The translations under genes and the position numbers were made by a program. DNA of 64,000 bases from Paenibacillus sp. YYML68. GTDB lineage: Bacteria; Bacillota; Bacilli; Paenibacillales; NBRC-103111. Below, piece after piece: positions 1 to 64,000 of the stretch (positions are counted from its first letter, which is position 1; each line of letters starts with the position of its first letter). The notes beneath the pieces are model-generated. The model did not search any database and had not been told where the DNA came from. It saw nothing but the letters and a program-made list of their open reading frames with translations. Location of the stretch: positions 552,501 through 616,500 of the forward strand of contig NZ_BQYI01000001.1 in NCBI RefSeq assembly GCF_027923405.1. Direction: 5' to 3'.

Positions 1-1813
1 TAAAACCAAGCACACTCGCCAGCGGCGTTCGCAGCTCGTGAGAGACGATGCTGATGAACTCATTCTTCAGCTCGTCGATCCGCTCCTCCTCGGTACGATC
101 CCGAACGACGAATAGATAGCCGTTGCTCGCGTTCTTCGAATCTTCAGCTCCGACCTTGGCGGCGTACAGCTCAATGTGGCGCTTGCTCGTTTGTCCCTTC
201 GGCACGAAGGACAGCCGCTCGGTCGAGCGGTTCATCGAGCTGCTGAGCAGCACCTTCATAGATGAGAGGGGAGATCCTTGACTGTCATCAAGGATCGACT
301 CGAACCAGGAGCGGATGCTCTCCCCTGGCTTGAAGCTGTTTCCTGTTATTTCATCCATGCGGGCGTTCGTGAACAGAATGGAGCCTTGTCCGTCACACAT
401 GAGCATGCCTTCATTGGTGGATTCGAGAATGCCCTCGATCATATCGCGCTGCTCCTCGATAAGGCGCTTCTCCTGTTGAAGCTGGGCGTTCAGCTCGCCC
501 AGCTCCATCGCCTGCCGGCGTCGCTCCTCGTTGGTCTGCTGGACCATGAAGGCGAGGCTGAACTGGCGCAGCAGTCCTTCCGCATAACGGATGCGAGATT
601 GGATGGAGGACGCTTGATAGGAGGTCATGAGCAGGAAGCCGATGCTTTCCTCCTGGTCGTTCAGCAGTGGATAATAATAGTCCGTCGCGCGATGAATACC
701 TTGATGAACGCCGGATTCATGTCCGCTGACATGGCGACTGACCTCTAGCGGCTTCTTCTCCACCAGCACACGTCGTGCAGCGCCATACAGCTCACTCATC
801 CGTAGCGAAGGCAGCTGGTTTGGATAGCCGATGGCGTATAGCGTCTCGAGCAGGTGCTCGTCAGGGGCTTCCGCTGATGAGGCTACAGCCGCCGACTGCT
901 TCCAGGCTGCGGAGCTGTTCACGTTCACGACCAGCATCGCCGCATCCAGCTTCAAGGCGTCGAGCAGTGCCGGCATCGAGCCCTTCAAGAAGGTGTCGAG
1001 CTGGGCGGCACCGCTCAGCTTCGTCTGGAAGGCGCTGATCGATTCGAGCTCGCTCTCCCGCTCCGACAGCTTCTCGAGCGTCGTCTCCTGCTCCTCCTGC
1101 TGGGTAATAATTTCTTCGTTCTGCGCCTCAAGACTTTCCGCCATATATCGGTACGTCTCCTCACTGCGGCGCAGCTGCTCCTCGGCCTTCCTGGCGCGGT
1201 TGAAGATGAATAATGACAGCATGCTGGTTAGCACTGCCGCAATGCCCCCGATCGCAATGATGAGACGGGCGGTCTTCTCAGCGCTCTCGGCCGCAGCCTG
1301 CGCATTGCGGGCTACCTGCTCAATCTCGACCTCCATCCAATCATGCACAAGGCGGAAGCGGTCCATATGCCTCTTCCCGTTCGAGACGTACTGGAGTGCC
1401 TCCGGCGTTCGTCCTTGCTCCACACGCTCGATCTGTCTGTCGTAATGCTCAAGCAGCAGCTGAATGATTGGCTTGACCTCGATGTTCATATAGTTATCCA
1501 GCCACTCGTAGCGTTGCTGGAAGGCGGCGATCTGCGTCAGATCTTTCTGGAGCTGCTCTCTGCCCTTAATGTGCGGCTCCAGGAAGAGCTTCTCGCCGGA
1601 CAGCTCGTAGCCGCGTAGTCCTGTTTCCATGTTGATGAGGTCAATCAGCAGATTGTCGACCAGCGTATTAAGCGGCATAATCTCCTTGACGATAGTATTC
1701 ATCTTCGCTTCGGTGTTCACCGAGGCTACGTAGCTGGACACGCTTACGGTTATGAGCAATACGATCATCGTAATGAGTAGAATCAGCGAAATTCTGGATC
1801 GGGAGAGGTTCAT
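1..1813 (-). CDS. Sensor histidine kinase (CHASE3-GAF-PAS-HisKA), 3' end cut by window edge
   Basis: A membrane-bound sensor kinase that would autophosphorylate on histidine and pass phosphate to a response regulator outside the window. Reading leftward from ATG at 1813, there is a membrane helix (about residues 8-30), then a CHASE3-like extracytoplasmic domain with the signature ETGLRGYELSG, a second helix near residue 190, and a long charged coiled coil. A GAF-like region and a PAS domain (CDGQGSILFTNARMDEITG) follow. At about residue 590 comes the H-box EFISIVSHELRTPLASV. The ATP-binding domain lies beyond position 1. The start has a GGTGGG-type ribosome site upstream. The gene is divergent from the EAL protein across about 240 bp. 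The family call is firm; the signal and partner are unknown. Confidence 0.9.
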   Translation of the reverse strand, partial: MNLSRSRISLILLITMIVLLITVSVSSYVASVNTEAKMNTIVKEIMPLNTLVDNLLIDLINMETGLRGYELSGEKLFLEPHIKGREQLQKDLTQIAAFQQRYEWLDNYMNIEVKPIIQLLLEHYDRQIERVEQGRTPEALQYVSNGKRHMDRFRLVHDWMEVEIEQVARNAQAAAESAEKTARLIIAIGGIAAVLTSMLSLFIFNRARKAEEQLRRSEETYRYMAESLEAQNEEIITQQEEQETTLEKLSERESELESISAFQTKLSGAAQLDTFLKGSMPALLDALKLDAAMLVVNVNSSAAWKQSAAVASSAEAPDEHLLETLYAIGYPNQLPSLRMSELYGAARRVLVEKKPLEVSRHVSGHESGVHQGIHRATDYYYPLLNDQEESIGFLLMTSYQASSIQSRIRYAEGLLRQFSLAFMVQQTNEERRRQAMELGELNAQLQQEKRLIEEQRDMIEGILESTNEGMLMCDGQGSILFTNARMDEITGNSFKPGESIRSWFESILDDSQGSPLSSMKVLLSSSMNRSTERLSFVPKGQTSKRHIELYAAKVGAEDSKNASNGYLFVVRDRTEEERIDELKNEFISIVSHELRTPLASVLGF

Positions 1814-1948
1814 AGGAGGCCCACCTTACAGCTGTAATGAGTAGCATGCATGCATAATTCGACAGTGCGGGGGTGAAGTCCTTTTTTCGATTAGGGTGAA
1901 AGCGGCTGGAAGAACAGGCACGAAGTCAACGAGGAGGCTTCAGTTCTA

Positions 1949-1977
1949 TTGCAAGGAGACAATAACTGTCATACAAT
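1949..1977 (+). promoter_or_regulatory. Candidate sigma-A promoter for the EAL gene
   Basis: TTGCAA at 1949 and TACAAT at 1972 are separated by 17 bp, about 75 bp before the EAL start codon. Just downstream an inverted pair TGTCA / TGACA (1988-1992 and 2000-2004, 7 bp apart) could be an operator. Inferred from sequence only. Confidence 0.45.
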
Positions 1978-2053
1978 GAATGTAGGGTGTCAGGTAATAT
2001 GACATGAAAACGGCGAGGATGCTGTATTTTGAAACGGGAAGAGGGGACACATA

Positions 2054-3277
2054 ATGACAGGCTTGAACGCACAGGCGCTCTTTCCTTTAGCTAACGAGAT
2101 ATGCCCGTACTTTCAGCCCATACTCTCGCTACAGACGCAGCGGATTGTCGGCTTTGAAGCGTTAGGTCGTCAAGTTAGACACGGAGAGGTGAAGTCGCTC
2201 GGTTCTTTTTTTCACGACAGTACGGTCGGGGATGAGCAGCACTTGAGGGTTGATCGTGTCATTCGGGATAAGGCCATCGCGAGAATGGCTGACGTTGAAG
2301 GAGAGGGGGAGCTTGCGGACTCCATTGGGACCCCGTGGCTCTTCCTGAATGTGAAGCCGTCGTGGATCTATCGCAGATTAAGCCGGGTGCGGGACTTGCC
2401 GACGCTGCGAATGGCGGCCCGACATGGCTTGGATCCGTCGCGCCTCGTGATCGAGATTACGGAGGAGCAGTTCATCGGCAATCTCGAGGAGCTGACGGAG
2501 ATGATCGGCTTCTATCGGCTGGCCGGCTGTCGAATTGCGATTGACGATATCGGCAGCGGCTATAGCCACTACGATCGGATTGCGGCGCTGAAGCCTCATA
2601 TTCTCAAGATTGACCTGAATCTGCTGCGGAAGGGGCGACAAGATTCAGGCTACGATGCACTGTTGAAATCGTACTCCATTCTAGCTGCACAGATGGGCTC
2701 GTCCTTGCTCGTGGAAGGTGTAGAGACGGTAGAGGACTTGACCTACGCAATCAAGGTCGGAGCCAAGTATGTGCAGGGCTACTTGTTCTCTCCAGCCAAG
2801 GCTGACCTGCAGCCCGCACATAGCTACGAAGCGTTGCTGCGGATGTGTATCGCCCGTCATACGCAGCACGAGCTGAACGTTCAGCGAAGATTGCTGAGAG
2901 AGGTCGACAAGCTCGCAGCCGTGATCCCGCGCGATACGGTCGTTCTCACCACACAGGAGGCGGATGCTCTGCTGACCCGACTTGCTCCACTCGTCGGCGA
3001 GAGCGTCACACGGATGTACGTATGCCGTGAGGAGGGCTTCCAGATCTCGTCCAATGCGACGAGGTCAGGAGAGGACTGCTGGCAGCTTGATCCGCAATAT
3101 GTCGGGAGGAATTGGATCTGGCGACCGTACTTCATTCCGACGGTGGTGCAGATGAAGCATCAGCGGCAAGGTGTGCTGTCGCAGGAATATATCGATCTGG
3201 AGACGTCCCGCACGATGCGAACGTATTCCCATCCCATTAGCGAGACTTGCTTCTTATTCGTGGACCTCTGTGTGTAG
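2054..3277 (+). CDS. ykuI: YkuI-type EAL domain protein (c-di-GMP binding or phosphodiesterase)
   Basis: Cytosolic 407-residue protein. Residues about 15-250 form an EAL domain. The residues needed for metal and c-di-GMP binding look present: E of EAL in GFEALGRQ, N in LFLNVKPSW, E in EITEEQ, the DD of IDDIGSGYS, K in LKIDLNLL, E in LLVEGVET and Q in VQGYLF. The C-terminal 150 residues match the PAS-like YkuI_C domain (RMYVCREEGFQIS, NWIWRPYFIP, EYIDLETSRTMRTYSHP). Length and domain order match B. subtilis YkuI, which binds c-di-GMP but has little reported hydrolase activity. The better-kept motifs here leave real phosphodiesterase activity possible. The start follows an AGGGG site with 7-bp spacing. 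Confidence 0.9.
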   Translation: MTGLNAQALFPLANEICPYFQPILSLQTQRIVGFEALGRQVRHGEVKSLGSFFHDSTVGDEQHLRVDRVIRDKAIARMADVEGEGELADSIGTPWLFLNVKPSWIYRRLSRVRDLPTLRMAARHGLDPSRLVIEITEEQFIGNLEELTEMIGFYRLAGCRIAIDDIGSGYSHYDRIAALKPHILKIDLNLLRKGRQDSGYDALLKSYSILAAQMGSSLLVEGVETVEDLTYAIKVGAKYVQGYLFSPAKADLQPAHSYEALLRMCIARHTQHELNVQRRLLREVDKLAAVIPRDTVVLTTQEADALLTRLAPLVGESVTRMYVCREEGFQISSNATRSGEDCWQLDPQYVGRNWIWRPYFIPTVVQMKHQRQGVLSQEYIDLETSRTMRTYSHPISETCFLFVDLCV

Positions 3278-3283
3278 TTGGGT

Positions 3284-3336
3284 GAAAAAAAGAGCTGACC
3301 TTTCGCGTCTGTATCATGCGCGAAAGGTCAGCTTCT
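3284..3336. terminator. Bidirectional terminator between EAL and SNF2 genes
   Basis: Arms AGCTGACCTTTCGCG (3293-3307) and CGCGAAAGGTCAGCT (3319-3333) are perfectly complementary. A run of seven A at 3284-3290 gives the minus-strand transcript a good U tract. The genes converge here, so it probably ends both. Confidence 0.85.
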
Positions 3337-3419
3337 TCGTGCTAGGCTCGTTGTGTTAGGCATGTCGTGCTCGGCATGTCGTGCGCGTGAGTTGTGTCAG
3401 ACGTCACGTGTGTCAGACG

Positions 3420-6400
3420 TCACTCTACCCACTCGCTGCGCAGAGCGAACAAGTCCTTCAGATCGTCGGTCGACAGCTCCGTAATCCATTGCTCGCCGCT
3501 GCCGACGATCTGCTGGCTGAGGCCGAGCTTCTTGTCGATCATCTCATCGATTCTCTCCTCAAGCGTCCCGAGCGTTACGAACTTGTGCACCTGCACGTGA
3601 CGGGTCTGGCCGATGCGGAACGCTCGGTCGGTCGCCTGGTTCTCTACGGCCGGATTCCACCAACGGTCGAAGTGGAACACGTGGTTAGCCGCAGTCAGAT
3701 TTAACCCAGTGCCGCCCGCCTTGAGCGATAGGATGAAGATACCGGCGTGTTGTGCCTCTGTGCTGCCCGACTCCTGGAAGGCATCGATCATACGTTCGCG
3801 ATCGGTTCGAGGCGTACCGCCGTGCAGGAACGGCACCTTGCCCCCGAACTCCTCCTCCAGCGCGTAGGTGAGCAATTGGCCGGTTTCTACGAATTGGGTG
3901 AAGATCAAGCACTTATCCCCCTCCTGCCGAAGCTCGTGCACCATCTCGATTAATCGCTCGAGCTTGTTCGAGCGGTTCTTCCACGATAGTCGGGTCGCTG
4001 CGGCTGCCCCTGCCTCGATGAGTCCAGGGTGGTTGCACAGCTGCTTCAGCTTCGTCAGCGCAGCTAAGATGAGCCCTCTGCGCTCCATCGTCGATAGCTT
4101 ATCCAGACGTTCGAACATGTCGCGGATGTAGTTCTCATACAATCCAGCTTGCTCGGCCGTAAGCGAGACGTACGTCTTGTATTCGTGCTTCTCCGGCAGG
4201 TCGAGCTGGATGGAGGGGTCCTTCTTCACCCTACGCAGCAGGAATGGGCGAATGAGCCGCTGCACCTTGCCGATCAGCTCGTTGTCCTGCGTCCGCTCGA
4301 TTGCATTCACGTAGCGCTGGGTGAATTCCCGAAGCGTTCCCAAGTATCCCGGATTGAGAAAATCAAAGATCGACCACAGCTCGGTCAGTCGGTTCTCGAT
4401 CGGCGTACCCGTCAGAGCGATGCGATGACGACCGTGCAGCGCGCGGATCGACGACGCCTGCTTCGTATACGCGTTCTTAATGTTCTGCGCTTCGTCGAGG
4501 CAGATCGCCTCCCACTCGACGGTCGTCAGCTCCGCTTCATCGAGATGCGACAGCGTATATGTCGTCAGCACGACGTCGTACTCGTGCGCGATGGCGGTGA
4601 ATGCAGGGCCCTTGGCTCGGCTCGAGCCGTAATGCAGGTGGACGCGCAGCGCAGGTGCGAAGCGCTGCAGCTCCTTCTGCCAGTTGCCGAGCACCGACGT
4701 CGGGCAGATGAGCAGCGCTGCCGTGACTGGCGCAGGCGGACCTGCCGCATCACCTACGGGCGATGTCGGGCTTGTGACCGGCCATGGCGCACGGGTAGCC
4801 TCGGCTAAGGAGCCGCTGTCGGGTTGACCGACCTCGCTCTGCTTGCGCTGCTCGCGCACATGGAGTAGATACGTAATCATCTGGATCGTCTTGCCAAGAC
4901 CCATGTCGTCGGCTAGACAGCCTCCGAGGCCGCACTCGCGCAGGAATAGCAGCCAGGAGATGCCCTCCACCTGATACGGACGCAGCGTGCCGCGGAACGA
5001 GTCAGGCGGCTCGAGCAGAGGCGGCCGCTTCGTATGGTTCAGCAGATCGACCAGCTCCTGCAGCTGGTCGTTCAGCTCCACCTCCATCGCTAGTGAACGA
5101 TGGAAGTCCTTCTCCTCCTCGCCCTCGCTGGAGCCGAGCAGGTGCAGCTCGAGCACGTCGCGCAGCGAGAGGCCCTGCTTCTTGTGCACCTGCGCCATCA
5201 CCTGCTGCATCTGCGCCAGATGGGCAGGGTCCAGCTGCACCCACTGGCCGTTGATCTGCACGAGCTTGCTCTTCTGCTGGAGCAGCTCGAGGAATTGCTC
5301 CTCGGTCAGCACGAGGTCGCCGAGCGCGATCTTCCAGTCGAAGCGCATCAGCTGGCCAAGTCCGAGCATCGCCTCAGGTCCTGTGCCGACCGACGACTTG
5401 ATCTTCGCCTTCAGCCGCGGCCGCCACTTGCGGATGCGCTCCCACCAGGCCGGCAGGAAGACCGAGTAGCCGGCCTCCATCAAGCGGAGGCTCCCCTTGG
5501 AGAGCAGCTCCCACGCTTCGTCGCTCGTTAGCGAGTCGCGCAGCGTCTCGCCGTCCTTGGCCGCGAGCAGCGGGAGCATGCGCGTCCACTTGGCCGTGTC
5601 GCGCGAGGCGCGGCTGACGTGCGGCTGCCACGCCTCGGGCAGCAGCTCGGCACCGGGGGGCGCGGGTATGTGAGGGTCTGTGACTGTGCTGTCCGTGCTG
5701 TCCACGCTTACTGCGAGGCTGTCATCGCCTATCACGGCCGTGCCTCCGCGCGCGCTGGCAGCACTGCTATCGCCGCTGTCACTATCCGTCTCGGCTGTAC
5801 TTACAGCCGCCGCCCATTGGCTCGGCACGGACGCGGTCAGCTCGACCGTGCGCTCCTTGTCGCTGCGGTCCTGCAGCACTACGCGCAGCGGCCAGTCGCC
5901 GTCCGGCATAGCTGGCTCCTCTAAGCGAAGGCACGTACGGAACGGAGTCCCGTCCGACTGCCAGCCGATCGAGACGAGCCAATCCTCCTCGTCCATCCAC
6001 ACATCCTCCGCCAGCTGGCCGCTGCGCAGCAGCGGGAACGACCGCTCGAGCTTCTTCAGATGCTCGCGCATGACGCCGTCGGCTTCGATCCAGAGTGGGA
6101 TCAGCCGCTCCATCCAGCGCTGGGCAGGCACGGAGGCGGCCCAGGCGGCCGCCTCCTCGGGCAGCTCCAGCTTCCAGCCGAGCTCCCCGGCCTTCCACTT
6201 CGCGAAGTCCGGCATGAAGCGGCCTTGCCGCAGCGCGTCCTTCACATGCGGCGCGAGCTTCGTCAGCTCAGCCAGCTCGGGCGCGAATTCGAGCGCCTGA
6301 TGCTGCACAGCCGTCGGTGCTGCCAAGTAATCGAGTGCCTCCAGCGCAGGCAGCGCGAGACCCTCCACCTCGGCAGCCTCCGTCACCTCGATGAACGTTC

Positions 6401-6548
6401 CATAGAACGAAGGCGCATGCCAGGCGAACAGCCAATCTCGCAGGTCGTTGGCGTCGCAGACGGCACCGTTGTGGCGCGTTCCCCACACGAAGAAGGCGTC
6501 GTGCGCGGTCCATCGTATGCTGACGCGTATAGCGGTCGTATCGATCAT
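3420..6548 (-). CDS. ywqA: SNF2-family DNA helicase/ATPase
   Basis: SWI2/SNF2-type DNA translocase of about 1042 residues. The N-terminal half resembles the bacterial SNF2-associated domain. The helicase core starts near residue 520. It has Walker A DDMGLGKTIQ (about 545), DEAQNIKN as the DEAH-like box (about 683), ALTGTPIENRLTELWS, and a C-terminal helicase lobe with LHGGTPRTDRERM, LKAGGTGLNLTAA and ATDRAFRIGQ. The start at 6548 overlaps the stop of the upstream SWIM gene as ATGA, which indicates translational coupling. Two hydrophilic, low-complexity insertions, Ser/Thr/Asp-rich and Pro/Ser-rich, lie before the core and just after motif I. Same pairing as ywqA-ywqB in B. subtilis. The DNA substrate is unknown. 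Confidence 0.93.
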   Translation of the reverse strand: MIDTTAIRVSIRWTAHDAFFVWGTRHNGAVCDANDLRDWLFAWHAPSFYGTFIEVTEAAEVEGLALPALEALDYLAAPTAVQHQALEFAPELAELTKLAPHVKDALRQGRFMPDFAKWKAGELGWKLELPEEAAAWAASVPAQRWMERLIPLWIEADGVMREHLKKLERSFPLLRSGQLAEDVWMDEEDWLVSIGWQSDGTPFRTCLRLEEPAMPDGDWPLRVVLQDRSDKERTVELTASVPSQWAAAVSTAETDSDSGDSSAASARGGTAVIGDDSLAVSVDSTDSTVTDPHIPAPPGAELLPEAWQPHVSRASRDTAKWTRMLPLLAAKDGETLRDSLTSDEAWELLSKGSLRLMEAGYSVFLPAWWERIRKWRPRLKAKIKSSVGTGPEAMLGLGQLMRFDWKIALGDLVLTEEQFLELLQQKSKLVQINGQWVQLDPAHLAQMQQVMAQVHKKQGLSLRDVLELHLLGSSEGEEEKDFHRSLAMEVELNDQLQELVDLLNHTKRPPLLEPPDSFRGTLRPYQVEGISWLLFLRECGLGGCLADDMGLGKTIQMITYLLHVREQRKQSEVGQPDSGSLAEATRAPWPVTSPTSPVGDAAGPPAPVTAALLICPTSVLGNWQKELQRFAPALRVHLHYGSSRAKGPAFTAIAHEYDVVLTTYTLSHLDEAELTTVEWEAICLDEAQNIKNAYTKQASSIRALHGRHRIALTGTPIENRLTELWSIFDFLNPGYLGTLREFTQRYVNAIERTQDNELIGKVQRLIRPFLLRRVKKDPSIQLDLPEKHEYKTYVSLTAEQAGLYENYIRDMFERLDKLSTMERRGLILAALTKLKQLCNHPGLIEAGAAAATRLSWKNRSNKLERLIEMVHELRQEGDKCLIFTQFVETGQLLTYALEEEFGGKVPFLHGGTPRTDRERMIDAFQESGSTEAQHAGIFILSLKAGGTGLNLTAANHVFHFDRWWNPAVENQATDRAFRIGQTRHVQVHKFVTLGTLEERIDEMIDKKLGLSQQIVGSGEQWITELSTDDLKDLFALRSEWVE

Positions 6549-8149
6549 GGAATCCATTTTCCTTTCCGCAGCTCCTCCTGCAACGCACGCAGGCGGGAAT
6601 GCTTCCCGGCGAGCCGGTAGATGTAATCGTCCCATACCGTTGTCCGGCCGAGCTTCGCGTACATCCGGTCCAGCTTTTTGAGCAGCATGATCGCATTCTT
6701 GTAAGCGGTTCGGTTCTTCTCGGCAATGCAGCGCTCCACCGCCTGATGGTACAGCGGCAGCACAAGGGACAGGTCGTGCTCCTCCACGGTCGCCAGATCA
6801 GGTCCATACAGGTCGAAGGGGGAGACCCGATTCGCCAGCTGCAGGTCGATCCACGCCCGGTAGCGCTTCGCCCGCATCAGATATGTCGTATAGAACTGAT
6901 ACGTGCGCGGCAGCAGCGCGACCATGATGCCGACCCACTCCGCGTCACTGGCTTGCTGGTACACCGATTCAGCCCAATAGTGGCAGAACTGCCGCATATC
7001 CTCGCTCTGTGCCTTCTGCATGATCGGCAGCAGCCAGTGGAACCAGGCAAGCAGCCTCCCCCACTGGGCCTCCTGCACACAGCTGTGCAGATAGAGGAAG
7101 AACTCCCGCGGCTCCTTCCGCGACATCTCATCGAAGCGCAGCCGCGCAGCCGCGTCCCCCTCCTCCAGCATTGCAAAATGCCCATCCGCAAGCAGCAGCG
7201 CATCCCTTCTGCGATTGGTTAGTCCCGAGCCAGACAGCAGCTTCTGCACCTTGGTTCGCTCGGGCTTCAGCCACTTCGGCTCACCCGACATGCGCGACCA
7301 GATGGTACGGTAGACGGTCATCCAGGACAGCGGTGAATCTTTGCCGGACAGAGCCGCCTCCTGTACAATCGCGAGCGTCTCCTTCCAGGCAGCAGCATAG
7401 TGCAGCGTCAGGCTCTTCATATCTAGCTCAGGGATGAGCTGCTGCAGCTCTTCATGACACTGCTTGGCGATAGATCTGCAGCCGGTCTCTATATAATAGG
7501 ACATATACGAGCTCTTCGAATCGCCGTAGAACTGCTCGATCTTGCGCATGACGAACAAGACGACGTGCAGCTCATACAGCTGACGCAGCGGCAGCTCCCA
7601 CTCCCCGCCATAGGGGCGCAGCTTCTCGTTCGCCGTACTGTAGAACTGCTCGATCGATTGCTGCTGGTTCAGTGAGAAGCCGTAGAATTGCTGGTCAAAA
7701 AATTTGTGCCAAACACTCGGCGTATGCTCCGGCTCTGGTGCGTCGAGTCGCTCCTGCCGCTTCTGGAGCGTGCGCGAGGACGTCTGCTTCTTGGACTGCT
7801 GCTGTCTGGCGCGTACGCGGATCGCCTGCGACAGCTGCTGAAGCAGCAGCTCCGGTCGGCCGTGCGGCGTGTATAGGGCGAAGAGTAGCGCGGCCTTATG
7901 TTCACAGTGCGCGTCGACAGAGCAGCTGCACTCGCTTCTGACCGGAGACTCCAGATCGAGTATGACCTCCTGCGCCTTCTCCGTCCGTACGAGCGCATGA
8001 ACAGATAGGCCGTGTCTCAGCTCGACGTCCTCGATTCGTCCTTTATGGTAGTGCTCCCAGCTTCGTTCCAAGGTGTCGAGCTCATAATGGTCGCGAACAT
8101 AACGGGCGAGCGCTTGTATTCGGTTTTTTGGAATGTGCAGCTTGAGCAT
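6545..8149 (-). CDS. ywqB: SWIM zinc-finger protein paired with SNF2 helicase
   Basis: A 534-residue protein with a SWIM zinc motif near residue 70, of form CxC-x6-CxH (CSCSVDAHCEHK). SWIM fingers usually bind nucleic acid or protein. The rest is mostly helical, with many Trp and Arg residues and no enzyme motif that I recognise. I start it at the ATG at 8149, six bases after GGGGTG; a longer frame upstream lacks support. Its stop overlaps the helicase start by 4 bp, so the two are made together and probably act together. The same pair (ywqB-ywqA) exists in B. subtilis, where function is not well defined. Confidence 0.85.
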   Translation of the reverse strand: MLKLHIPKNRIQALARYVRDHYELDTLERSWEHYHKGRIEDVELRHGLSVHALVRTEKAQEVILDLESPVRSECSCSVDAHCEHKAALLFALYTPHGRPELLLQQLSQAIRVRARQQQSKKQTSSRTLQKRQERLDAPEPEHTPSVWHKFFDQQFYGFSLNQQQSIEQFYSTANEKLRPYGGEWELPLRQLYELHVVLFVMRKIEQFYGDSKSSYMSYYIETGCRSIAKQCHEELQQLIPELDMKSLTLHYAAAWKETLAIVQEAALSGKDSPLSWMTVYRTIWSRMSGEPKWLKPERTKVQKLLSGSGLTNRRRDALLLADGHFAMLEEGDAAARLRFDEMSRKEPREFFLYLHSCVQEAQWGRLLAWFHWLLPIMQKAQSEDMRQFCHYWAESVYQQASDAEWVGIMVALLPRTYQFYTTYLMRAKRYRAWIDLQLANRVSPFDLYGPDLATVEEHDLSLVLPLYHQAVERCIAEKNRTAYKNAIMLLKKLDRMYAKLGRTTVWDDYIYRLAGKHSRLRALQEELRKGKWIP

Positions 8150-8333
8150 GTGTTGCACCCCGCTCGTTTTGTCTATCCTTATAGTGTACCAGATTTTGCC
8201 GATGAATGCGCGTGTAGACGGACGACTTGGACGAATGAGGCTGTGCGTGCCGTTGCGGGACGAAGCTTGTTGCGGGTACAATGGGTGCATTAGGGATAGC
8301 GGGACGATCGGTCCGGAAAGGATGTGGAGAACG

Positions 8334-8627
8334 ATGGGAGTTAAGTTCGGCAGGGAATATAAGGACATTATTCATGACTTTACGAAAGCGCTTCAGGAGG
8401 TCGAGGGGTGTTACGACTTCCTCGAGATGTCGCAGGACGATTGGCAATCGATGGAGGAGGACGAGCGGCACGACTGCATGCAGACGCTCGCCGACGATCT
8501 GTTCTATGGCCTCGGCACGGAGGCGGTGATGCAGGTCGGGGACTGCACGCTCACGCACGACCCGAAGCGGCATCTGATTCGGCTTGATCGCGGCGAAGCG
8601 TTCACTCGCGTCGTCTATCTCGTCTAA
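8334..8627 (+). CDS. Small conserved-looking protein of unknown function
   Basis: A 97-residue acidic soluble protein, divergent from the SWIM/SNF2 operon and 22 bp upstream of the pterin dehydratase gene, so probably co-transcribed with it. Start ATG at 8334 lies 4 bp after GGAG. Composition is Asp/Glu-rich at the centre (QDDWQSMEEDERHDCMQ), with a beta-like C-terminus ending VVYLV. No membrane segment, no metal motif and no family that I recognise. The ribosome site, codon use like neighbours and tight spacing support a real gene. Confidence 0.7.
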   Translation: MGVKFGREYKDIIHDFTKALQEVEGCYDFLEMSQDDWQSMEEDERHDCMQTLADDLFYGLGTEAVMQVGDCTLTHDPKRHLIRLDRGEAFTRVVYLV

Positions 8628-8649
8628 TGCTGCAGGGGAGGTATGTGGT

Positions 8650-8955
8650 GTGAGCAGGGAGAGGCTGAATGCGGCAGAGCTGGCTCAGCGGCTCACTGGA
8701 CTTGCAGGCTGGGTGCAGGAGGAGGAAGGGTCGAAGTGGATCGTCAAGTCGTACCGCTTCCCTGCGTTCATGGACGGCATCGCGTTCGTGGGCGAGGCTG
8801 CGCGGCTGTCCGAGGCGGCGAATCATCACCCGATGATCGCCATCGATTATAAGAAGGTGACGCTGAGGCTGACGACGTGGAGCGCCGGAGGCTTGACCGA
8901 GCTCGACCTCGAGCTGGCCGCTAGGTTCGATGAGGCGTATGCATCCTATAGGTAG
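8650..8955 (+). CDS. phhB: Pterin-4a-carbinolamine dehydratase
   Basis: A 101-residue enzyme of the PCD/DCoH family. These dehydrate 4a-hydroxytetrahydropterin, recycling the cofactor of aromatic amino acid hydroxylases; in bacteria without such hydroxylases the role is often unclear. The family signature is complete: EAANHHPMIAIDYKKV followed by a Trp and an Asp (TTWSAGGLTELD), with the paired His as catalytic residues. I use GTG at 8650, eight bases after GGGGAGG, giving the usual family length. No phenylalanine hydroxylase is visible in the window. Confidence 0.93.
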   Translation: MSRERLNAAELAQRLTGLAGWVQEEEGSKWIVKSYRFPAFMDGIAFVGEAARLSEAANHHPMIAIDYKKVTLRLTTWSAGGLTELDLELAARFDEAYASYR

Positions 8956-8993
8956 ACAAGAAGTCGCGGCTCTTGAGGGCCGCGGCTTCTTGT
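8956..8993 (+). terminator. Hairpin after phhB
   Basis: ACAAGAAGTCGCGGC and GCCGCGGCTTCTTGT form a long near-perfect stem directly after the stop codon. The downstream U tract is weak, so efficiency is uncertain. The next ~160 bp (8994-9156) hold nothing I can support. Confidence 0.6.
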
Positions 8994-9156
8994 GCATGTT
9001 CGTGGAGGAGGACCATTCGTTGTAATACTAGTCTCCTAAGAACTCTAACTGAACGTGCAAGGCTGGTCATGGATGACGATGTAAGCGGGTCCTGGGTGTC
9101 GTTAAGGCTAGCTCTCGCTGTTCGTGTATCGTTGGCCCTGACGCTGACCGTGCCTC

Positions 9157-9882
9157 TTAGCAGCAGCCTAGCTCTGCGAGCAGCTGCTCCAGCTGCTGAC
9201 GCACGTGCGGAGGCAGCTCGCGGTGTAGCGCCGCGCGGAGCACATCCGGACGCAATCCGCGCTGCTCACGCCAATATCGCTCGATCCGCGCGGCCTTGCC
9301 CGCAGCGCCCTGCCCCGGCAGGAGCAGGTACAGCACGTACCAGTCCTCGAGCGGCGTGAGCGTCACGCTGACGCTGCGGCCGGGCTGTGCGGTCAGCTGC
9401 AAGGAGGGGACAACGCTGCGGTCGGTGTCCACAGCGAGCTCTAGCGCTGCGTTGTCGCTGTGGCTGACGTCCGTGGCGAGCTGAAGCGCTGTGTCATCGC
9501 TGTGGTTGGCGTCCGTGGCAAGCTGTAGCACCGCGTCATCGCTGCGGCGCCGCCAGTCGAGGCGGTAGATGCCTGCGTCGTGACGTATGCCGAAGCCGCC
9601 GATCAGATCGACCTCGACTCGGCCGATCGTATAGAGGACGAAGAAGCGGGAGCAGTACGGCTCCTTCGGCTCGAGTCTTTCACTGCGTCCGAGCTGCTGC
9701 AGCAGCTCGTGTGCCGCGTCGGCATCGGGCAGCGCGACGAGGAGGTCCAGATCGCGGGGCTGCTCGGCGAGGCCGTGCGCGGCGAGCATGGAGGAACCAC
9801 CGAGCCCCACTTCGAGCCCATGGCTGGACAGCTGCTCCGCGATGCGAAGCAGCGTGAGCTGATGCTCGGTCGATAACGTCAT
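9157..9882 (-). CDS. Nucleotidyltransferase-fold protein with internal tandem repeat
   Basis: A 241-residue protein. The N-terminus resembles the minimal nucleotidyltransferase fold used by aminoglycoside-type and antitoxin-like transferases: VGLGGSSMLAAHGL followed by PRDLDLLVAL, the DxD-like metal pair, then RVEVDLIGGF, which may supply the third acidic residue. Between the fold and the C-terminal helical part sit four 14-residue repeats (about residues 114-169) with consensus S-D-D/N-x-A-L-Q-L-A-T-D. These look like recent expansion. Its ATG overlaps the stop of the acetyltransferase upstream by 4 bp (ATGA). Substrate unknown; moderately sure of the fold. Confidence 0.7.
   Translation of the reverse strand: MTLSTEHQLTLLRIAEQLSSHGLEVGLGGSSMLAAHGLAEQPRDLDLLVALPDADAAHELLQQLGRSERLEPKEPYCSRFFVLYTIGRVEVDLIGGFGIRHDAGIYRLDWRRRSDDAVLQLATDANHSDDTALQLATDVSHSDNAALELAVDTDRSVVPSLQLTAQPGRSVSVTLTPLEDWYVLYLLLPGQGAAGKAARIERYWREQRGLRPDVLRAALHRELPPHVRQQLEQLLAELGCC
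9376..9543 (-). repeat. Four 42-bp in-frame tandem repeats
   Basis: Units at about 9502-9543, 9460-9501, 9418-9459 and 9376-9417. The first two are nearest to each other and the fourth has diverged. Each encodes 14 residues, so copy changes would preserve the frame. Confidence 0.8.
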
Positions 9883-10394
9883 CGGTCGTGATCATCCCTT
9901 CGTTCCGGCCTGCTGATGAACCGATACAGCAACCGTGTGTTCTTCGCTTCCTTGAATCCATGCCTGCGGTAAAAGGAGGCAGCCGCATAGTGGCGCTCCG
10001 TGAGCAGGCTGATGTTGCGGATGCCTTGGCTCTGGGCGTCGAGCCTGAACGCCTCGAGCAGCTGGCTGCCGATGCCTTGCCCTTGAAGCTGTGACGCGAC
10101 GCACATCTCTTGGATGAACGCAATGTCGCCCCGCCACCAATGTCTGCGGTTGCCGAGTATGATGCCATCGATCCGGCTGTCTCGGCAGTCGCTGCAGGGC
10201 GTCGTCGCGGTCGTGGTCGTGGTTGTGGCGACATAGCCGATGAAGCCTGGCGTCTGTGTAACATCCGCCAGATAGGCCGCGGCCGTCGGGATGTCCCACT
10301 CGTCGAGCCAAGGCTCGGCGTTGAATACAGCGGCATAGAGGACTGCGCACGCTTCGAGGTCCTCCGGTGTATAAGCGCGTATGAGGGATGTCAT
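9879..10394 (-). CDS. GNAT family N-acetyltransferase
   Basis: A 171-residue GCN5-related acetyltransferase. The acetyl-CoA binding loop is QLQGQGIGSQLLEAF (Q/RxxGxG/A), followed by a typical FYRRHGF ending, as in enzymes that acetylate small molecules or protein N-termini. An unusual stretch of threonines (VATTTTTTATTPC, about residues 55-67) comes from a triplet-like DNA run at 10200-10232 and probably forms a surface loop. It overlaps the upstream acetyltransferase by 4 bp and the downstream nucleotidyltransferase-like gene by 4 bp, so these three genes form one coupled operon. Substrate unknown. Confidence 0.88.
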   Translation of the reverse strand: MTSLIRAYTPEDLEACAVLYAAVFNAEPWLDEWDIPTAAAYLADVTQTPGFIGYVATTTTTTATTPCSDCRDSRIDGIILGNRRHWWRGDIAFIQEMCVASQLQGQGIGSQLLEAFRLDAQSQGIRNISLLTERHYAAASFYRRHGFKEAKNTRLLYRFISRPERRDDHDR

Positions 10395-10936
10395 GGGGCA
10401 TCACCTTTTGACTCAGGTAGAGCTCGTGGAGACGTGGCGTGCCATACCATGCAGTGGAACTCGGCTGGACCGCTGGGTGTATGTCGTTCATACGTATCCG
10501 TAATGCGAAAGCCCGCCTTCTCATAAGCGCGAACGGCACGCTCGTTCCATGTCAGCACTTCAAGGTCGATCTCATGCTCGGGGTGAAGCCGACTCGCCTC
10601 CTCGGCAATCGCCCGCGTGAACGCTGCGCCGCGCCCGCCTCCGCACAGGTCCGGCCGCAGCCCGAGTCCAAGACGTGTGACGCCGACGAGCGGGAACAGC
10701 TGGGCGAAGCCGATTAGCTCGTCCTGCTCGTTCAGGACGGCCCGATATTGCTCCTCGCGCAGCACAGGGTCGGCGAACTCCTCCTCCTGCGCAGCCATCA
10801 GCTCCCACGGTCTCCATGTGTACAGCTCATAGGGTGGCGGGTAGCTCCAGGTGCATATTTCTCGGCCATGTGAGGCGTCCATGGGGACGAGCTTGAAGAT
10901 GAATGGCGCAGCTGGATGTGAATCAAGGTTTTTCAT
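10391..10936 (-). CDS. GNAT family N-acetyltransferase
   Basis: First gene of a three-gene overlapping operon. A 181-residue GNAT fold with ELIGFAQLFP (beta strand 4 region), the acyl-CoA loop LRPDLCGGGRGAAFTRAI and the common tail YEKAGFRITDTYERH. The motif FKLVPMDASHGREICTWSYPPPYELY near the start resembles a subgroup of putative ribosomal-protein or small-molecule acetyltransferases. I chose ATG at 10936. Its GAAAGGAAG ribosome site is about 12 bases away, slightly long, but an ATG closer to it is out of frame. Substrate unknown. Confidence 0.85.
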   Translation of the reverse strand: MKNLDSHPAAPFIFKLVPMDASHGREICTWSYPPPYELYTWRPWELMAAQEEEFADPVLREEQYRAVLNEQDELIGFAQLFPLVGVTRLGLGLRPDLCGGGRGAAFTRAIAEEASRLHPEHEIDLEVLTWNERAVRAYEKAGFRITDTYERHTPSGPAEFHCMVWHATSPRALPESKGDAP

Positions 10937-11029
10937 AGGCTGTAAGCATCTTCCTTTCAACGGCTTGCCGTTCAGGTGTATACTGGTATCATAACGCAAA
11001 GCATCCCGAAGAAGGAAGAAGGCGATATC

Positions 11030-11863
11030 GTGACGATCGTAAGTCGAGAATGGTTATTTGAGCATGGGACCGATGAGCATGTCATCGTGATGGATTGCCG
11101 CTACGTGCTGGGCAGTCCGGATGCAGGGCGGAGCGCTTACGCGGTGGAGCATATTCCGAATGCGGTGTTCATCGATATGGAGCACGATCTATCCGGCCCG
11201 AAGGGGGCGCACGGAGGACGGCATCCGCTGCCGGACATTCAGGAGCTTGCAGGCAAGCTCGGTCGACTCGGCGTCGGACCTGACGCCCACGTGATCGCGT
11301 ATGACGACCAAGGCGGGGCGATGGCTGCGCGGCTCTGGTGGCTGCTCGTCTATATGGGGCATGATCGGGTGTCCATCTTGGACGGCGGCTATACGGCATG
11401 GAAGGAAGCGGGCTACCCTGTAACCGACGATACGCCGATTGTTCATCCTGTAGAGTTCGCAGCGAACGTTCGTTCGGATATGCTGGTAACTGTGGACGAT
11501 GTGAAGCAGCGCCTTGAGCGCCGCGATGTCGTGCTGATCGATTCGAGAGAGGCTCGCAGGTACGAGGGGATCGAGGAGACGATCGACAAGAAGGCCGGAC
11601 ACATTCCCGGGGCGATCAACCGATTCTGGAAGGAAGGCTTGAACGAGCGCGGCCTGTGGAGGACGCCTGACGAGCAGAAGCAGCGGTTCGCGGAGCTCGG
11701 CGAAGCGCAGGAAGTGATCGTGTACTGCGGCTCCGGCATTACAGCCTGCCCGAACGTGCTGGCGCTGAAGCAAGCTGGCATCGAGCAGGTGAAGCTGTAC
11801 GCGGGCAGCTGGAGCGATTGGATTTCGTATGAGGACAATCCGGTGGCGACGGGCAAAGAATAG
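11030..11863 (+). CDS. Thiosulfate/3-mercaptopyruvate sulfurtransferase (two rhodanese domains)
   Basis: A cytosolic 277-residue enzyme with tandem rhodanese domains. It transfers sulfane sulfur to cyanide or thiols. The N-terminal domain (residues about 1-130) is inactive in type, while the C-terminal domain holds the catalytic cysteine loop in VIVYCGSGITACPNVL. The CGSG[IV]TA loop is typical of the mercaptopyruvate/thiosulfate group. Other family motifs are present: HIPNAVFIDME, DDQGGAMAARLWWLL, LIDSREARRYEG and GHIPGAIN. Start is GTG at 11030, after GAAGGAAGAAGG. It is monocistronic: divergent from the acetyltransferases and followed by a terminator. Confidence 0.92.
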   Translation: MTIVSREWLFEHGTDEHVIVMDCRYVLGSPDAGRSAYAVEHIPNAVFIDMEHDLSGPKGAHGGRHPLPDIQELAGKLGRLGVGPDAHVIAYDDQGGAMAARLWWLLVYMGHDRVSILDGGYTAWKEAGYPVTDDTPIVHPVEFAANVRSDMLVTVDDVKQRLERRDVVLIDSREARRYEGIEETIDKKAGHIPGAINRFWKEGLNERGLWRTPDEQKQRFAELGEAQEVIVYCGSGITACPNVLALKQAGIEQVKLYAGSWSDWISYEDNPVATGKE

Positions 11864-11882
11864 GGCTAGTCAAGGGAGAAGG

Positions 11883-11916
11883 GCATACAGGGTACGATGG
11901 ACTGTATGTCTTTTTT
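11883..11916 (+). terminator. Terminator after the sulfurtransferase
   Basis: GCATACAG (11883-11890) pairs with CTGTATGT (11902-11909), followed by six T after one C. Confidence 0.65.
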
Positions 11917-12030
11917 CGCTTGTAAGAACGAGCTCGGGTTGGCGAGAAATGACATGCGGCGAGGTGGCTGGCCTCTTGGATTTGTGAAGGCAGTGTACTT
12001 CAATGTGGTATGCCATAATAATCCTAATTA

Positions 12031-12039
12031 TGCTATAAT
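12031..12039 (+). promoter_or_regulatory. Extended -10 promoter of toxin transcript
   Basis: TGCTATAAT is a perfect extended -10 element (TGn-TATAAT), about 65 bp before the toxin ribosome site. No good -35 is visible, as is common for extended -10 promoters. Confidence 0.55.
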
Positions 12040-12104
12040 CAGACAAGCACATCGAACGGCTTGCAAGGGTGGTCGGCTACCTCTCGACGAAGGGAGGGAT
12101 GTCC

Positions 12105-12212
12105 ATGTAGGTTAAAGATGCTTTGACATTGATGATCGGTTTTGGCGCGTTTATTGTAGCGCTGCTGACGCTGGTTGTTGCCATTGTCGTAGCGTTTGAC
12201 CAAAAGAAATAG
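12105..12212 (+). pseudogene. Holin-like type I toxin peptide, apparently inactivated by TAG at codon 2
   Basis: A strong ribosome site (AAGGGAGGG, 12090-12098) precedes ATG at 12105 with 6-bp spacing, but the next codon is TAG. From codon 3 on, the frame encodes VKDALTLMIGFGAFIVALL and continues as a single membrane helix ending AFDQKK. This is the usual look of the putative holin-like toxin family (TxpA/BsrG-like peptides): about 35 residues, one helix, lysine tail. A single G to T change (GAG to TAG) could explain the lesion. Translation from TTG at 12123 or ATG at 12132 would give a 26-29 residue peptide but without a good ribosome site. The antisense RNA and both terminators are intact, so the locus may have lost its toxin only recently. 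Confidence 0.7.
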
Positions 12213-12324
12213 ACCACCCCTCAGCAAGGATCGTGGTCTACATCTAAGTCAACTGCTGAAGCCGACCGCCTTTGAAGCGGTCTACTGTGCTGAAGGAGTC
12301 GTGTTCGCGCACGGCTCCTTCTTT
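12203..12324 (-). ncRNA. Antisense RNA antitoxin (type I system)
   Basis: A minus-strand promoter (TTGCAT-17-TATAAT, 12359-12331) would start an RNA near 12324. It overlaps the 3' end of the toxin transcript and ends in the hairpin TAGACCAC (12240-12233) / GTGGTCTA (12217-12210), followed by TTTCTTTT. The predicted length is about 120 nt. Converging transcripts overlapping at the toxin 3' end match the TxpA/RatA and BsrG/SR4 arrangement in B. subtilis. Inferred from promoter and terminator signals; no expression evidence. Confidence 0.65.
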
Positions 12325-12330
12325 AGTTTT
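12292..12330 (+). terminator. Terminator of toxin mRNA
   Basis: GAAGGAGTCGTG pairs with CACGGCTCCTTC around a short loop, then TTTAGTTTT. It sits inside the antisense RNA's 5' region, so the two RNAs share complementary 3'/5' segments. Confidence 0.7.
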
Positions 12331-12359
12331 ATTATAACGGTATAGGTTTATGCATGCAA
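12331..12359 (-). promoter_or_regulatory. Promoter of the antisense RNA
   Basis: On the minus strand TTGCAT (12359-12354), 17-bp spacer, and a perfect TATAAT (12336-12331). Confidence 0.6.
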
Positions 12360-12515
12360 TGCTTCAATAGTTCTGAGAAATCAAGCCTGTTGATTAACAC
12401 AAATTGTAACACGATTCTTCCTATTCTACAAACACTCCTTACGAATGAAGAAGTCGATCATATCGTCCAGGCGATCGGTTATGTGGACAAAGCTCGAAAG
12501 TTCACGGTTCATCAT
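12354..12515 (+). pseudogene. Possible N-terminal remnant of an IS transposase
   Basis: An open frame encodes LLTNEEVDHIVQAIGYVDK then ARKFTVHH before running out into the peroxiredoxin 3' region. The pattern, with the TPEE-like start, GYxDKARKFT and a helix that should follow, resembles the N-terminus of some IS4-group transposases. No catalytic part remains. This is a weak similarity call from memory of the family, not an alignment. Confidence 0.35.
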
Positions 12516-12558
12516 GAAGTAACAGACAGCGCGGGGAACCTCAAGGACTTCTTCTTTA

Positions 12559-13113
12559 TTATTGAAGCTTGATGTGGTTGAGGATGTCTGTGGGATCCGC
12601 CCGTTGGGTATGATCCATATTCGTATAAGCATAGCTTATATACCCTTCTTGATTGATAACGTAAGTGGCTGGAATTGGCAACAGCCAATGTTCGTTACCG
12701 TTAAAATCAGGCAGGTTGATGCCTAGCTTCGTGTATGCTTCAATCAGTTCATCCTGAAGAGTGAATGTTAGGTTGTAAGCATCAGCTACGTTATTCCCTG
12801 TATCGCTAAGCACATGGAACTGCAGGTCGTGTCTTTCTTTCATCGTCAAAGATGAATCTGGCTTCTGTGGGCTGATAGCGATCAACTGTGCTCCAGAGGC
12901 ATGAATTTTGTCGAGCGCACTTTGGTAAGCTGCTATTGTCAAGTTACAGTATGGACACCATGCCCCACGATAGAACACAAGAATGACAGGCCCCTTTTTC
13001 AATTCCTCATATAAGCGTACAACGCTTCCGGCTGGCTCTTGCAAAGCGAAGTCCGGTGCTTTCTCCAAAAATTCGGTTGTGACTGCTGCTAACTTATCGT
13101 TTAATGAACTCAT
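12559..13113 (-). CDS. Peroxiredoxin-like (AhpC/TSA) protein
   Basis: A 184-residue thioredoxin-fold protein with FYRGAWCPYCNLTIAAYQ near residue 55. The CxxC in this position marks the AhpC/TSA-like peroxiredoxin-like group, which reduces peroxides or disulfides. The rest is typical: SPQKPDSSLTMKER, FHVLSDTGNNVADAYNL and PATYVINQEGYISYAY. Its ATG overlaps the stop of the upstream dehydrogenase (TAATG), so the two are translated in tandem. The pairing suggests handling of a reactive compound or oxidative stress under control of the divergent LysR regulator; that link is inferred. Confidence 0.9.
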   Translation of the reverse strand: MSSLNDKLAAVTTEFLEKAPDFALQEPAGSVVRLYEELKKGPVILVFYRGAWCPYCNLTIAAYQSALDKIHASGAQLIAISPQKPDSSLTMKERHDLQFHVLSDTGNNVADAYNLTFTLQDELIEAYTKLGINLPDFNGNEHWLLPIPATYVINQEGYISYAYTNMDHTQRADPTDILNHIKLQ

Positions 13114-13988
13114 TATAGGGTAGACTCCTCTGCATACAATTTGGCTACTGCCACAATGTTATCTCCTCCGAGTCCGAGATCAACTGCCGCCTGATATTGT
13201 TTCCGTACGGCTTCCATCATCGGAGAATGTAGCCCAGAGGAACGTGCAGCCTGAAGGGCATATTCTAGATCCTTAGCAACCAGTTCAATCGGAAACATAG
13301 GACGGAAATTACGCTGCGCGATTAATTTGCTGGCAACTTGCAGGGCAGGACTGAAGGTAGGAAGGGTACTCAACAACGCCTCGTCCTCGAGTATATTCAG
13401 ACCATAGTTCTTTACAAGTTGAAGTGTCTCGGCCAAGATTGCCACCTGTGCGCTGTATTGAGCATTAATGGCTAACTTACAAACGGCGGCAGAACCGATT
13501 TCCCCGACATGATGCATCGTCTTCGCGTTGACGACCAGAACCGCTCTTGCCTGTTGAAAGATGGACTTATCTCCACCGACAAAGCTTATCAAACTTCCGG
13601 CTTCCGCTTGAGGAAGTGTTCCGATAACAGGTGATTCTAAGAAGTAGCATCTTTCCTTGCTGTAGGTATAAAGTTCTTGAATCCATGCTGGCGATAGCGT
13701 ACTGCACTCGATAGCTATGGCGTCCTGATGTATCCCCTGAAACGCTCCATCCGTCGAGTGGAGCCAGACTTCCTTCGATGCAGCATCATCACGAACCATG
13801 GAAATAACGAAATCAGCTTCTTCTGCCGCTTCTTTGGGTGTCTGAACGACGATAGCGCCTTGTTCATGAAGAGGCGTCGCTTTAATACTGGATCGGTTAT
13901 AAACGCGGACAGTGTGCCCCGCTCGAATTAAGTTCATCGCCATTCGTGAACCCATCGCACCGACTCCGAGGAACCCAATCGTACTCAT
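13113..13988 (-). CDS. NAD(P)-dependent beta-hydroxyacid dehydrogenase
   Basis: A 291-residue enzyme of the 3-hydroxyisobutyrate / 6-phosphogluconate dehydrogenase-like family. The N-terminal dinucleotide fold begins at once with IGFLGVGAMGSRMAMNLIRAGH (GxGxMG) and VYNRSS, where the Arg after the second strand suggests NADP preference. Substrate-binding motif GTLPQAEAGSLISFVGGD and catalytic-helix segment GSAAVCKLAINAQ carry the conserved Lys. Start is ATG at 13988, seven bases after TGGAGGG, so a longer upstream extension is not needed. It is divergent from LysR and overlaps the peroxiredoxin gene by 1 bp. Substrate unknown. Confidence 0.9.
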   Translation of the reverse strand: MSTIGFLGVGAMGSRMAMNLIRAGHTVRVYNRSSIKATPLHEQGAIVVQTPKEAAEEADFVISMVRDDAASKEVWLHSTDGAFQGIHQDAIAIECSTLSPAWIQELYTYSKERCYFLESPVIGTLPQAEAGSLISFVGGDKSIFQQARAVLVVNAKTMHHVGEIGSAAVCKLAINAQYSAQVAILAETLQLVKNYGLNILEDEALLSTLPTFSPALQVASKLIAQRNFRPMFPIELVAKDLEYALQAARSSGLHSPMMEAVRKQYQAAVDLGLGGDNIVAVAKLYAEESTL

Positions 13989-14011
13989 CCCATATCCCTC
14001 CAATGCATAAT

Positions 14012-14023
14012 TTCTTGCAAGAA
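14012..14023. promoter_or_regulatory. Candidate operator between dehydrogenase and LysR genes
   Basis: A perfect 12-bp palindrome TTCTTGCAAGAA in the roughly 105-bp divergent region. LysR proteins bind dyads there, but its T-N11-A spacing is not clear. Confidence 0.45.
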
Positions 14024-14057
14024 TAATCATAACCAATGCACAAAGTATGATAAATGA

Positions 14058-14087
14058 CTAACAAAGCAATTGATTATTGCGTATAAT
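14058..14087 (+). promoter_or_regulatory. Candidate LysR promoter, possibly leaderless
   Basis: CTAACA (14058-14063), 18-bp spacer, TATAAT (14082-14087). Transcription would start at about 14094, which is the ATG itself, and no ribosome site precedes that ATG. Confidence 0.4.
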
Positions 14088-14093
14088 GCAGTT

Positions 14094-15023
14094 ATGGATA
14101 CCAAAAAAATTGAAATCTTCATTGATCTCATGAACAAGCGTAGTATTACTGCTGTTGCTGATGAACGGGATGTTAATGCAGCAACCATCTCCAGGGCGAT
14201 TAAAAGTTTGGAGGAAGAACTGAACATTCAATTGTTTCATCGCACGACTCGCCGGATTGAGCCGACGGAAGCGGGTTTTATTTTCTATGAGAACATGGAA
14301 CCGTTACTCCACGAAATTCAGCATGCGGAACAACTGGTAAGTGAAATGAACCGACACCCGCGGGGCCTGCTGCGAATTGCTTGTCCAGTAAGTTTTGCGC
14401 AGCACAACATTACACCGCTGCTTGCGGAGTTCTCCAAGCGGTACCCTGATCTGCAGTATGAATTAATTCTTACAGATACTGCGTTGGATCTCGTCTCTGA
14501 ACACATCGATGTTGCTATTCGAGTTGGGCCGATGCCACTTCATACTAATAAATCTATCATATCTCATAAATTGTGCGATATGGTTACTCGCGTCTGTGCC
14601 TCTCCCGAATTCGTTCGCGAACATGGCAGACCGAGCTTGCCCGAGGAGATGGAGAATTATCCTTGCTTGCTCTTGAACCTGACAGGATTTTATCGGAATA
14701 GATGGGTATTTACGAATAAGGAAGGGATAATGACAGAGGTTAGCTTAACAAAGGAACTGCTTAGGACGTCCAACGCGATGGCGTTGAAACAATGTGCGAT
14801 GCAAGGTATGGGGATAACACTGCTAGCGTTGTGGATGGTTGGACAAGAACTTAAGAAGGGGACGCTTGTAGATTTGTTTCCAGAGCATACAATTACTTCT
14901 TCGAATGAGGAGGCATCGGCCTGGATCATGTACCCGGCACGAAGCTATATTCCCCAGAAAATAAGAGCATTCGTTCAATACATACAAGAGTGCTTCGCGA
15001 ATGGGTCACCATGGGAACGGTAA
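14094..15023 (+). CDS. LysR family transcriptional regulator
   Basis: A 309-residue regulator. Winged helix-turn-helix at residues 3-62 (IEIFIDLMNKRSITAVADER, then NAATISRAIKSLEEEL and FHRTTRRIEPTEAG). LysR substrate-binding domain from about residue 85 (GLLRIACPVSFAQHNITPLL, DLVSEHIDVAIRVG, GMGITLLALWMV). Divergent from the dehydrogenase/peroxiredoxin pair, the usual position of a LysR protein relative to its target. The start is set by homology: ATG at 14094 gives the normal N-terminus, although no ribosome site is visible. Base composition here is more AT-rich than most of the window. Confidence 0.92.
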   Translation: MDTKKIEIFIDLMNKRSITAVADERDVNAATISRAIKSLEEELNIQLFHRTTRRIEPTEAGFIFYENMEPLLHEIQHAEQLVSEMNRHPRGLLRIACPVSFAQHNITPLLAEFSKRYPDLQYELILTDTALDLVSEHIDVAIRVGPMPLHTNKSIISHKLCDMVTRVCASPEFVREHGRPSLPEEMENYPCLLLNLTGFYRNRWVFTNKEGIMTEVSLTKELLRTSNAMALKQCAMQGMGITLLALWMVGQELKKGTLVDLFPEHTITSSNEEASAWIMYPARSYIPQKIRAFVQYIQECFANGSPWER

Positions 15024-15093
15024 CCTCATGTCCTTAATCATTATAATTGCTGTTAACAATGCTTCACTTCTCAGCCCACTCATCAGTCTACAC

Positions 15094-15124
15094 CAAAACG
15101 GGACTCATCCAGACGATGGTCCCG
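15094..15124 (-). terminator. Terminator of the NAD(P)H oxidoreductase gene
   Basis: On the minus strand CGGGACCATC pairs with GATGAGTCCCG, then TTTTGG. Confidence 0.6.
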
Positions 15125-15146
15125 CCAGTATGCACGATTCCCCAAG

Positions 15147-15722
15147 CTACCCCCGCCTTGCGCCAAGCGCCTTCACCTCGCTGAGCCACTTGGCGCGATG
15201 TGCCTCCGTCGACGGACGGACCGGCCCGATAGGGGTGACACGTACAGGCTTAACGCCGCAGAAGCCGAGTATATTGCGCTTCATGATGCTGTGGCCCGCA
15301 TTCTTGTAGATGAAGCGATCATACCAGGCCGGGGTGTCGCTCGTCACGATGAGACGCGCGGACTTGCCTGAGAGCAGCTTATCCCACAGCAGGGAGCCCT
15401 CGCGGTGCTTGAAGGCGAAGCCGGGCAGGAAGACACGGTCGATGAAGCCCTTGAGTATAGCTGGTGGCGTACCCCACCACGTCGGATAGACGAAGACGAG
15501 ATGATCAGCCCAGCGAATGAGCTCCTGTGCCTGCACGAGGTCAGGCTCGAGCTCGGTGCGCTGGCTGTAGCCGTGCTTCAGATTGGGGTCGAAGGCGAGC
15601 TGACCGACGTCGAGTCGGCGAACCTTCGCTCCTCCCGAAGCGGCACCCTCCATATAGGAAGCGGTAAGTGCTGCGCAGAAGCTGGATTGATCCGGATGTC
15701 CGTTAATAATGAGAATGTTCAT
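15147..15722 (-). CDS. Flavodoxin-fold NAD(P)H oxidoreductase (NQO1/KefG-like)
   Basis: A 191-residue flavoprotein of the flavodoxin_2 family, which moves two electrons from NAD(P)H to quinones and similar acceptors. Visible features: the N-terminal phosphate loop NILIINGHPDQSSFCAAL, the FMN-contacting strand HLVFVYPTWWGTPPAILKGF and the following DRVFLPGFAF. The C-terminus (ILGFCGVKPVRVTPIGPV) fits the family. It is divergent from the AraC-type regulator across a 179-bp region containing palindromes, so is a likely target of it. The physiological acceptor is not deducible. Confidence 0.92.
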   Translation of the reverse strand: MNILIINGHPDQSSFCAALTASYMEGAASGGAKVRRLDVGQLAFDPNLKHGYSQRTELEPDLVQAQELIRWADHLVFVYPTWWGTPPAILKGFIDRVFLPGFAFKHREGSLLWDKLLSGKSARLIVTSDTPAWYDRFIYKNAGHSIMKRNILGFCGVKPVRVTPIGPVRPSTEAHRAKWLSEVKALGARRG

Positions 15723-15852
15723 CGTAAGTCCTCCTCATAATCGCTCTCCTATGCTCCCCGCTGAGCCGGAGTAGTGAGCTGTGATGAATGTATGGTAAAA
15801 TTTCTAGTGCTATCCTAACTCCCATCATAAATGAAGGACGATTGAAGCTAAA

Positions 15853-15887
15853 TGCGCATATGCGCAACAGGAATGCGATTTCGCGCA
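15853..15887. promoter_or_regulatory. Tandem palindromic operator candidate
   Basis: A perfect palindrome TGCGCATATGCGCA (15853-15866), and a second related imperfect dyad TGCGATTTCGCGCA (15874-15887). Centres are 21 bp apart, two helical turns, just before the AraC-type start codon. Probably an operator for autoregulation or for the divergent gene. Confidence 0.5.
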
Positions 15888-15901
15888 AAGGAGTGGATCG
15901 G

Positions 15902-16909
15902 ATGAGCGGTTCGGACATGGCGATTACGATGGTATATCCGATCATGAAGGCTGTCGCACATAAAGGGCTTGATCCAGAAGTCTTCTGCCGCTATGCCTCG
16001 TTCGATGCAGCGCTGCTGCACAATGCAGACGCGCGGATCGACAGCGAGGAGCTCGTCAGACTGATGACGGCGGCGGCCGAATATACACAAGACGAGCACT
16101 TCGGAATGTATCAGGGGCAAGTAACCGAGCTTGCCGATCTTGGCATGCTCGGCAGTGTTCTGCTGCATTCGGCTACGATTGCCGATGCGCTGTCTGCGTA
16201 TGAGCGCTACCATACGATTGTGTGCAGCGGGTTCAACATTAGCTGGCATACTGCCGGGGGTGAGCTGGTGCTGCGTCTGTTCGCGGAGGAGCCGGGAGCG
16301 CTCTCCCGACATTGTGCTGAGGATATGGCGGTCTCGTTGTACCGCATCATGAGCGGACTCAGTCTTCGCCGCGTGACGGTACGTGGTGTACAGTTCGCCC
16401 ATGCTGCGCCTGCCGACGTGCGTCCGTACATGGCGGCCTTCGGGGTGCTGCCGACGTTCGAACAACAGGAGCATGTGCTGCGTATACCTAAGGAAGTGCT
16501 GGAATACCCAGTCGTGTATGCGGATGCACGACTGAGGTCCCTATTTGAGTCGCTTGCGCGGGAGACGCTGGAGAAGCTGATCGGGGCCGATACGTTCTCG
16601 GGCCAGGTAGTCACGTGGATTCGTGCCTGTATGCCGAGGTTCTTCCCGACACTGCTTCAGACAGCGGAGCACTTCGGTGTCAGCACGCGCACCGTACAGC
16701 ATAAGCTGAAGGAGGAGCATACGTCGTACCAAGAGCTGTCCGTTCAGGTGAGGAAGGAGCTGGCGATGGGGTATTTGCGGAGGCGGGAATATTCGATCGG
16801 GGATGTGGCGTATGTACTGCATTTCTCCGAGCCAAGTGCGTTCCAGCTTGCCTTCAAGCGATGGACGGGACTGACGCCGGGGCAGTACCGATTGCAGGAG
16901 CAGCAGTAG
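15902..16909 (+). CDS. AraC family regulator with arabinose-binding-like N-terminal domain
   Basis: A 335-residue regulator. Residues about 20-210 look like the Arabinose_bd-type domain found in OruR/ArgR-like AraC proteins (DEHFGMYQGQVTELADLGML then SALSAYERYH-like text). The C-terminal ~100 residues hold two helix-turn-helix motifs: LLQTAEHFGVSTRTVQHKL and SIGDVAYVLHFSEPSAFQLA, ending in FKRWTGLTPGQYR. ATG at 15902 follows AAAGGAG with 8-bp spacing. An in-frame extension upstream would run through the palindromes and is unlikely. Probably senses a small molecule and controls the divergent oxidoreductase. Confidence 0.9.
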   Translation: MSGSDMAITMVYPIMKAVAHKGLDPEVFCRYASFDAALLHNADARIDSEELVRLMTAAAEYTQDEHFGMYQGQVTELADLGMLGSVLLHSATIADALSAYERYHTIVCSGFNISWHTAGGELVLRLFAEEPGALSRHCAEDMAVSLYRIMSGLSLRRVTVRGVQFAHAAPADVRPYMAAFGVLPTFEQQEHVLRIPKEVLEYPVVYADARLRSLFESLARETLEKLIGADTFSGQVVTWIRACMPRFFPTLLQTAEHFGVSTRTVQHKLKEEHTSYQELSVQVRKELAMGYLRRREYSIGDVAYVLHFSEPSAFQLAFKRWTGLTPGQYRLQEQQ

Positions 16910-16935
16910 CTCGGGGCTCCCTTATGACATAGCAA

Positions 16936-16964
16936 AGAGGCTCCAGCCTATAGCCGAAGCCTCT
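16936..16964. terminator. Hairpin between convergent AraC and RMD1 genes
   Basis: AGAGGCT and AGCCTCT arms with an inner partial stem (CAGCCTATAGCCGA). No strong U tract on either strand, so a weak terminator at best. Confidence 0.4.
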
Positions 16965-16982
16965 CCCCCTACTTCATAGCTG

Positions 16983-17819
16983 TTACGGCAAAATGCCCGC
17001 CATCGAGAGCAGCGTCAGAATGACCTCGATCACGATCAGGATGACGATGATCCACTCAACGAACAGTCCGCGGATCGAATGGCTCATGCTGGAGAAGCCG
17101 TCCATGATGTGATACAGGATGTCGGTCTTGCTCTTGAGCACCTTGTACCGATCGTTCAGCTCGAAGAATTCCAGCATCTTCTCGTAGAACTCGTTGGCCG
17201 AGCTACTCGTCCAGGTGAGGTCCGGCTTATCCAGAATCATGACGTAGGCCAGCGTATTGTACTCATGGCGGACGATCTTGGCGGTAGCTCTCGCCAGCTC
17301 CTTGTTGCCGACGCTCAGCTTGCCGCGCTCCAGGCGATCAATCATTGATTCGAGGCTGTCCTGGATTTTGCCGAGCTGCTCCTCGATCTTCTCCAGCGCT
17401 ACAGACTTGGCGAGCACGGTGGAGATCAGCTCCGGGTAGTATTCCTCATACGAGGGGACGACGACGAACTCATCGGTCAGCTCGATCGACTCGGTGTCGC
17501 CAATGTTCAGGCTGTAATCGTCCGCGAAGCGGTCGAGCTGGTGCAGGTCGATCTCGGGCTCGAACGTTTTCAGATACTTCATCATACCTGTAATCTCATG
17601 TTCATTGGTGTGATTGATGAACACGACCGTGCCGAACGAGAAGACGAGCACCTGCTGCGCTTCGCCTACATCCTTGTACAGAATGGAGCGTAAGAGATCG
17701 CCCTTCAGAATGAGCGGCTGCTCCCATGTATATTTCTTCGGTATGCCGCAATGGGTGGCGATCTTGTTCAGATCAATTTCATTCGTAATCGCAATTGCTT
17801 TAAACGTGCTTGCCTTCAT
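16983..17819 (-). CDS. RMD1/YagE family protein (DUF155) with C-terminal membrane anchor
   Basis: A 278-residue protein. Residues about 5-245 match the RMD1/YagE family: AIAITNEIDLNKI, VFSFGTVVFINHTNEHEI, IGDTESIELTDEFVVVPSYE, MIDRLERGKL and DILYHIMDGFSSM. The C-terminus is one hydrophobic helix (about 255-275) that would anchor it in the membrane, cytosolic domain inside, as in the eukaryotic mitochondrial homologues. Bacterial function is unknown. Nothing around it suggests a partner. Confidence 0.88.
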   Translation of the reverse strand: MKASTFKAIAITNEIDLNKIATHCGIPKKYTWEQPLILKGDLLRSILYKDVGEAQQVLVFSFGTVVFINHTNEHEITGMMKYLKTFEPEIDLHQLDRFADDYSLNIGDTESIELTDEFVVVPSYEEYYPELISTVLAKSVALEKIEEQLGKIQDSLESMIDRLERGKLSVGNKELARATAKIVRHEYNTLAYVMILDKPDLTWTSSSANEFYEKMLEFFELNDRYKVLKSKTDILYHIMDGFSSMSHSIRGLFVEWIIVILIVIEVILTLLSMAGILP

Positions 17820-17987
17820 TCGTCTTCACTTCCTGCCTCATTAGTCCCTGATGATCTATATGTATGCATGTATGCCAGCACTATTCTAGCTTACGTTCGC
17901 TGTCGGGCTCCTACTCAATGTATATGCGTTTTGATAAAATGTCCACAATATGTTGAAAATACCAATGTGACCAAAGGGGGGAGCTTC

Positions 17988-18722
17988 GTGGCGGATACGA
18001 CGGTTGGAACGATACAGGAGCTGTACAGGTATCCGGTTAAATCGCTCGCCGGAGAAGGGCTGACCCGCTGCACGGTGGAGGCGTACGGTGTATGGGGGGA
18101 TCGGGCGCTTGCCTTCGGTGACCCGTCTAAGACGGGTGGGAGCCGCTACTATACGGCGCGGGAGATTCCGCAGCTGCTCGCTTACCGGGCCGAGCTATCC
18201 GGGGAGGACGAGTCATGCGATGCGGCCTCAGCGGTGCGGGTGACGACGCCTGACGGACGCGTGCTCGGCTGGGAGGAGCCGCTTCTGCAGGAGATTCAAG
18301 CCTTAACGCCGCAGCCTGTTGGGCTGATGGCCTGTACGGAGGAGGGGAGCCCCCCGATCGTGGTCGATATTGAGAGCATCCTGATCGTTACCAAGGAGTC
18401 GCTGCGCACGGTGGAGGCGCTGTGGGGGAAGCATACGGACATGAGGCGGTTCCGGCCGAATCTCGTTGTGGCGCTCGATGCCGGTGCTCCAGATGAGCAG
18501 GCTTGGGTCGGGAAGAAGCTTATCATCGGCGGCGTCGAGCTCGACGTTGCGATGCCATGCGAGCGATGCTCGCTCATCAACGTCGATCCCGTGACACTGG
18601 AGCGGGACCCGTCGCTATTGAAGCTGCTGTATCAGAAGCTGAATACGCACTTTGGCGTCTATGCGACGGTGCGGAGAACGGGACATATTCAAGTCGGCGA
18701 CCGGGTAATATTGGCTGATTAA
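17988..18722 (+). CDS. MOSC domain protein
   Basis: A 244-residue protein with the MOSC N-terminal beta barrel (IQELYRYPVKSLAGEGL, YGVWGDRALAF) and the MOSC domain with its conserved cysteine (AMPCERCSLINVDPVTL) and RRTGHIQVGDRV. MOSC proteins carry sulfur or bind molybdenum cofactor and can reduce N-hydroxylated compounds. GTG at 17988 follows a GGGGGG site with about 6-bp spacing. An earlier in-frame ATG would add an unrelated basic tail, so I rejected it. No molybdopterin genes are nearby. Confidence 0.9.
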   Translation: MADTTVGTIQELYRYPVKSLAGEGLTRCTVEAYGVWGDRALAFGDPSKTGGSRYYTAREIPQLLAYRAELSGEDESCDAASAVRVTTPDGRVLGWEEPLLQEIQALTPQPVGLMACTEEGSPPIVVDIESILIVTKESLRTVEALWGKHTDMRRFRPNLVVALDAGAPDEQAWVGKKLIIGGVELDVAMPCERCSLINVDPVTLERDPSLLKLLYQKLNTHFGVYATVRRTGHIQVGDRVILAD

Positions 18723-18761
18723 CGGCGTCTAGTAAGGTTCATACGATAGAGCTTGTTGACA

Positions 18762-18795
18762 AGGATGGAAGCCGACTGTGGCTCCATCCTATTTT
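18762..18795 (+). terminator. Terminator after the MOSC gene
   Basis: AGGATGGAAGCC pairs with TGGCTCCATCCT, then ATTTT. Confidence 0.75.
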
Positions 18796-18943
18796 GCTAT
18801 GAATCGGGATAGGTCGATGGTAGCGGAATGTGTGGGGAATTCAATATTTTCGACACTACGTAATAGGCAGATGTGGTATGATTGTAAGTATTAGGAGGGC
18901 TCGCGTGCCCTTCACATTGGCAATTCGGTAAGGGGGTAATAGG

Positions 18944-21900
18944 TTGCGTACGATGCGGTTATTTATAAGCGCCTGTCTGCTGTCTTCGTCGGTACTGCCA
19001 GCTGCAGCGACAACGGCTAGCGGCATGGGTCTGGATGAGCTTGTCAAGGTGATGAACGATTCCGAGCTGCGTAAGCAGCTGGATGCGAACAACGACGGCG
19101 TCCTCGACAAGTCGGAGGTTCATTCTCTGCTTGATCACGTACAGCCTGCTGTGGAGACGACGGCGGTCGTCCAACGTTCTTATAGTATTCACGGGCAAGT
19201 GCTCGATGATCAGAGTCAGCCTGTTGCCGGGGCGCTCGTTCGTATTGAGGGCTATTCCAGTCCGGTGGAGACGAATGCGCAGGGCAGCTTCACGATTGCG
19301 AATATTCCTGTGTCTCAGGTCGCGAAGCTGGTCGTGAACAAAAGCGGCTATGAGCCTGCAAGCACAAGCCTGTTCAACGTGCTCGCGAAGCCAGCGGTGC
19401 AGACCGGCAGCCTGCTCTTGAAGCGCATTCCGCAGTTCGGAAGTGTGACCGGTGTCGTATATGGTCCAAGCGATGAGCCGCTGGCTATGACGACGGTAAG
19501 TCATAAGGGCGGGTCACTGCAGACCGTCACGGACGGAGCCGGGCGGTTCATGCTCAGCGGTATGCCGGAGGGCCAGCAGACCATTACGATACATCATGCG
19601 GTATACGGCAACGTGGAGCGATTCGTACAGGTGACGGGGAACCAGACGTCTGATCTCGGTACGATTCGTTATACGGCGAACCCTCCTCAACTCGGCTCGA
19701 TTACGGGTGCGGTAACTACAGAGAGCGGCATCGCGCTGCCGGGCGCCGTCGTCAGCATACCGGGCACCGTTCATTCGACGGTGGCGCAAGGGGCGGCCGC
19801 GACGTTCATGCTCAGCGGGCTTCCTCTTGGTACCGTTGACCTTGAAGTGAAGGCGAATGGCTACAAGACTCGTCTGATTAGTGGCATTACGGTCACATCT
19901 GCGACGTATCATCTAGGGGCTGTAGCCCTATCCGCAGTGCCTCAATATGGGACAGTGCGCACGTATGTTCAAGCGCTTAATGGTCTTGAGATTGCCGGGG
20001 CTGAGGTGACACTGAAGTCCGAGGACGGAACGGTAACGAGGGCGCTGGTGACGAACGCGGAAGGCTTCGTCGACTTCACAGATGTACCTGCACAGAAGAC
20101 GTATACGTTAACGGCCCAGAAGAACGGTTATTACGCTCCTCTCGGCACGTCTCACTCGTTCTATCTGGAGCCAGGCAATCATGCACTGAAGCAGATCTAC
20201 CTCGAAGCTGGAGCGGTCGTCGCTACCGCAAGCGAGCTGCATGCCGCGCTTGCCGATCCGAGCGTGCCTAGCATTATGGTAAAGACTGATATCGAGCTGA
20301 CAGAACCGCTTCTCTTCACGAGAAGCATTACATTACGGGCGACTTACGGGGAATCGCATTCGATTCGCGCGCCTTATTTTGCCATAGATTATAGACAGGG
20401 TGAGCCGTCACCGCTTCTTGGCACCTACGACAATCTGAAGCTGGTATCGGTAGTTGGTACGGACGAAGAGAAGCTGAGGAAAGCGCTGGCAGGGCCTTCT
20501 AGCCGGATTGAGACAACAGGGCTTGGCGGCTACTCCGGCACGCTCGTTCCGAATGTTACGATCTATGGACATAGATATTTCACGACGAGCGGCAATGAGA
20601 GCTTGATTGCTTTCCCGACGTATCCAGAGGCGTTCTTCGCAGCGCTTCAGGATGAGCGGGTAAGCAAGGTTTATTTGTCAAGCGATATGTATATTAATTC
20701 GGGTACTGTTCAGTTCCCTAGCCGTCCTCTGCAGCTGATCAGTGACAGTCCGAAGGAGCTCTATGCGAGCAGCTTCGAGCAGACCGGGCAGGTAACGCTA
20801 TTGAATGTGAAGCTGCACGACAGCCAGCCTCCGACTCAAGTGAACCTGACGGCTACTACGGTGGAGGCGGGAGAGACGGGCGAGCTGTCCGTGAAGATGG
20901 ATAAGCCGGGCTACGTGTATCTCGTGCATGCGGATTACACCCCCCAGACGAAGGAAGAGATTACGGAGCTGCTGATTGAGTTGCCGGGCAAGGTCGCTTA
21001 TGCGCTTGTCATGGATGCAGCATACACGCCGATCGATACGAGCCAGCTTCAGGTGGGTACCTTCAACGTCTATACCGAAGGGGTGCATGGCATCTCTGCA
21101 CCGCTCGCTACCGTTACGGTAGTCGATACGAAGAAGCCTTCTGTCTTGCTTATAACCGATGACAGTGTGGAGGCTGGTCAAGATGTACAGGTGCGATCGA
21201 ACGAGGAGAGCTCGCTGTATCTTGTACGTGCCGACATGACGGAGACGGAGCTGAGTGAGGCGCTGGATCGTGGAGACCCTTTGAACTGGGCCTACACCTA
21301 TGCGGGTGAGGATGCGTGGATTACGACGTATGGCCTAGTACCGGGCTCGTATGTCGTCTATGCGGTGGACGTGAGCGGCAATATCTCCAATCCGACCGGA
21401 GTGGTGCAGGTTAGATCGGGTGATGGACGCTTGTATGGATACGCTTATGACGTGAATGGCGAAACGATTACCAATGCGCTGCTTACGGTTGAGTACGCTG
21501 ATGGCCAGACCGCAGAAGCGTATACCGACGACGAAGGTCTGTTCGACCTTACAGGACTGCGCACAGAGGTAGCGTTCGATGTCACTCTGCTGAAGGAAGG
21601 CTTCATGGAGGCGAAGCTTCACAACATGAAGCTCAGCTCGGGGCAGAGCCTGCTGGTGAGCATGGAGACGGTGAGCACAGAACCGGTGATGACCGTTGGC
21701 GATCTGTCATATGCCATCGATACGGATGCTATTGCCATTCCTGTGAATGTGCCGAGCTACGAGGGGACGATTCAGCGGGGCGCTGCGCCGCTGTACATGT
21801 TCCGTGGAGGCTCAGACTCGACACAGACGGCCTTTGTGGTCAATATCGAGCAGCTGCAGGCGGCTCTGCTGGACCCGGATGTGAGCGATATATTCGTAGT

Positions 21901-24451
21901 GGAGAGCATTGACGCTCCGTATGACACGGTGACGTTCCCTGATCGTGCAATCAAGCTATATAGTGACGAGCTGATGTATATTGAAGTGCAGGACTTCGCC
22001 AATACTCCGAACGGCACCCTGTATAACGTCAACCTGTATCCGGACAAAATCGCACCGACACTCGAGGTCACAGAGACGATTGCGGTGATCGGACAGACGG
22101 TGCTGAAGGTCAAGAGCTCGGAAGCGGGATACGTCTATCTGGTGCATGAGGATATTAGCTATACGGATGGAGATTCGCTGTGGGAGGCGTTGCTTGATTA
22201 TACATCCAATTATGGGAAGATCACGTATACGTATGTAACACCTGACGGTCTGCAAGCTCCAACTTATTCCGGACTGCTGTATACGGATTATCTCGTTCCT
22301 GGCAGCTACCGCGTGGTGGCAGCGGACAACGCTGGCCTTGTGTCGGAGCCGAAGCCGATCATGGTGGTGGAGGATACGTATGCACCGATCTTCCTGAGCC
22401 TGTCACCTGGATCGATCTATCCGGGGGATGCGCTGACGGTCACACTTAGCGAGAGTGCGGACCTATATCTTGTACCGAAGGGTATGCAGTGGACGAGAGA
22501 GGAGATTGTACAGAACGGCCAGTATGTACAGTATGTAACGGGTAACACGGTTACAGAGCTGAATACAGAATACTTCCCAGCCGGCTCCTACGAGCTGTAT
22601 GCGATAGATAGTGAAAATAATGTCTCCGCTCCGTCCCCTGCGTTCAGCGTGCAATACTCGCCGTCTCAGGCGCTGGATCTGATCCGCAATCATGAGGCGT
22701 ATCAGGTTACGGCGGAGTGGCTACAGGCCGCAGGTATAAGCAACGTGCATAGCGCGGAGCTGGATGTATACCAGTACGCCATCGCTAACGGAGCAGAGGA
22801 GTTAGCCGCTGCGAACGATTCTGCAGCTGTCGTGCTGCTGCAGGATTGGATTGATCGCGCCAACTCGGGAACGATCATCCAGAGGGCGCTGATAACGGAG
22901 GTCTGGTCTGATGTCTCAGCGGGCACCTTCTCCGCCTATATGTTGACCGGTGTGACGGATAGTAACTTCAAGGTCGTGAAGAAGCAGTTGATTCGTGAGT
23001 TTACGTCCTTCGCCAATGACGGGAATCTATTCACACTCGCACAGCTGCAGGCCATCATACAGAAGGCGGCCCCTTATTACTCGGCGCAGATGAGCTATTC
23101 GCACCTCGCAGGAGTGACGCCGGGCAGCCCAGGGTCGAAGCAGGTGCAGCTGTCGATCAAGGTTGCCAATGCAGATGGACTTGCGCTGGATGGCTTCACT
23201 GAGGAAGCGTTCAGCGTCACGATTGACGGGACGCCGGTCACGTTTGCGACCGATTCACGGTTCACGGACTTTAATGCGATAGGCGGAGGGCTGTACGAGG
23301 TTACTTTCGTAGGGGAAGAGGACTTCCAGCTGTATTCGCTTCTCGATCTGAAGGTGCATAACGTGCCGATTCAGTCGAGTGAGCTTCATGTTCGTATGCC
23401 GGACTCACCGTTAGTTGCTACCATTAATATGGAGCTAGGAATGGGTGGCTTCACCGAGGTGATCCCACTAACGTTCACGAATGCGGGCATTGTCGGCGTA
23501 ACGGAAGGGAACCTGCAGCATGTGGAGCAGCAGCTGTTATATGCTTATGTGACAGCTGGTGGAGACTTGAGCGGCGAAGAGATGCAGCAGGTCGTGAATG
23601 GTGTACTCCTGATCGAGTCGATTCAATATGAGGATACGTCGGTAACCGTGACGTTCCGAGCCAGCTTGACTGACGGTCATGACGTTGTTCGTAACGATGC
23701 CTATCGACTCTCCAGCGATGGAGTTGAAGTGTTCGGAGCTTCCGAGGTGACGACGCTGCCGGGGCGTGCGGTTCGAATGAACTTGAGCGGTGCGCTGGAT
23801 GCAGATCATCCGATCACGCTGCGGTACAAGGATGAGCCTGGTAACACAGACCCGCTGTATGTGAACGGCGAGCGAATCGGTACCTACATGTACACCATCC
23901 TGCACAACCCGCTTCGCCATATTACGCTAGCCGCGCAGCAATGGAATGAGAGCTCAGGTGAATGGCCGATCTATGTGAATGAGTGGTTGTTCCAGGAGCT
24001 CGGCATTATGGGTTATGAGGATTCGTCTAATGCGATGAAGAATGCGCTGTTGTATCAGGCGATGATTAACATGGAGGCTCATAGCCTGACGGCCCAGCAA
24101 GTGCAGGCAGCGCTGCAGGGAATGGTAGAGGTTGAGCAGGCCTTTACCTATGAAGGCAGTGATGAGATTACGGTATATATGAACCAGTCGCTGTATATGA
24201 ATTCCGTTGACTTGTCTCGATTCCGGGTGTACCAGCCATTCAGTATGGTACCGCTGACGGTCGTGTATGCCGAGGTGAATACGAGTCAGATGCTGTTGAT
24301 TCGCGTGCAGGAGCCGCTTAATCAGCACGGCGGGCCGGTCTTCATCGAGTATGATGGAGAGAGTGAAACGGGTGATCGATTGACCGCCGAGTCCGAGGAG
24401 TTCATCCCATCGTGGGGTGCGGTTCGGGTTCAGCTAATTCCGCCATTATAA
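18944..24451 (+). CDS. Giant exported protein with EF-hand and carboxypeptidase-regulatory-like domains
   Basis: An 1835-residue secreted protein. A signal peptide spans residues 1-26 (LFISACLLSSSVLPAAATTA). One calcium-type EF-hand loop follows (LDANNDGVLDKSEVHSLL). Then come at least four carboxypeptidase-regulatory-like beta modules (SIHGQVLDDQSQPVAGALV, GSVTGVVYGPSDEPL, GSITGAVTTESGIALPGAVV, GTVRTYVQALNGLEIAGA). A second module type repeats as 'GYVYLVHxD ... VPGSYxVxAxDxxGNxS', alternating with short 'AALxDPxVSxIxV' segments that recall beta-helix turns. The C-terminal 500 residues match nothing that I know. No SLH domain, LPXTG motif or catalytic site is visible. TTG at 18944 follows GGGGG at 7 bp; ATG at 18953 is the alternative. 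Convergent with the SLH giant. Role probably surface or matrix; inferred. Confidence 0.8.
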   Translation: MRTMRLFISACLLSSSVLPAAATTASGMGLDELVKVMNDSELRKQLDANNDGVLDKSEVHSLLDHVQPAVETTAVVQRSYSIHGQVLDDQSQPVAGALVRIEGYSSPVETNAQGSFTIANIPVSQVAKLVVNKSGYEPASTSLFNVLAKPAVQTGSLLLKRIPQFGSVTGVVYGPSDEPLAMTTVSHKGGSLQTVTDGAGRFMLSGMPEGQQTITIHHAVYGNVERFVQVTGNQTSDLGTIRYTANPPQLGSITGAVTTESGIALPGAVVSIPGTVHSTVAQGAAATFMLSGLPLGTVDLEVKANGYKTRLISGITVTSATYHLGAVALSAVPQYGTVRTYVQALNGLEIAGAEVTLKSEDGTVTRALVTNAEGFVDFTDVPAQKTYTLTAQKNGYYAPLGTSHSFYLEPGNHALKQIYLEAGAVVATASELHAALADPSVPSIMVKTDIELTEPLLFTRSITLRATYGESHSIRAPYFAIDYRQGEPSPLLGTYDNLKLVSVVGTDEEKLRKALAGPSSRIETTGLGGYSGTLVPNVTIYGHRYFTTSGNESLIAFPTYPEAFFAALQDERVSKVYLSSDMYINSGTVQFPSRPLQLISDSPKELYASSFEQTGQVTLLNVKLHDSQPPTQVNLTATTVEAGETGELSVKMDKPGYVYLVHADYTPQTKEEITELLIELPGKVAYALVMDAAYTPIDTSQLQVGTFNVYTEGVHGISAPLATVTVVDTKKPSVLLITDDSVEAGQDVQVRSNEESSLYLVRADMTETELSEALDRGDPLNWAYTYAGEDAWITTYGLVPGSYVVYAVDVSGNISNPTGVVQVRSGDGRLYGYAYDVNGETITNALLTVEYADGQTAEAYTDDEGLFDLTGLRTEVAFDVTLLKEGFMEAKLHNMKLSSGQSLLVSMETVSTEPVMTVGDLSYAIDTDAIAIPVNVPSYEGTIQRGAAPLYMFRGGSDSTQTAFVVNIEQLQAALLDPDVSDIFVVESIDAPYDTVTFPDRAIKLYSDELMYIEVQDFANTPNGTLYNVNLYPDKIAPTLEVTETIAVIGQTVLKVKSSEAGYVYLVHEDISYTDGDSLWEALLDYTSNYGKITYTYVTPDGLQAPTYSGLLYTDYLVPGSYRVVAADNAGLVSEPKPIMVVEDTYAPIFLSLSPGSIYPGDALTVTLSESADLYLVPKGMQWTREEIVQNGQYVQYVTGNTVTELNTEYFPAGSYELYAIDSENNVSAPSPAFSVQYSPSQALDLIRNHEAYQVTAEWLQAAGISNVHSAELDVYQYAIANGAEELAAANDSAAVVLLQDWIDRANSGTIIQRALITEVWSDVSAGTFSAYMLTGVTDSNFKVVKKQLIREFTSFANDGNLFTLAQLQAIIQKAAPYYSAQMSYSHLAGVTPGSPGSKQVQLSIKVANADGLALDGFTEEAFSVTIDGTPVTFATDSRFTDFNAIGGGLYEVTFVGEEDFQLYSLLDLKVHNVPIQSSELHVRMPDSPLVATINMELGMGGFTEVIPLTFTNAGIVGVTEGNLQHVEQQLLYAYVTAGGDLSGEEMQQVVNGVLLIESIQYEDTSVTVTFRASLTDGHDVVRNDAYRLSSDGVEVFGASEVTTLPGRAVRMNLSGALDADHPITLRYKDEPGNTDPLYVNGERIGTYMYTILHNPLRHITLAAQQWNESSGEWPIYVNEWLFQELGIMGYEDSSNAMKNALLYQAMINMEAHSLTAQQVQAALQGMVEVEQAFTYEGSDEITVYMNQSLYMNSVDLSRFRVYQPFSMVPLTVVYAEVNTSQMLLIRVQEPLNQHGGPVFIEYDGESETGDRLTAESEEFIPSWGAVRVQLIPPL

Positions 24452-24476
24452 GTTCGATGAGATAAGGGAAATAACG

Positions 24477-24525
24477 AAACCCCCAAGCGGGCCGGCTCGT
24501 AGAGCCGGATTCGCTTGGGGGTTTT
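24477..24525. terminator. Strong bidirectional terminator between the two giant genes
   Basis: AAACCCCCAAGCG and CGCTTGGGGGTTT arms with an inner CCGGCTC / GAGCCGG stem, A run on the left and T run on the right. Confidence 0.92.
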
Positions 24526-24529
24526 GTTG

Positions 24530-27500
24530 TTAGGAGGCGGAAGGTAAGCTGTAGACCAGCATGTTATTGCTTGTTATTGCAGGAAGAACGACAGCGTCGT
24601 GCGAGCTGTAAGCTGCGTCAGCTACCCTAGCCTTTACTGTGATCAGTGTATTCGAATCGGATGAATCAGCCACCCAGGTAAAGGCGAACTGTCCTTCTGA
24701 ATCAGCGCGGGTATCGTAGTTACCTCTTGTGGTGAACAACGTGATATCCGCGTATGTATCGCCAATTCCAGACAATTTCCAGTAACCATTCTCGTACACC
24801 ACGCTTGTGATGGTAGGTGCCACTATGTATGTGGTCGGGAGTTGTACATAGACAGCGTCACTGATTGATTGGTTCGAGCTGCGAGCAGTGATATAGATCA
24901 TGTTATTCTCAGATGTGTGGAGAGGCAATGGGAAGATGAAGTAGCCGTCGTATTCAACGTCTGCGATACGTTCATCGATCTGTTCTCCTGCTGCATTCCA
25001 CATGATCACGTGTGACCACGGCTCGGCGTATCCTTCAAACCAAGAGTGCTCGTTGTTATAGACGACAGTGGTTATGGTAGGAGCAGCCGACTTCTGCAAG
25101 TAAGGCAACTTCACTTCAACCACTGCGCTTACGGTTTTCAGATCGGACTTTGCAGTAAGGAGAAGGGTCTCTCCTTCCACTGCATCTTTGTACGGCACAT
25201 AGAGCTCGAACCTACTCGTCCCATTCATGCCTGTGCTGGGAACGAAAGCTTGACCGATCTTTAAGCCGTTCGTGCGGACAGCAGTTATAGTGGTCCCAGC
25301 TTCTGCTGTTCCACTAATCATGTACCTGCCCCACTGGTCATATACAACTTCGGTTACTGTAGGCGCAGGAGTCACTGGCCATGCTTGCAGCGTGAGCGTA
25401 AGTGGCTCACTAGCAAGCTTGCCAAGAGCTTGTGCCTGTAAGATGACCTGCTCTCCGAGGAGAGCAGGATTACTTAAGTACAAGTAGAACGAGCCGTCAT
25501 AGTTGCTCGCTGAGGCTGAAGCGAGCTGCGTGCCGTCCAAGCGCTTGAGCGTCAGTAGGGCACTCGGCTGTGATTTGCCATACACTTGATCGTACACTGA
25601 CCTGTACACGGTCGGTGTAGCAGTCAACTCTGTTATTGGCAGAATGGTAATCTCGACAGGTAGACTTTCTTTATACACGGAGGAGGAGACCGTCATGTAG
25701 AGCTTGTCTCCTGCCTTCATCCCGTACAGATCAGACTTCCATACGGTCAAGCTGTATTGCCCGTACATATTGGTGTAGGTCGTGCGAACGTTATCGTTAT
25801 CTGCTCGCTTCAGATAGATCGTTGCATTAGGTATTGCAATGCCAGTAAGCTGTCCACCATCCGTATATATCCAGCCGGTCACAGTTGGAGCAGTTGCTCG
25901 GGGTGACGCCATAATCGTTACGCTGACAGGTGCGCTCTCAAGCTTGCCAATCACATCCGCGGTTATGGTCCATACTTGGCCTGCGGTGTTCGTGCCATAC
26001 ACATAGAAGTAGTAAAAACCATTAGTGGAAGATGCAACCGTTGTGCTGTTTGATCCATCTGCACGATGGAGTCGAACGCTGGCACCTGGTTCCGCGTACC
26101 CAGACAGGTAGCCGCCGCCATGCTCATAAACCGTGCCTGTTACGGTTGGTGTGGCAGTCGTACCTTGTACCTTCATGATCGTTAACGTGACAGGTAAGCT
26201 GTTATGCTTGCCTGTCACTCTGGCTGTGACAACAAGGGTGTCGCCCTCAATGAATGTAGAGTCTGAATAGATCTTCAATACATGAGTATGCAATGTGCCG
26301 TAAGAGTAATCCAATGAGTAAGACACACTGTCGCCATTGCTTCGTTTTACATCTACTGAAGCATTCGGCTCCAACTTCACCGCGAGCAGTCCGCCATCCG
26401 TATAGACAGCACCGATTACAGTAGGTGTAGCAGTTAGCGGAGCCGCTTTAACGGTCACTGGAGTCGGTGCACTTTCCGTTTTGCCGAAGGCGTCGGCAGT
26501 CAGAGTCAGAATATCTCCGGCCTTGAACTCATCGTATAGATTGAAGGAGAACTGGCCGTCGTACGCCGAGGCATACACCGTCTGACTATATTGAGGTGCT
26601 GCCATTAGGCGGACGGTTGCACCGGGCTCTGTTCTTCCGCTCAGCACTCCGTTCAGCTCATAGACCGTACTCGTAACCGTCGGAACAGCTGTTATGCCTT
26701 GAACCTTGTATACGGTTAACGTCACTGGGGTGCTCTTCTTGTACCCCCATGCCTTGGCCGTAAGCTTCAAGACCGCACCTTCCATCAGCTGAGAAGCATG
26801 TGTAAGATTCACCGTTAAGCTATAGTCGTAGGTCGGATAATAATTGTACTCTAGCGAGAATGGAACCAGGGTCCCGTTACTGCGAGTCAGCTCCAGTGTT
26901 GCGCTGGATTCATACTGGACGCGTAGCGCTCCGCCGTCGGTGTACACACTTCCCGTTACCACCTGCGGCGTCTGGGTTAATGGAGACGCCTTGACCATGA
27001 TCGTCACCGGGTCGCTCTTGACCTTGGAAGAGGCTCGGGCTGTTAAGCTAAGCTTCTCCCCCGCAGTGAGCGATAGCGAGTTGTTGTATTGATGGATGCT
27101 AAAATAACCGTTGGAATAAGTCTGCACGCTATGCAGCAGCGTTCCATCTTCTCTCTGAAGAAGAATCTGTGAGTACGGCTCCGTATAGCCCCATAGATCC
27201 TTCGATTCCTCGTATACCGCTCCATATACGGTTGGTGTTGAAGTCTTCGGAGATGCAAGCACCGTGAGCATCACAGGCGAGCTCTCCGTGCGCCCGAATG
27301 TATCGGCGGTCACCTTCAGTGCTTCGCCTGCGGACAGGTCAAGCCACTCTGGATGTAAGGAGAACGACCCTTGCAGGTTGGCTGTAGCTGAGGCCATGCT
27401 GCCCGTCTTGACCCGGGTTACAGTGATCTTGGACCACGGTTCAGCCAGTCCTGTCAGCTGCGGTGTGAGCTCGTATACGTTGCTCGTAACTGTCGGTGTC

Positions 27501-30500
27501 TTCGTTGCGCCTGCTATGGGTTGTATGGTTACCTTCACACGCTCCGAGTCGCCGTGGTCAGGGGTTCTGGCCAACACATACAGCTCGGTAAGCATCGAGA
27601 GACGGTCCACCATATCACTGGTGACGGTCACAGAAGTTAGGCCAACTCCATTGGCCTGCGTGGTGTGCAGGTTCGTACCGCTATGGTCTTGTAGCATGAC
27701 ATGGGCATACGGTGCAGTTGTCACAGTCAATACCCCGCCATCTGCATAGACAAGGCCAGTTACCGTTGGAGCTGCGCTTGCAGGTGAACTGAGAACGGTG
27801 ACGACGGCAGGTACGCTCCACTTGTGGTTTTGGCGCCTTGCTGTCACGAACAATTGATCTCCTGCAACAAGTTGAATGCCAGGGATCAATTCAACGGGTG
27901 CGGGACCGCTCGAATAGATGTAGCTATATGCGAGAAATCTTCCACGATTGTCCGTAATTTCAATACTGTTTCCTGGCTCCGTCGTTACCCAAACTCGGGT
28001 GGATGCTTCATAGACCAGGCTTGTGACCGTTGGCGTTGCTGTGCGAGGGCTTGGTAGAACGGTCACGGTCTTCGGTGCTGCGGGCGACTTCCCATAAGCG
28101 TCCGCAGCTACGATGACCTGCTCCGGCAGATCTCCGAGCCATACTTCGAAGTAGCGATCGTACCTAGCATCGGCATACCCGAGCAGATGTCCGCTCAGAG
28201 TCGTCACCTCCACACGAGCGTGAGGCTCGGACAGGCCCGTGACAACATACTCCGAGTCGAATACCTCGAACACAACCGTGGAGGCCGTTACCCGCTCCTC
28301 TGTAATGGGACGAACCTTAACAGCTACAGGCTGGCTATAGTTGAAGCTACTATTTGGCTTGTAGTACACGTACAGGGTATCATCTGCTGAGAATGTTTCG
28401 TGTGCATACGTGGACGCTCTGTACCTCCCGTCGTATTCAACCTCGCCTTCGCCTACTGTTAAGCCTTCCTTGTTCTTCAAGACGATGGAGCGGTAAGGAT
28501 AATCTCCGTAGCCTTCAGATGCGTCGGACTGAACAGGAGGGATCGCTCCACCACTGTAGCCGCCACCGCTACCTCCATTCCATAAATAAGAAGAAGGCAC
28601 AAGACCGTACAGTATGCCGCCGTCCGTATAGACAACTCCGGTTACCGTCGGTTCCATCGCTTGCTGCAAGTCAGGATGGAAGAACACACCTTGCATGTGG
28701 CGTTGACCGCTTTCTGACACAGCCGTTACCGTGATCTGGTAGGGCTCGTACTTCAGACCCTTCCCCGTGCTATCCTTCGTATCGGCTGAGCCTTGCCACT
28801 TCCCTGTTGTGTTGTCGGTGAAGACGGCTACAGGATGATGCTGTGAAGGATCTACTTTTACCCCGTAAGGTAAGATATAGATCTCCTGCTTGCTCGCCTC
28901 CGTCCATACCGACGGCTTCCATGCAACGGTAAAGTCGCGTCCATCGATACCAGGCTCCGTGTCCAGATCCATAGCGTCCACTCGTTTTGGCTTAAGACCT
29001 ACAGTGAACGCGTGTTGACTTATGATGGACTGATCCGCTAGTCGAATGACTTGCAGCTCATAGTCCGCTCCGAGCTTGGCCAGCTCCTTGTGCCCGACCA
29101 CCTCGTATTTGTTATCCGAATAGGTCTTCAATCTTGTCATTCGAATGATGCCCCCATCCGCTTGACGAACAAGCTGGACGTAATAGGCTTGGTCCTCGCG
29201 TAAGAACTGGACAGGCTCATTCGGGACGGACATAGGCGTGACCTTACTTGAACCACGGAAGGAGATCTGCACTCCTGACAATGTAACATGACTCGTGGAG
29301 TAGCGCTCCTCTTGCAAGAGTCCGACACTGTCAATCCAATCTACGGCGCCTACTGGCGTCGGAACAACACGAATGTCAAAGCTGCGAGTAGTCGACACAT
29401 CATGCTTCTGTATCGTTGCCGTCAGCTGCACGATGACATCCGCAGAGCCCGGTGCAGGAAGCGTCACCTGGCCATTCGGAGCGACAATGCTCGGATGACT
29501 GGACGTCCAGCTGATGGTCGTGTTCGCAATGCCTTTGGCCGGCAGTGTGATGCTTTGGTTGACCATCTGTGCGGAGTTACCTGCAGCGTACCCGATCTTC
29601 AGCTTATCGCTGGCCGCCGCCAGCCCCAGCTTGCGAATCGCTTGCTCCAGCTGCTGCAGCTTCTGCTTGTACGAAGACTCGATCTGCCCAACATCCTTAA
29701 GCGCTTCGTACAGATCCAGCTTCAGACGAGCCTTCCAGATCTGGTGATCGGCATCATCTGAATATACCGCCAGCTGAGTATGAACAGGGAGGGCGTCGAT
29801 CGCACCTAACAGCTCCTGCCGCAGCTTATCCTTCACATTGTTGCTCGCGTTGACCTTAGCATTCTTATCAACCTCGGTCGGGATCGCAGCGATGGTGTCT
29901 GCGGAGCCATCAAGCGTTACGTCAGCTTCTAGCTTCAGATTGCCGATCTTGGCACCGTCACCAATATTCAGCTTAACATCCGCTGCTTCCTTAGCCACCT
30001 TCATCTCTTCGATGGTGCCGGAGCCGAGTAACGAGACCACAGCACTCTTGGACGAGACGACGAAGCTCAGCAGCTTCACGCCTTCAGACGAGTTAAGGGA
30101 GATGTTGCCGCCTTTCACTTCAAAGGAAGGTATGGACGTCTTGCCGCCATTCTTCGGCGGCTCAAGCTTAATGCTCGTACCTGCACTGTTGGTGTCGGCC
30201 GTCACTGTACTATTCATCTCACCGCGGAGCACAATCTCTACATTGTCCTTCTGCGGCTGCAGCTTAATCGGTCCGAACGTACCGCCGTTCGATTCCAGAG
30301 CCGCACCGGAATTGACGGTCGTATCGGCAATATCGGTATTGCCCTCAACGACGATCCGTACGGGATTCGTCTGGTTCGCTGCATTCACGCGAAGCTTGTT
30401 CTTCACCTTGGTGTCTGCGAAGTAGATCGAGTTCGAGGCGCCGGAGAGCACCTCGATCTCATCAGCCTGCACGTTCTGCAGCTTCACCTCACCCGTGGAG

Positions 30501-31780
30501 CCCGGATTCAATACCAGCTTGCCGTGAATGACCGCTGCTGGTGTTCCTTCGACCGGGCCGACAGGGGTCTGGCTGCCCTGGTTAATCTCCAATACGCCGT
30601 AATAGTCGCCGCTGGAGAGACTCGTTACGATCGTATGGACGCCTGTGAACGAAAGGGACGTAGCGGCGCCCTTGTAGCTCAGCGCATACGACTGACCCTT
30701 CGTCTGAGAGGACGTCTTCAACCGAACAAGGGTCTTATCGCTCGCGTTGAGCACAGCCTCATCCACGGTCAAGGCAGGGGTAAAAGCGAAGTCGCCCTTC
30801 GCGATCTCCTGCTCGGTTGCGGCGCGGTTCAGCTTCACCTGAACGTGTAGGTTATCCACCGCTTGCACGGATTGAACCGCTAGCGCAGCTGTACTACTGC
30901 CGCCGCCAGGGCCGCCAAAGCCACCGCCACCGCCGACTGCTGGAGAAGCAGGAGTATCCTTTTTCTCCTGCTTCGCGTCCTTGCTTGCCTCAGGGTCGAG
31001 CTTCATGCCCTTCTCCTTCAGCTCGGCTTGCTGAGTCTTGAATGTATAGGCAAGTCGAGCAAGCGCCTGCCGTTCCGCCTTCTGCTGCGGCGCGAACAGC
31101 AACGAGCCGTCCTCGCCGTTCATACCGCCGATGAAGCCGATCTTGTAGCCTAGCGCAACATGTGGCTGCGCCCAGGTCGAGATCTGCTCGCGGTCTGCGA
31201 ACGGCAGCTCCGCCTTCGCCTTCTGCGCCGCACTCTCCAGCGCTAACGCTCGGACGAAGAAGACGACGAGCTGCTCGCGGGTGACGGAATCGTTCGGTGA
31301 GAACGATTCAGCCGATGTGCCGCTTGTGATGCCTGCCTGCACGAGCGCACCGACGAAGCCGGCATACCAGCTGTCTGGCGCTACGTCCTTGAACGGCGCG
31401 GCTGCCTCGCGATTTTCCGCTAGACCTGTAGAAAGAGTGAGCACCTTGGCCATCTCTGCGCGTGTCATCGACTGGCGCGGTGCGAAAGCTCCGTTCTCGT
31501 AGCCGGTCAATACACGCTCCTTCACGAGCGCTTCAATCTCTGACTTGGCGTAAGAGTCCGCTATATCAGACAGAGTAATAGCTGTCGAAGTCTCAGTCGT
31601 AGTGCTTGCAGCAGCGTAGCTTGACCCGGCCATGACCGGCAAGCCTGACAGCAGACTGGTGAACAGCATCGTCCCGCTCAGCACCTTCGCAACATCCGAC
31701 TGACAGCGCTTGATGGCGCTGCTCCAGACTGCGGAGAAGTCGCGGTTCTTATTGCGTATCTTAAGCTTGGTGGTTTCCAC
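24530..31780 (-). CDS. Giant S-layer-homology surface protein with about 15 Ig-like repeats
   Basis: About 2416 residues, exported and held on the cell wall. The N-terminus is a basic stretch then a signal peptide (LFTSLLSGLPVMAGSSYAAA). Three SLH domains follow at about residues 55-240 (TGYENGAFAPRQSMTRAEM, FKDVAPDSWYAGFVGALVQ, STWAQPHVALGYKIGFI), which bind pyruvylated secondary wall polymer. A Gly-rich linker separates them from a beta-rich region of about 700 residues. The C-terminal half holds about 15 repeats of 85-95 residues beginning 'TPTVTxxVYxxGGxLxGxAEPGAxVxL'. GTG at 31780 sits 7 bp after TGGAGG, so I chose it over an earlier in-frame TTG. No catalytic motif seen; adhesion or structural role inferred. 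Confidence 0.9.
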   Translation of the reverse strand: METTKLKIRNKNRDFSAVWSSAIKRCQSDVAKVLSGTMLFTSLLSGLPVMAGSSYAAASTTTETSTAITLSDIADSYAKSEIEALVKERVLTGYENGAFAPRQSMTRAEMAKVLTLSTGLAENREAAAPFKDVAPDSWYAGFVGALVQAGITSGTSAESFSPNDSVTREQLVVFFVRALALESAAQKAKAELPFADREQISTWAQPHVALGYKIGFIGGMNGEDGSLLFAPQQKAERQALARLAYTFKTQQAELKEKGMKLDPEASKDAKQEKKDTPASPAVGGGGGFGGPGGGSSTAALAVQSVQAVDNLHVQVKLNRAATEQEIAKGDFAFTPALTVDEAVLNASDKTLVRLKTSSQTKGQSYALSYKGAATSLSFTGVHTIVTSLSSGDYYGVLEINQGSQTPVGPVEGTPAAVIHGKLVLNPGSTGEVKLQNVQADEIEVLSGASNSIYFADTKVKNKLRVNAANQTNPVRIVVEGNTDIADTTVNSGAALESNGGTFGPIKLQPQKDNVEIVLRGEMNSTVTADTNSAGTSIKLEPPKNGGKTSIPSFEVKGGNISLNSSEGVKLLSFVVSSKSAVVSLLGSGTIEEMKVAKEAADVKLNIGDGAKIGNLKLEADVTLDGSADTIAAIPTEVDKNAKVNASNNVKDKLRQELLGAIDALPVHTQLAVYSDDADHQIWKARLKLDLYEALKDVGQIESSYKQKLQQLEQAIRKLGLAAASDKLKIGYAAGNSAQMVNQSITLPAKGIANTTISWTSSHPSIVAPNGQVTLPAPGSADVIVQLTATIQKHDVSTTRSFDIRVVPTPVGAVDWIDSVGLLQEERYSTSHVTLSGVQISFRGSSKVTPMSVPNEPVQFLREDQAYYVQLVRQADGGIIRMTRLKTYSDNKYEVVGHKELAKLGADYELQVIRLADQSIISQHAFTVGLKPKRVDAMDLDTEPGIDGRDFTVAWKPSVWTEASKQEIYILPYGVKVDPSQHHPVAVFTDNTTGKWQGSADTKDSTGKGLKYEPYQITVTAVSESGQRHMQGVFFHPDLQQAMEPTVTGVVYTDGGILYGLVPSSYLWNGGSGGGYSGGAIPPVQSDASEGYGDYPYRSIVLKNKEGLTVGEGEVEYDGRYRASTYAHETFSADDTLYVYYKPNSSFNYSQPVAVKVRPITEERVTASTVVFEVFDSEYVVTGLSEPHARVEVTTLSGHLLGYADARYDRYFEVWLGDLPEQVIVAADAYGKSPAAPKTVTVLPSPRTATPTVTSLVYEASTRVWVTTEPGNSIEITDNRGRFLAYSYIYSSGPAPVELIPGIQLVAGDQLFVTARRQNHKWSVPAVVTVLSSPASAAPTVTGLVYADGGVLTVTTAPYAHVMLQDHSGTNLHTTQANGVGLTSVTVTSDMVDRLSMLTELYVLARTPDHGDSERVKVTIQPIAGATKTPTVTSNVYELTPQLTGLAEPWSKITVTRVKTGSMASATANLQGSFSLHPEWLDLSAGEALKVTADTFGRTESSPVMLTVLASPKTSTPTVYGAVYEESKDLWGYTEPYSQILLQREDGTLLHSVQTYSNGYFSIHQYNNSLSLTAGEKLSLTARASSKVKSDPVTIMVKASPLTQTPQVVTGSVYTDGGALRVQYESSATLELTRSNGTLVPFSLEYNYYPTYDYSLTVNLTHASQLMEGAVLKLTAKAWGYKKSTPVTLTVYKVQGITAVPTVTSTVYELNGVLSGRTEPGATVRLMAAPQYSQTVYASAYDGQFSFNLYDEFKAGDILTLTADAFGKTESAPTPVTVKAAPLTATPTVIGAVYTDGGLLAVKLEPNASVDVKRSNGDSVSYSLDYSYGTLHTHVLKIYSDSTFIEGDTLVVTARVTGKHNSLPVTLTIMKVQGTTATPTVTGTVYEHGGGYLSGYAEPGASVRLHRADGSNSTTVASSTNGFYYFYVYGTNTAGQVWTITADVIGKLESAPVSVTIMASPRATAPTVTGWIYTDGGQLTGIAIPNATIYLKRADNDNVRTTYTNMYGQYSLTVWKSDLYGMKAGDKLYMTVSSSVYKESLPVEITILPITELTATPTVYRSVYDQVYGKSQPSALLTLKRLDGTQLASASASNYDGSFYLYLSNPALLGEQVILQAQALGKLASEPLTLTLQAWPVTPAPTVTEVVYDQWGRYMISGTAEAGTTITAVRTNGLKIGQAFVPSTGMNGTSRFELYVPYKDAVEGETLLLTAKSDLKTVSAVVEVKLPYLQKSAAPTITTVVYNNEHSWFEGYAEPWSHVIMWNAAGEQIDERIADVEYDGYFIFPLPLHTSENNMIYITARSSNQSISDAVYVQLPTTYIVAPTITSVVYENGYWKLSGIGDTYADITLFTTRGNYDTRADSEGQFAFTWVADSSDSNTLITVKARVADAAYSSHDAVVLPAITSNNMLVYSLPSAS

Positions 31781-32190
31781 CGTATAACCTCCATTTATAT
31801 ATGTAATTTTCAAGGAGCTGCGGGATGTAGGGATCTCTGAAGGAGTTCCCTGTGCCCGGCTGGTCGTGCGGCAGCCAGTGCTTGAACGTCGGATGAGCTC
31901 GCCTCCAGCTTCCGTCTATCTCACAATCTAGCAATACATACCAGCAATAATTCCAAAATATATTATAGGAGAACTAGGACCAAAAAACTACACAGAAATA
32001 CAAAAAATTACGAAAACTTTATTCTTTTACCTTTATCTCAAGCAATCGGAAGTGCATAACTACGGTTAATAAAGTCAACAAAACTTTAACAAGTTGAACA
32101 AAAATTTGAGCGTCTCGGTCCCCGTTTCCTGCTCGAAATTCGGTATAATCATAGCACGAACGCCAAAATGCAAGATTCGGGGTGGGTCAA
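31781..32190. promoter_or_regulatory. Divergent regulatory region between SLH giant and Sia-type operon
   Basis: About 400 bp without a gene. The part from 31930 to 32110 is markedly AT-rich. A perfect minus-strand -10 TATAAT (31967-31962) lies 180 bp before the SLH start, implying a long leader. Its -35 is poor. For the rightward operon I cannot pick a promoter with confidence. Coiled or bent AT-rich DNA here could bind a global regulator. Confidence 0.4.
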
Positions 32191-33228
32191 TTGTCTCAGA
32201 AGGACCGGAACATAGGCTACAGAAAGCTGTTCGCCAAGGAACTGCAGCTCGCCGAGGACGCGAAGCGAACAGTCGACGACCGGACCTTGGCGGTGGACGA
32301 GCTGTATATGCAGCATCAGCAGCTGGCCGAGCAGTATGAGAAGCTGCTGAAGACGACGATCAAGCTGTCCCGAATTAGTGACATACAGGGCAACACGCTG
32401 AAGGAGCAGGAGCTCGTCATCCAGACGGCGAACGATAATCTGAAGCGGCTGGAGCAGCTGCGCAAGCAGCTGATCGCCGATATTTCGCATGAGCTCGGCA
32501 CGCCGATGGTCGCGGTGCAGGGCTATGTGAAGGCGATGCTGGACGGCGTCATCGGTCCAGAGGAGAAGTATCTTCAGCTCATATATGACAACGTGCTGAA
32601 GGTGAATCATCTGATTAAGGACTTGTTCCTGCTGTCTACGTATCAAGCCAATCAGACGCATTTCGAGCACGAGCGTGTGGAGGCGGCGCATTTTTTGAAC
32701 CAGATGTGTGCGAAATATGTTCCGGATTGCGAGCGGTCCGGCATCGCGTTCGAGCTGGAGCCATGCAGCTTAACCTCCGTCATGACGCACGGCGACTATG
32801 CCATGATTGTCTGGTGCGATCCGATTCGTCTGGAGCAAGCGTTCGATAATGTGCTGCAGAATGCGGTTAAGTATACGAGGGAGGGTGGACGCATCAGCGT
32901 CGTCAGTGAATTTCAGCCGAAGTATGAAGGGGCGCTGCTCGGTCACTGGTTCGTCAAAATATCGGATACCGGCATCGGCATGGAGGAAGAGGAAGCGGGA
33001 CTTGTGTTCGAGCGGTTCTATCGAAGCAAGCGTGCCAAGGCTCAAGGTATTCAGGGCAACGGCTTGGGACTCGCGATAACGAAGGAAATTATTCAGAAGC
33101 ATGGAGGCGAGATCGGCGTGACAAGCAAGCCTGGCGAGGGGACGTCCTTCTTCATATTACTCCCCGCGGAACGGGTGGCGCGTGCCGATGGACAAGCAGG
33201 CTCCATGATGCAGGGGGGATACCGATGA
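32191..33228 (+). CDS. Soluble sensor histidine kinase heading a SiaB-SiaC-SiaA operon
   Basis: A 345-residue kinase with no membrane segment. Residues 1-95 form a coiled coil (KLFAKELQLAEDAKRTVDD through LLKTTIKLSRISDIQG). The H-box is ADISHELGTPMVAVQGY, then N box QAFDNVLQNAVKYT, G1 DTGIGM, F box FERFYR and G2 GNGLGLAI. The H-box has Gly where most kinases have Arg. TTG at 32191 fits a GGGGTGGG ribosome site; GTG at 32182 is possible but lacks one. Its stop overlaps the SiaB start (ATGA). With no sensor domain or partner regulator beside it, it probably takes input from another protein or feeds the Sia switch. Confidence 0.88.
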   Translation: MSQKDRNIGYRKLFAKELQLAEDAKRTVDDRTLAVDELYMQHQQLAEQYEKLLKTTIKLSRISDIQGNTLKEQELVIQTANDNLKRLEQLRKQLIADISHELGTPMVAVQGYVKAMLDGVIGPEEKYLQLIYDNVLKVNHLIKDLFLLSTYQANQTHFEHERVEAAHFLNQMCAKYVPDCERSGIAFELEPCSLTSVMTHGDYAMIVWCDPIRLEQAFDNVLQNAVKYTREGGRISVVSEFQPKYEGALLGHWFVKISDTGIGMEEEEAGLVFERFYRSKRAKAQGIQGNGLGLAITKEIIQKHGGEIGVTSKPGEGTSFFILLPAERVARADGQAGSMMQGGYR

Positions 33229-33770
33229 ACAGTCCGCTGTATGAGGTTCAGCGGTTTTTGCAAGAAAACCGCATTCTGATCAGCTTCACTGGTAAGTTGA
33301 CGCAGGGCTTAATTGAAGAGTATGGCGCAGCAGTGAGGAAGTATCTGGAGAATGCAGAGCGGCCGACGAATGAGGTCCGCAGCATCTTCTCGATCTTCAT
33401 TGAACAGACGCAGAACATTAACAATTACTGCAGCGGCCGGGAGCATAGCCCGTGGGCTGAGCAGCTGGCAAGGTCGAGTATTGTGACGATTGGGGAGGAC
33501 AGCCTGGGACATTATATTTACTCAGGTAACCTGATGGAGACTGCAGACGTCGAGCCGCTGAAGCATACGCTCGATGAGCTGCTGAAGCTTGATAAGGATG
33601 GGCTGAAGCAGCTCTACAAGGCGAGGCTGCGCGAGGCAGTCGAGCCGGGCTCGCTTGGGGCAGGCATCGGACTGATCGACATGGCGAGGAAGGCGAAGCA
33701 GCCACTGGAGTACTCGTTCACGCCGATTGAGGGCGGTCTGACGTTTTTCACGTTGAAGGCGGTGGTGTGA
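33225..33770 (+). CDS. siaB: SiaB-family protein kinase
   Basis: A 181-residue protein that matches the SiaB family (DUF6272), a GHKL-like serine/threonine kinase which in Pseudomonas aeruginosa phosphorylates SiaC. Recognisable segments: ENRILISFTGKLTQGLIEEY, IFSIFIEQTQNINNYC, SIVTIGEDSLGHYIYSGN, and the C-terminal nucleotide-site-like GSLGAGIGLIDMARKAKQP with EYSFTPIEGGLTFFTLKAVV. A good GGGGGG ribosome site lies 7 bp before ATG 33225. It overlaps the kinase gene upstream by 4 bp and the siaC gene downstream by 1 bp, so the whole set is translated as one block. Confidence 0.88.
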   Translation: MNSPLYEVQRFLQENRILISFTGKLTQGLIEEYGAAVRKYLENAERPTNEVRSIFSIFIEQTQNINNYCSGREHSPWAEQLARSSIVTIGEDSLGHYIYSGNLMETADVEPLKHTLDELLKLDKDGLKQLYKARLREAVEPGSLGAGIGLIDMARKAKQPLEYSFTPIEGGLTFFTLKAVV

Positions 33771-34171
33771 TGATGGATGTACGAGCAGGATTATATATAG
33801 AGGCGACGAAGAGTACGCCGCTCGTAAGCTTCGATGCGGAGGCTCATTCACTGCGAATTAGCGGAGAGTCGTACCCGGAGAATGCGTTCAAGTTCTACGA
33901 GCCGTTACTGCTGTGGGTCGATTCGTACTTGGCGGAGCTGGGGTCGGAAGAGGAAGTGAAGCTGGAGCTGCGGCTGTCATATATGAATACGAGCAGTACG
34001 AAGTGCTTCATGATGCTGCTGGAGAAGTTCGATGAGGCGTATGTAGCCGGTAAGCAGGTGCGGCTGATCTGGTACTGCAGCCCGGATAACGAGAGCGAGC
34101 AGGAATGTGCTGAGGAATTCAAGGAGGACCTGCGGCTGCCCTTCGACATCGTGCTGCAGGACGAGGCGTAA
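33770..34171 (+). CDS. siaC: SiaC-family regulatory phosphoprotein (DUF1987)
   Basis: About 133 residues. Family hallmarks are clear: EATKSTPLVSFDAEAHSLRI, SGESYPENAFKFYEPLLLW, and the phospho-site region LSYMNTSSTKCFMMLLEKF, where the threonine aligned with SiaC Thr68 sits in the NTSSTK run. In Pseudomonas, SiaC is phosphorylated by SiaB and dephosphorylated by SiaA; the unphosphorylated form activates the diguanylate cyclase SiaD. No GGDEF protein is present here, so its partner must lie elsewhere. The start is ATG 33770 (TGATG overlap with siaB); ATG 33773 and GTG 33767 are alternatives. Confidence 0.9.
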   Translation: MMDVRAGLYIEATKSTPLVSFDAEAHSLRISGESYPENAFKFYEPLLLWVDSYLAELGSEEEVKLELRLSYMNTSSTKCFMMLLEKFDEAYVAGKQVRLIWYCSPDNESEQECAEEFKEDLRLPFDIVLQDEA

Positions 34172-34174
34172 CGC

Positions 34175-35980
34175 GTGATGAAGCACTATGATAAAGGGAC
34201 GCTGCGGCTGATTGGCTTTGCCAGTCTCGTCATTATGTTCTCGATGCTGCTGATCGGCGCCATTGTCAATGGGTTCACGGAGAATGGGGTCGTCCGCAAG
34301 CTGAAGGAGAAGGATCTTCCGAGCATCGCACAAGGGATGGCGGCCAAGGTCGATGGTCGTATCGAGCGGGCGAAGGAGACGTCGCTCGTGCTGGCGGCTG
34401 ATCCCGATGTCAAGGAATGGCTGCTCGCGGGTGAGCCATCGGATGAGCGTCAGCGGAAGGCGCTGCAGCGGCTGAGTGGATATGTTCAGCAACTCGGCTA
34501 TAGCAGCTCGTTCATCGTCAGTGCAGGCACAGGTAACTATTGGGGGGAGAACGGCGGCTTGCTCGGCAAGGTGAGCCGGGACGAGCCAGCTGACCAATGG
34601 TTCTACCGCTTCCTCAGCTCTGGAGAGCCACTGCAGGTCAATCTGGACTATAACAAGGAGCGGCAGGAGACGTTCGTCTTCACGAATGCGCTCATGATGG
34701 ATGAGGCTCGTCCGCTGGCGGTTGTAGGCGTTGGGATGAGTCTCGTGGACCTCGCGGAGGAGTTCCGCCAGTTCAAGTATGGACAGACGAGCAGGCTATG
34801 GCTCATCAACGAAGAGGGATTCGTCATGCTGTCTGATCGGACGGACGATTACGGCAAGAATGTAACGGACTGGCTGGAGCCGAGCTTGACGGGAGTGTTG
34901 CTTGCATCCGGTAATCCAGCGCTGCAGACGTTCGAGCTTGAGGCTGCAGGGGGCGCCTTGACGGATCTGATCAGCTATCCGCTAGCTTCAACGAACTTGC
35001 GATTGCTGTTCCAGATTGAGCGGCAGGAGACGGTATCGTTCCTGAACCGGATTCAGCTGAACACGGTTGGGGTGGCTCTGATCTCGTTCGTGCTCATTCT
35101 GTTCCTGTTCTATTACGTCTCGCATCGATTGGTGAATCCGTTCGAGCGGGCGCTCCAGCTGAACGAGCAGCTGGAACGCAAGGTGCAGGCGCGCACCCGG
35201 GAGCTAGCCGAGCATAATGCGAAGCTGACCGACAGCATTGACTATGCGAGGCGTATTCAGGAGTCGCTGCTGCAGGGGGCGAAGGAGTTGCCCGGTACCG
35301 TGAAGGAGCACGTGCTCATCTACAAGCCACGAGACGGCGTCGGCGGCGACTTCCATTGGACGAAGCAGGTAGAGGGCGGCACGCTCATTGCGGTGGGCGA
35401 CTGCACAGGTCACGGAGTGCCTGGGGCGCTCATGACGATGCTCGCCGTATCTCTGCTCGATCGTGTATCCGAGCAGGGAGATGGCCGCCAGCCTGCGCAG
35501 CTGCTTAGTCAGATGAACGTGCTCGTGAAGCAGCTGCTGCATCAGTCGGACGCGCAAGGGATGACTGATGACGGACTGGACTTGGGACTGTGCTTTGTCG
35601 CTGAGGATGGCCATCTGCTGCGCTACGCAGGGGCCAAGTGCTCGCTATACGTGCGCGAGGGGGACGGTATTCAAGTGCTGCGCGGCGAGCGCAGAGCGAT
35701 CGGGTATCGCCGGACGCCTGCGGACTATCCGTTCCGCGATGAGGAGCTGCAGCTGTTGCCCGGCACCGTCTGCTATATGGCCACCGATGGATTCTTCGAC
35801 CAGAACGGTGGCGAGAAGGGGCTTCCCTTCGGCAAGAAGCGGTTCATGGAGACGCTCGAGCGTGTCGGCGGTCTGTCGCTTCAAGAGCAGAGCGACACGC
35901 TGTGGCGGGAGCTTGTTCGCTACATGGGCGAGGAGGAGCAGCGGGACGATGTGACGCTGCTTGCGTTTCGGGCTTCGTGA
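34175..35980 (+). CDS. siaA: SiaA-like membrane PP2C/SpoIIE phosphatase
   Basis: A 601-residue receptor phosphatase. Membrane helix 1 at about residues 10-32, an extracytoplasmic sensing domain of about 260 residues (Cache-like by size and SLVDLAEEFRQFK, LWLINEEGFVMLS), helix 2 at about 295-315, a coiled-coil linker (LEQLERKVQARTRELAEHN-type), and a SpoIIE-type PP2C domain from about 370. Metal-binding acids are present in GVGGDFHW, AVGDCTGHGVPGALMT, YMATDGFFDQ and QRDDVTLLAF. It should remove phosphate from SiaC in response to an outside signal. GTG at 34175 lies 8 bp after GAGG and 3 bp after the siaC stop. Last gene of the operon. Confidence 0.88.
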   Translation: MMKHYDKGTLRLIGFASLVIMFSMLLIGAIVNGFTENGVVRKLKEKDLPSIAQGMAAKVDGRIERAKETSLVLAADPDVKEWLLAGEPSDERQRKALQRLSGYVQQLGYSSSFIVSAGTGNYWGENGGLLGKVSRDEPADQWFYRFLSSGEPLQVNLDYNKERQETFVFTNALMMDEARPLAVVGVGMSLVDLAEEFRQFKYGQTSRLWLINEEGFVMLSDRTDDYGKNVTDWLEPSLTGVLLASGNPALQTFELEAAGGALTDLISYPLASTNLRLLFQIERQETVSFLNRIQLNTVGVALISFVLILFLFYYVSHRLVNPFERALQLNEQLERKVQARTRELAEHNAKLTDSIDYARRIQESLLQGAKELPGTVKEHVLIYKPRDGVGGDFHWTKQVEGGTLIAVGDCTGHGVPGALMTMLAVSLLDRVSEQGDGRQPAQLLSQMNVLVKQLLHQSDAQGMTDDGLDLGLCFVAEDGHLLRYAGAKCSLYVREGDGIQVLRGERRAIGYRRTPADYPFRDEELQLLPGTVCYMATDGFFDQNGGEKGLPFGKKRFMETLERVGGLSLQEQSDTLWRELVRYMGEEEQRDDVTLLAFRAS

Positions 35981-36062
35981 GGTGAGTGGGGGGAGCGTAT
36001 CACAACTGACGCCAATTAAAAAAACCTTGACTAGTCCAAACTTACCACCATTAATATATGGA

Positions 36063-36827
36063 CATGACCTATGTACTTCGCGGTAAAGTCTGGTAGTTTA
36101 TCGGATGGTGCGCAACCCAAAGAACCATCCGATCATGCTCCGGCCCAAATAAGTCAATAAGTCTTGCAAACTGCTGTACATGTGTGTCACAATCGATGTA
36201 GATTGGCTGTTGCCCTTTGTGGTGTGACATGCGGACCTGACAACGAGTGTGGAAGAGGCCACGAACCATTTCGCCGTGGGTGTAGCCTTCACCACTCGTT
36301 TTTTCTTTGTTTAATTCGTATAGAGCAACGGACAGCAGCGTTTCGGCTGTAAACAATAATTCGAAGTGTGCATGGTGATGGGCTTCAGTTTCGGAATGAC
36401 ACTTCTCCAAGGCGAGCTCCTGCTTGGCCGTACGGAAAAACACCTCGATCCGCCAACACTTCACGTAAGTACGCAAGGCTTCTTCAGGTGCATCGAAGCG
36501 GTTGCTGATGAGCAGGTCTTCGTTACCCAGTCAAATTGATGCTTTTCGAGAAAGGTGAAGAAGCCTTTACACAAGTACCAGCGGTCCATCGCAACCCAAA
36601 GACGGCACGTCGCAGATTCGCGTAGCATCAAGAGCATTTGCGCACTCTCCACGGTTTAATTGTTTGAATCTCGGTTTTGTAACGCTGACATTGGAAGACC
36701 ACCTGTTATCTAGAAGATATACCTTGTGAAAAGGTATCCTTCGCAATTATTAGGTTGTTTTTCAAAAGTCAAGTGTTTTTTTGTTTTTGAGTACTACCAG
36801 TTAATTACTTCAACTGCATAGGTCATG
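36063..36827 (-). mobile_element. Internally deleted copy of the IS4-family element
   Basis: Both ends match the full element at 37985-39621: CATGACCTATG at 36063 and its inverse ending at 36827. The interior is a minus-strand copy with two deletions relative to the full IS, about 551 bp (equivalent to 38176-38726) and 319 bp (38848-39166). A one-base loss near the start codon ends translation after 11 codons. Only transposase fragments remain, the largest at 36069-36476 with the YREK region. No target duplication flanks it (ATATGGA left, TTATAAT right). It cannot encode a transposase but could be moved by the intact copy. Confidence 0.88.
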
Positions 36828-36832
36828 TTATA

Positions 36833-36934
36833 ATGACTACATTGTATAAATTTGTAATTTTAGCTGCTCCTGAATCAATTGCTGGTGGACGGCTTATTCA
36901 AGTACAACGTTTGACCGTATTATTTCCAGGGTGA
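36833..36934 (+). other. Short orphan coding fragment beside the deleted IS
   Basis: A 33-codon frame (MTTLYKFVILAAPESIAGG, then RLIQVQRLTVLFPG and stop) that is open back into the IS end, so it may be the 3' tail of a gene cut by the insertion. On the other side of the IS, 36004-36062 is also open (ends SPNLPPLIYG). Neither piece is recognisable. Confidence 0.3.
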
Positions 36935-37977
36935 TTCATGTGCATATCTTGGTTAATCAACAAGCCTGGATAATTTAAATAAGAAGGGTGGTTTGTTTAT
37001 GGAAATTGTAGACGTTCATACGTTAATAAGAGTTGTCCATGATGTGATAAATAAGCAAAAAATAACGGATATGCATACACATCTTTATCCCCCAAGCTTT
37101 GGTTCATTGTATCGTTATGGGATTGATCATGTTTTAACGTATCATTTTTTGGTAAATGAATATATGAGATGGAATGAAATATCCATAGAGGAATTCAGAG
37201 CCCTTTCTTTAGAAAAACAAGCTGATAGGATTTGGAATAAATTATTCATTAAGCAATCTCCGATTAGTGAGGGTGCTCGTGGCGTATTAACTGTGTTATC
37301 TGCCTTTGGATGTGATATGAAGTCGCGGGATTTGGATACTTATCGAAATCATATGTCTAGACAAACGCCTTTAAATCACCTTCAGAAAGTTCTAGAACTC
37401 TCAAATGTTAGTCATATTATTATGACTAATGATCCTTTTGATAATAATGAACGTCAATTTTGGTTGGAAGGAAGAAAGCCTGAAAGAGCGTATCACGCAT
37501 CTTTGCGATTAGATAAATTGATTAGATATTATGGAAATCGTATTCAGCTGCTAAGAGACTGGGGGTATTCAGTAAGTGATTCATGGGATCAACATTCTAT
37601 TGATGAGGTAAAGAGATTTTTGAGAGATTGGATTTATCTCACAAAACCAGTATATATGGGGGTTTCATTACCGCCTACTTATGAATACCCGGAGGATTCG
37701 CCTGTAAATCAAATGTTGAGGGATTGTGTGTTGCCTATTTCTTTAGAAACGGGGATTCCATTTGCATTGATGATTGGCACAAGAACAGATCCTAATCATC
37801 CATTACGAAACGGATCGTCTATTGTAGGAAAAGCTGGTATTCAATCGTTGGAAAGACTGTTTAAAGATTTTCCTCATAATCGGTTTATCGTTTCAATGCT
37901 TTCACGAGAAGATCAACATGAATTAACTGTATTGGCTAGAAAATTTAACAATTTATTAATTTTTGGATGTTGGTGGT

Positions 37978-37984
37978 TTCTAAA
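37978..37984. repeat. Left target-site duplication of the IS
   Basis: TTCTAAA immediately left of the IS end; identical to 39622-39628. Confidence 0.9.
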
Positions 37985-39621
37985 CATGACCTATGCAGTT
38001 GAAGTAATTAACTGGTAGCATCTCAATCCAAAAAAAACACTTGACTTTTGAAAAACGGCCTAATAATTGCGAAGGATACCTTTTCACGAGGTATATCTTC
38101 TAGATAACAGGTGGTTTTCCAATGTCAGCGTTACAAAAACCGAGATTCAAACAATTAAACCATGGAGAGTGCGCAGGCGCACCCATACTGAAAAGCTTGT
38201 GGGAGCGGTTTGACCTTTCCCTCCTGCTCACACAATCCGGCATGATGAAAAGAAGCGGTACTCCGTCCTGGCTCATCTGCTTTCTGTATGTGATTGGCCT
38301 TGTCAGTAACTGCTCGTCTGTCGTTCAAATGGCGAGACTGGCCGAGCAAGATGCGCTTCTTAAAGTGATGTTCCAGCCATGGAAGCTTGCTCAGTATACG
38401 ATGAGTCGGTTTCTCTCGAGCCCCTTCGCATGGACTACCTTTGGCAAAAAGCGAGTAGCAAGGCTTCAGCAGGATGAAGTCACTCGCCTGCAGGATGGGG
38501 ATGTGATCAATCTGGACGATACGCATCTAGCTCATCCTTATGCCAAGCAGCTTCCTTTTTTAAGCTGGTTGTATGACTCGTCTAAGAAGACTTATGTGTG
38601 GGCGATGAATGTGGTCGTTCTTCAGGCCGTACTTCACAGCGGACTTGAATATCCGTTGTTTTACCGCGTATGGCACAAGTCTGAGCAGAAGAACGAAGGC
38701 TTGTCAAAGATCGATTTGGCCAAGCAAATGCTCTTGATGCTACGCGAATCGGCGACCTGCCGTCTTTGGGTTGCGATGGATCGCTGGTACTTGTGTAAAG
38801 GCTTCTTCGCCTTTCTCGAAAAGCATCAATTTGACTGGGTAACAAAGGCTAAACGCAACACGGCATTATTTCGTAAGGTCATCGAGCCTTGTACGGGTAG
38901 GGAGCGGTACGTTCCTGTGACCCCGATCATGCTCATCCGGGAAGTGTACGGGCAACTGGTTGCCGAGGGTGCGTCAGGACTGGTTTCACTTGCGATTCCT
39001 GACATCTACATGAAGCAGCCGCATCCTGTAACGAACCGCAGAGGCAAGCAAGTCAACAAGCAGCGCTATGTACAAATTGCCGCTGTAGCCGCCATGCGCT
39101 TAAAGGAAGACGATTCCGAGTTGCTCGAGACGGAGGAGGAAGCCCCCGCGACTTACAAGGGTGCCTACCTGCTCATCAGCAACCGCTTCGATGCGCCTGA
39201 AGAAGCCTTGCGTACTTACGTGAAGCGTTGGCGGATCGAGGTGTTTTTCCGTACGGCCAAGCAGGAGCTAGCCTTGGAGAAGTGTCATTCCGAAACTGAA
39301 GCCCATCACCATGCACACTTCGAATTATTGTTTACGGCCGAAACGTTGCTGTCCGTTGCTCTATACGAATTAAACAAAGAAAAAACGAGTGATGAAGGCT
39401 ACACCCACGGCGAAATGGTTCGTGGCCTCTTCCACACTCGTTGTCAGGTCCGCATGTCACACCACAAAGGGCAACAGCGAATCTACATCGATTGTGACAC
39501 ACATGTACAGCAGTTTGCAAGACTTATTGATTTATTTTGGCCGGAGCATTATCGGATGGTTCTTTGGGTTGCGCATCATCCGATAAACTACCAGACCTTA
39601 CCACGAAGTGCATAGGTCATG
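37985..39621 (+). mobile_element. Complete IS4-family insertion sequence, 1637 bp
   Basis: Terminal inverted repeats start CATGACCTATGCAGTT (left) and CATGACCTATGCACTT (right, complement). A perfect 7-bp target duplication TTCTAAA flanks it. It contains one transposase gene and interrupts the amidohydrolase gene. Perfect flanks, an intact frame and clean restoration of the target frame suggest recent insertion. Confidence 0.93.
38122..39615 (+). CDS. IS4-family DDE transposase
   Basis: A 497-residue transposase that would cut and rejoin the IS ends. The first catalytic Asp is in VINLDDTHLAHP (about residue 133), the second in WVAMDRWYL (about 218), the Glu in the IS4 signature YVKRWRIEVFFRTAK, which fits Y-x2-R-x3-E-x6-K exactly (about 372-386). 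ATG 38122 follows AGGTGG at 7 bp. The frame is complete and codon use is like active genes, so it may be functional and able to mobilise the deleted copy at 36063-36827. A 7-bp duplication is on the short side for IS4 elements but is known in some subgroups. Confidence 0.93.
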   Translation: MSALQKPRFKQLNHGECAGAPILKSLWERFDLSLLLTQSGMMKRSGTPSWLICFLYVIGLVSNCSSVVQMARLAEQDALLKVMFQPWKLAQYTMSRFLSSPFAWTTFGKKRVARLQQDEVTRLQDGDVINLDDTHLAHPYAKQLPFLSWLYDSSKKTYVWAMNVVVLQAVLHSGLEYPLFYRVWHKSEQKNEGLSKIDLAKQMLLMLRESATCRLWVAMDRWYLCKGFFAFLEKHQFDWVTKAKRNTALFRKVIEPCTGRERYVPVTPIMLIREVYGQLVAEGASGLVSLAIPDIYMKQPHPVTNRRGKQVNKQRYVQIAAVAAMRLKEDDSELLETEEEAPATYKGAYLLISNRFDAPEEALRTYVKRWRIEVFFRTAKQELALEKCHSETEAHHHAHFELLFTAETLLSVALYELNKEKTSDEGYTHGEMVRGLFHTRCQVRMSHHKGQQRIYIDCDTHVQQFARLIDLFWPEHYRMVLWVAHHPINYQTLPRSA

Positions 39622-39628
39622 TTCTAAA
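39622..39628. repeat. Right target-site duplication of the IS
   Basis: TTCTAAA immediately right of the IS end; identical to 37978-37984. Confidence 0.9.
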
Positions 39629-39928
39629 TAATCCTGTTCTAATTAATGAGATTGTACGTATGCATCTGGAAATGATCGGACCTACTACTGTGCCTATGCA
39701 TTCAGATGCACAATGTATCACACACCTCATATATAAATGGAATCATCCAAAAAGACAGATTGCAGAGATATTGATTGACAAGTACAATGATATCCTTAAG
39801 ACGGGCTGGGTTATTGACAAATGCGAAATCGAACGAGATATTGCGGATCTTTTCCATCATAATTTTTGGAGGTTCGTTGAATCGTCGAAGAGGTGACAAT
39901 AACTGATGGCGATCTGCTCGATTCATGC

Positions 39929-39967
39929 AAAGACGCCGACGAAGCGCTCATGCTTCATCGGCGTCTT
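39929..39967. terminator. Hairpin between the island and the response-regulator pair
   Basis: AAGACGCCGA and TCGGCGTCTT arms with further pairing AAGC/GCTT around the loop. Convergent genes lie on each side. Confidence 0.7.
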
Positions 39968-40023
39968 GTACAATATAGTGCGAGTCCTCGTCCACTTGAA
40001 GCCCAATCCCAATCTACAAGCTC

Positions 40024-40740
40024 TCAAGCCTTGAACAAGTACCCGGCCCCGCGAATGTTAAGCAAATATTGCGGATTGGCGGCGTTCGTCTCGATTTTCT
40101 TGCGCAGACTGCTAATATGGACGAAGATCGTGCGCGTATCGCCCGCGCTGTCGCTACCCCATACTTCCTTATAGAGCTGGTCTGGAGGGAACACTTGATT
40201 GGGGTGCGTGGCCAGATGGACCAGAAGCTGCATCTCCTTCACCGTCAGCCAGATCTCTCTCTCCTCGTCACGGACGCGCAGCTGCTGCGGGTCGATCTCG
40301 AAGCCGGCGATATGGATCGTCTCCGCTGCAGGAGCATCACCTGAGGGAGCATCCTGCGGACGCACACGGGCGAGTGGAGCGCGACGTAGATTGGCGTGCA
40401 CTCGTGCGACGACGACGGCCGGGTCGAACGGCTTCTCGATATAATCGTCGCCGCCGAGCTCAAGGCCCCGTACGATGTCTCCCGAGGCCGTATTGCAGCT
40501 GATGAAGACGATCGGCACCTTCGAGTCGCTGCGAATGTGGCGGCACAACGTGTAGCCGTCCATATCGGGGAGCACGATGTCGAGCAGTACGAGGTCCGGC
40601 TGCTCCTTCCTGAAGTGGGTGAGTCCCTCCTCGCCGGTGCCGGCCTCGACGACTTGGAAGCCCTGGGCTTCCAGATATAGCTTCAGCAGCTGACGAATGT
40701 CATCGGTATCCTCGACAATTAATATTTTCTCATGGTTCAT
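40024..40740 (-). CDS. OmpR/PhoB-type response regulator
   Basis: A 238-residue two-domain regulator. Receiver: ILIVEDTDDIRQ acid cluster, phospho-acceptor Asp in LVLLDIVLPDMDG, FIS(S/C) switch residue and Lys in DDYIEKPFDP. An Ala/Pro-rich linker (DAPSGDAPAAET) leads to the winged-helix DNA-binding domain (EIWLTVKEMQLLVHLATHPN, RTIFVHISSLRKKI, IRGAGYLFKA). ATG at 40740 lies 9 bp after GAAGGAA; an in-frame GTG at 40749 is less well placed. Fourteen bases separate it from the atypical regulator upstream, so the two share a transcript. No histidine kinase is adjacent. Confidence 0.93.
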   Translation of the reverse strand: MNHEKILIVEDTDDIRQLLKLYLEAQGFQVVEAGTGEEGLTHFRKEQPDLVLLDIVLPDMDGYTLCRHIRSDSKVPIVFISCNTASGDIVRGLELGGDDYIEKPFDPAVVVARVHANLRRAPLARVRPQDAPSGDAPAAETIHIAGFEIDPQQLRVRDEEREIWLTVKEMQLLVHLATHPNQVFPPDQLYKEVWGSDSAGDTRTIFVHISSLRKKIETNAANPQYLLNIRGAGYLFKA

Positions 40741-40754
40741 AGACGACACTTCCT

Positions 40755-41495
40755 TCAGAACGTAGAACGCTTCGGCTCGAACTTATAGCCGACGCCTCGA
40801 ATATTATGAATATAAGTAGTCCGGGAAGGATGGGGCTCCAGCTTCTTCCGTAGGTTGCTGAGGTGAACGATGACCGTGCGGGTGTTGCCATTGCTCTCCA
40901 TGCCCCATACCGCCTCGTACAGCTCCTCCAGCGTATAGACGGTGCCGGGACTGCGGGCGAGGAAGCTGAGCAGCTGAATCTCCTTCGTGACGAGCGGGAG
41001 CGCTTGTCCGTCCAGCATGACCTGGAACCGAATCGGATCGATCTCCAGGCTGTCGAATATCATGACCTCCTCCTTCGGGGGAGCTGAGACGGTCAAGGAG
41101 GTCTTCCATCTCCGATTGCGGCGGAAGATTGCAGAGCGTCTCAGGTTCGCTTGCACGCGGGCGGACAGCACCTTGGGATCGAACGGCTTCACGATATAAT
41201 CGTCTGCACCAAGCTCCAGCCCATGAATGATGTCGGCGGGCTCGCCTCGGCTGCTGAGTAAGACAATCGGGACGTTGGAGTAGCTCCGAATTTCCGTTAG
41301 CGTATTCAGGCCGTCTTGAGTGTGTGCCCCAATGCCGAGAATGACCAAGTCGGGCTCCAGCTCCTCGTAGTGCAGAGCAGCATCCTTCATCGTCTGCGAG
41401 CGATGTACGTCGTACCCTTGCTGGGTTAGCTGCTCATGGACCAGCTGGAATATGTCAGGCTCTTCCTCGACGATCAGGATAGTCCGGTTCGCCAC
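40755..41495 (-). CDS. OmpR-type regulator with degenerate receiver (no phospho-acceptor Asp)
   Basis: A 246-residue relative of its downstream neighbour. The DNA-binding domain is normal (LVTKEIQLLSFLARSPGTV, RTVIVHLSNLRKKL, IRGVGYKFEP). In the receiver the expected LxxLD position reads LVILGIGAHTQDG, so Asp is replaced by Gly. The acidic pair is Glu-Glu (LIVEEEPDI). The conserved Lys (DDYIVKPFDP) and Ser remain. Such pseudo-receivers work without aspartyl phosphate, by dimerisation or ligand binding. GTG at 41495 follows AAAGGAG by 9 bp. The tandem suggests heterodimers or antagonism with the phosphorylatable partner; inferred. Confidence 0.9.
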   Translation of the reverse strand: MANRTILIVEEEPDIFQLVHEQLTQQGYDVHRSQTMKDAALHYEELEPDLVILGIGAHTQDGLNTLTEIRSYSNVPIVLLSSRGEPADIIHGLELGADDYIVKPFDPKVLSARVQANLRRSAIFRRNRRWKTSLTVSAPPKEEVMIFDSLEIDPIRFQVMLDGQALPLVTKEIQLLSFLARSPGTVYTLEELYEAVWGMESNGNTRTVIVHLSNLRKKLEPHPSRTTYIHNIRGVGYKFEPKRSTF

Positions 41496-41648
41496 GGCTA
41501 TACTCTCCTTTCCCAAGACATGCGCTTCTGGTCCGGTCGTTCTGCAGATGCTCTACAATGAGACGGTTCCTACATACTTCGCTATGATGAGTTCCGAGAA
41601 TGCCTTGTACATGTCAGTATACCACAGTCTTAGGAAAATGCGCCAAGC

Positions 41649-41680
41649 CCAAAGAGCCGCAAGCTACAGCCCGCGGCCCC
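41649..41680 (-). terminator. Terminator after the copper-amine-oxidase-like remnant
   Basis: On the minus strand GGGCCGCGGGC pairs with GCTTGCGGCTC through an 11-bp stem with G-U pairs, loop TGTA, then TTTGG. Confidence 0.55.
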
Positions 41681-41688
41681 TTCTATTC

Positions 41689-41907
41689 TTATTCTTGCGT
41701 AATCAGCACCGTTCGAGTTGCCGCATCCCAGCCCACCTCGGCTCCGAGCGCTTCGCTGACGAAGCGGACCGGCACCATCGTGCCGTTCACAAGCTCAGCG
41801 GCTTGCACGAGTGTTAACGGCTCATCGTCCTTGATGGATGAATAGATGACTACATGAATTCGGCAACGATGGATTGAGTCCTCTTTTTCAGGCAGCGTCT
41901 TCCATAA
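41689..41907 (-). pseudogene. Fragment of a copper-amine-oxidase N-terminal-like (stalk) domain
   Basis: A minus-strand open stretch without a start codon encodes AAELVNGTMVPVRFVSEALG followed by AEVGWDAATRTVLITQE and stop. This is the classic second half of the copper amine oxidase N-terminal-like domain common in secreted Paenibacillus proteins. The upstream portion, signal peptide and start are missing, so it is a remnant of a larger exported protein. Confidence 0.7.
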
Positions 41908-41925
41908 TTATTTAGGTATACCGAT

Positions 41926-43359
41926 TTACTTAGGCAGCTCACTCGTACGATCTCGGAGCAATCGCTTATAGGTCTCAATGGCTATCGCTCGGGACGCCTT
42001 CAGATCGACGATCGCATGCGGCTGCGGCTTATGAATGTCCCGGTCCGACAGGTGGGCAAGCTCTGGCCGCCAGCGGCGGATGTACGCGCCCGTCGGGTTG
42101 TGCGTCTGGGACTGCGTCACTGGATTCATGATGCGGAAGTACGGCGCGGCGTCGAAGCCGAGCGAGGCGCACCAGAGCCAGCCGCCGCGGTTCAGCACGT
42201 TATCGTAATCGCTGAGCTTGAGGCGGAAGTAGCGCTCGCCGTAGTGGAACGGACAGCCGAGATTTTTGGCCAGGAACATGGCCGTAATCATCCGCAGCCG
42301 GTTCGGCATCCAGCCGGTCTCGATCAGCTCGGTCATCGCTGCGTCGATAATCGGGATGCCAGTGCGCGCCTCCGCCCACGCGGGGAAGTGGACGCTGTCC
42401 AGCTTCGACAGGTCGACCGTCTCCTCATAGCGGAAGAAGAGTGGGTCCAGCCTCGCCTGATATTGGTAAAAGTCGCGCCAAGCCAGCTGGCGCAGCCAAG
42501 GCTCGACCGCGAGAGGGCTCGCGATCAGCCGCTCGTATACGGAGCGAATGGAGATCGCTCCGACGTTCAGATGGCGGCTGAGACGGCTCGTGCCGTCGCG
42601 GTCATAGCGATCGCGCTCGCCCGCATAGCCGGGCAGCCGCTCCTCGAGGAAGCGGTCCAGCGCTTCCTCCGGCTCCTGCGCGGGCGCTGACGCAGCCGCG
42701 CCCGCAAGCGCAGGCCGCGCCTCCGCTGAGGCGGCGCGGCTGTGCACAGGCGGCCCGCCCTCGGCGAGGGCCGCGGCCAGCTCGGCTGGCGGCGCATAGC
42801 GCTCCGCCAGCCCGTCCGCGAGCGCGACCGTCGCGAGGTCGCGCACCGTCACGTGCGACGCGGGGCGCACCCGCTCGCTCACATATTCACGCCATCGCTT
42901 GTAGAATGGCGTGTACACCTTGTACGGCTGCTGGCGGCCGGACCAGCGCGCGAACTCACGGACGTCGGCGAGGCTCGCCTCCTCGAAGGCGGTGACCCGC
43001 ACGCCGCGAGCCTCCGCCGCGGCGCGCAGCTCACGGTCGCGCTTCAGCGCATAGGGCGAGACGTCCTCGTGCAGCACGAGCTCGTCGATGTCCGGATGCG
43101 CGGCCAAGAGCCCCTGGAGCACGGCGCTCGGCTCGCCGTGCAGCACATGCAGCTGCGCACCGGCCTCGCGATACAGACGCGTAAGCCTTGCGGCGTGCTG
43201 CAGGAAGTTGACGCCGCTGTGCTCGGCGCTACGGCCGTTGCGCAGCAGCAACGGATCGAGTATGAGCACATGCAGTGAAGGCTGTGCGGCGGCACGTATA
43301 TAATCGAACGCGGGCAAGTCGTCGATGCGCAAGTCTTTGCGGTGAATGAATAGCAGCAT
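41926..43359 (-). CDS. phr: Deoxyribodipyrimidine photolyase
   Basis: A 477-residue FAD enzyme that uses blue light to split cyclobutane pyrimidine dimers. N-terminal alpha/beta domain: LLFIHRKDLRIDDLPAF, LHVLILDPLLL and HEDVSPYALKRD. FAD domain: TSRLSRHLNVGAISIRSVY, WLRQLAWRDFYQYQ, GIPIIDAAMTELIETGWMPNRLRM, LAKNLGCPFHYGERYF, and the tail RIMNPVTQSQTHNPTGAYIRRW. The Trp residues of the electron path appear present. An Ala-rich insertion of about 30 residues precedes the FAD domain. ATG 43359 follows AAAGGAG by 9 bp. Stands alone. Confidence 0.95.
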   Translation of the reverse strand: MLLFIHRKDLRIDDLPAFDYIRAAAQPSLHVLILDPLLLRNGRSAEHSGVNFLQHAARLTRLYREAGAQLHVLHGEPSAVLQGLLAAHPDIDELVLHEDVSPYALKRDRELRAAAEARGVRVTAFEEASLADVREFARWSGRQQPYKVYTPFYKRWREYVSERVRPASHVTVRDLATVALADGLAERYAPPAELAAALAEGGPPVHSRAASAEARPALAGAAASAPAQEPEEALDRFLEERLPGYAGERDRYDRDGTSRLSRHLNVGAISIRSVYERLIASPLAVEPWLRQLAWRDFYQYQARLDPLFFRYEETVDLSKLDSVHFPAWAEARTGIPIIDAAMTELIETGWMPNRLRMITAMFLAKNLGCPFHYGERYFRLKLSDYDNVLNRGGWLWCASLGFDAAPYFRIMNPVTQSQTHNPTGAYIRRWRPELAHLSDRDIHKPQPHAIVDLKASRAIAIETYKRLLRDRTSELPK

Positions 43360-43536
43360 GAGGCCGTGCTCCTTTCTTAGGACGTCCGCGAGTCCGCTAG
43401 ACGAAAGAAAGCTCCGGACGCTGGAGCTGCCCTGTCCTCGCACAAGGCGAAGGAACGGGGGCAAGTCCAAGTCAGAGCTTTCGAGATCATACGAAATTCA
43501 AGTGTGCTTCATAGCATCGCGACAGAACGAGCCGGC

Positions 43537-44013
43537 TTATTGGGTCGCTGGGTCCGTCATGAGCTGTGTGTACTGCTCCTCCGACAGAATGCGGCGAGCG
43601 GTCACATAGCGCTTCACGTAGTAGCTGTCCGACAGCTTCGTGATGACGACACCCTCATTCGTAGCGGAGTGATAGAACTTACCGTCGCCTACATAGACAC
43701 CGACATGCGAGATGCCGCGGCCGTCTGTGTTGAAGAAGACGAGGTCGCCAGGACGCAAGTCGTTCTTATCGACGTGTGTGCCGAGCTGGGCTTGGCTCTT
43801 GGAGGAATGCGGCAGCTGAATGTTGAACTTGGCGAACACCCACGAGGTGTAGCCCGAGCAATCGAAGCCCTTCGTCGTCGTACCAGCCCACTTATAAGGA
43901 GAGCCCAGTCCGTCGTTAACCGCTGCGCTTAGCGGAGTTTCCGCCCATGCGCTTCCAACCGAAATCGTGCAAAACATAACTGCTGAGCATACAAAACCGA
44001 CAAGCTTCTTCAC
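43537..44013 (-). CDS. Secreted NlpC/P60 cell-wall hydrolase under c-di-AMP riboswitch
   Basis: A 158-residue D,L-endopeptidase-type enzyme that cuts peptidoglycan stem peptides. A signal peptide covers residues 1-25 (KKLVGFVCSAVMFCTISVGS, AWA cleavage). The NlpC/P60 domain carries the catalytic Cys in TTTKGFDCSGYTSWVF and His in GRGISHVGVYVGDGKFYH. There is no separate wall-binding domain. I use GTG at 44013, ten bases after GGAAGGGG. The upstream in-frame codons fall inside the riboswitch and are not coding. Confidence 0.92.
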   Translation of the reverse strand: MKKLVGFVCSAVMFCTISVGSAWAETPLSAAVNDGLGSPYKWAGTTTKGFDCSGYTSWVFAKFNIQLPHSSKSQAQLGTHVDKNDLRPGDLVFFNTDGRGISHVGVYVGDGKFYHSATNEGVVITKLSDSYYVKRYVTARRILSEEQYTQLMTDPATQ

Positions 44014-44020
44014 TAAGAAG

Positions 44021-44150
44021 TTTCCCCTTCCGGTGCCTACGAGGTTAGCTTGAGGGTTCGGTTGAAGGTTCCCTATGATCACTGTCAAGCGAGATCAATT
44101 CACCCAAGATGGTTCCCCCGTTTTCTGCGTACAGAAATTCGGCAAAGTTT
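44021..44150 (-). promoter_or_regulatory. Cyclic di-AMP riboswitch (ydaO-yuaA class)
   Basis: On the minus strand, conserved blocks appear in order: TTTGCCGAA, AACGGGGGAACCA, TTGGGTGAATTG, AGGGAACCTTC, then CAACCGAACCC, AGCTAACCTCGTAGGC and CGGAAGGGG. These are the hallmark segments of the ydaO-yuaA riboswitch. It normally turns off cell-wall hydrolase and potassium transporter genes when c-di-AMP is high. It ends at the ribosome site of the NlpC/P60 gene. Boundaries are approximate. Confidence 0.85.
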
Positions 44151-44321
44151 TCTAGTTAGTTTGTTGCAAGTACATGTATTCGAGCTTCGTTGTCGAAATC
44201 CTGCCGGTGTCACAAAACCGTCACATCTTAAGTGCATAAATGTGAAACCTGCCTACTTAGGTACTAGGACATGCGCCTAGAGACTCCCAATTGATACAGT
44301 CCACTTGTCGTTTTCCTGTAT

Positions 44322-44350
44322 TTGACATCGAAACGTAGTTTCAATACAAT
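44322..44350 (+). promoter_or_regulatory. Sigma-A promoter of the blaI remnant / YceI unit
   Basis: TTGACA (44322-44327), 17-bp spacer, TACAAT (44345-44350). The spacer holds an inverted repeat GAAAC-GTA-GTTTC. Confidence 0.7.
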
Positions 44351-44352
44351 CT

Positions 44353-44361
44353 GTAGTGTGA
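44353..44361 (+). promoter_or_regulatory. Possible BlaI-type half operator
   Basis: GTAGTGTGA directly after the -10 element; the same nine bases recur at 44583-44591. BlaI/MecI operators contain TGTAGT/ACTACA. Confidence 0.4.
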
Positions 44362-44372
44362 GGTATTCATCT

Positions 44373-44591
44373 ATGAAAATACATCATTTCAAAGTTTACG
44401 AGAAAGGCTTGAACCGCTTCTTCGGCTCACTGGAGGCGAAGGTGCTCGAAATCTTATAGAAGGCGGCTTAGCCGTTGTCGATTCGCGAGGCACAGACGTG
44501 TCTCGAGTACCAGAACGAGTCATTGATTTTCAACACGGTGATGAGGGTGATGAACCGGCGGGCTGATTTTATACTACACCTCGTAGTGTGA
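44373..44591 (+). pseudogene. Inactivated BlaI/MecI-family repressor gene
   Basis: From ATG 44373 (GAGG site upstream) the frame reads KVYEKGLNRFFGSLEAKVLE, IL, stop, KAA, stop, then PLSIREAQTCLEYQNESLIF and NTVMRVMNRRADF. This is the N-terminal winged helix of a BlaI/MecI-like repressor (cf. 'FNTVMTVMNRL'). Both stops are TAG, the first where Trp is usual. The C-terminal dimerisation half is missing. The promoter upstream is intact. Confidence 0.8.
44573..44587. promoter_or_regulatory. BlaI-type operator candidate before YceI
   Basis: Inverted repeat ACTAC-ACCTC-GTAGT, close to the ACTACA/TGTAGT dyad of BlaI operators, just upstream of the YceI gene. Confidence 0.4.
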
Positions 44592-44633
44592 ATGATACAT
44601 ATCATACCTATATTAATGGAGGGAATTGGAATC

Positions 44634-45329
44634 ATGAAACATGTGAAGCTGCTCGTATCCGCCAGTGTTCTATCTGTTGCTCTTGCGGGAGGCTATCTTG
44701 CCTTCGATTCTTACACCGGCAATAAAGTGGAGATCAAGGAGGTCATCTCGGCTGCGGCTTCGGCTTCCGCCAAGTCGAGCTCCGGTCAGCAGCTCACGAA
44801 TGAGGCGATGAGTGGCATGTGGAACGTCGCTCCATCGTCTGAGGTGTACTTTTCCGTCACGACGTCGAAGTCTACCGTAAACTTTGTTGCGAAGGAAGTC
44901 GTAGGCAGCTGGACACTGGACGCGGCAGAGCCTGCGAAGTCCACGGCGGAGGGCTCGATTGCGATGAAGTCGATCAACTCGGGCAATGCGGATCGCGATG
45001 ATCATGTTCGGGCTAAGGATTACTTCGATGTCGCTTCGTTCCCGAACGCCGTCTTCAAGGCGAAGTCGTTCAGCGGCTTGCCGCAGAGCTGGACGGAAGG
45101 CGAGAAGGTCAGCTTTCAGATGGTGGGGACACTGAGCGTGAAGGGGATCGAGAAGGAGGTAACGTTCAACAGCGATGCGCTTGTTGAGAACGGTCAGCTG
45201 AAGCTGGAGGGCAAGACGGTTGTGACGTTCGCGGATTTCGGATTGAAGAATCCTCACAACGTGCTGATGGAGACGCAGAACAACATTGATGTACAGCTGC
45301 GGCTTGTGCTGGAGAAGGCCGGGAGCTAA
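44634..45329 (+). CDS. YceI-family lipid/isoprenoid-binding-like exported protein
   Basis: A 231-residue protein. One N-terminal hydrophobic helix (about residues 5-24, LVSASVLSVALAGGYLAF) serves as signal or anchor. A low-complexity Ser/Ala linker follows, then the YceI lipocalin-like barrel: WNVAPSSEVYFSVTTSKSTV, RDDHVRAKDYFDVASFPNAVF, SVKGIEKEVTFN. YceI proteins bind polyisoprenoids; in Bacillales the role is unclear. ATG 44634 follows GGAGGG at about 10 bp. It lies behind a dead BlaI-type repressor gene and its operator-like repeats. Confidence 0.9.
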   Translation: MKHVKLLVSASVLSVALAGGYLAFDSYTGNKVEIKEVISAAASASAKSSSGQQLTNEAMSGMWNVAPSSEVYFSVTTSKSTVNFVAKEVVGSWTLDAAEPAKSTAEGSIAMKSINSGNADRDDHVRAKDYFDVASFPNAVFKAKSFSGLPQSWTEGEKVSFQMVGTLSVKGIEKEVTFNSDALVENGQLKLEGKTVVTFADFGLKNPHNVLMETQNNIDVQLRLVLEKAGS

Positions 45330-45404
45330 GCGTTCGTTCTAGCGAAGGACCAGTCTGTCATCGGGTAGTCTCTAGCTGGGCGTGGACGAGCCTCACGTCA
45401 CGAA

Positions 45405-45455
45405 GAAGGGCTGTTCGGGAGGAAGCCGGTTATCGGCTTGCCCGAACAGCCCTTC
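45405..45455. terminator. Bidirectional terminator between YceI and membrane-protein genes
   Basis: GAAGGGCTGTTCGGG and CCCGAACAGCCCTTC, a perfect 15-bp stem, with an inner AAGCCG/CGGCTT pair. Confidence 0.85.
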
Positions 45456-45489
45456 GTTTATGTCGAGCCAGGCGCGACGGTGAAGCTAC

Positions 45490-46299
45490 TTACGCCTTCT
45501 CCTGCCACAGCGCATATTGGACTCCGATAGCCCATACCTCGAAGAACGCTTGAGCGAGACGGAATGCCTGAATGCCTAGCAGGGCGATGAAGCCGGCCCA
45601 GATGAAGGCCGAGGTCATCGCGGTCGCCGTCACGAGCAGCGCCAGAGTGAGGACCGCGAGCGCCGTGATCGCGATGACGGGCAGGTAGCGGATGCAGAAT
45701 ACGATCGAGTAGAGCACGGAACGATCGCTTGCTTTTCCAATCTGGAGATACATGGTCATCAGCTTGATCAGCAGGGCGTATAGCATGTAGCCGGCGACGT
45801 ATGGCAGCAACGCAACGCCTAGGCTCGTATAGGAGCTATGGGTGTCGAATTCCCGTGCTGCGAGCGGCAGCAGCCATACAAGCGGCAACAAGGTTGCTGT
45901 CAGCTGGACGATATAATAGAAGAAGTACGGCAGCGTCAGCTTGCGGATGCCCGCCACGAATCGGTAGCCTGCATTCAGGTCCCCGCGATGCATCGAGTAG
46001 TAGACGGCGGCGTTCAGCACCGGGTGGAGCACGAGTCGAAGCGCCAGCAAGGCGATCGCCCAGCCCGCAAGCGGCTCCAGCACGTCGGTCTTCATCAGCT
46101 GGAATTGTCCCTCGATCCAGAACAGCTTGACGGCTGTACCGGACAGCTCGGACGGATATCGGTGCAAGAGAGGGAGGACGACGGATTGAATGAGCTTATA
46201 GATGACGATGCTCCAGATCAGCTGATAGACGAATAACGCGAACACGGCGAAGGGCTGATTCCACGCGAGCGACATGCCTGATTTAAGACGATTCCACAT
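45490..46299 (-). CDS. Multi-pass membrane protein of unknown function
   Basis: A 269-residue integral membrane protein with about six hydrophobic helices (for example FAVFALFVYQLIWSIVIYKL, AGWAIALLALRLVL, TLLPLVWLLPLAA, VIAITALAVLTLALLVTATA). No transport or enzyme motif recognised. It starts 12 bp after the M1 peptidase stop with GAGG before the ATG, so the pair is one operon and may work together at the membrane. Confidence 0.8.
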   Translation of the reverse strand: MWNRLKSGMSLAWNQPFAVFALFVYQLIWSIVIYKLIQSVVLPLLHRYPSELSGTAVKLFWIEGQFQLMKTDVLEPLAGWAIALLALRLVLHPVLNAAVYYSMHRGDLNAGYRFVAGIRKLTLPYFFYYIVQLTATLLPLVWLLPLAAREFDTHSSYTSLGVALLPYVAGYMLYALLIKLMTMYLQIGKASDRSVLYSIVFCIRYLPVIAITALAVLTLALLVTATAMTSAFIWAGFIALLGIQAFRLAQAFFEVWAIGVQYALWQEKA

Positions 46300-46310
46300 T
46301 CATCCTCACC

Positions 46311-48548
46311 TCACCATACGACCCAGCCGATTAAGGTCTCGATTAATTTGACGGCCCCTAGATTCCAGCGAACGGCCAGCTTGTTGTCGACATCTGTCTT
46401 CATGAAATTGTTAATCCGCTTGTTCTCCAGCACCATCGTATATTGCGGGTCGATGCTCGCCCACTCGAGCGGTGCGGTGTGCGTCAGCTTGAAGATAACC
46501 TCGCTTTCGGTGCCGTTCCATGTCTTGTCCGTATGCGTACCGTCGGTAAAATGGAAGCGGACTGGCACCGTCGTGACCGTCGCCCCTAGCCGCCGCAGCT
46601 TCACGGCGCTGTCGTACAGCGTCGCTCCGCTCTCGGTCCGCTTGCTCGTCTGGATGCCGGCGACCTCGAAGTCGCTCATAAGCCCGCCGTATACATATTG
46701 GTCGAAGAAGTCGTTCCAGCTCGTCTTCGTCACGTCCTCGACGACTTGGCGGAAGTCCTCGGAGGCAGGGTGCTTGAACTTCCAGCGCTGGAAGTAGGTG
46801 CGCATGATGCGGTTCATCGTATCAGGACCGACCTCAGCCTCCATCGCCTGCAGCACGAGCTTCGCTCGGGTGTAGACGTTCTCGGCGTAATGCTGGTGCC
46901 CCTTGTAGCTCCACGCGTTCAGCTTCAGCGACGCGGGGTCGGTCATATAGCTCGCTTCGACGAGTCGGTTGGAACGAACGCCGTATTCCTTCTCCATCAG
47001 CTTATCCTCGGCGTAGGAGGTGAACCCTTCGTCCAGCCACGGCTCCTCGAATTCATTGCTCGCAATCATGCCATAGAAGAACTGGTGCCCGATCTCGTGC
47101 ACGATGACGCGCTCCAGCTCAAGGCTTGGCTCCTCCCCGCCAGCTCCCCAGGAGGTGATGAGCGTCGGGTATTCCATCCCGCCTGCACCGTTGCCGTCCT
47201 CAGGCGGAACGACGATGGATAGCGTCGAATACGGGTAGCTGCCGTACCATTCGGAATAGCGGGCGAGCGCCTTCTTAGCCGCTGTCATATAGCGGGCCTT
47301 CAGATGCTCATGCTTCGGATCGAGGTACAGCTTGATTCGAACGCCAGGCAGATGCTGCGTCGCATACGGCTCCTCGACATAGACGAAGCTCGGTGACGCC
47401 GCCCAGGCGAAGTCATGCACATCATCGGCGTAGAACGTATACAGCTTCGTGGTGCCGTCGTCTGCGACTGGCTTCGTTGGGAAGCCTGTGGCGGCTACCG
47501 TGTAAGCGGACGGAACGCGTACCTTGACGTCATAGATGCCGAAGTCTGCATAGAACTCAGAGTTGCCATGATACTGGTGCAGGTTCCAGCCCTCCTCTGC
47601 CCGGCCGCGCGTCCCCTTCGACTCGTAGACCGCAAGCTTCGGGTACCACTGTCCGGCCATGACGAAGTCGCCGGCGTAGCCCATACGTGCGAACACCTGC
47701 GGCAGCTGTACGGTGAAGGACGTCTGCAGCGTTACCTGCTCGCCGGGCGCGACCGCCTTCGGCAGCGTGACCTTCAGCAGTGTGCGATCGTGCTTGTTGC
47801 CGTCGTCAGGCTGTACGAACTCGAGCTTGTCGCTCAGATCTGTAGCCGCACCGCTGATCAGCTTCAAGGATTGGAGCTGGATGCCGCCCGTGTTGTTCTC
47901 CTTGGTAGCGTCGTTGCGCAGCTTGCCGCCGGACTCCTGCATGAAGGTCGTCTTCTTCGATTCGAACGCATTCGCATACAGATGAAGGTATACCTCTTGA
48001 ACGGGCAGCGTACCGGGATTGGTCCAGCTCATCGAGGACGTCGCTTGGATGAGCTTGCCCTCGGCATCGAGCTCGGCATTCATGTGGTACTCCACGATTC
48101 GATGCGACAGCGGCTTCGGCGCAGGCTTCTCCACCGGCTTCGCTGGCAGGCTAGGCGGTGCGGGCGGGGGGACAGCTGCCTCTTCCTCTCGTGCTCTTGC
48201 GCTCGTAGGCATGGCCCCATCCTCGGGTAGAAATAGCCCGGTGGAGGAGCCGTCCACAGCTCCTCGGGAGTGTGGCCAAGCAGGTGCAGCGACGACGGCG
48301 TGTCCGCCAGCTGCCTCTCCGCGCACGGGCTTGAGGGTGTTCAGGGCAAGCAACCCTTCCTTGCTGTCCTCGGGCTTGCCGGACAACGAGCTGGCAGTGC
48401 TGAAGGGCAGGTGCCAGCCTGCTTCCGTGTGTGTTATGCCTGTCCGGTTCTCATTCATGTCCATGACGCCTGGAAGAAGGACGGAGCCGAACGCGAGCGC
48501 GCTTACGCAGCCCCATATGACCATCGTGTTGCCTTTCTTCTTGTTCAT
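46311..48548 (-). CDS. M1-family zinc metallopeptidase, membrane-anchored or secreted
   Basis: A 745-residue gluzincin. An N-terminal hydrophobic segment (TMVIWGCVSALAFGSVLLPG) is a signal or anchor. A Pro/Ala-rich linker follows (about residues 115-145). A beta-rich aminopeptidase-N-like domain leads to the substrate motif GGMEYPTLI and the zinc site HEIGHQFFYGMIAS with the downstream Glu in EPWLDEGFTSYAEDK (HExxH-x18-E). M1 enzymes remove N-terminal residues from peptides. ATG 48548 follows GGGGTG by 7 bp. Outer location inferred from the signal segment. Confidence 0.92.
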   Translation of the reverse strand: MNKKKGNTMVIWGCVSALAFGSVLLPGVMDMNENRTGITHTEAGWHLPFSTASSLSGKPEDSKEGLLALNTLKPVRGEAAGGHAVVAAPAWPHSRGAVDGSSTGLFLPEDGAMPTSARAREEEAAVPPPAPPSLPAKPVEKPAPKPLSHRIVEYHMNAELDAEGKLIQATSSMSWTNPGTLPVQEVYLHLYANAFESKKTTFMQESGGKLRNDATKENNTGGIQLQSLKLISGAATDLSDKLEFVQPDDGNKHDRTLLKVTLPKAVAPGEQVTLQTSFTVQLPQVFARMGYAGDFVMAGQWYPKLAVYESKGTRGRAEEGWNLHQYHGNSEFYADFGIYDVKVRVPSAYTVAATGFPTKPVADDGTTKLYTFYADDVHDFAWAASPSFVYVEEPYATQHLPGVRIKLYLDPKHEHLKARYMTAAKKALARYSEWYGSYPYSTLSIVVPPEDGNGAGGMEYPTLITSWGAGGEEPSLELERVIVHEIGHQFFYGMIASNEFEEPWLDEGFTSYAEDKLMEKEYGVRSNRLVEASYMTDPASLKLNAWSYKGHQHYAENVYTRAKLVLQAMEAEVGPDTMNRIMRTYFQRWKFKHPASEDFRQVVEDVTKTSWNDFFDQYVYGGLMSDFEVAGIQTSKRTESGATLYDSAVKLRRLGATVTTVPVRFHFTDGTHTDKTWNGTESEVIFKLTHTAPLEWASIDPQYTMVLENKRINNFMKTDVDNKLAVRWNLGAVKLIETLIGWVVW

Positions 48549-48724
48549 CGATTTTCACCCCGTTGACAAGCATCTACAGCATGTATATGTAGGTGGACAG
48601 AAATCCATGAACAATAAATTGTCTTCGATCTCCTTTTCATGGATAATAAGAGGAAGGACCGCAGACGTTATGCAATAAGAAGTATCCTTGATTCAGAAGT
48701 TCAGGAAATGGAAGGTGGGCAACG

Positions 48725-49255
48725 ATGGAGTCGAACAACAACCAGCAGGGACAGCCGGCCGCGGCGTCCGAGAAGAAGCTGCCGTCATTGAATATTGTAA
48801 GCAGCAAGGAGACGAAGCATCGCGGCTTCGGACAAGGGTCGATCGACCTGAGCCAGCTGTCGAGCGTCATTATTGATGGGGACGAGGCGTATCTCGACCT
48901 CGGCGCACTGCACGCGAAGAGCCGTGTGGAGAAGGGGATCAAGTTCGTACCGAACAAGGAGGACGCGCCTGGCGGCCGCACGTGCTGGATCGTCTGGGTC
49001 GCGGTGGACTTCAAGGAAGAGGGCAAATATTACGCAGGCGTCACCTCCTGCGAGATGACTGTCGATCCGGATAACCGCCGCGGGTGGAAGCTTCTCGCCG
49101 ACCATGTGAACCGGATGGATCACGCGCTGAAGCGCCGCATCCTGCTCGATAACATCGGCGAGCACGAGAAGCAGCTGCTGAAGCAATTCCTGATCGACAA
49201 CGATCCGGGCATGTGGGAGCGCTCGGGCGACGACCTGAAGGCGGCGCTGAGCTAG
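48725..49255 (+). CDS. ywhD: YwhD family protein
   Basis: A 176-residue soluble protein that matches B. subtilis YwhD across its length: VIIDGDEAYLDLGALHAKSR, VEKGIKFVPNKEDAPGGR, YYAGVTSCEMTVDPDNRRGW, DHVNRMDHALKRRILLD. Function unknown. In B. subtilis ywhD sits beside ywhE (pbpG) and speE, and the same three are close here, though an MFS gene separates ywhD from pbpG. ATG at 48725 follows GGAAGGTGG. Confidence 0.92.
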   Translation: MESNNNQQGQPAAASEKKLPSLNIVSSKETKHRGFGQGSIDLSQLSSVIIDGDEAYLDLGALHAKSRVEKGIKFVPNKEDAPGGRTCWIVWVAVDFKEEGKYYAGVTSCEMTVDPDNRRGWKLLADHVNRMDHALKRRILLDNIGEHEKQLLKQFLIDNDPGMWERSGDDLKAALS

Positions 49256-49313
49256 CTCTTCTGCTGCGTCCGTGGAAGCATTTTCTTTAATTTTGTCCAT
49301 TATGTGACGGTCA

Positions 49314-49342
49314 TTGTGCCGTTTTCCATAACGATGTATACT
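49314..49342 (+). promoter_or_regulatory. Candidate promoter of a small RNA
   Basis: TTGTGC (49314-49319), 17-bp spacer, TATACT (49337-49342). Confidence 0.4.
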
Positions 49343-49346
49343 AACG

Positions 49347-49406
49347 CTAGTATATGCACCATATACTAGGACAGCAAAAAGGCAGACCAATGGTCTGCCT
49401 TTTTGT
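49347..49406 (+). ncRNA. Candidate ~60-nt small RNA with two hairpins
   Basis: Transcription from the promoter above would start near 49349. The first hairpin is a perfect 10-bp dyad (arms CTAGTATATG and CATATACTAG around CAC, 49347-49369). The second is the terminator AAAAAGGCAGACC / GGTCTGCCTTTTT (49376-49405). No coding frame fits. The first dyad overlaps the predicted start, so it could instead be an operator, and the terminator could simply end ywhD. Confidence 0.35.
49376..49405. terminator. Strong terminator after ywhD
   Basis: AAAAAGGCAGACC and GGTCTGCCTTTTT, nearly perfect and effective on either strand. Confidence 0.9.
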
Positions 49407-49583
49407 GTTGGATCAGAGCATGTCCCACCGCGAGACTTCTCCTCCTTGTGTGCAGCTCTAGTCCGAGCAAGGGAAATTGGAATAACACAAGCTCATATGG
49501 AAAGAAGCAAAGCGATTGCGTGAAAATCGGTGTATACTGTTTCCAATTTAACCATTAGATGCATGTTAAATGGAGGCGGCATG

Positions 49584-50822
49584 ATGTCGAGTCAACAATC
49601 GCGAGCTGACTGGAAAGTGAATCTCATCGTCCTGAGCATGGGACAATTTTTAGTCATGAGCGGCATGACGATGATCATTCCGTTTCTTCCTTTATATCTG
49701 AAGGAAATGGACCCGACGATTGATATTCAAGACACGACCCTATGGGCCAGTTGGATTTTCGCGGCGAGCTACATCACTTCATTCTGCTTTCAGCCGCTAT
49801 GGGGATATGTGTCAGACCGCTATGGACGGAAGCTGATGCTGCTCAGGTCGGGGCTAGGGATGGCGGTAGTTATTACATTAATGGGCTTCTGCACCTCGGC
49901 GTGGCAGCTTCTGGCCTTGCGTCTCCTTAATGGGGCTGTCGCCGGCTTTGCCCCTGTTGCGATCTCCTTGATGTCTGCGAATGCTCCCAAGGAGAAGACA
50001 GGCATGGCTATGGGGGTGCTGCAGTCCGCTAACGTTGCAGGAACCATCCTTGGGCCTATCATCGGAGGTCTATTAGCGGAAATGTTCGGCTTCAGGCCTA
50101 TTTTCTACCTTACAGGTGTGCTGCTGCTGCTCGCGATGATTGTCGCTATGGTTCTCTTAAGGGAAGAGCACCAGCCTTCAGCCTCCAGCAAGCAGAAGCA
50201 AGGTCACGTCTCTTTCGGCGAGTCGGTGCGTGCTGTATTGAAGATCAAGACGCTTCTCGCCTTGTTCATCGTATCCTTCATCATTCAATTCAGTATACTG
50301 GCCACGATGCCCCAGCTTCCCGTGTTCGTCTATGAGCTGTATGGAGAAGCGACAGGACTTGCCCTGATGTCGGGTGTTGTAAGCGCTGCTGCAGGAATCA
50401 CCACGATGCTGCTCGCTCCTGCTCTTGGCAAGTGGGGAGATCGCTTCGGTGCAGAGAAAGTTGTGTACGTATGCTTATTGGGAGCGGCCTTTACGAATTT
50501 GGCGCAAGCGTTGTGTGACAACATCTGGCAGCTCATCCTCATTCGGATGCTGCTCGGTTGCTTTATTGGCGGCTTGCTGCCCCCGGTCTACTCGCTGCTG
50601 CGCGCCTTCACGCTTAGAGGGCTGGAGAGTCAGACGGTCAGCTTGAACCAGAGTGTGCTGAATGCAGGGAGCTTGCTTGGACCGGTAGCAGGCGGCTTGT
50701 GCGCTAATTTAGTGTCGGTGCGGTTTGTGTTCGTACTGTGTGCCGTGCTCTTCTTGATCAACGCTATATGGCTGCGGACATTGAAGCTACATACAGCTCG
50801 CCAAGCGGAGACGTCTATGTAA
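49584..50822 (+). CDS. MFS multidrug-type efflux transporter
   Basis: A 412-residue proton-driven exporter of the DHA1 type with about 12 membrane helices. Motif A is GYVSDRYGRKLMLL between helices 2 and 3, with a degenerate second copy at the half repeat (LGKWGDRFGAEKVV). Motif C-like GVLQSANVAGTILGPIIGG in helix 5 marks antiporters. ATG 49584 is 7 bp after TGGAGG; the ATG one codon earlier is too close. Substrate unknown. It lies between ywhD and pbpG, which are neighbours in B. subtilis, so it may be an insertion into that block. Confidence 0.93.
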   Translation: MSSQQSRADWKVNLIVLSMGQFLVMSGMTMIIPFLPLYLKEMDPTIDIQDTTLWASWIFAASYITSFCFQPLWGYVSDRYGRKLMLLRSGLGMAVVITLMGFCTSAWQLLALRLLNGAVAGFAPVAISLMSANAPKEKTGMAMGVLQSANVAGTILGPIIGGLLAEMFGFRPIFYLTGVLLLLAMIVAMVLLREEHQPSASSKQKQGHVSFGESVRAVLKIKTLLALFIVSFIIQFSILATMPQLPVFVYELYGEATGLALMSGVVSAAAGITTMLLAPALGKWGDRFGAEKVVYVCLLGAAFTNLAQALCDNIWQLILIRMLLGCFIGGLLPPVYSLLRAFTLRGLESQTVSLNQSVLNAGSLLGPVAGGLCANLVSVRFVFVLCAVLFLINAIWLRTLKLHTARQAETSM

Positions 50823-50837
50823 TTTACTAATAATTGG

Positions 50838-50866
50838 TAAAAAAGGAGCAGAACTCGTTCTGCTCC
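50838..50866 (-). terminator. Terminator of pbpG
   Basis: GGAGCAGAAC and GTTCTGCTCC with a two-base loop; on the minus strand followed by six T. It can also stop the MFS transcript. Confidence 0.85.
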
Positions 50867-50936
50867 TGCTCGTTATCTCTGCAAGCCGACTAACGCTCGT
50901 GCTTGCCTCATGAAATGCTTGCACGACTTTCACGCA

Positions 50937-52994
50937 CTAGCTGCTCCACCATCTCTTCAGATCATCCCACCACGATCGCTGCGCGTTGTCCGGATCAGCC
51001 TTCTCCGGCTCGGTCTTGGCTGGCTCCTTGCTGCAATATTCAATCGGCTCTGTTCCTTGAACGAACGCCTCAAGGCGTGACTTCGGACAGCTGTCGTTCG
51101 CGAGCTTCCCGGTCGCCGGATCGATATAGACGTGTGAGACGCCTTCGGGGATCGGGAACATCTTCGGCGGCACTGAAGCGAGCGTGCGCTCGGTGAACTC
51201 GGCGAAGATCGGCGCGGCGAGGTGGGACTCGACGGTGCCGAGCTTGCGGTCCTTGTCGTAGCCGACCCAGACGGCCGTTGACAGCTCTGGCGTGTACCCG
51301 ACCATCCAGGCGTCGGTGTCGGTCGTGCCAGTCTTGCCGGCGACAGGGCGCTTAATGAGACGCGATACCCGACTGCCTGTGCCTCCCTGCTCGAAGACGC
51401 TCTCCATCAGATGCGTCATGACGTACGTATACGTGGGCTCGATGACCGTCTCTGAAGCGGGAGTCGCCTCGTACAGCACCTTGCCCCGTCGATCCTCGAT
51501 TCGGACAATCGCAGTCGGCTCTACACGTACGCCCTGATTGGCGAGCGTGCTGAACGCGGACGCCATCTCGTACGGGCTCACCGGGAACGAGCCGAGCGCG
51601 AGCGATGGCAGCGGCTTCATCGGGCTCGTAATGCCGAAGCGCCGTGCCATCTCGATGACACGCTCTGGGCCAGCCTCCAGTACGGCATGGACGGCGAAGA
51701 TGTTGTCCGACTTCGAGATCGCGGTGCGCAGATCAATGATGTCGAAATATTTATTCCCGTAATTGTTCGGTGTGTAGCTGCCTCTGCCCTCGTCGTAGGT
51801 GAACGTCGTTGGCTCGCTCTTGAACTGCGACACGGGAGTGAATTGCTTCTCCTTCATCGCAGTTAAATACACAATCGGCTTGAAGGAGGAGCCCGGCTGG
51901 CGCGTGCTGGCGAATACGCGATTGTACTGGTTCTGCGCATAGCTGCGACCGCCGACCATCGCCTTGATGTAGCCGGTACGCGGGTCAATGGCGATGAGCG
52001 CCGTCTGCAGCTCCGGATAAGACGCCAGCTGCTTCGTCACGACCTCCTCGGCGATCTTCTGCGCGTTCAGATCGAGCGTCGTGAAGATGCGCAGCCCCAT
52101 CTCTTCATATTCGTTCTCCTCGATGCCGAGCAGCTCTGTCGCTTGACTGCGTACATAATCGCGGAAGTACGGGGCCGTCACCGTCGCCTTCTTATCCTCG
52201 AGAGGAACGATGTTCAGTGGCTCCGCTGCTGCAAGGTCCGCCTCCCGCTTCGTAATGTAGCCGGCCTCGACCATCGTGCCGAGGACGGTCTTTTGCCGAT
52301 CGAGGGCGTTCTGCTTGTCATAGTACGGTGAATAGTAGCGGGGGCCCTTCGGCACGCCCGCCAGCAGCGCGCTCTCGGCAAGCGTCAGGTCCTTCGCATC
52401 CTTGTGGAAGAACAGCTGTGCGGCAGCCTGAATGCCGTAGGTCGAATGGCCGTAATAGATTTGGTTCAAGTACTGCTCCAGAATTTGCTCCTTATTCATC
52501 TGAAGCTCCATCTGTACGGCGTAATACGTTTCCTTCAGCTTCCGAGACCACGTCCGTTCATGGCTCAAGTACAGATTACGCGCGAGCTGCTGCGTGATCG
52601 TACCGGCGCCCTGCACCTTGGACATGCTCTTCAGGTTGACCCAGGCGGCGCGCGCGATGCCTTTCGGATCGAAGCCGTAATGATTATAGAAGCTGCGGTC
52701 CTCGATGGCCAGTGTAGCGGCGATGAGGCTTGGAGCCATTTCGCGAAGCGGCACGTTCTGTGAGTTCTTACCGCCGCCGTACGCCTCGATGAGCTGACTA
52801 TTTACATCATAGAGATCCGACGACATCGTCATTTTGGACACGGGGAGAGCTTGAGAGCGCATGAACAGCACCATAATGATGCCGCAGGCCGCCCCTAATA
52901 TAATGAAGGTGAATGAGAACGAAACGAATGACCTCCAGCGGCTTGTCCGACGCTTCCCGCGCTCCTCGGTGTCTGCGGCTCCTTTTGCGGACAT
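50937..52994 (-). CDS. pbpG: Class A penicillin-binding protein (PbpG/YwhE-like)
   Basis: A 685-residue bifunctional peptidoglycan synthase, anchored by one helix near residues 25-45. Glycosyltransferase domain (about 75-250): AIEDRSFYNHYGFDPKGI, GAGTITQQLARNLYL, EQYLNQIYYG. Transpeptidase domain: active serine in RQPGSSFKPIVYL (about 367), SKSDN and KTGTTDTDAWMVGYT. The C-terminal tail is Lys/Pro/Asp-rich and ends WWSS. In B. subtilis the YwhE/PbpG protein acts in spore peptidoglycan synthesis. ATG 52994 follows AAGGGAGGGG. Divergent from speE. Confidence 0.93.
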   Translation of the reverse strand: MSAKGAADTEERGKRRTSRWRSFVSFSFTFIILGAACGIIMVLFMRSQALPVSKMTMSSDLYDVNSQLIEAYGGGKNSQNVPLREMAPSLIAATLAIEDRSFYNHYGFDPKGIARAAWVNLKSMSKVQGAGTITQQLARNLYLSHERTWSRKLKETYYAVQMELQMNKEQILEQYLNQIYYGHSTYGIQAAAQLFFHKDAKDLTLAESALLAGVPKGPRYYSPYYDKQNALDRQKTVLGTMVEAGYITKREADLAAAEPLNIVPLEDKKATVTAPYFRDYVRSQATELLGIEENEYEEMGLRIFTTLDLNAQKIAEEVVTKQLASYPELQTALIAIDPRTGYIKAMVGGRSYAQNQYNRVFASTRQPGSSFKPIVYLTAMKEKQFTPVSQFKSEPTTFTYDEGRGSYTPNNYGNKYFDIIDLRTAISKSDNIFAVHAVLEAGPERVIEMARRFGITSPMKPLPSLALGSFPVSPYEMASAFSTLANQGVRVEPTAIVRIEDRRGKVLYEATPASETVIEPTYTYVMTHLMESVFEQGGTGSRVSRLIKRPVAGKTGTTDTDAWMVGYTPELSTAVWVGYDKDRKLGTVESHLAAPIFAEFTERTLASVPPKMFPIPEGVSHVYIDPATGKLANDSCPKSRLEAFVQGTEPIEYCSKEPAKTEPEKADPDNAQRSWWDDLKRWWSS

Positions 52995-53124
52995 AGCAAC
53001 CCCTCCCTTGCGTCACGATTTGCTGGCAGCGTATGTACGCCTTCAGCACCTATTATTCAGTATGGAAAAACATAGATGGCTGTATTCATTGCAAGTGGCT
53101 GATGGACGTAATATTTTTATCTAT

Positions 53125-53152
53125 TTGCATTTTTAGACAAATTCACTATAAT
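53125..53152 (+). promoter_or_regulatory. speE promoter
   Basis: TTGCAT (53125-53130), 16-bp spacer, perfect TATAAT (53147-53152), 54 bp before the speE ATG. Confidence 0.6.
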
Positions 53153-53205
53153 ACAATTGACTAATAACGCAGCGGTTTGACGATGAGAAAGGTGGACGGG
53201 CACTT

Positions 53206-54033
53206 ATGGAATTATGGTATACGGAGAAGCAGACAGACAATTTTGGAATTACAGCTAAGATTCGCGAGACGCTGGTGACGGAGAAGACAGACTTTCAAGA
53301 GCTTGCGATGATCGATACGGTAGAGTGGGGCAAGATGCTTGTCCTCGATGGTATGGTGATGACGACGGTGAAGGATGAGTTCGTGTACCACGAGATGGTG
53401 GCGCACCCGGCGCTGCACACGCATCCGAATCCGAAGCATGTGCTCGTTGTCGGCGGCGGCGACGGTGGCGTTATTCGCGAGGTGCTGAAGCATCCTGAGG
53501 TAGAGAAGGCCGTGCTCGTTGAGATCGATGGCAAAGTAATTGAGTACTCGAAGCAATATTTGCCTTCGATTGCGGGCGAGCTGGACAACCCGCGCGTTGA
53601 AGTGATCGTGAACGACGGCTACATGCACATTCATGATCATAAGAACACGTACGATGTCATTATGGTAGACTCGACCGAGCCTGTAGGGCCGGCGGTCAAT
53701 CTGTTCACGCAAGGCTTCTACAAGGGCATCTACGATGCTCTGAAGGAAGACGGGATCTTCGTGGCGCAGACGGACAACCCTTGGTTCAAGGCGGAGCTCA
53801 TTCAGACGGTGAACCGTGACGTGAAGGAGATCTTCCCGATCGTGCGCGTCTATACGGCGAACATCCCGACGTACCCAAGCGGTCTGTGGACATTCACAAT
53901 GGGCAGCAAGAAACATGACCCGCTGGCGGTGGACGAGACTGCGATTCCGGAGCTTGAGACGAAGTACTACACGCCTCGTCTGCATAAGGCTGCCTTCGCG
54001 CTGCCGAAGTTTGTCGAGGATTTGACGAAGTAA
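53206..54033 (+). CDS. speE: Spermidine synthase
   Basis: A 275-residue aminopropyltransferase making spermidine from putrescine and decarboxylated S-adenosylmethionine. Motifs: [20 protein letters not shown], the nucleotide loop [33 protein letters not shown], and [15 protein letters not shown] with the catalytic Asp. C-terminus [15 protein letters not shown]. Length and start agree with B. subtilis SpeE. No speB follows; a terminator ends the unit at once, so this is speE alone. Confidence 0.96.
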
Positions 54034-54064
54034 GAGACGGACTGCGGGAGCTCCTGCAGCTGAC

Positions 54065-54115
54065 AAGACCGCTCCCTTCGCCTGCTTGCTGCAGGCTGAA
54101 GCGGGCGGTCTTTTT
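54065..54115 (+). terminator. Terminator after speE
   Basis: AAGACCGC...CCTGC and GCAGG...GCGGTCTT arms form a long stem, followed by a T run. Confidence 0.88.
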
Positions 54116-54154
54116 GTACATATAGCTTCTATCGGAGCAGGAAGGAGGTTGTTC

Positions 54155-54601
54155 ATGGTGGAGGAGCATTCAGAAGCGGCGGGAAGAGTACCGGTCCGCA
54201 TACAGCTCGAAAGTGTGGCAGCGGGCGAGCGAACGGTGCTGGAGCTGCGAGGGGAGCTGTCGACGCGCGGCGCCGCCTGCTACGTGCGGTATCAGGAGCC
54301 GGCCAGTGCGGGGATGGGCAGCACGACGACCACGATTCGCTGGCAAGCCGGTGAGGTGAGGGTCATCCGCTTCGGTGAGGTACGCTTCGAGCAAGTGTTC
54401 GTGCAAGGAAAGGAGCACACAGGGTATATGGTGACGCCGCATGGACGGATGGAGCTAGTGACGCGTACTCGGGAGGTCCAGGTTGAGTCTAGCTCCAGCC
54501 CGGCGTTGACGTATGCTGTCCATTGGTCCTACTCCCTGACGGTCATGGGGGAGGACGCGGGTCTCTATAGCTTGACATTGACGGTCTCGCCCGCAGCTTA
54601 G
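54155..54601 (+). CDS. DUF1934 / YwiB family beta-barrel protein
   Basis: A 148-residue protein that matches the YwiB/DUF1934 family by position and pattern: VRIQLESVAAGERTVLELRG, the GSTTTTIRWQAGEVRVIRFG centre, HTGYMVTPHGRMEL, and an ending SYSLTVMGEDAGLYSLTLTV. This is a small calycin-like barrel of unknown function. An excellent GGAAGGAGG site lies 7 bp before ATG 54155. In most relatives argS follows directly; here a subtilase on the opposite strand follows instead. Confidence 0.82.
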   Translation: MVEEHSEAAGRVPVRIQLESVAAGERTVLELRGELSTRGAACYVRYQEPASAGMGSTTTTIRWQAGEVRVIRFGEVRFEQVFVQGKEHTGYMVTPHGRMELVTRTREVQVESSSSPALTYAVHWSYSLTVMGEDAGLYSLTLTVSPAA

Positions 54602-54616
54602 TCGTGTAGCATGAGC

Positions 54617-55801
54617 TTACTTGCTCGACCTCCGCAGGAGCCCCTTAATCGTACGGTAGGCGTGCAGCTCACGAATGCTCTTCTTCCTACCCGGTCGCGG
54701 GATGAGCCGGGCATGCTTGCGCAGCAGCGACCGGATACGGCCGGGCCGCAGCGCAGGCTTGAGCGCCAGCATGAGGGCAACGACGCCGCTGACATGGGAC
54801 GTCGCCATCGAGGTGCCGCTCAGCTCATGGTATTTGCCGTTCAGCCACGTCGAATAGACGCGCTCGCCCGGCGCATAGATGTCGATCTGCTTCCCGTCAT
54901 TGCTGAAGACGGCGATGCGTCCCTGCCGGTTCGTCGCGCCGACGGCGATCACCTGCGGCAGGCGGGCCGGATAATCGACCTCGGCGCGCTTGCCCTCATT
55001 GCCCGAGGAGGCGACGATGATGACGCCCCGCTCGTAGGCGTTAAGCACGGCAGACTCCAGCGCCTTGCTGTATGTCTTCATGCCGAAGCTCATGTTAATA
55101 ATGTCCATGCCGTTCGCGACGCACCAGTCGATGCCCTTGACGATGTCCGATACGTAGGCACCGCCCTGATTGTCGAACGCTTTCACCGGATAAATAGCTG
55201 CAAGCGGGGCGACACCGATCAAGCCTCGATGGCGTGCCGTGGCGCTGATCGTACCGGCGATATGGGTGCCGTGACCGTTGTCGTCATAGGGGAGCTTATG
55301 CGGCTCTAGTAAATTAACGCCCCGCGACAGACAGTGCCGCAGGTCGGGATGGTTGTAATCCGCGCCGGTGTCGATGACGCCAATCCGGATGCGGGCCCCC
55401 TTGGTTCTGGGCCAGACGCGTGGTGCGCCAATATGACGGATGCCCCAGGGGATCACCGGCACTGACGCAGCGCTGCTGCCTTCGATCGTTCGCAGCTGCA
55501 GGCGAGGCTGGGCGACCCGGAGCTGAATGCGGATACGGGGGTCGGTCTCCACCGATCGGACGCAAGCTGCTGCGGTTAAGGTTTTCGATGCTGTCGTGCG
55601 CAGCGGACATGAGAAGGCTTGGATGAGAGGTAGCGGCAGTACCTGGGTCAGCTTCGGCACAGCAGTAGTCTTGCGTCGCAGCAGTCGTTCGAATTCGCTA
55701 TATTGCCGCTTGCTCGCCAGTCGAATGATATGACGAGGCTCCGAGCCGTCCGACTGCTCCAGCGCTTGCTGCAGCCATTGTAGTAAGGCTGACGGATTCA
55801 A
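54617..55801 (-). CDS. Subtilisin-like serine protease without signal peptide
   Basis: A 394-residue S8 peptidase. Catalytic triad: Asp in IGVIDTGADYNHPDL, His in DDNGHGTHIAGTISA, Ser in LSGTSMATSHVSGVVALM, with oxyanion Asn in VASSGNEGKRAEVDYPA. About 125 residues precede the domain. They include IIRLASKRQYSEFERLLRR and could act as an inhibitory pro-region. The N-terminus has no signal sequence or membrane helix, so it may stay in the cytosol or leave by another path. TTG at 55801 lies 9 bp after GGAGGAGG. Convergent with the DUF1934 gene, 16 bp apart. Confidence 0.9.
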   Translation of the reverse strand: MNPSALLQWLQQALEQSDGSEPRHIIRLASKRQYSEFERLLRRKTTAVPKLTQVLPLPLIQAFSCPLRTTASKTLTAAACVRSVETDPRIRIQLRVAQPRLQLRTIEGSSAASVPVIPWGIRHIGAPRVWPRTKGARIRIGVIDTGADYNHPDLRHCLSRGVNLLEPHKLPYDDNGHGTHIAGTISATARHRGLIGVAPLAAIYPVKAFDNQGGAYVSDIVKGIDWCVANGMDIINMSFGMKTYSKALESAVLNAYERGVIIVASSGNEGKRAEVDYPARLPQVIAVGATNRQGRIAVFSNDGKQIDIYAPGERVYSTWLNGKYHELSGTSMATSHVSGVVALMLALKPALRPGRIRSLLRKHARLIPRPGRKKSIRELHAYRTIKGLLRRSSK

Positions 55802-56208
55802 TGTGCGATTCCTCCTCCCCGAATCGACAATGCATTGCTCGGCAGGGCGAAGCCGCTCGCCTGCTCTTCAAGAGGCATTTCGTTTATGTATCGTATGTAG
55901 GGTGATGTCCTTGCGTATAAACGGATGGCCTTGTTCGCAATAAATGGGTGCTGTGCCGTGTCAATACAGGCTCGGGAACATACGATAAAGCAGGAGGTGC
56001 AAACCATCTCCGAGCATAGCTATAAGGGTAAGGTGCGGCCGTTTCGGATCGTCTCCGGGCACACGTCCTTACGGGTACAGTCGGGACGAGGGATCCCGCT
56101 TTTCGGCATCGCTTCAGGTAGCGGAGCGCCGAGGGCGAGATCCTTTGTTTCGTTGCGCATGATGGGGCGGGGGATAGTTGCATTTTTACATAAAATAAGG
56201 TTTACTTA
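55802..56208. other. Gene-free stretch before rpoE
   Basis: About 400 bp. Open frames here have poor codon use and no ribosome site. I see nothing I can name apart from a weak CGGGA/TCCCG hairpin near 56083-56100. Confidence 0.5.
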
Positions 56209-56237
56209 TTGGTGATAAGTGTAACATGCAGTATAAT
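56209..56237 (+). promoter_or_regulatory. rpoE promoter
   Basis: TTGGTG (56209-56214), 17-bp spacer, TATAAT (56232-56237), about 50 bp before the rpoE start. Confidence 0.6.
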
Positions 56238-56290
56238 GCAGCTGTGCTGCACTTGAACGTTCGATCATGTTGGAAGGGATGTGCCCAGGA

Positions 56291-56863
56291 ATGTGTGCTC
56301 AGAACCTGCTTAAGATAAGCAACGAGCAAGCGAAGGAAATGCCGATGGTCGACCTGGCCTTCGAGCTGTTGAAGGCGGCCAATACACCTTATTATTACCG
56401 TGACCTGATGGCGGAGATTGCGAAGATTAAAGGCTTGTCCGAGGACGAAGTCATGCAAGTGATTGCTCAACTATATACGGAGATTAATATCGACGGGCGC
56501 TTCGCCTGCGTTGGCAAAAATCTATGGGGCCTCAAGCGCTGGTACCCTGTCGAGAAGTCTGAGGATGCGGTAGGCAGCGGCAAGCGTCCGCGCATTATCA
56601 ACGACGAGGACGACGATCTCGACGATGAGGAGCTGTTCGCTGAAGAGGAGGACACCTTCGTCGAAGAGGAGGAATACGATTCCTTCGATACGCCGCGCGA
56701 AGATGATGAATTCGAGGCGGAAGAGGAGATCGAGGAGGAGTCTGAGTTCTTCGAGGAAGAGGAAGAAGCCGAGGAAGAGCTTGAGGGCGAATCGCTCGAG
56801 GATGACGAAGAAGCCGAAGACTTGGGCGAAGAGGACGGAGACGATTTGGACGACCAGAAGTAG
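56291..56863 (+). CDS. rpoE: RNA polymerase delta subunit
   Basis: A 190-residue subunit of Firmicutes RNA polymerase, which speeds recycling and weakens non-specific binding. N-terminal globular HARE-type domain, residues 1-90: PMVDLAFELLKAANTPYYYR, DLMAEIAKIKGLSEDEVMQV, INIDGRFACVGKNLWGLKRW. The rest is an acidic Asp/Glu tail, as expected. I chose ATG 56291, 12 bp after GGAAGGG. In-frame ATGs at 56279 and 56267 are possible but have no usable site. Confidence 0.93.
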   Translation: MCAQNLLKISNEQAKEMPMVDLAFELLKAANTPYYYRDLMAEIAKIKGLSEDEVMQVIAQLYTEINIDGRFACVGKNLWGLKRWYPVEKSEDAVGSGKRPRIINDEDDDLDDEELFAEEEDTFVEEEEYDSFDTPREDDEFEAEEEIEEESEFFEEEEEAEEELEGESLEDDEEAEDLGEEDGDDLDDQK

Positions 56864-56885
56864 TCCTGCGTACCCGCGTATGATC

Positions 56886-56914
56886 TTGACAGCACGTACG
56901 GTTCGGAGTAAACT
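56886..56914 (+). promoter_or_regulatory. pyrG promoter with GGGC start
   Basis: Perfect TTGACA (56886-56891), 17-bp spacer, TAAACT (56909-56914). Seven bases later the sequence reads GGGCTTTAG from 56922, the start pattern needed for G-slippage control. Confidence 0.8.
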
Positions 56915-56921
56915 ATCTTTT

Positions 56922-57009
56922 GGGCTTTAGACGGAACCTAGTACGGATTAGGATCGAAATTCAGGTCTTTTCATGGAAAAGTGCCCCGCCGATGCGGGGG
57001 GCTTTTTCT
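56922..57009 (+). promoter_or_regulatory. pyrG leader with CTP-dependent attenuator
   Basis: The transcript should begin GGGC. A terminator hairpin (GCCCCGC / GCGGGGGGC, 56983-57002, then a long T run) stands 64 bp before pyrG, preceded by pyrimidine-rich TCTTTTC. In B. subtilis, low CTP makes polymerase add extra G residues at the GGGC start, and the poly-G pairs with the C/U-rich terminator side to allow read-through. All parts are present here. Confidence 0.8.
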
Positions 57010-57042
57010 TTTTTTTTAAAACGGTTAACGGAATCGATATAG

Positions 57043-58674
<1,632 letters not shown>

Positions 58675-58741
58675 GCGCCTGTATCAGTTTCGTTTCAAGC
58701 TTCTAAGCAGGTCAGAAAACCTTGCTTGATTTGTTAAACTT

Positions 58742-58748
58742 TTCAACA
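58742..58748 (-). promoter_or_regulatory. Possible Spo0A box before spo0F
   Basis: TTCAACA differs by one base from the inverse 0A box TTCGACA. It lies 16 bp upstream of the sigma-H-like promoter. Confidence 0.35.
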
Positions 58749-58763
58749 TTTTTCGTTTTGGTG

Positions 58764-58792
58764 GCAGGAATCCTGTATGCCGTAGCGAATAT
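58764..58792 (+). promoter_or_regulatory. Sigma-H-type promoter of spo0F
   Basis: GCAGGAATC (58764-58772) and AGCGAATAT (58784-58792), 11 bp apart, fit the sigma-H consensus RnAGGAwww and RnnGAATww except for the final C of the -35 box. In B. subtilis spo0F is also read from a sigma-H promoter. Confidence 0.7.
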
Positions 58793-58872
58793 TAGAGAGC
58801 AAGTACAAATCAGGGATCGGGTTTTCTAACCTTTCTTAAGTCTTTTTTTAGAAACGGAATGGAGGGTACCGC

Positions 58873-59265
58873 ATGAAGAAGAAGCTGCTCATCGTAGATG
58901 ATCAGAATGGCATCCGCATCCTGTTGATGGAAGTGTTCAGCAGTGAGGGATATGAGACGTATCAGGCTTCCAATGGTAAACTTGCACTTGAGATTGTACG
59001 TAATGTGACACCTGATTTGGTTCTGCTCGACATGAAGATTCCGGGTATGGACGGTCTTGATATTTTGAAGCATATCAAGAGCATCAATCCTGCGATTAAG
59101 GTAATCATGATGACGGCCTACGGTGAGCTCGACATGATCAAGGAAGCGACAGACCTTGGTGCGATCATGCATTTCACGAAGCCCTTTGACATTGATGAAT
59201 TGCGACAGGCGGTTAACCACCAGCTTCGCTCGACCGGCAATAGCTCGTATGCAGTGGGATCCTGA
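58873..59265 (+). CDS. spo0F: Sporulation phosphorelay response regulator Spo0F
   Basis: A single-domain 130-residue receiver that passes phosphate from sensor kinases to Spo0B and so to Spo0A. Acid pocket [14 protein letters not shown], phospho-acceptor Asp in [13 protein letters not shown], Thr in [13 protein letters not shown], Lys in [12 protein letters not shown]. These match B. subtilis Spo0F closely, including NGIRILL and [10 protein letters not shown], contact surfaces for the kinases and Spo0B. The tail is a few residues longer. ATG follows GGAGGG. Evidence that the organism sporulates. Confidence 0.97.
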
Positions 59266-59327
59266 TAAAGGGTCTCTTTTTTCTGAAAAAGTTGCAGTTT
59301 AACCGTTTCACTCAAGGGTATTGCTGT

Positions 59328-59356
59328 TTAACGTTTCAGACTTTGTATGATATAAT
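59328..59356 (+). promoter_or_regulatory. fbaA promoter
   Basis: TTAACG (59328-59333), 17-bp spacer, TATAAT (59351-59356), 69 bp before the fbaA start. Confidence 0.65.
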
Positions 59357-59425
59357 AGCGCAGTATGACGGAAGGACGACCGCTGTTCTTCGGCACGGTA
59401 TACATATTAAGGAGGAGAGAATAGA

Positions 59426-60280
59426 ATGCCATTAGTTTCAATGAACGAGTTTTTGCCGCAGGCTAAGGCTAACAAGTATGCGGTTGGGCAATTTAACATG
59501 AACAACCTTGAGTTCGCACAAGCCATTACTGAGGCAGCTCAAGAGCTGAATTCCCCGTTCATCTTCGGCGTATCTGAGGGTGCATTGAAGTACATGGGAA
59601 TCGAGTTCACCGTTGCGATTGCAGAAGCAGCAGCGAAGAAGTCCGGACTTCCGATCGCGCTTCACTTGGATCATGGCAGCAGCTTTGAAGTCGCGATGAA
59701 GTGTATCCGCGCGGGCTTCAGCTCCGTTATGTTCGACGGCTCCCACTATTCCTTCGAGGAGAACGTTCGCTTGACGAAGGAAGTCGTGAAGGCGGCTCAT
59801 GCGATGGGCGTGTCCGTAGAGGGCGAGCTCGGAACAATTGGTGGCGTTGAGGATGATATCTCTGTGGATGAGTCCGATGCGAACCTGGCGAAGCCGGAAG
59901 AAGCGATCCGCTTCTACGAAGAGACGGGTGTTGACTGTGTGGCGATCGCGGTAGGTACGGCGCACGGCATGTATGCAGGTGAGCCGAACATCCGCTTCGA
60001 TATCATTGAGCAGGTAGCAAGCGCTATTCCGGTTCCGGTTGTATTACACGGCGGCTCCGGTGTACCGGATGAGATGATCAAGAGGTCGATTGCTGCTGGC
60101 GTAGGTAAGATTAACGTGAACACTGAGAATCAGGTCGCTTGCACGCAGACGATTCGCGACGTCTTGAACCAAGATGCGAAAGTATACGATCCTCGTAAAT
60201 ACCTCACACCTGCCCGCAAAGCAATGGTTGAAGTTGTGAAGTCCAAAATTGTTTTGTTCGGCAGCAGCAACCAAGCTTAA
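59426..60280 (+). CDS. fbaA: Class II fructose-bisphosphate aldolase
   Basis: A 284-residue zinc aldolase of glycolysis and gluconeogenesis. Zinc and active-site motifs: ALHLDHGSSFEVAMKCIRAG (first Asp-His), MFDGSHYSFEENVRLTKEVV, GVSVEGELGTIGGVEDD, AIAVGTAHGMYAGEPNI, and VVLHGGSGVPDEMIKR with KINVNTE. Full length as in B. subtilis FbaA. AAGGAGGAG precedes ATG. No transaldolase-like gene (fsa/ywjH) lies before murA, unlike in B. subtilis. Confidence 0.97.
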   Translation: MPLVSMNEFLPQAKANKYAVGQFNMNNLEFAQAITEAAQELNSPFIFGVSEGALKYMGIEFTVAIAEAAAKKSGLPIALHLDHGSSFEVAMKCIRAGFSSVMFDGSHYSFEENVRLTKEVVKAAHAMGVSVEGELGTIGGVEDDISVDESDANLAKPEEAIRFYEETGVDCVAIAVGTAHGMYAGEPNIRFDIIEQVASAIPVPVVLHGGSGVPDEMIKRSIAAGVGKINVNTENQVACTQTIRDVLNQDAKVYDPRKYLTPARKAMVEVVKSKIVLFGSSNQA

Positions 60281-60297
60281 TCATTTGTTGACATACG

Positions 60298-60340
60298 GGA
60301 AATACATCGATGCTACGGTGTATTTCCTTTCTCTCTTTTT
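60298..60340 (+). terminator. Terminator after fbaA
   Basis: GGAAATACA (60298-60306) pairs with TGTATTTCC (60319-60327), followed by TTTCTCTCTTTTT. Confidence 0.85.
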
Positions 60341-60496
60341 ATCTTCTCGCGAGCATGCTTCGTCGTGCACAGCAATTCGTCGCAGCATAGACCCCTTGTT
60401 ACACTAATGTTTACGTTCTGTATATGTTAAATTTGTGTGTTATTTTCTTTTTGTTCTTTAAAGTGCTGAAGTAGGGGTAGGGGGAACGACATCGAA

Positions 60497-61750
60497 ATGG
60501 AGAAATTGATGATTGCCGGCGGGCGTCCGCTGCGGGGAACGGTTCAGATCAGCGGTGCGAAGAATAGTGCAATTGCACTCATTCCGGCTGCCATACTATC
60601 GGAATCGACGGTAACGCTGGATAACTTGCCGGAGCTGAGCGATGTGGCTATCTATTGTGAGCTGCTGGAGGAGCTCGGCGCGACTGTCGAGCGTCAGCAA
60701 GACCAGTTGAAGATTGACCCTAGCCGGCTTGTTTCGAAGCCGATGCCTAACGGGAATGTGAAGAAGCTGCGCGCATCGTACTATTTGATGGGTGCACTGC
60801 TCGGAAGATTTGGGGAAGCGGTGATCGGCTTGCCGGGTGGCTGCAACTTTGAGCCAAGACCGATTGACCAGCACATTAAAGGGTTTGAGGCGCTCGGTGC
60901 GCAGGTTACGACGGAGAACGGTGCGCTGCATATTAAGGCGAAGCAGCTTCAAGGCGCCAAGATTTATTTGGATGTCGTCAGTGTAGGGGCGACCATTAAT
61001 ATTATGCTTGCGGCTTCACGGGCCAAGGGCGTCACAATTATCGAAAATGCGGCCAAAGAGCCTGAAATCATAGATGTAGCCACTTTATTGAACGCCATGG
61101 GCGCCAAAATCAAAGGTGCCGGTACGGAAAATATTCGGATCGAGGGTGTAGACAGCATGCACGGCTGCGTGCATTCGATCATACCCGACCGCATTCAAGC
61201 GGGCACGTACATGATTGCAGCTGCGGCTACGCGAGGGGATGTCATCATTGATAATGTCATTCCGAAGCATCTGGAGGCGCTGACCGCCAAGCTGCAAGAG
61301 ATGGGCGTACATATATACGAAATGGATGAATCGATCCGCGTAGTTGGGCAGGCCGAGTATGAGAGCATTGATGTGAAGGCGCTCGTATATCCCGGCTTTG
61401 CCACTGATCTGCAGTCACCGATGAGCACGTTGCTTACTCAGACCAAGGGCGTCAGTATATTAAGTGATTACGTGTACTCGAACCGCTTCAAGCATATACC
61501 GGAGCTGGCTCGTATGGGAGCGAAGATTAAGCTCGAGGGTCGCTCGGCGATTATTGAAGGTGGTAAGCTCAGCGCGGCCAAGGTGAAGGCGACCGACCTG
61601 CGCGCAGGCGCCGCACTTGTCATTGCTGGATTAACGGTGGGCGACGGTGTTACCGAGGTAACCGGTGTCGAATATATCGATCGTGGCTACGATCATTTGG
61701 TTATGAATTTGTCCAATCTAGGCGCAGAGGTGTGGCGTCAGCAATCGTAG
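60497..61750 (+). CDS. murA: UDP-N-acetylglucosamine 1-carboxyvinyltransferase
   Basis: A 417-residue enzyme of the first committed peptidoglycan step, adding enolpyruvate to UDP-GlcNAc. Motifs: [20 protein letters not shown] (Lys-Asn pair), [20 protein letters not shown] with the catalytic, fosfomycin-target Cys, and [30 protein letters not shown]. The position after fbaA and before rho makes it the counterpart of the second B. subtilis copy (murAB/murZ). The cysteine loop reads GGCNFEPRP rather than the common GGCxIGARP. Confidence 0.96.
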
Positions 61751-61864
61751 CTCGCGGATTGTAGATGACTGCCTTTGATGTGTATAGATTTTATCCGTTG
61801 TGGGCATTGCTAGAGTATATTTGGATTCGATAGACACTTTAATAGTTTGGTGGTTGGTACTTAT

Positions 61865-63193
61865 ATGGACATGCACCTGGCTCAGCTGGAAGCTCTTAAG
61901 CTCACCGAGCTGTATAAGCTTGCTAAGAAGCATCAAATTCCGTATTACGGTCAGATGAAGAAGAAGGAATTGATCTTTGCCATTCTTCGCGCTCAAGCAG
62001 AACAGGGCGGATTGATGTTTATGCAGGGCGTGCTTGACGTTCTGCAGGAGGGCTTCGGCTTCCTTCGCCCGATCAACTATTTACCTAGCTCAGAGGACAT
62101 TTATATTTCAGCGTCGCAAATTCGGAGGTTCGATCTTCGTTCAGGCGACATCGTCTCCGGCAAGTGCCGTCCCCCGAAGGAGAATGAACGTTACTTTGGA
62201 TTGCTGCACGTCGAAGCTGTGAATGGGGAAGATCCTGAGACCGCGGCGGAGCGGCTTCATTTCCCGGCACTTACCCCTCTGTACCCGCAAAAAAAGCTCG
62301 TGCTCGAAACATCCCCGACCAAGGTTTCCACTCGGTTAATGGATCTTCTCGCTCCCGTCGGCTTCGGCCAGCGCGGCTTGATCGTAGCTCCACCTAAGGC
62401 AGGTAAGACGCTTCTTCTGAAGGAAATTGCCAATAGCATCTCTCTGAATCATCCCGATGTGGAGCTGTTCGTGCTGCTCATTGACGAGCGGCCGGAAGAG
62501 GTTACGGACATGCAGCGCTCGGTGAAGGGCGAAGTGATCGCCTCTACGTTCGATGAGCTGCCGGAGAACCATATTAAGGTGGCAGAGCTCGTGCTGGAGC
62601 GCGCGCAGCGACTCGTCGAGCATAAGAAGGATGTCGTTATCCTGCTTGACAGCATCACTAGACTTGCCCGTGCCTACAACCTCGTCGTACCACCAACCGG
62701 ACGTACGCTGTCTGGTGGTATCGACCCGGGTGCGTTCCACCGGCCGAAGCGATTCTTCGGCGCAGCGAGAAATATCGAGGAAGGCGGCAGTCTCACCATA
62801 CTAGCGACGGCGTTGATCGAGACGGGCTCGCGTATGGACGATGTCATCTATGAGGAGTTCAAGGGGACAGGTAATCTTGAGCTGCACCTCGACCGCAAGC
62901 TGGCAGAGCGTCGTATATTCCCAGCTATCGACATTCGCAGGTCGGGAACGAGACGCGAGGAGATGCTGCTCACGAAGGAAGAGCTCGAGAAGGTATGGGC
63001 GATCCGCAAAAATATGAACGACTCTCACGAGTATACTGAGGCGTTCCTGAAGAAGTTTGCTGAAACGAAGACGAATCAAGAATTTATGGATGTACTCGAA
63101 AAGAACCCCGTTCCAGCTTCTGGTTCCGGCAGCGGTCCGGCATCTGGAGGCAGCGGGGGCGCCGCGCGGCGCGTGAAGCATCCTGTCTCCTAG
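61865..63193 (+). CDS. rho: Transcription termination factor Rho
   Basis: A 442-residue RNA-dependent ATPase hexamer. N-terminal Rho_N helices ([20 protein letters not shown]), cold-shock-like RNA-binding domain ([20 protein letters not shown]), Walker [16 protein letters not shown], Walker [17 protein letters not shown], and the Q/R loop segment [20 protein letters not shown]. The C-terminus carries a Gly/Ser-rich extension ([18 protein letters not shown]). ATG 61865 is chosen because it fits the family start; its ribosome site (GGTTGG) is weak, and an in-frame TTG or GTG shortly before cannot be excluded. Confidence 0.95.
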
Positions 63194-63205
63194 GAGGACA
63201 GCCAG

Positions 63206-64000
63206 ATGAAACTCGTTTATGCGGGAGCGGACGGACATGTGTACGATCATCCCGATTATATCGCGCTAGGGCGGCACGGGGAGCTAGTGACCGAGGTGCT
63301 GGAGGAGGAGCTGATCCCACTTCCTGAAGGTGCTACGCTCGTCAGCTTGCCGGACACTCGTCCGCTCGGCCTACATGCACGTACAGGCAATATGGAGGTA
63401 GTACCTGGCGACGTTCACGCTGTGGGCGCGCTTCTGCCACAAGGCTTCACCCGGCTACTGCTTCCCGGCTACGTGAAGGCGGATAAGGAGAAGGTGCTTC
63501 CCTTGTTCGGCTACACCGCTGTCGTCTGGAAGGACGACGGCTTCTACGTTGCGGCTGAGGCCTGTGACGATCCGGAGCGCTGGAATCCGCGTAACTGCGA
63601 CCCCGATGAGCTAGAGGTCAAGGTGCAGGGCTTGCTTGCAGCGTATCCAGACAACAGACTGTATCAGCACTTGTCCAACTGTGCGCTGAATTATGAATGC
63701 TTGACAGCCTCCAACACGTTCCTGAGTCGCTGGGAAGGTGCAGTGCCGGTGTCGTTCTCCTGTAATGCGGGCTGCTTCGGCTGCATATCCGAGCAGCCTG
63801 ACGATAGCGGCTTCCCGGCGCCGCAGACGCGAATGAATTTCAAGCCGACGGTCGATGAGGTTGTGCAGGTGATGCTGGAGCACCTGAAGACGCCGGAGAG
63901 CATCATCAGCTTCGGTCAAGGCTGCGAGGGCGAGCCTTCCACCCAAGCGAAGATTATAGTCGAAGCGATGCGAGAGGTGCGCAGCCGTACCCAGATCGGA
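63206..64000 (+). CDS. Radical SAM protein, truncated by window end
   Basis: The visible 265 residues start at ATG 63206, six bases after TAGGAGG, 12 bp after rho. After about 165 residues without a clear motif comes SFSCNAGCFGCISEQP, a Cx3Cx2C iron-sulfur cluster site, then NFKPTVDEVVQVMLEHL and SIISFGQGCEGEP, a GGE-like loop, with KIIVEAMREVRS. These are standard features of a radical S-adenosylmethionine barrel. The C-terminal part and any accessory cluster lie beyond the window. Substrate unknown. Confidence 0.88.
   Translation, partial: MKLVYAGADGHVYDHPDYIALGRHGELVTEVLEEELIPLPEGATLVSLPDTRPLGLHARTGNMEVVPGDVHAVGALLPQGFTRLLLPGYVKADKEKVLPLFGYTAVVWKDDGFYVAAEACDDPERWNPRNCDPDELEVKVQGLLAAYPDNRLYQHLSNCALNYECLTASNTFLSRWEGAVPVSFSCNAGCFGCISEQPDDSGFPAPQTRMNFKPTVDEVVQVMLEHLKTPESIISFGQGCEGEPSTQAKIIVEAMREVRSRTQIG

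Follow-up and report, generated by a model that had tools for sequence, protein, structure and literature searches.

The locus and its gene products

The analysed window, a 64,000-nt stretch of Paenibacillus sp. YYML68 (GCF_027923405.1, contig NZ_BQYI01000001.1, positions 552,501 to 616,500, forward strand), contains a soluble histidine kinase gene (HK) followed by homologues of siaB, siaC and siaA (Table 1). The original prediction of four overlapping or nearly touching genes in this order was borne out, as was the overlap between HK and siaB, in which the HK stop codon and the siaB ATG share the tetranucleotide ATGA. The HK start was assigned to a TTG behind GGGGTGGG, and an in-frame GTG is present at position 32182. 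A gene coding for an SLH surface protein, predicted at about 2416 residues, is indeed located back to back with the operon, both sharing an intergenic region of 377 nt.

Table 1. Features of the window related to the HK-siaB-siaC-siaA operon
Feature	Position	Strand	Basis
Soluble histidine kinase (HK) with candidate N-terminal SiaC-docking stalk	32191..33228	+	Pfam, stalk model, motif positions, alignment, AlphaFold2 model
SiaB-family protein kinase, predicted catalytic Glu present	33225..33770	+	Pfam, NCBIfam, PDB match
SiaC phosphoprotein, NTSS with Thr75	33767..34171	+	Pfam, alignment
SiaA-type PP2C phosphatase with dCache-like sensor	34175..35980	+	Pfam, NCBIfam, PDB matches
Transposase-like fragment	~36069-36650	-	By eye
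Transposase (DDE_Tnp_1), between siaA and regulators	38122..39615	+	Pfam
OmpR-family response regulator A (Response_reg + Trans_reg_C), likely HK partner	40024..40749	-	Pfam; 73% identity to L042 regulator adjoining siaA
OmpR-family response regulator B, in tandem with A	40755..41516	-	Pfam; 66% identity to second L042 regulator
SLH/Big repeat gene, divergent from operon	24530-31813	-	2427 aa counted from first possible start

The SiaB product matched DUF6272 (6e-40), the NCBIfam model SiaB_fam_kinase (193 bits, cut-off 85) and PDB entry 6KKO (E=1e-29), and scored below the cut-off of the SiaB equivalog (143 of 225). One of its glutamates aligned with E61, the predicted catalytic residue of Pseudomonas SiaB (PMC7647112). 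SiaC was recognised by PF09345 (9e-42; 142 bits, cut-off 24.5) and remained under the cut-off of the NCBIfam equivalog for Pseudomonas-type SiaC (121.7 of 150); Thr75 of its NTSS motif aligned with Pseudomonas Thr68. SiaA displayed a SpoIIE-type PP2C domain (1e-28), a Cache domain under the Pfam cut-off and a sub-threshold match to the SiaA equivalog (315 of 700), together with PDB similarities to 6K4E (E=2e-59) and to the dCache chain of the McpH sensor 8BMV (E=1.7e-17). A SiaC with the NTSS threonine, a SiaB with the glutamate and a PP2C phosphatase with an N-terminal sensor are thus the components of a SiaBCA module. No GGDEF gene was found in the operon, hence devoid of SiaD as predicted, and no GGDEF protein of the genome matched the stalk described below, which separates this locus from the Pseudomonas SiaABCD arrangement with SiaD as the output within the operon.

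Pfam analysis of HK at E<=0.001 returned only HisKA (5e-12) and HATPase_c (4e-27), with neither a sensor domain nor an RsbU-type N-terminal domain, in agreement with the earlier description of a kinase lacking sensor and membrane domains. The phosphoacceptor box contains His100, and the N, G1, F and G2 boxes were identified by eye. The H-box SHELGTP, considered unusual in the original prediction, proved to be the family norm: across an alignment of 21 HKs, its variable residue was G in 14, R in 6 and F in 1. The best NCBIfam match of the kinase core was PnpS, at 190.9 bits for a cut-off of 400. HK combines HisKA and HATPase_c domains and their boxes with a linked regulator, as expected of a two-component kinase, the regulator being 4 kb away in the window.

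The N-terminal stalk of the histidine kinase

Residues ~35-95 of HK constitute a stalk with the motif K58..R61-I62-S63-D64-x-Q66, in which RISDxQ lies within the N-terminal coiled coil. This stretch (LAEQYEKLLKTTIKLSRISDIQ) aligned without gaps to Pseudomonas SiaD (LSERYHKQLRRLEKVARISDRY), at the segment contacted by SiaC in PDB 7E6G (PMC8457831). The SiaD contacts K77, R80, I81, S82 and D83 were identical in HK and V78, R90 and D91 were conservatively replaced; R74, R84 and M88 were changed, and the motif glutamine occurred one place earlier (85, not 86, in SiaD numbering). On the SiaC side, residues matching Y65, N67, T68, S69, M75, E110 and D114 were retained, and I71, R103 and L107 were changed. 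SiaD has two such motifs and this HK one. An N-terminal coiled coil carrying K..xISDxQ makes the HK stalk a candidate SiaC-docking element.

A phmmer search of the PDB with HK residues 1-170 returned 27 chains, among which 7e6g_A was the sole cyclase, as a weak match (E=0.55), the other 26 being named kinases or sensor proteins (one named only 'ATP-binding protein'); the 95-residue stalk alone matched no PDB chain. Across 80 stalk segments, the motif displayed I in 80/80, S in 74/80 and K at position -4 in 72/80. The segments were chosen by a pattern fixing D and allowing I/V/L/M and S/T/A/N/G, with K/R as a tie-break, so that the D found in 80/80 is a matter of construction and the other three counts are only partly independent.

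The distance from ISD to the histidine was 38 residues in all 19 HKs where the pattern located both. AlphaFold2 predicted an unbroken helix from residue 35 to 117, spanning both the stalk motif and His100; the model is a monomer with a stalk pLDDT of ~66-74, and is uninformative on SiaC docking.

Distribution of the stalk and competing explanations

The reading that we regard as the most probable (about 0.76), judged from sequence, is that SiaBCA operates as a partner switch with HK as its output, unphosphorylated SiaC acting on the HK stalk and thereby driving a two-component system. Its distributional basis is the joint occurrence of stalk and SiaC. A stalk model (A1) matched in 26/26 SiaC-positive and 1/78 SiaC-negative genomes of the family, and at E<=1e-9 in 34/34 and 1/358 genomes of the order, a set that includes the family. 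In a phylum sample, the figures were 9/10 and 0/388, the tenth SiaC-positive genome displaying a weak stalk (E=0.71); at order and phylum levels, A1 scoring covered the 17 top candidates of each genome. Matches in 15 of the 26 family loci are circular because these loci trained the model, which leaves as non-circular the other 11 family loci, 8 from the order outside the family and 8 from the phylum sample. The SiaC query used for relatives' loci carried one extra residue past the stop codon. In the SiaC-negative exception (G073), siaBCA has been lost, HK and both regulators are still side by side, and the motif reads RMND, which in this one genome probably represents decay of the docking motif.

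Of the 104 family genomes, the 26 with SiaB were also the 26 with SiaC, and co-occurrence alone therefore cannot tell the partner of the stalk. It could be argued that the stalk docks SiaA or SiaB instead of SiaC, HK being a scaffold in a signalling complex, the more so since nine Bacteroidota-type loci with SiaC (mostly also with SiaB) yielded neither a SiaA match nor a stalk protein, so that the occurrence of the stalk follows that of SiaA in addition to that of SiaC. We consider this improbable: it is SiaC that binds the matching SiaD stretch in 7E6G, most of the SiaC residues opposite that stretch are retained here, and locus L146 contains all three Sia proteins, SiaA included, with no stalk protein found. 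L146 and the Bacteroidota-type loci also count against the pairing of stalk and SiaC in the main reading.

The conserved linkage of HK to siaBCA, proposed earlier as a check, was recovered: HK was linked in 20 of the 26 SiaC-positive family loci, window included; in the remaining six, the stalk-bearing protein beside siaA was of the GGDEF-HD (5) or CheA-like (1) type. Next to other siaBC genes, the same stalk was found on GGDEF, GGDEF-HD, CheA-like, hybrid-kinase and PP2C proteins. These carriers bear on the picture in the original prediction of HK as an extra input, sensing a cytosolic signal and feeding SiaB/SiaC with the output elsewhere. The position of HK as first gene of the window operon, overlapping siaB, and its visually intact kinase boxes are compatible with such a role, but HK has no Pfam sensor domain, its stalk is common to the GGDEF-type proteins that replace it, it follows siaC in 10 of 20 HK-type relatives, and 15 of these 20 have linked regulators. 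The input role is accordingly unlikely; since HK carries a stalk matching the SiaC-docking one of SiaD, it is most likely an output. An active kinase cannot, however, be what the switch controls in every case, given that Pfam did not recognise the ATPase domain in the HKs of L040 and L054 and that those of L049 and L056 have boxes altered by eye, although Pfam still matches them.

An OmpR-type regulator was found within 300 nt in 15/20 HK-type and 0/11 GGDEF-HD operons, and 5/20 HK-type relatives had no adjacent regulator. This search relied on a single receiver-domain query; OmpR type was assigned by Pfam in 11 of the 15 loci (in L052, for the second regulator of the pair) and in L040, L046, L047 and L061 by at least 58% identity to a regulator of another such locus. 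The OmpR pair of the window, 4 kb from the operon and behind a transposase, likely comprises the response regulators of HK.

A GGDEF partner for SiaC had also been suggested, which would make HK a passenger and one of the genome's diguanylate cyclases the working target in trans. The genome does have 31 GGDEF matches, and the known SiaC target is a GGDEF enzyme; nevertheless, HK alone matched the stalk model, and four relatives with an additional stalk-GGDEF protein keep the stalk-HK in the operon, which leaves this explanation with very little probability. As a point against SiaC docking on the stalk, the motif of one unlinked stalk-GGDEF protein in a SiaC-positive genome (L065) is degenerate (RVGDIHG). 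The least credible explanation is that the operon controls its divergent neighbour, the SLH gene, for which the common intergenic region would speak; it and was rejected because the linkage is not conserved: tblastn with the first 1000 SLH residues, expected beside the operon, gave no match in 25 relatives' loci (the region upstream of HK being short in L042, ~0.1 kb, and L051, 1.6 kb). Of the original proposal, a Gram-positive version of the SiaBCA switch and an output other than SiaD are thus retained, whereas surface-protein control is not.

Candidate outputs of both the two-component and the c-di-GMP type occur at one locus in L164 and L165 and within one genome in L062-L064. We think it reasonably probable, if less so than the role of HK itself, that the stalk serves as an input module that can be moved between enzymes, its carriers being diguanylate cyclases, GGDEF-HD proteins, HKs of orthodox and hybrid type, CheA-like kinases and a PP2C, so that one threonine-phosphorylation switch can drive both types of signalling.

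A first count on a SiaB+SiaC tree gave five output changes, suggesting several kinase/cyclase swaps. This tree omits L139 and L157 (no SiaB match) and has the output states of 13 rows set by hand; the GGDEF state of L148, L151 and L159 was verified after the count, and L119-L122 (cut or doubtful) were outside the overall change count. In a kinase-core tree, a branch with SH-aLRT 89 had all 21 Firmicutes stalk-HKs of the tree on the same side, beside longer kinases (~700 aa) located next to regulators; this tree lacks the stalk-HKs of L040, L051 and L054, which fell outside the hit filters, contains the hybrid kinases L143 and L147 twice (once as 'other'), and its change counts were unused. Two genomes carry both kinase and cyclase outputs. 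A single old HK fusion followed by losses would explain the sequence data as well as several swaps do and, because of the one-sided branch and the two dual-output genomes, many swaps within Paenibacillus are not claimed.

Proposed mechanism and relation to known systems

For HK as the output of SiaBCA, the following path can be proposed. An outside signal would be read by the Cache-like domain of SiaA and set the rate of SiaC dephosphorylation, against phosphorylation of SiaC at Thr75 by SiaB. Unphosphorylated SiaC would dock on the HK coiled-coil stalk at K-x-x-R-I-S-D-x-Q, as it does on SiaD in Pseudomonas. Since stalk and DHp helix (His100) are predicted to form one helix, docking may change dimer packing and shift, with either sign, the balance of HK kinase and phosphatase activities toward the OmpR regulators and presumably transcription of their target genes. 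With unphosphorylated SiaC gating the stalk, a threonine partner switch would drive a two-component system. If true, Ser/Thr partner switching and His-Asp signalling, normally treated apart, would be joined by one short docking motif.

The target of SiaC in the SiaABCD system of Pseudomonas aeruginosa is the diguanylate cyclase SiaD, which it activates (PMC8457831, PMC7647112). The present locus resembles this system in its SiaA phosphatase, SiaB kinase, SiaC NTSS threonine and helical output-enzyme stalk with an ISD motif, and differs from it by the absence of SiaD, the location of the stalk on a protein with HisKA and HATPase_c domains, a single motif where SiaD has two, linked response regulators and a Gram-positive host. 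According to the Discussion of PMC8457831, the reason for a separate SiaC is unclear, and SiaC-like proteins were proposed to act on adjacent proteins. With the stalk motif, this proposal becomes testable in genomes that have a SiaC and no output assigned to it. If SiaC were a plug fitting many enzymes, the dependence of a diguanylate cyclase on a separate binding protein would be easier to understand.

The kinase core of HK is similar to those of PnpS/PhoR-type sensor kinases, but HK scores far under the PnpS cut-off and has the putative SiaC stalk in place of a sensor domain. HsbA-HsbD and BgrV-BgrR likewise involve a STAS-type phosphoprotein acting directly on an enzyme, their outputs, unlike this HK, being diguanylate cyclases (PMC8457831, PMC7647112). 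For the RsbT-binding N-terminal domain of RsbU, exchange between PP2C, GGDEF and histidine kinase proteins has been described (PMC12143880), and the putative SiaC stalk is comparable as a partner-binding N-terminal module with a coiled-coil linker moved between the same effector types. It is distinct from RsbU-N in that HK has no RsbU-type Pfam match and that the proposed partner is SiaC, not RsbT, and is itself switched by phosphorylation.

The siaBCA operon and the stalk of its histidine kinase

The four genes of the original prediction were confirmed by position, Pfam and NCBIfam (see table). The stop codon of the histidine kinase (HK) gene contains the start of siaB (ATGA), and the stop of siaB is overlapped by the GTG start of siaC. 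Comparison with the PDB matched SiaB (kinase), SiaC (phosphoprotein) and the PP2C part of SiaA (phosphatase) with their Pseudomonas counterparts (E = 1e-29, 8e-26 and 2e-59, respectively), the predicted catalytic Glu of SiaB being aligned, and the sensor part of SiaA resembled the McpH sensor (PDB 8BMV, E = 1.7e-17). Window scores fall short of the equivalog cut-offs that NCBIfam sets for their Pseudomonas counterparts, indicating the same family and not the same orthologous system. The window also holds two very large convergent surface-type genes.

On sequence comparison, the HK is best seen as a SiaC-gated output enzyme, and the operon as a new form of SiaABC(D) switch, its predicted output being a two-component system in place of c-di-GMP synthesis. 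Of the earlier reading, the switch and its different output were retained; the HK as an added input was not.

The HK carries an N-terminal coiled coil (the stalk, motif RISDxQ) resembling the SiaC-bound part of the Pseudomonas cyclase SiaD. The SiaD helix residues that PMC8457831 names as gripped by SiaC include K77, V78, R80, I81, S82, D83, R84, Y85 and Q86. Ungapped alignment of the HK helix, LAEQYEKLLKTTIKLSRISDIQG, with that of SiaD (PDB 7e6g), LSERYHKQLRRLEKVARISDRYQ, placed HK K58, R61, I62, S63 and D64 on SiaD K77, R80, I81, S82 and D83; the HK glutamine lies one place before that of SiaD, and R74, R84 and M88 are without counterpart. Window SiaC keeps counterparts of Pseudomonas Y65, N67, T68, S69, M75, E110 and D114, and lacks those of I71, R103 and L107. 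HK residues 1-170 matched 27 PDB chains, the sole cyclase being 7e6g_A (E = 0.55), and the first 95 residues alone gave no PDB matches. By itself, this likeness makes a weak case; the comparative data carry it.

Table. Features in the window and in relatives (L-numbers are loci)
Feature	Locus	Position	Strand	Assignment or remark
HK	window	32191-33228	+	HisKA/HATPase_c (Pfam, NCBIfam)
SiaB	window	33225-33770	+	DUF6272, SiaB family (Pfam, NCBIfam)
SiaC	window	33767-34171	+	SiaC family (Pfam, NCBIfam)
SiaA	window	34175-35980	+	SpoIIE-type PP2C (Pfam, NCBIfam)
Surface-type gene	window	18944-24451		CarboxypepD_reg repeat protein, 1835 aa
Surface-type gene	window	24530-31813		SLH/Big_6 protein, 2427 aa
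DDE transposase	window	38122-39615		separates siaA from probable regulators
Regulator 1	window	40024-40749	-	73% identical to siaA-adjoining pair member in L042
Regulator 2	window	40755-41516	-	66% identical to siaA-adjoining pair member in L042
HK loci with adjacent regulator	L039, L040, L042, L046, L047, L049, L052, L053, L054, L056, L057, L058, L060, L061, L075			
HK loci without adjacent regulator	L038, L043, L044, L051, L055			
GGDEF-HD loci without adjacent regulator	L037, L045, L048, L050, L059, L076-L080, L082			
siaBCA flanked by two stalk-bearing outputs	L164	3484-10051		
siaBCA flanked by two stalk-bearing outputs	L165	3514-10091		
SpoIIE-type PP2C	L131	3980-4921		weak stalk (IGD), directly 3' of stalk-GGDEF gene
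Stalk-HK	L040	8310-9275		ATPase domain not recognised
Stalk-HK	L054	10160-10747		ATPase domain not recognised
Stalk-HK	L049	8741-9709		ATP-binding boxes altered (by eye)
Stalk-HK	L056	8774-9769		ATP-binding boxes altered (by eye)

Distribution of stalk proteins among relatives

SiaC was present in 26 of the 104 family genomes, and SiaB in the same 26. Inspection of 9-20 kb around siaBC revealed one stalk protein in each of the 26 loci, within siaBCA or directly adjoining. Linkage of a histidine kinase to siaBCA, as originally proposed, held in 20 of them, window included, although Pfam did not recognise the ATPase domain in L040 and L054. The stalk protein is a GGDEF-HD protein in five loci (L037, L045, L048, L050 and L059), four of which were found via a gene 3' of siaA matching only HK residues ~1-60/80, and a CheA-like Hpt-HATPase, split over two frames, in L041. 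Beyond the family, a contig scan confirmed 99 relatives, and 80 loci were kept, 26 of them already in the earlier sample. Every Bacillota locus among the 80 bears a stalk protein apart from L119, where the contig breaks off within siaA. Most Clostridia and Negativicutes carry the stalk on GGDEF-HD; carriers with GGDEF alone occur in Clostridium, Peptoclostridium, Pseudomonadota, Thermodesulfobacteriota, Acidobacteriota and one Spirochaeta. Cohnella and Gordonibacillus have the CheA-like type, and in L143 and L147, from a Thermotogaceae and a Spirochaetes MAG, the carriers are hybrid HisKA-HATPase-REC kinases. Second stalk proteins are CheA-like in Clostridium magnum (L138) and in L128 (cut by the contig end, only Hpt visible), and a PP2C with a weak motif beside the stalk-GGDEF in a Geobacteraceae MAG (L131). 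Three SiaC-containing genomes have an additional unlinked stalk-GGDEF of 250-270 aa with ISD intact (L062-L064); in a fourth the motif is degenerate (L065).

Of the 26 family loci, 15 supplied the rows of a stalk profile, which was then searched against whole genomes; independent of these rows were 11 genomes in the family, another 8 in the order and another 8 in the phylum sample. The profile matched 27 of the 104 family genomes, namely all 26 with SiaC and 1/78 without. In the order set (392 genomes, family included), 35 matched at E<=1e-9 (34/34 with SiaC, 1/358 without), the remaining 11 genomes listed scoring E>=0.0018. The nine matches at E<=0.001 in the phylum sample (398) were all among its 10 SiaC-containing genomes, against 0/388 without above-cut-off SiaC; in the tenth, G728, siaB adjoins a GGDEF gene whose stalk is weak (E = 0.71). 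Running against the pattern are nine loci with SiaC and no SiaA match (L152, L154-L158, L160-L162; eight Bacteroidota, one unassigned bacterium), eight of them with SiaB; in these nine the profile found no stalk protein and a loose pattern (<=6.5 kb, one strand) gave scattered matches only. Likewise, L146 has SiaA, SiaB and SiaC, yet a stalk protein was not found. SiaC of the SiaA-less, mainly Bacteroidota loci mostly reads YFNTSSSM.

A search of 191-329 aa ORFs with one receiver-domain query located regulators <=300 nt from the operon in 15 of 20 stalk-HK relatives versus 0 of 11 stalk-GGDEF-HD relatives; they are OmpR-type, as Pfam shows for 11 of these 15 loci and sequence identity for the other 4. 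In the window, a transposase gene plus a transposase-like fragment (36069-39615) separate siaA from the probable regulators, and 36993-38018 had no Pfam match. Two phylum loci, L164 and L165, combine a stalk-HK and regulator, divergent from siaBCA, with a stalk-GGDEF-HD, which places two predicted outputs around one siaBCA; the genome of L165 (G712) has a second SiaC elsewhere.

Loss of SiaC, origin of the kinases and possible mode of action

The HK of G073, the sole genome with a stalk and no SiaC, belongs to the same lineage (phmmer E = 3e-149), and 92 nt separate the end of its gene from the tandem regulators. Its sister L052 has siaBCA between HK and regulators, where G073 has none. The G073 motif reads RMND instead of RISD, whereas all 20 other HKs in the alignment keep ISD. 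Such apparent decay after SiaC loss is as docking predicts, in a single case.

GGDEF-type outputs were spread widely over a tree of SiaB+SiaC (86 rows, quick method), and kinase outputs appeared in several places. In a kinase-core tree, built without the stalk-HKs of L040, L051 and L054, a branch (SH-aLRT 89) has all 21 included Firmicutes stalk-HKs on the same side, next to longer regulator-adjoining kinases, with the hybrid kinases elsewhere. These placements suggest that orthodox and hybrid kinases became stalk carriers separately, giving two or more kinase origins, to which the CheA-like type is added. Within Paenibacillaceae, differential loss is as likely as repeated swapping of outputs.

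The AlphaFold2 monomer of the HK (18-row alignment, mean pLDDT 74.6) shows residues 35-117 as one helix, from the stalk through the phospho-acceptor His100, and the ISD-to-His spacing is 38 in 19/19 HKs where the pattern found both (no match in L054 and L075). SiaC docking on the stalk could thus act directly on the DHp dimer, a mode that PMC12143880 proposes for coiled-coil linkers generally. Four stalk-HKs (L040, L049, L054, L056) lack the ATPase part or have it in altered form, Pfam still recognising it in L049 and L056; each of the four loci has a second kinase of ~700 aa adjoining the regulator. In these loci, the stalk protein may be a SiaC-gated phosphatase or sink.

Relation to known systems

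Among the titles, abstract openings and passages returned by a full-text literature search that covered few subscription papers, none has SiaC acting on a histidine kinase. DUF1987 is named in one of the papers covered, PMC8457831, and its Discussion proposes a modulating role of these proteins on their neighbours. An analogue of the stalk on several enzyme types is described in PMC12143880, where RsbU-type N-terminal domains are swapped between PP2C, GGDEF and histidine kinase proteins. PMC9239204 presents the Pseudomonas system as a merger of PP2C and c-di-GMP signalling.
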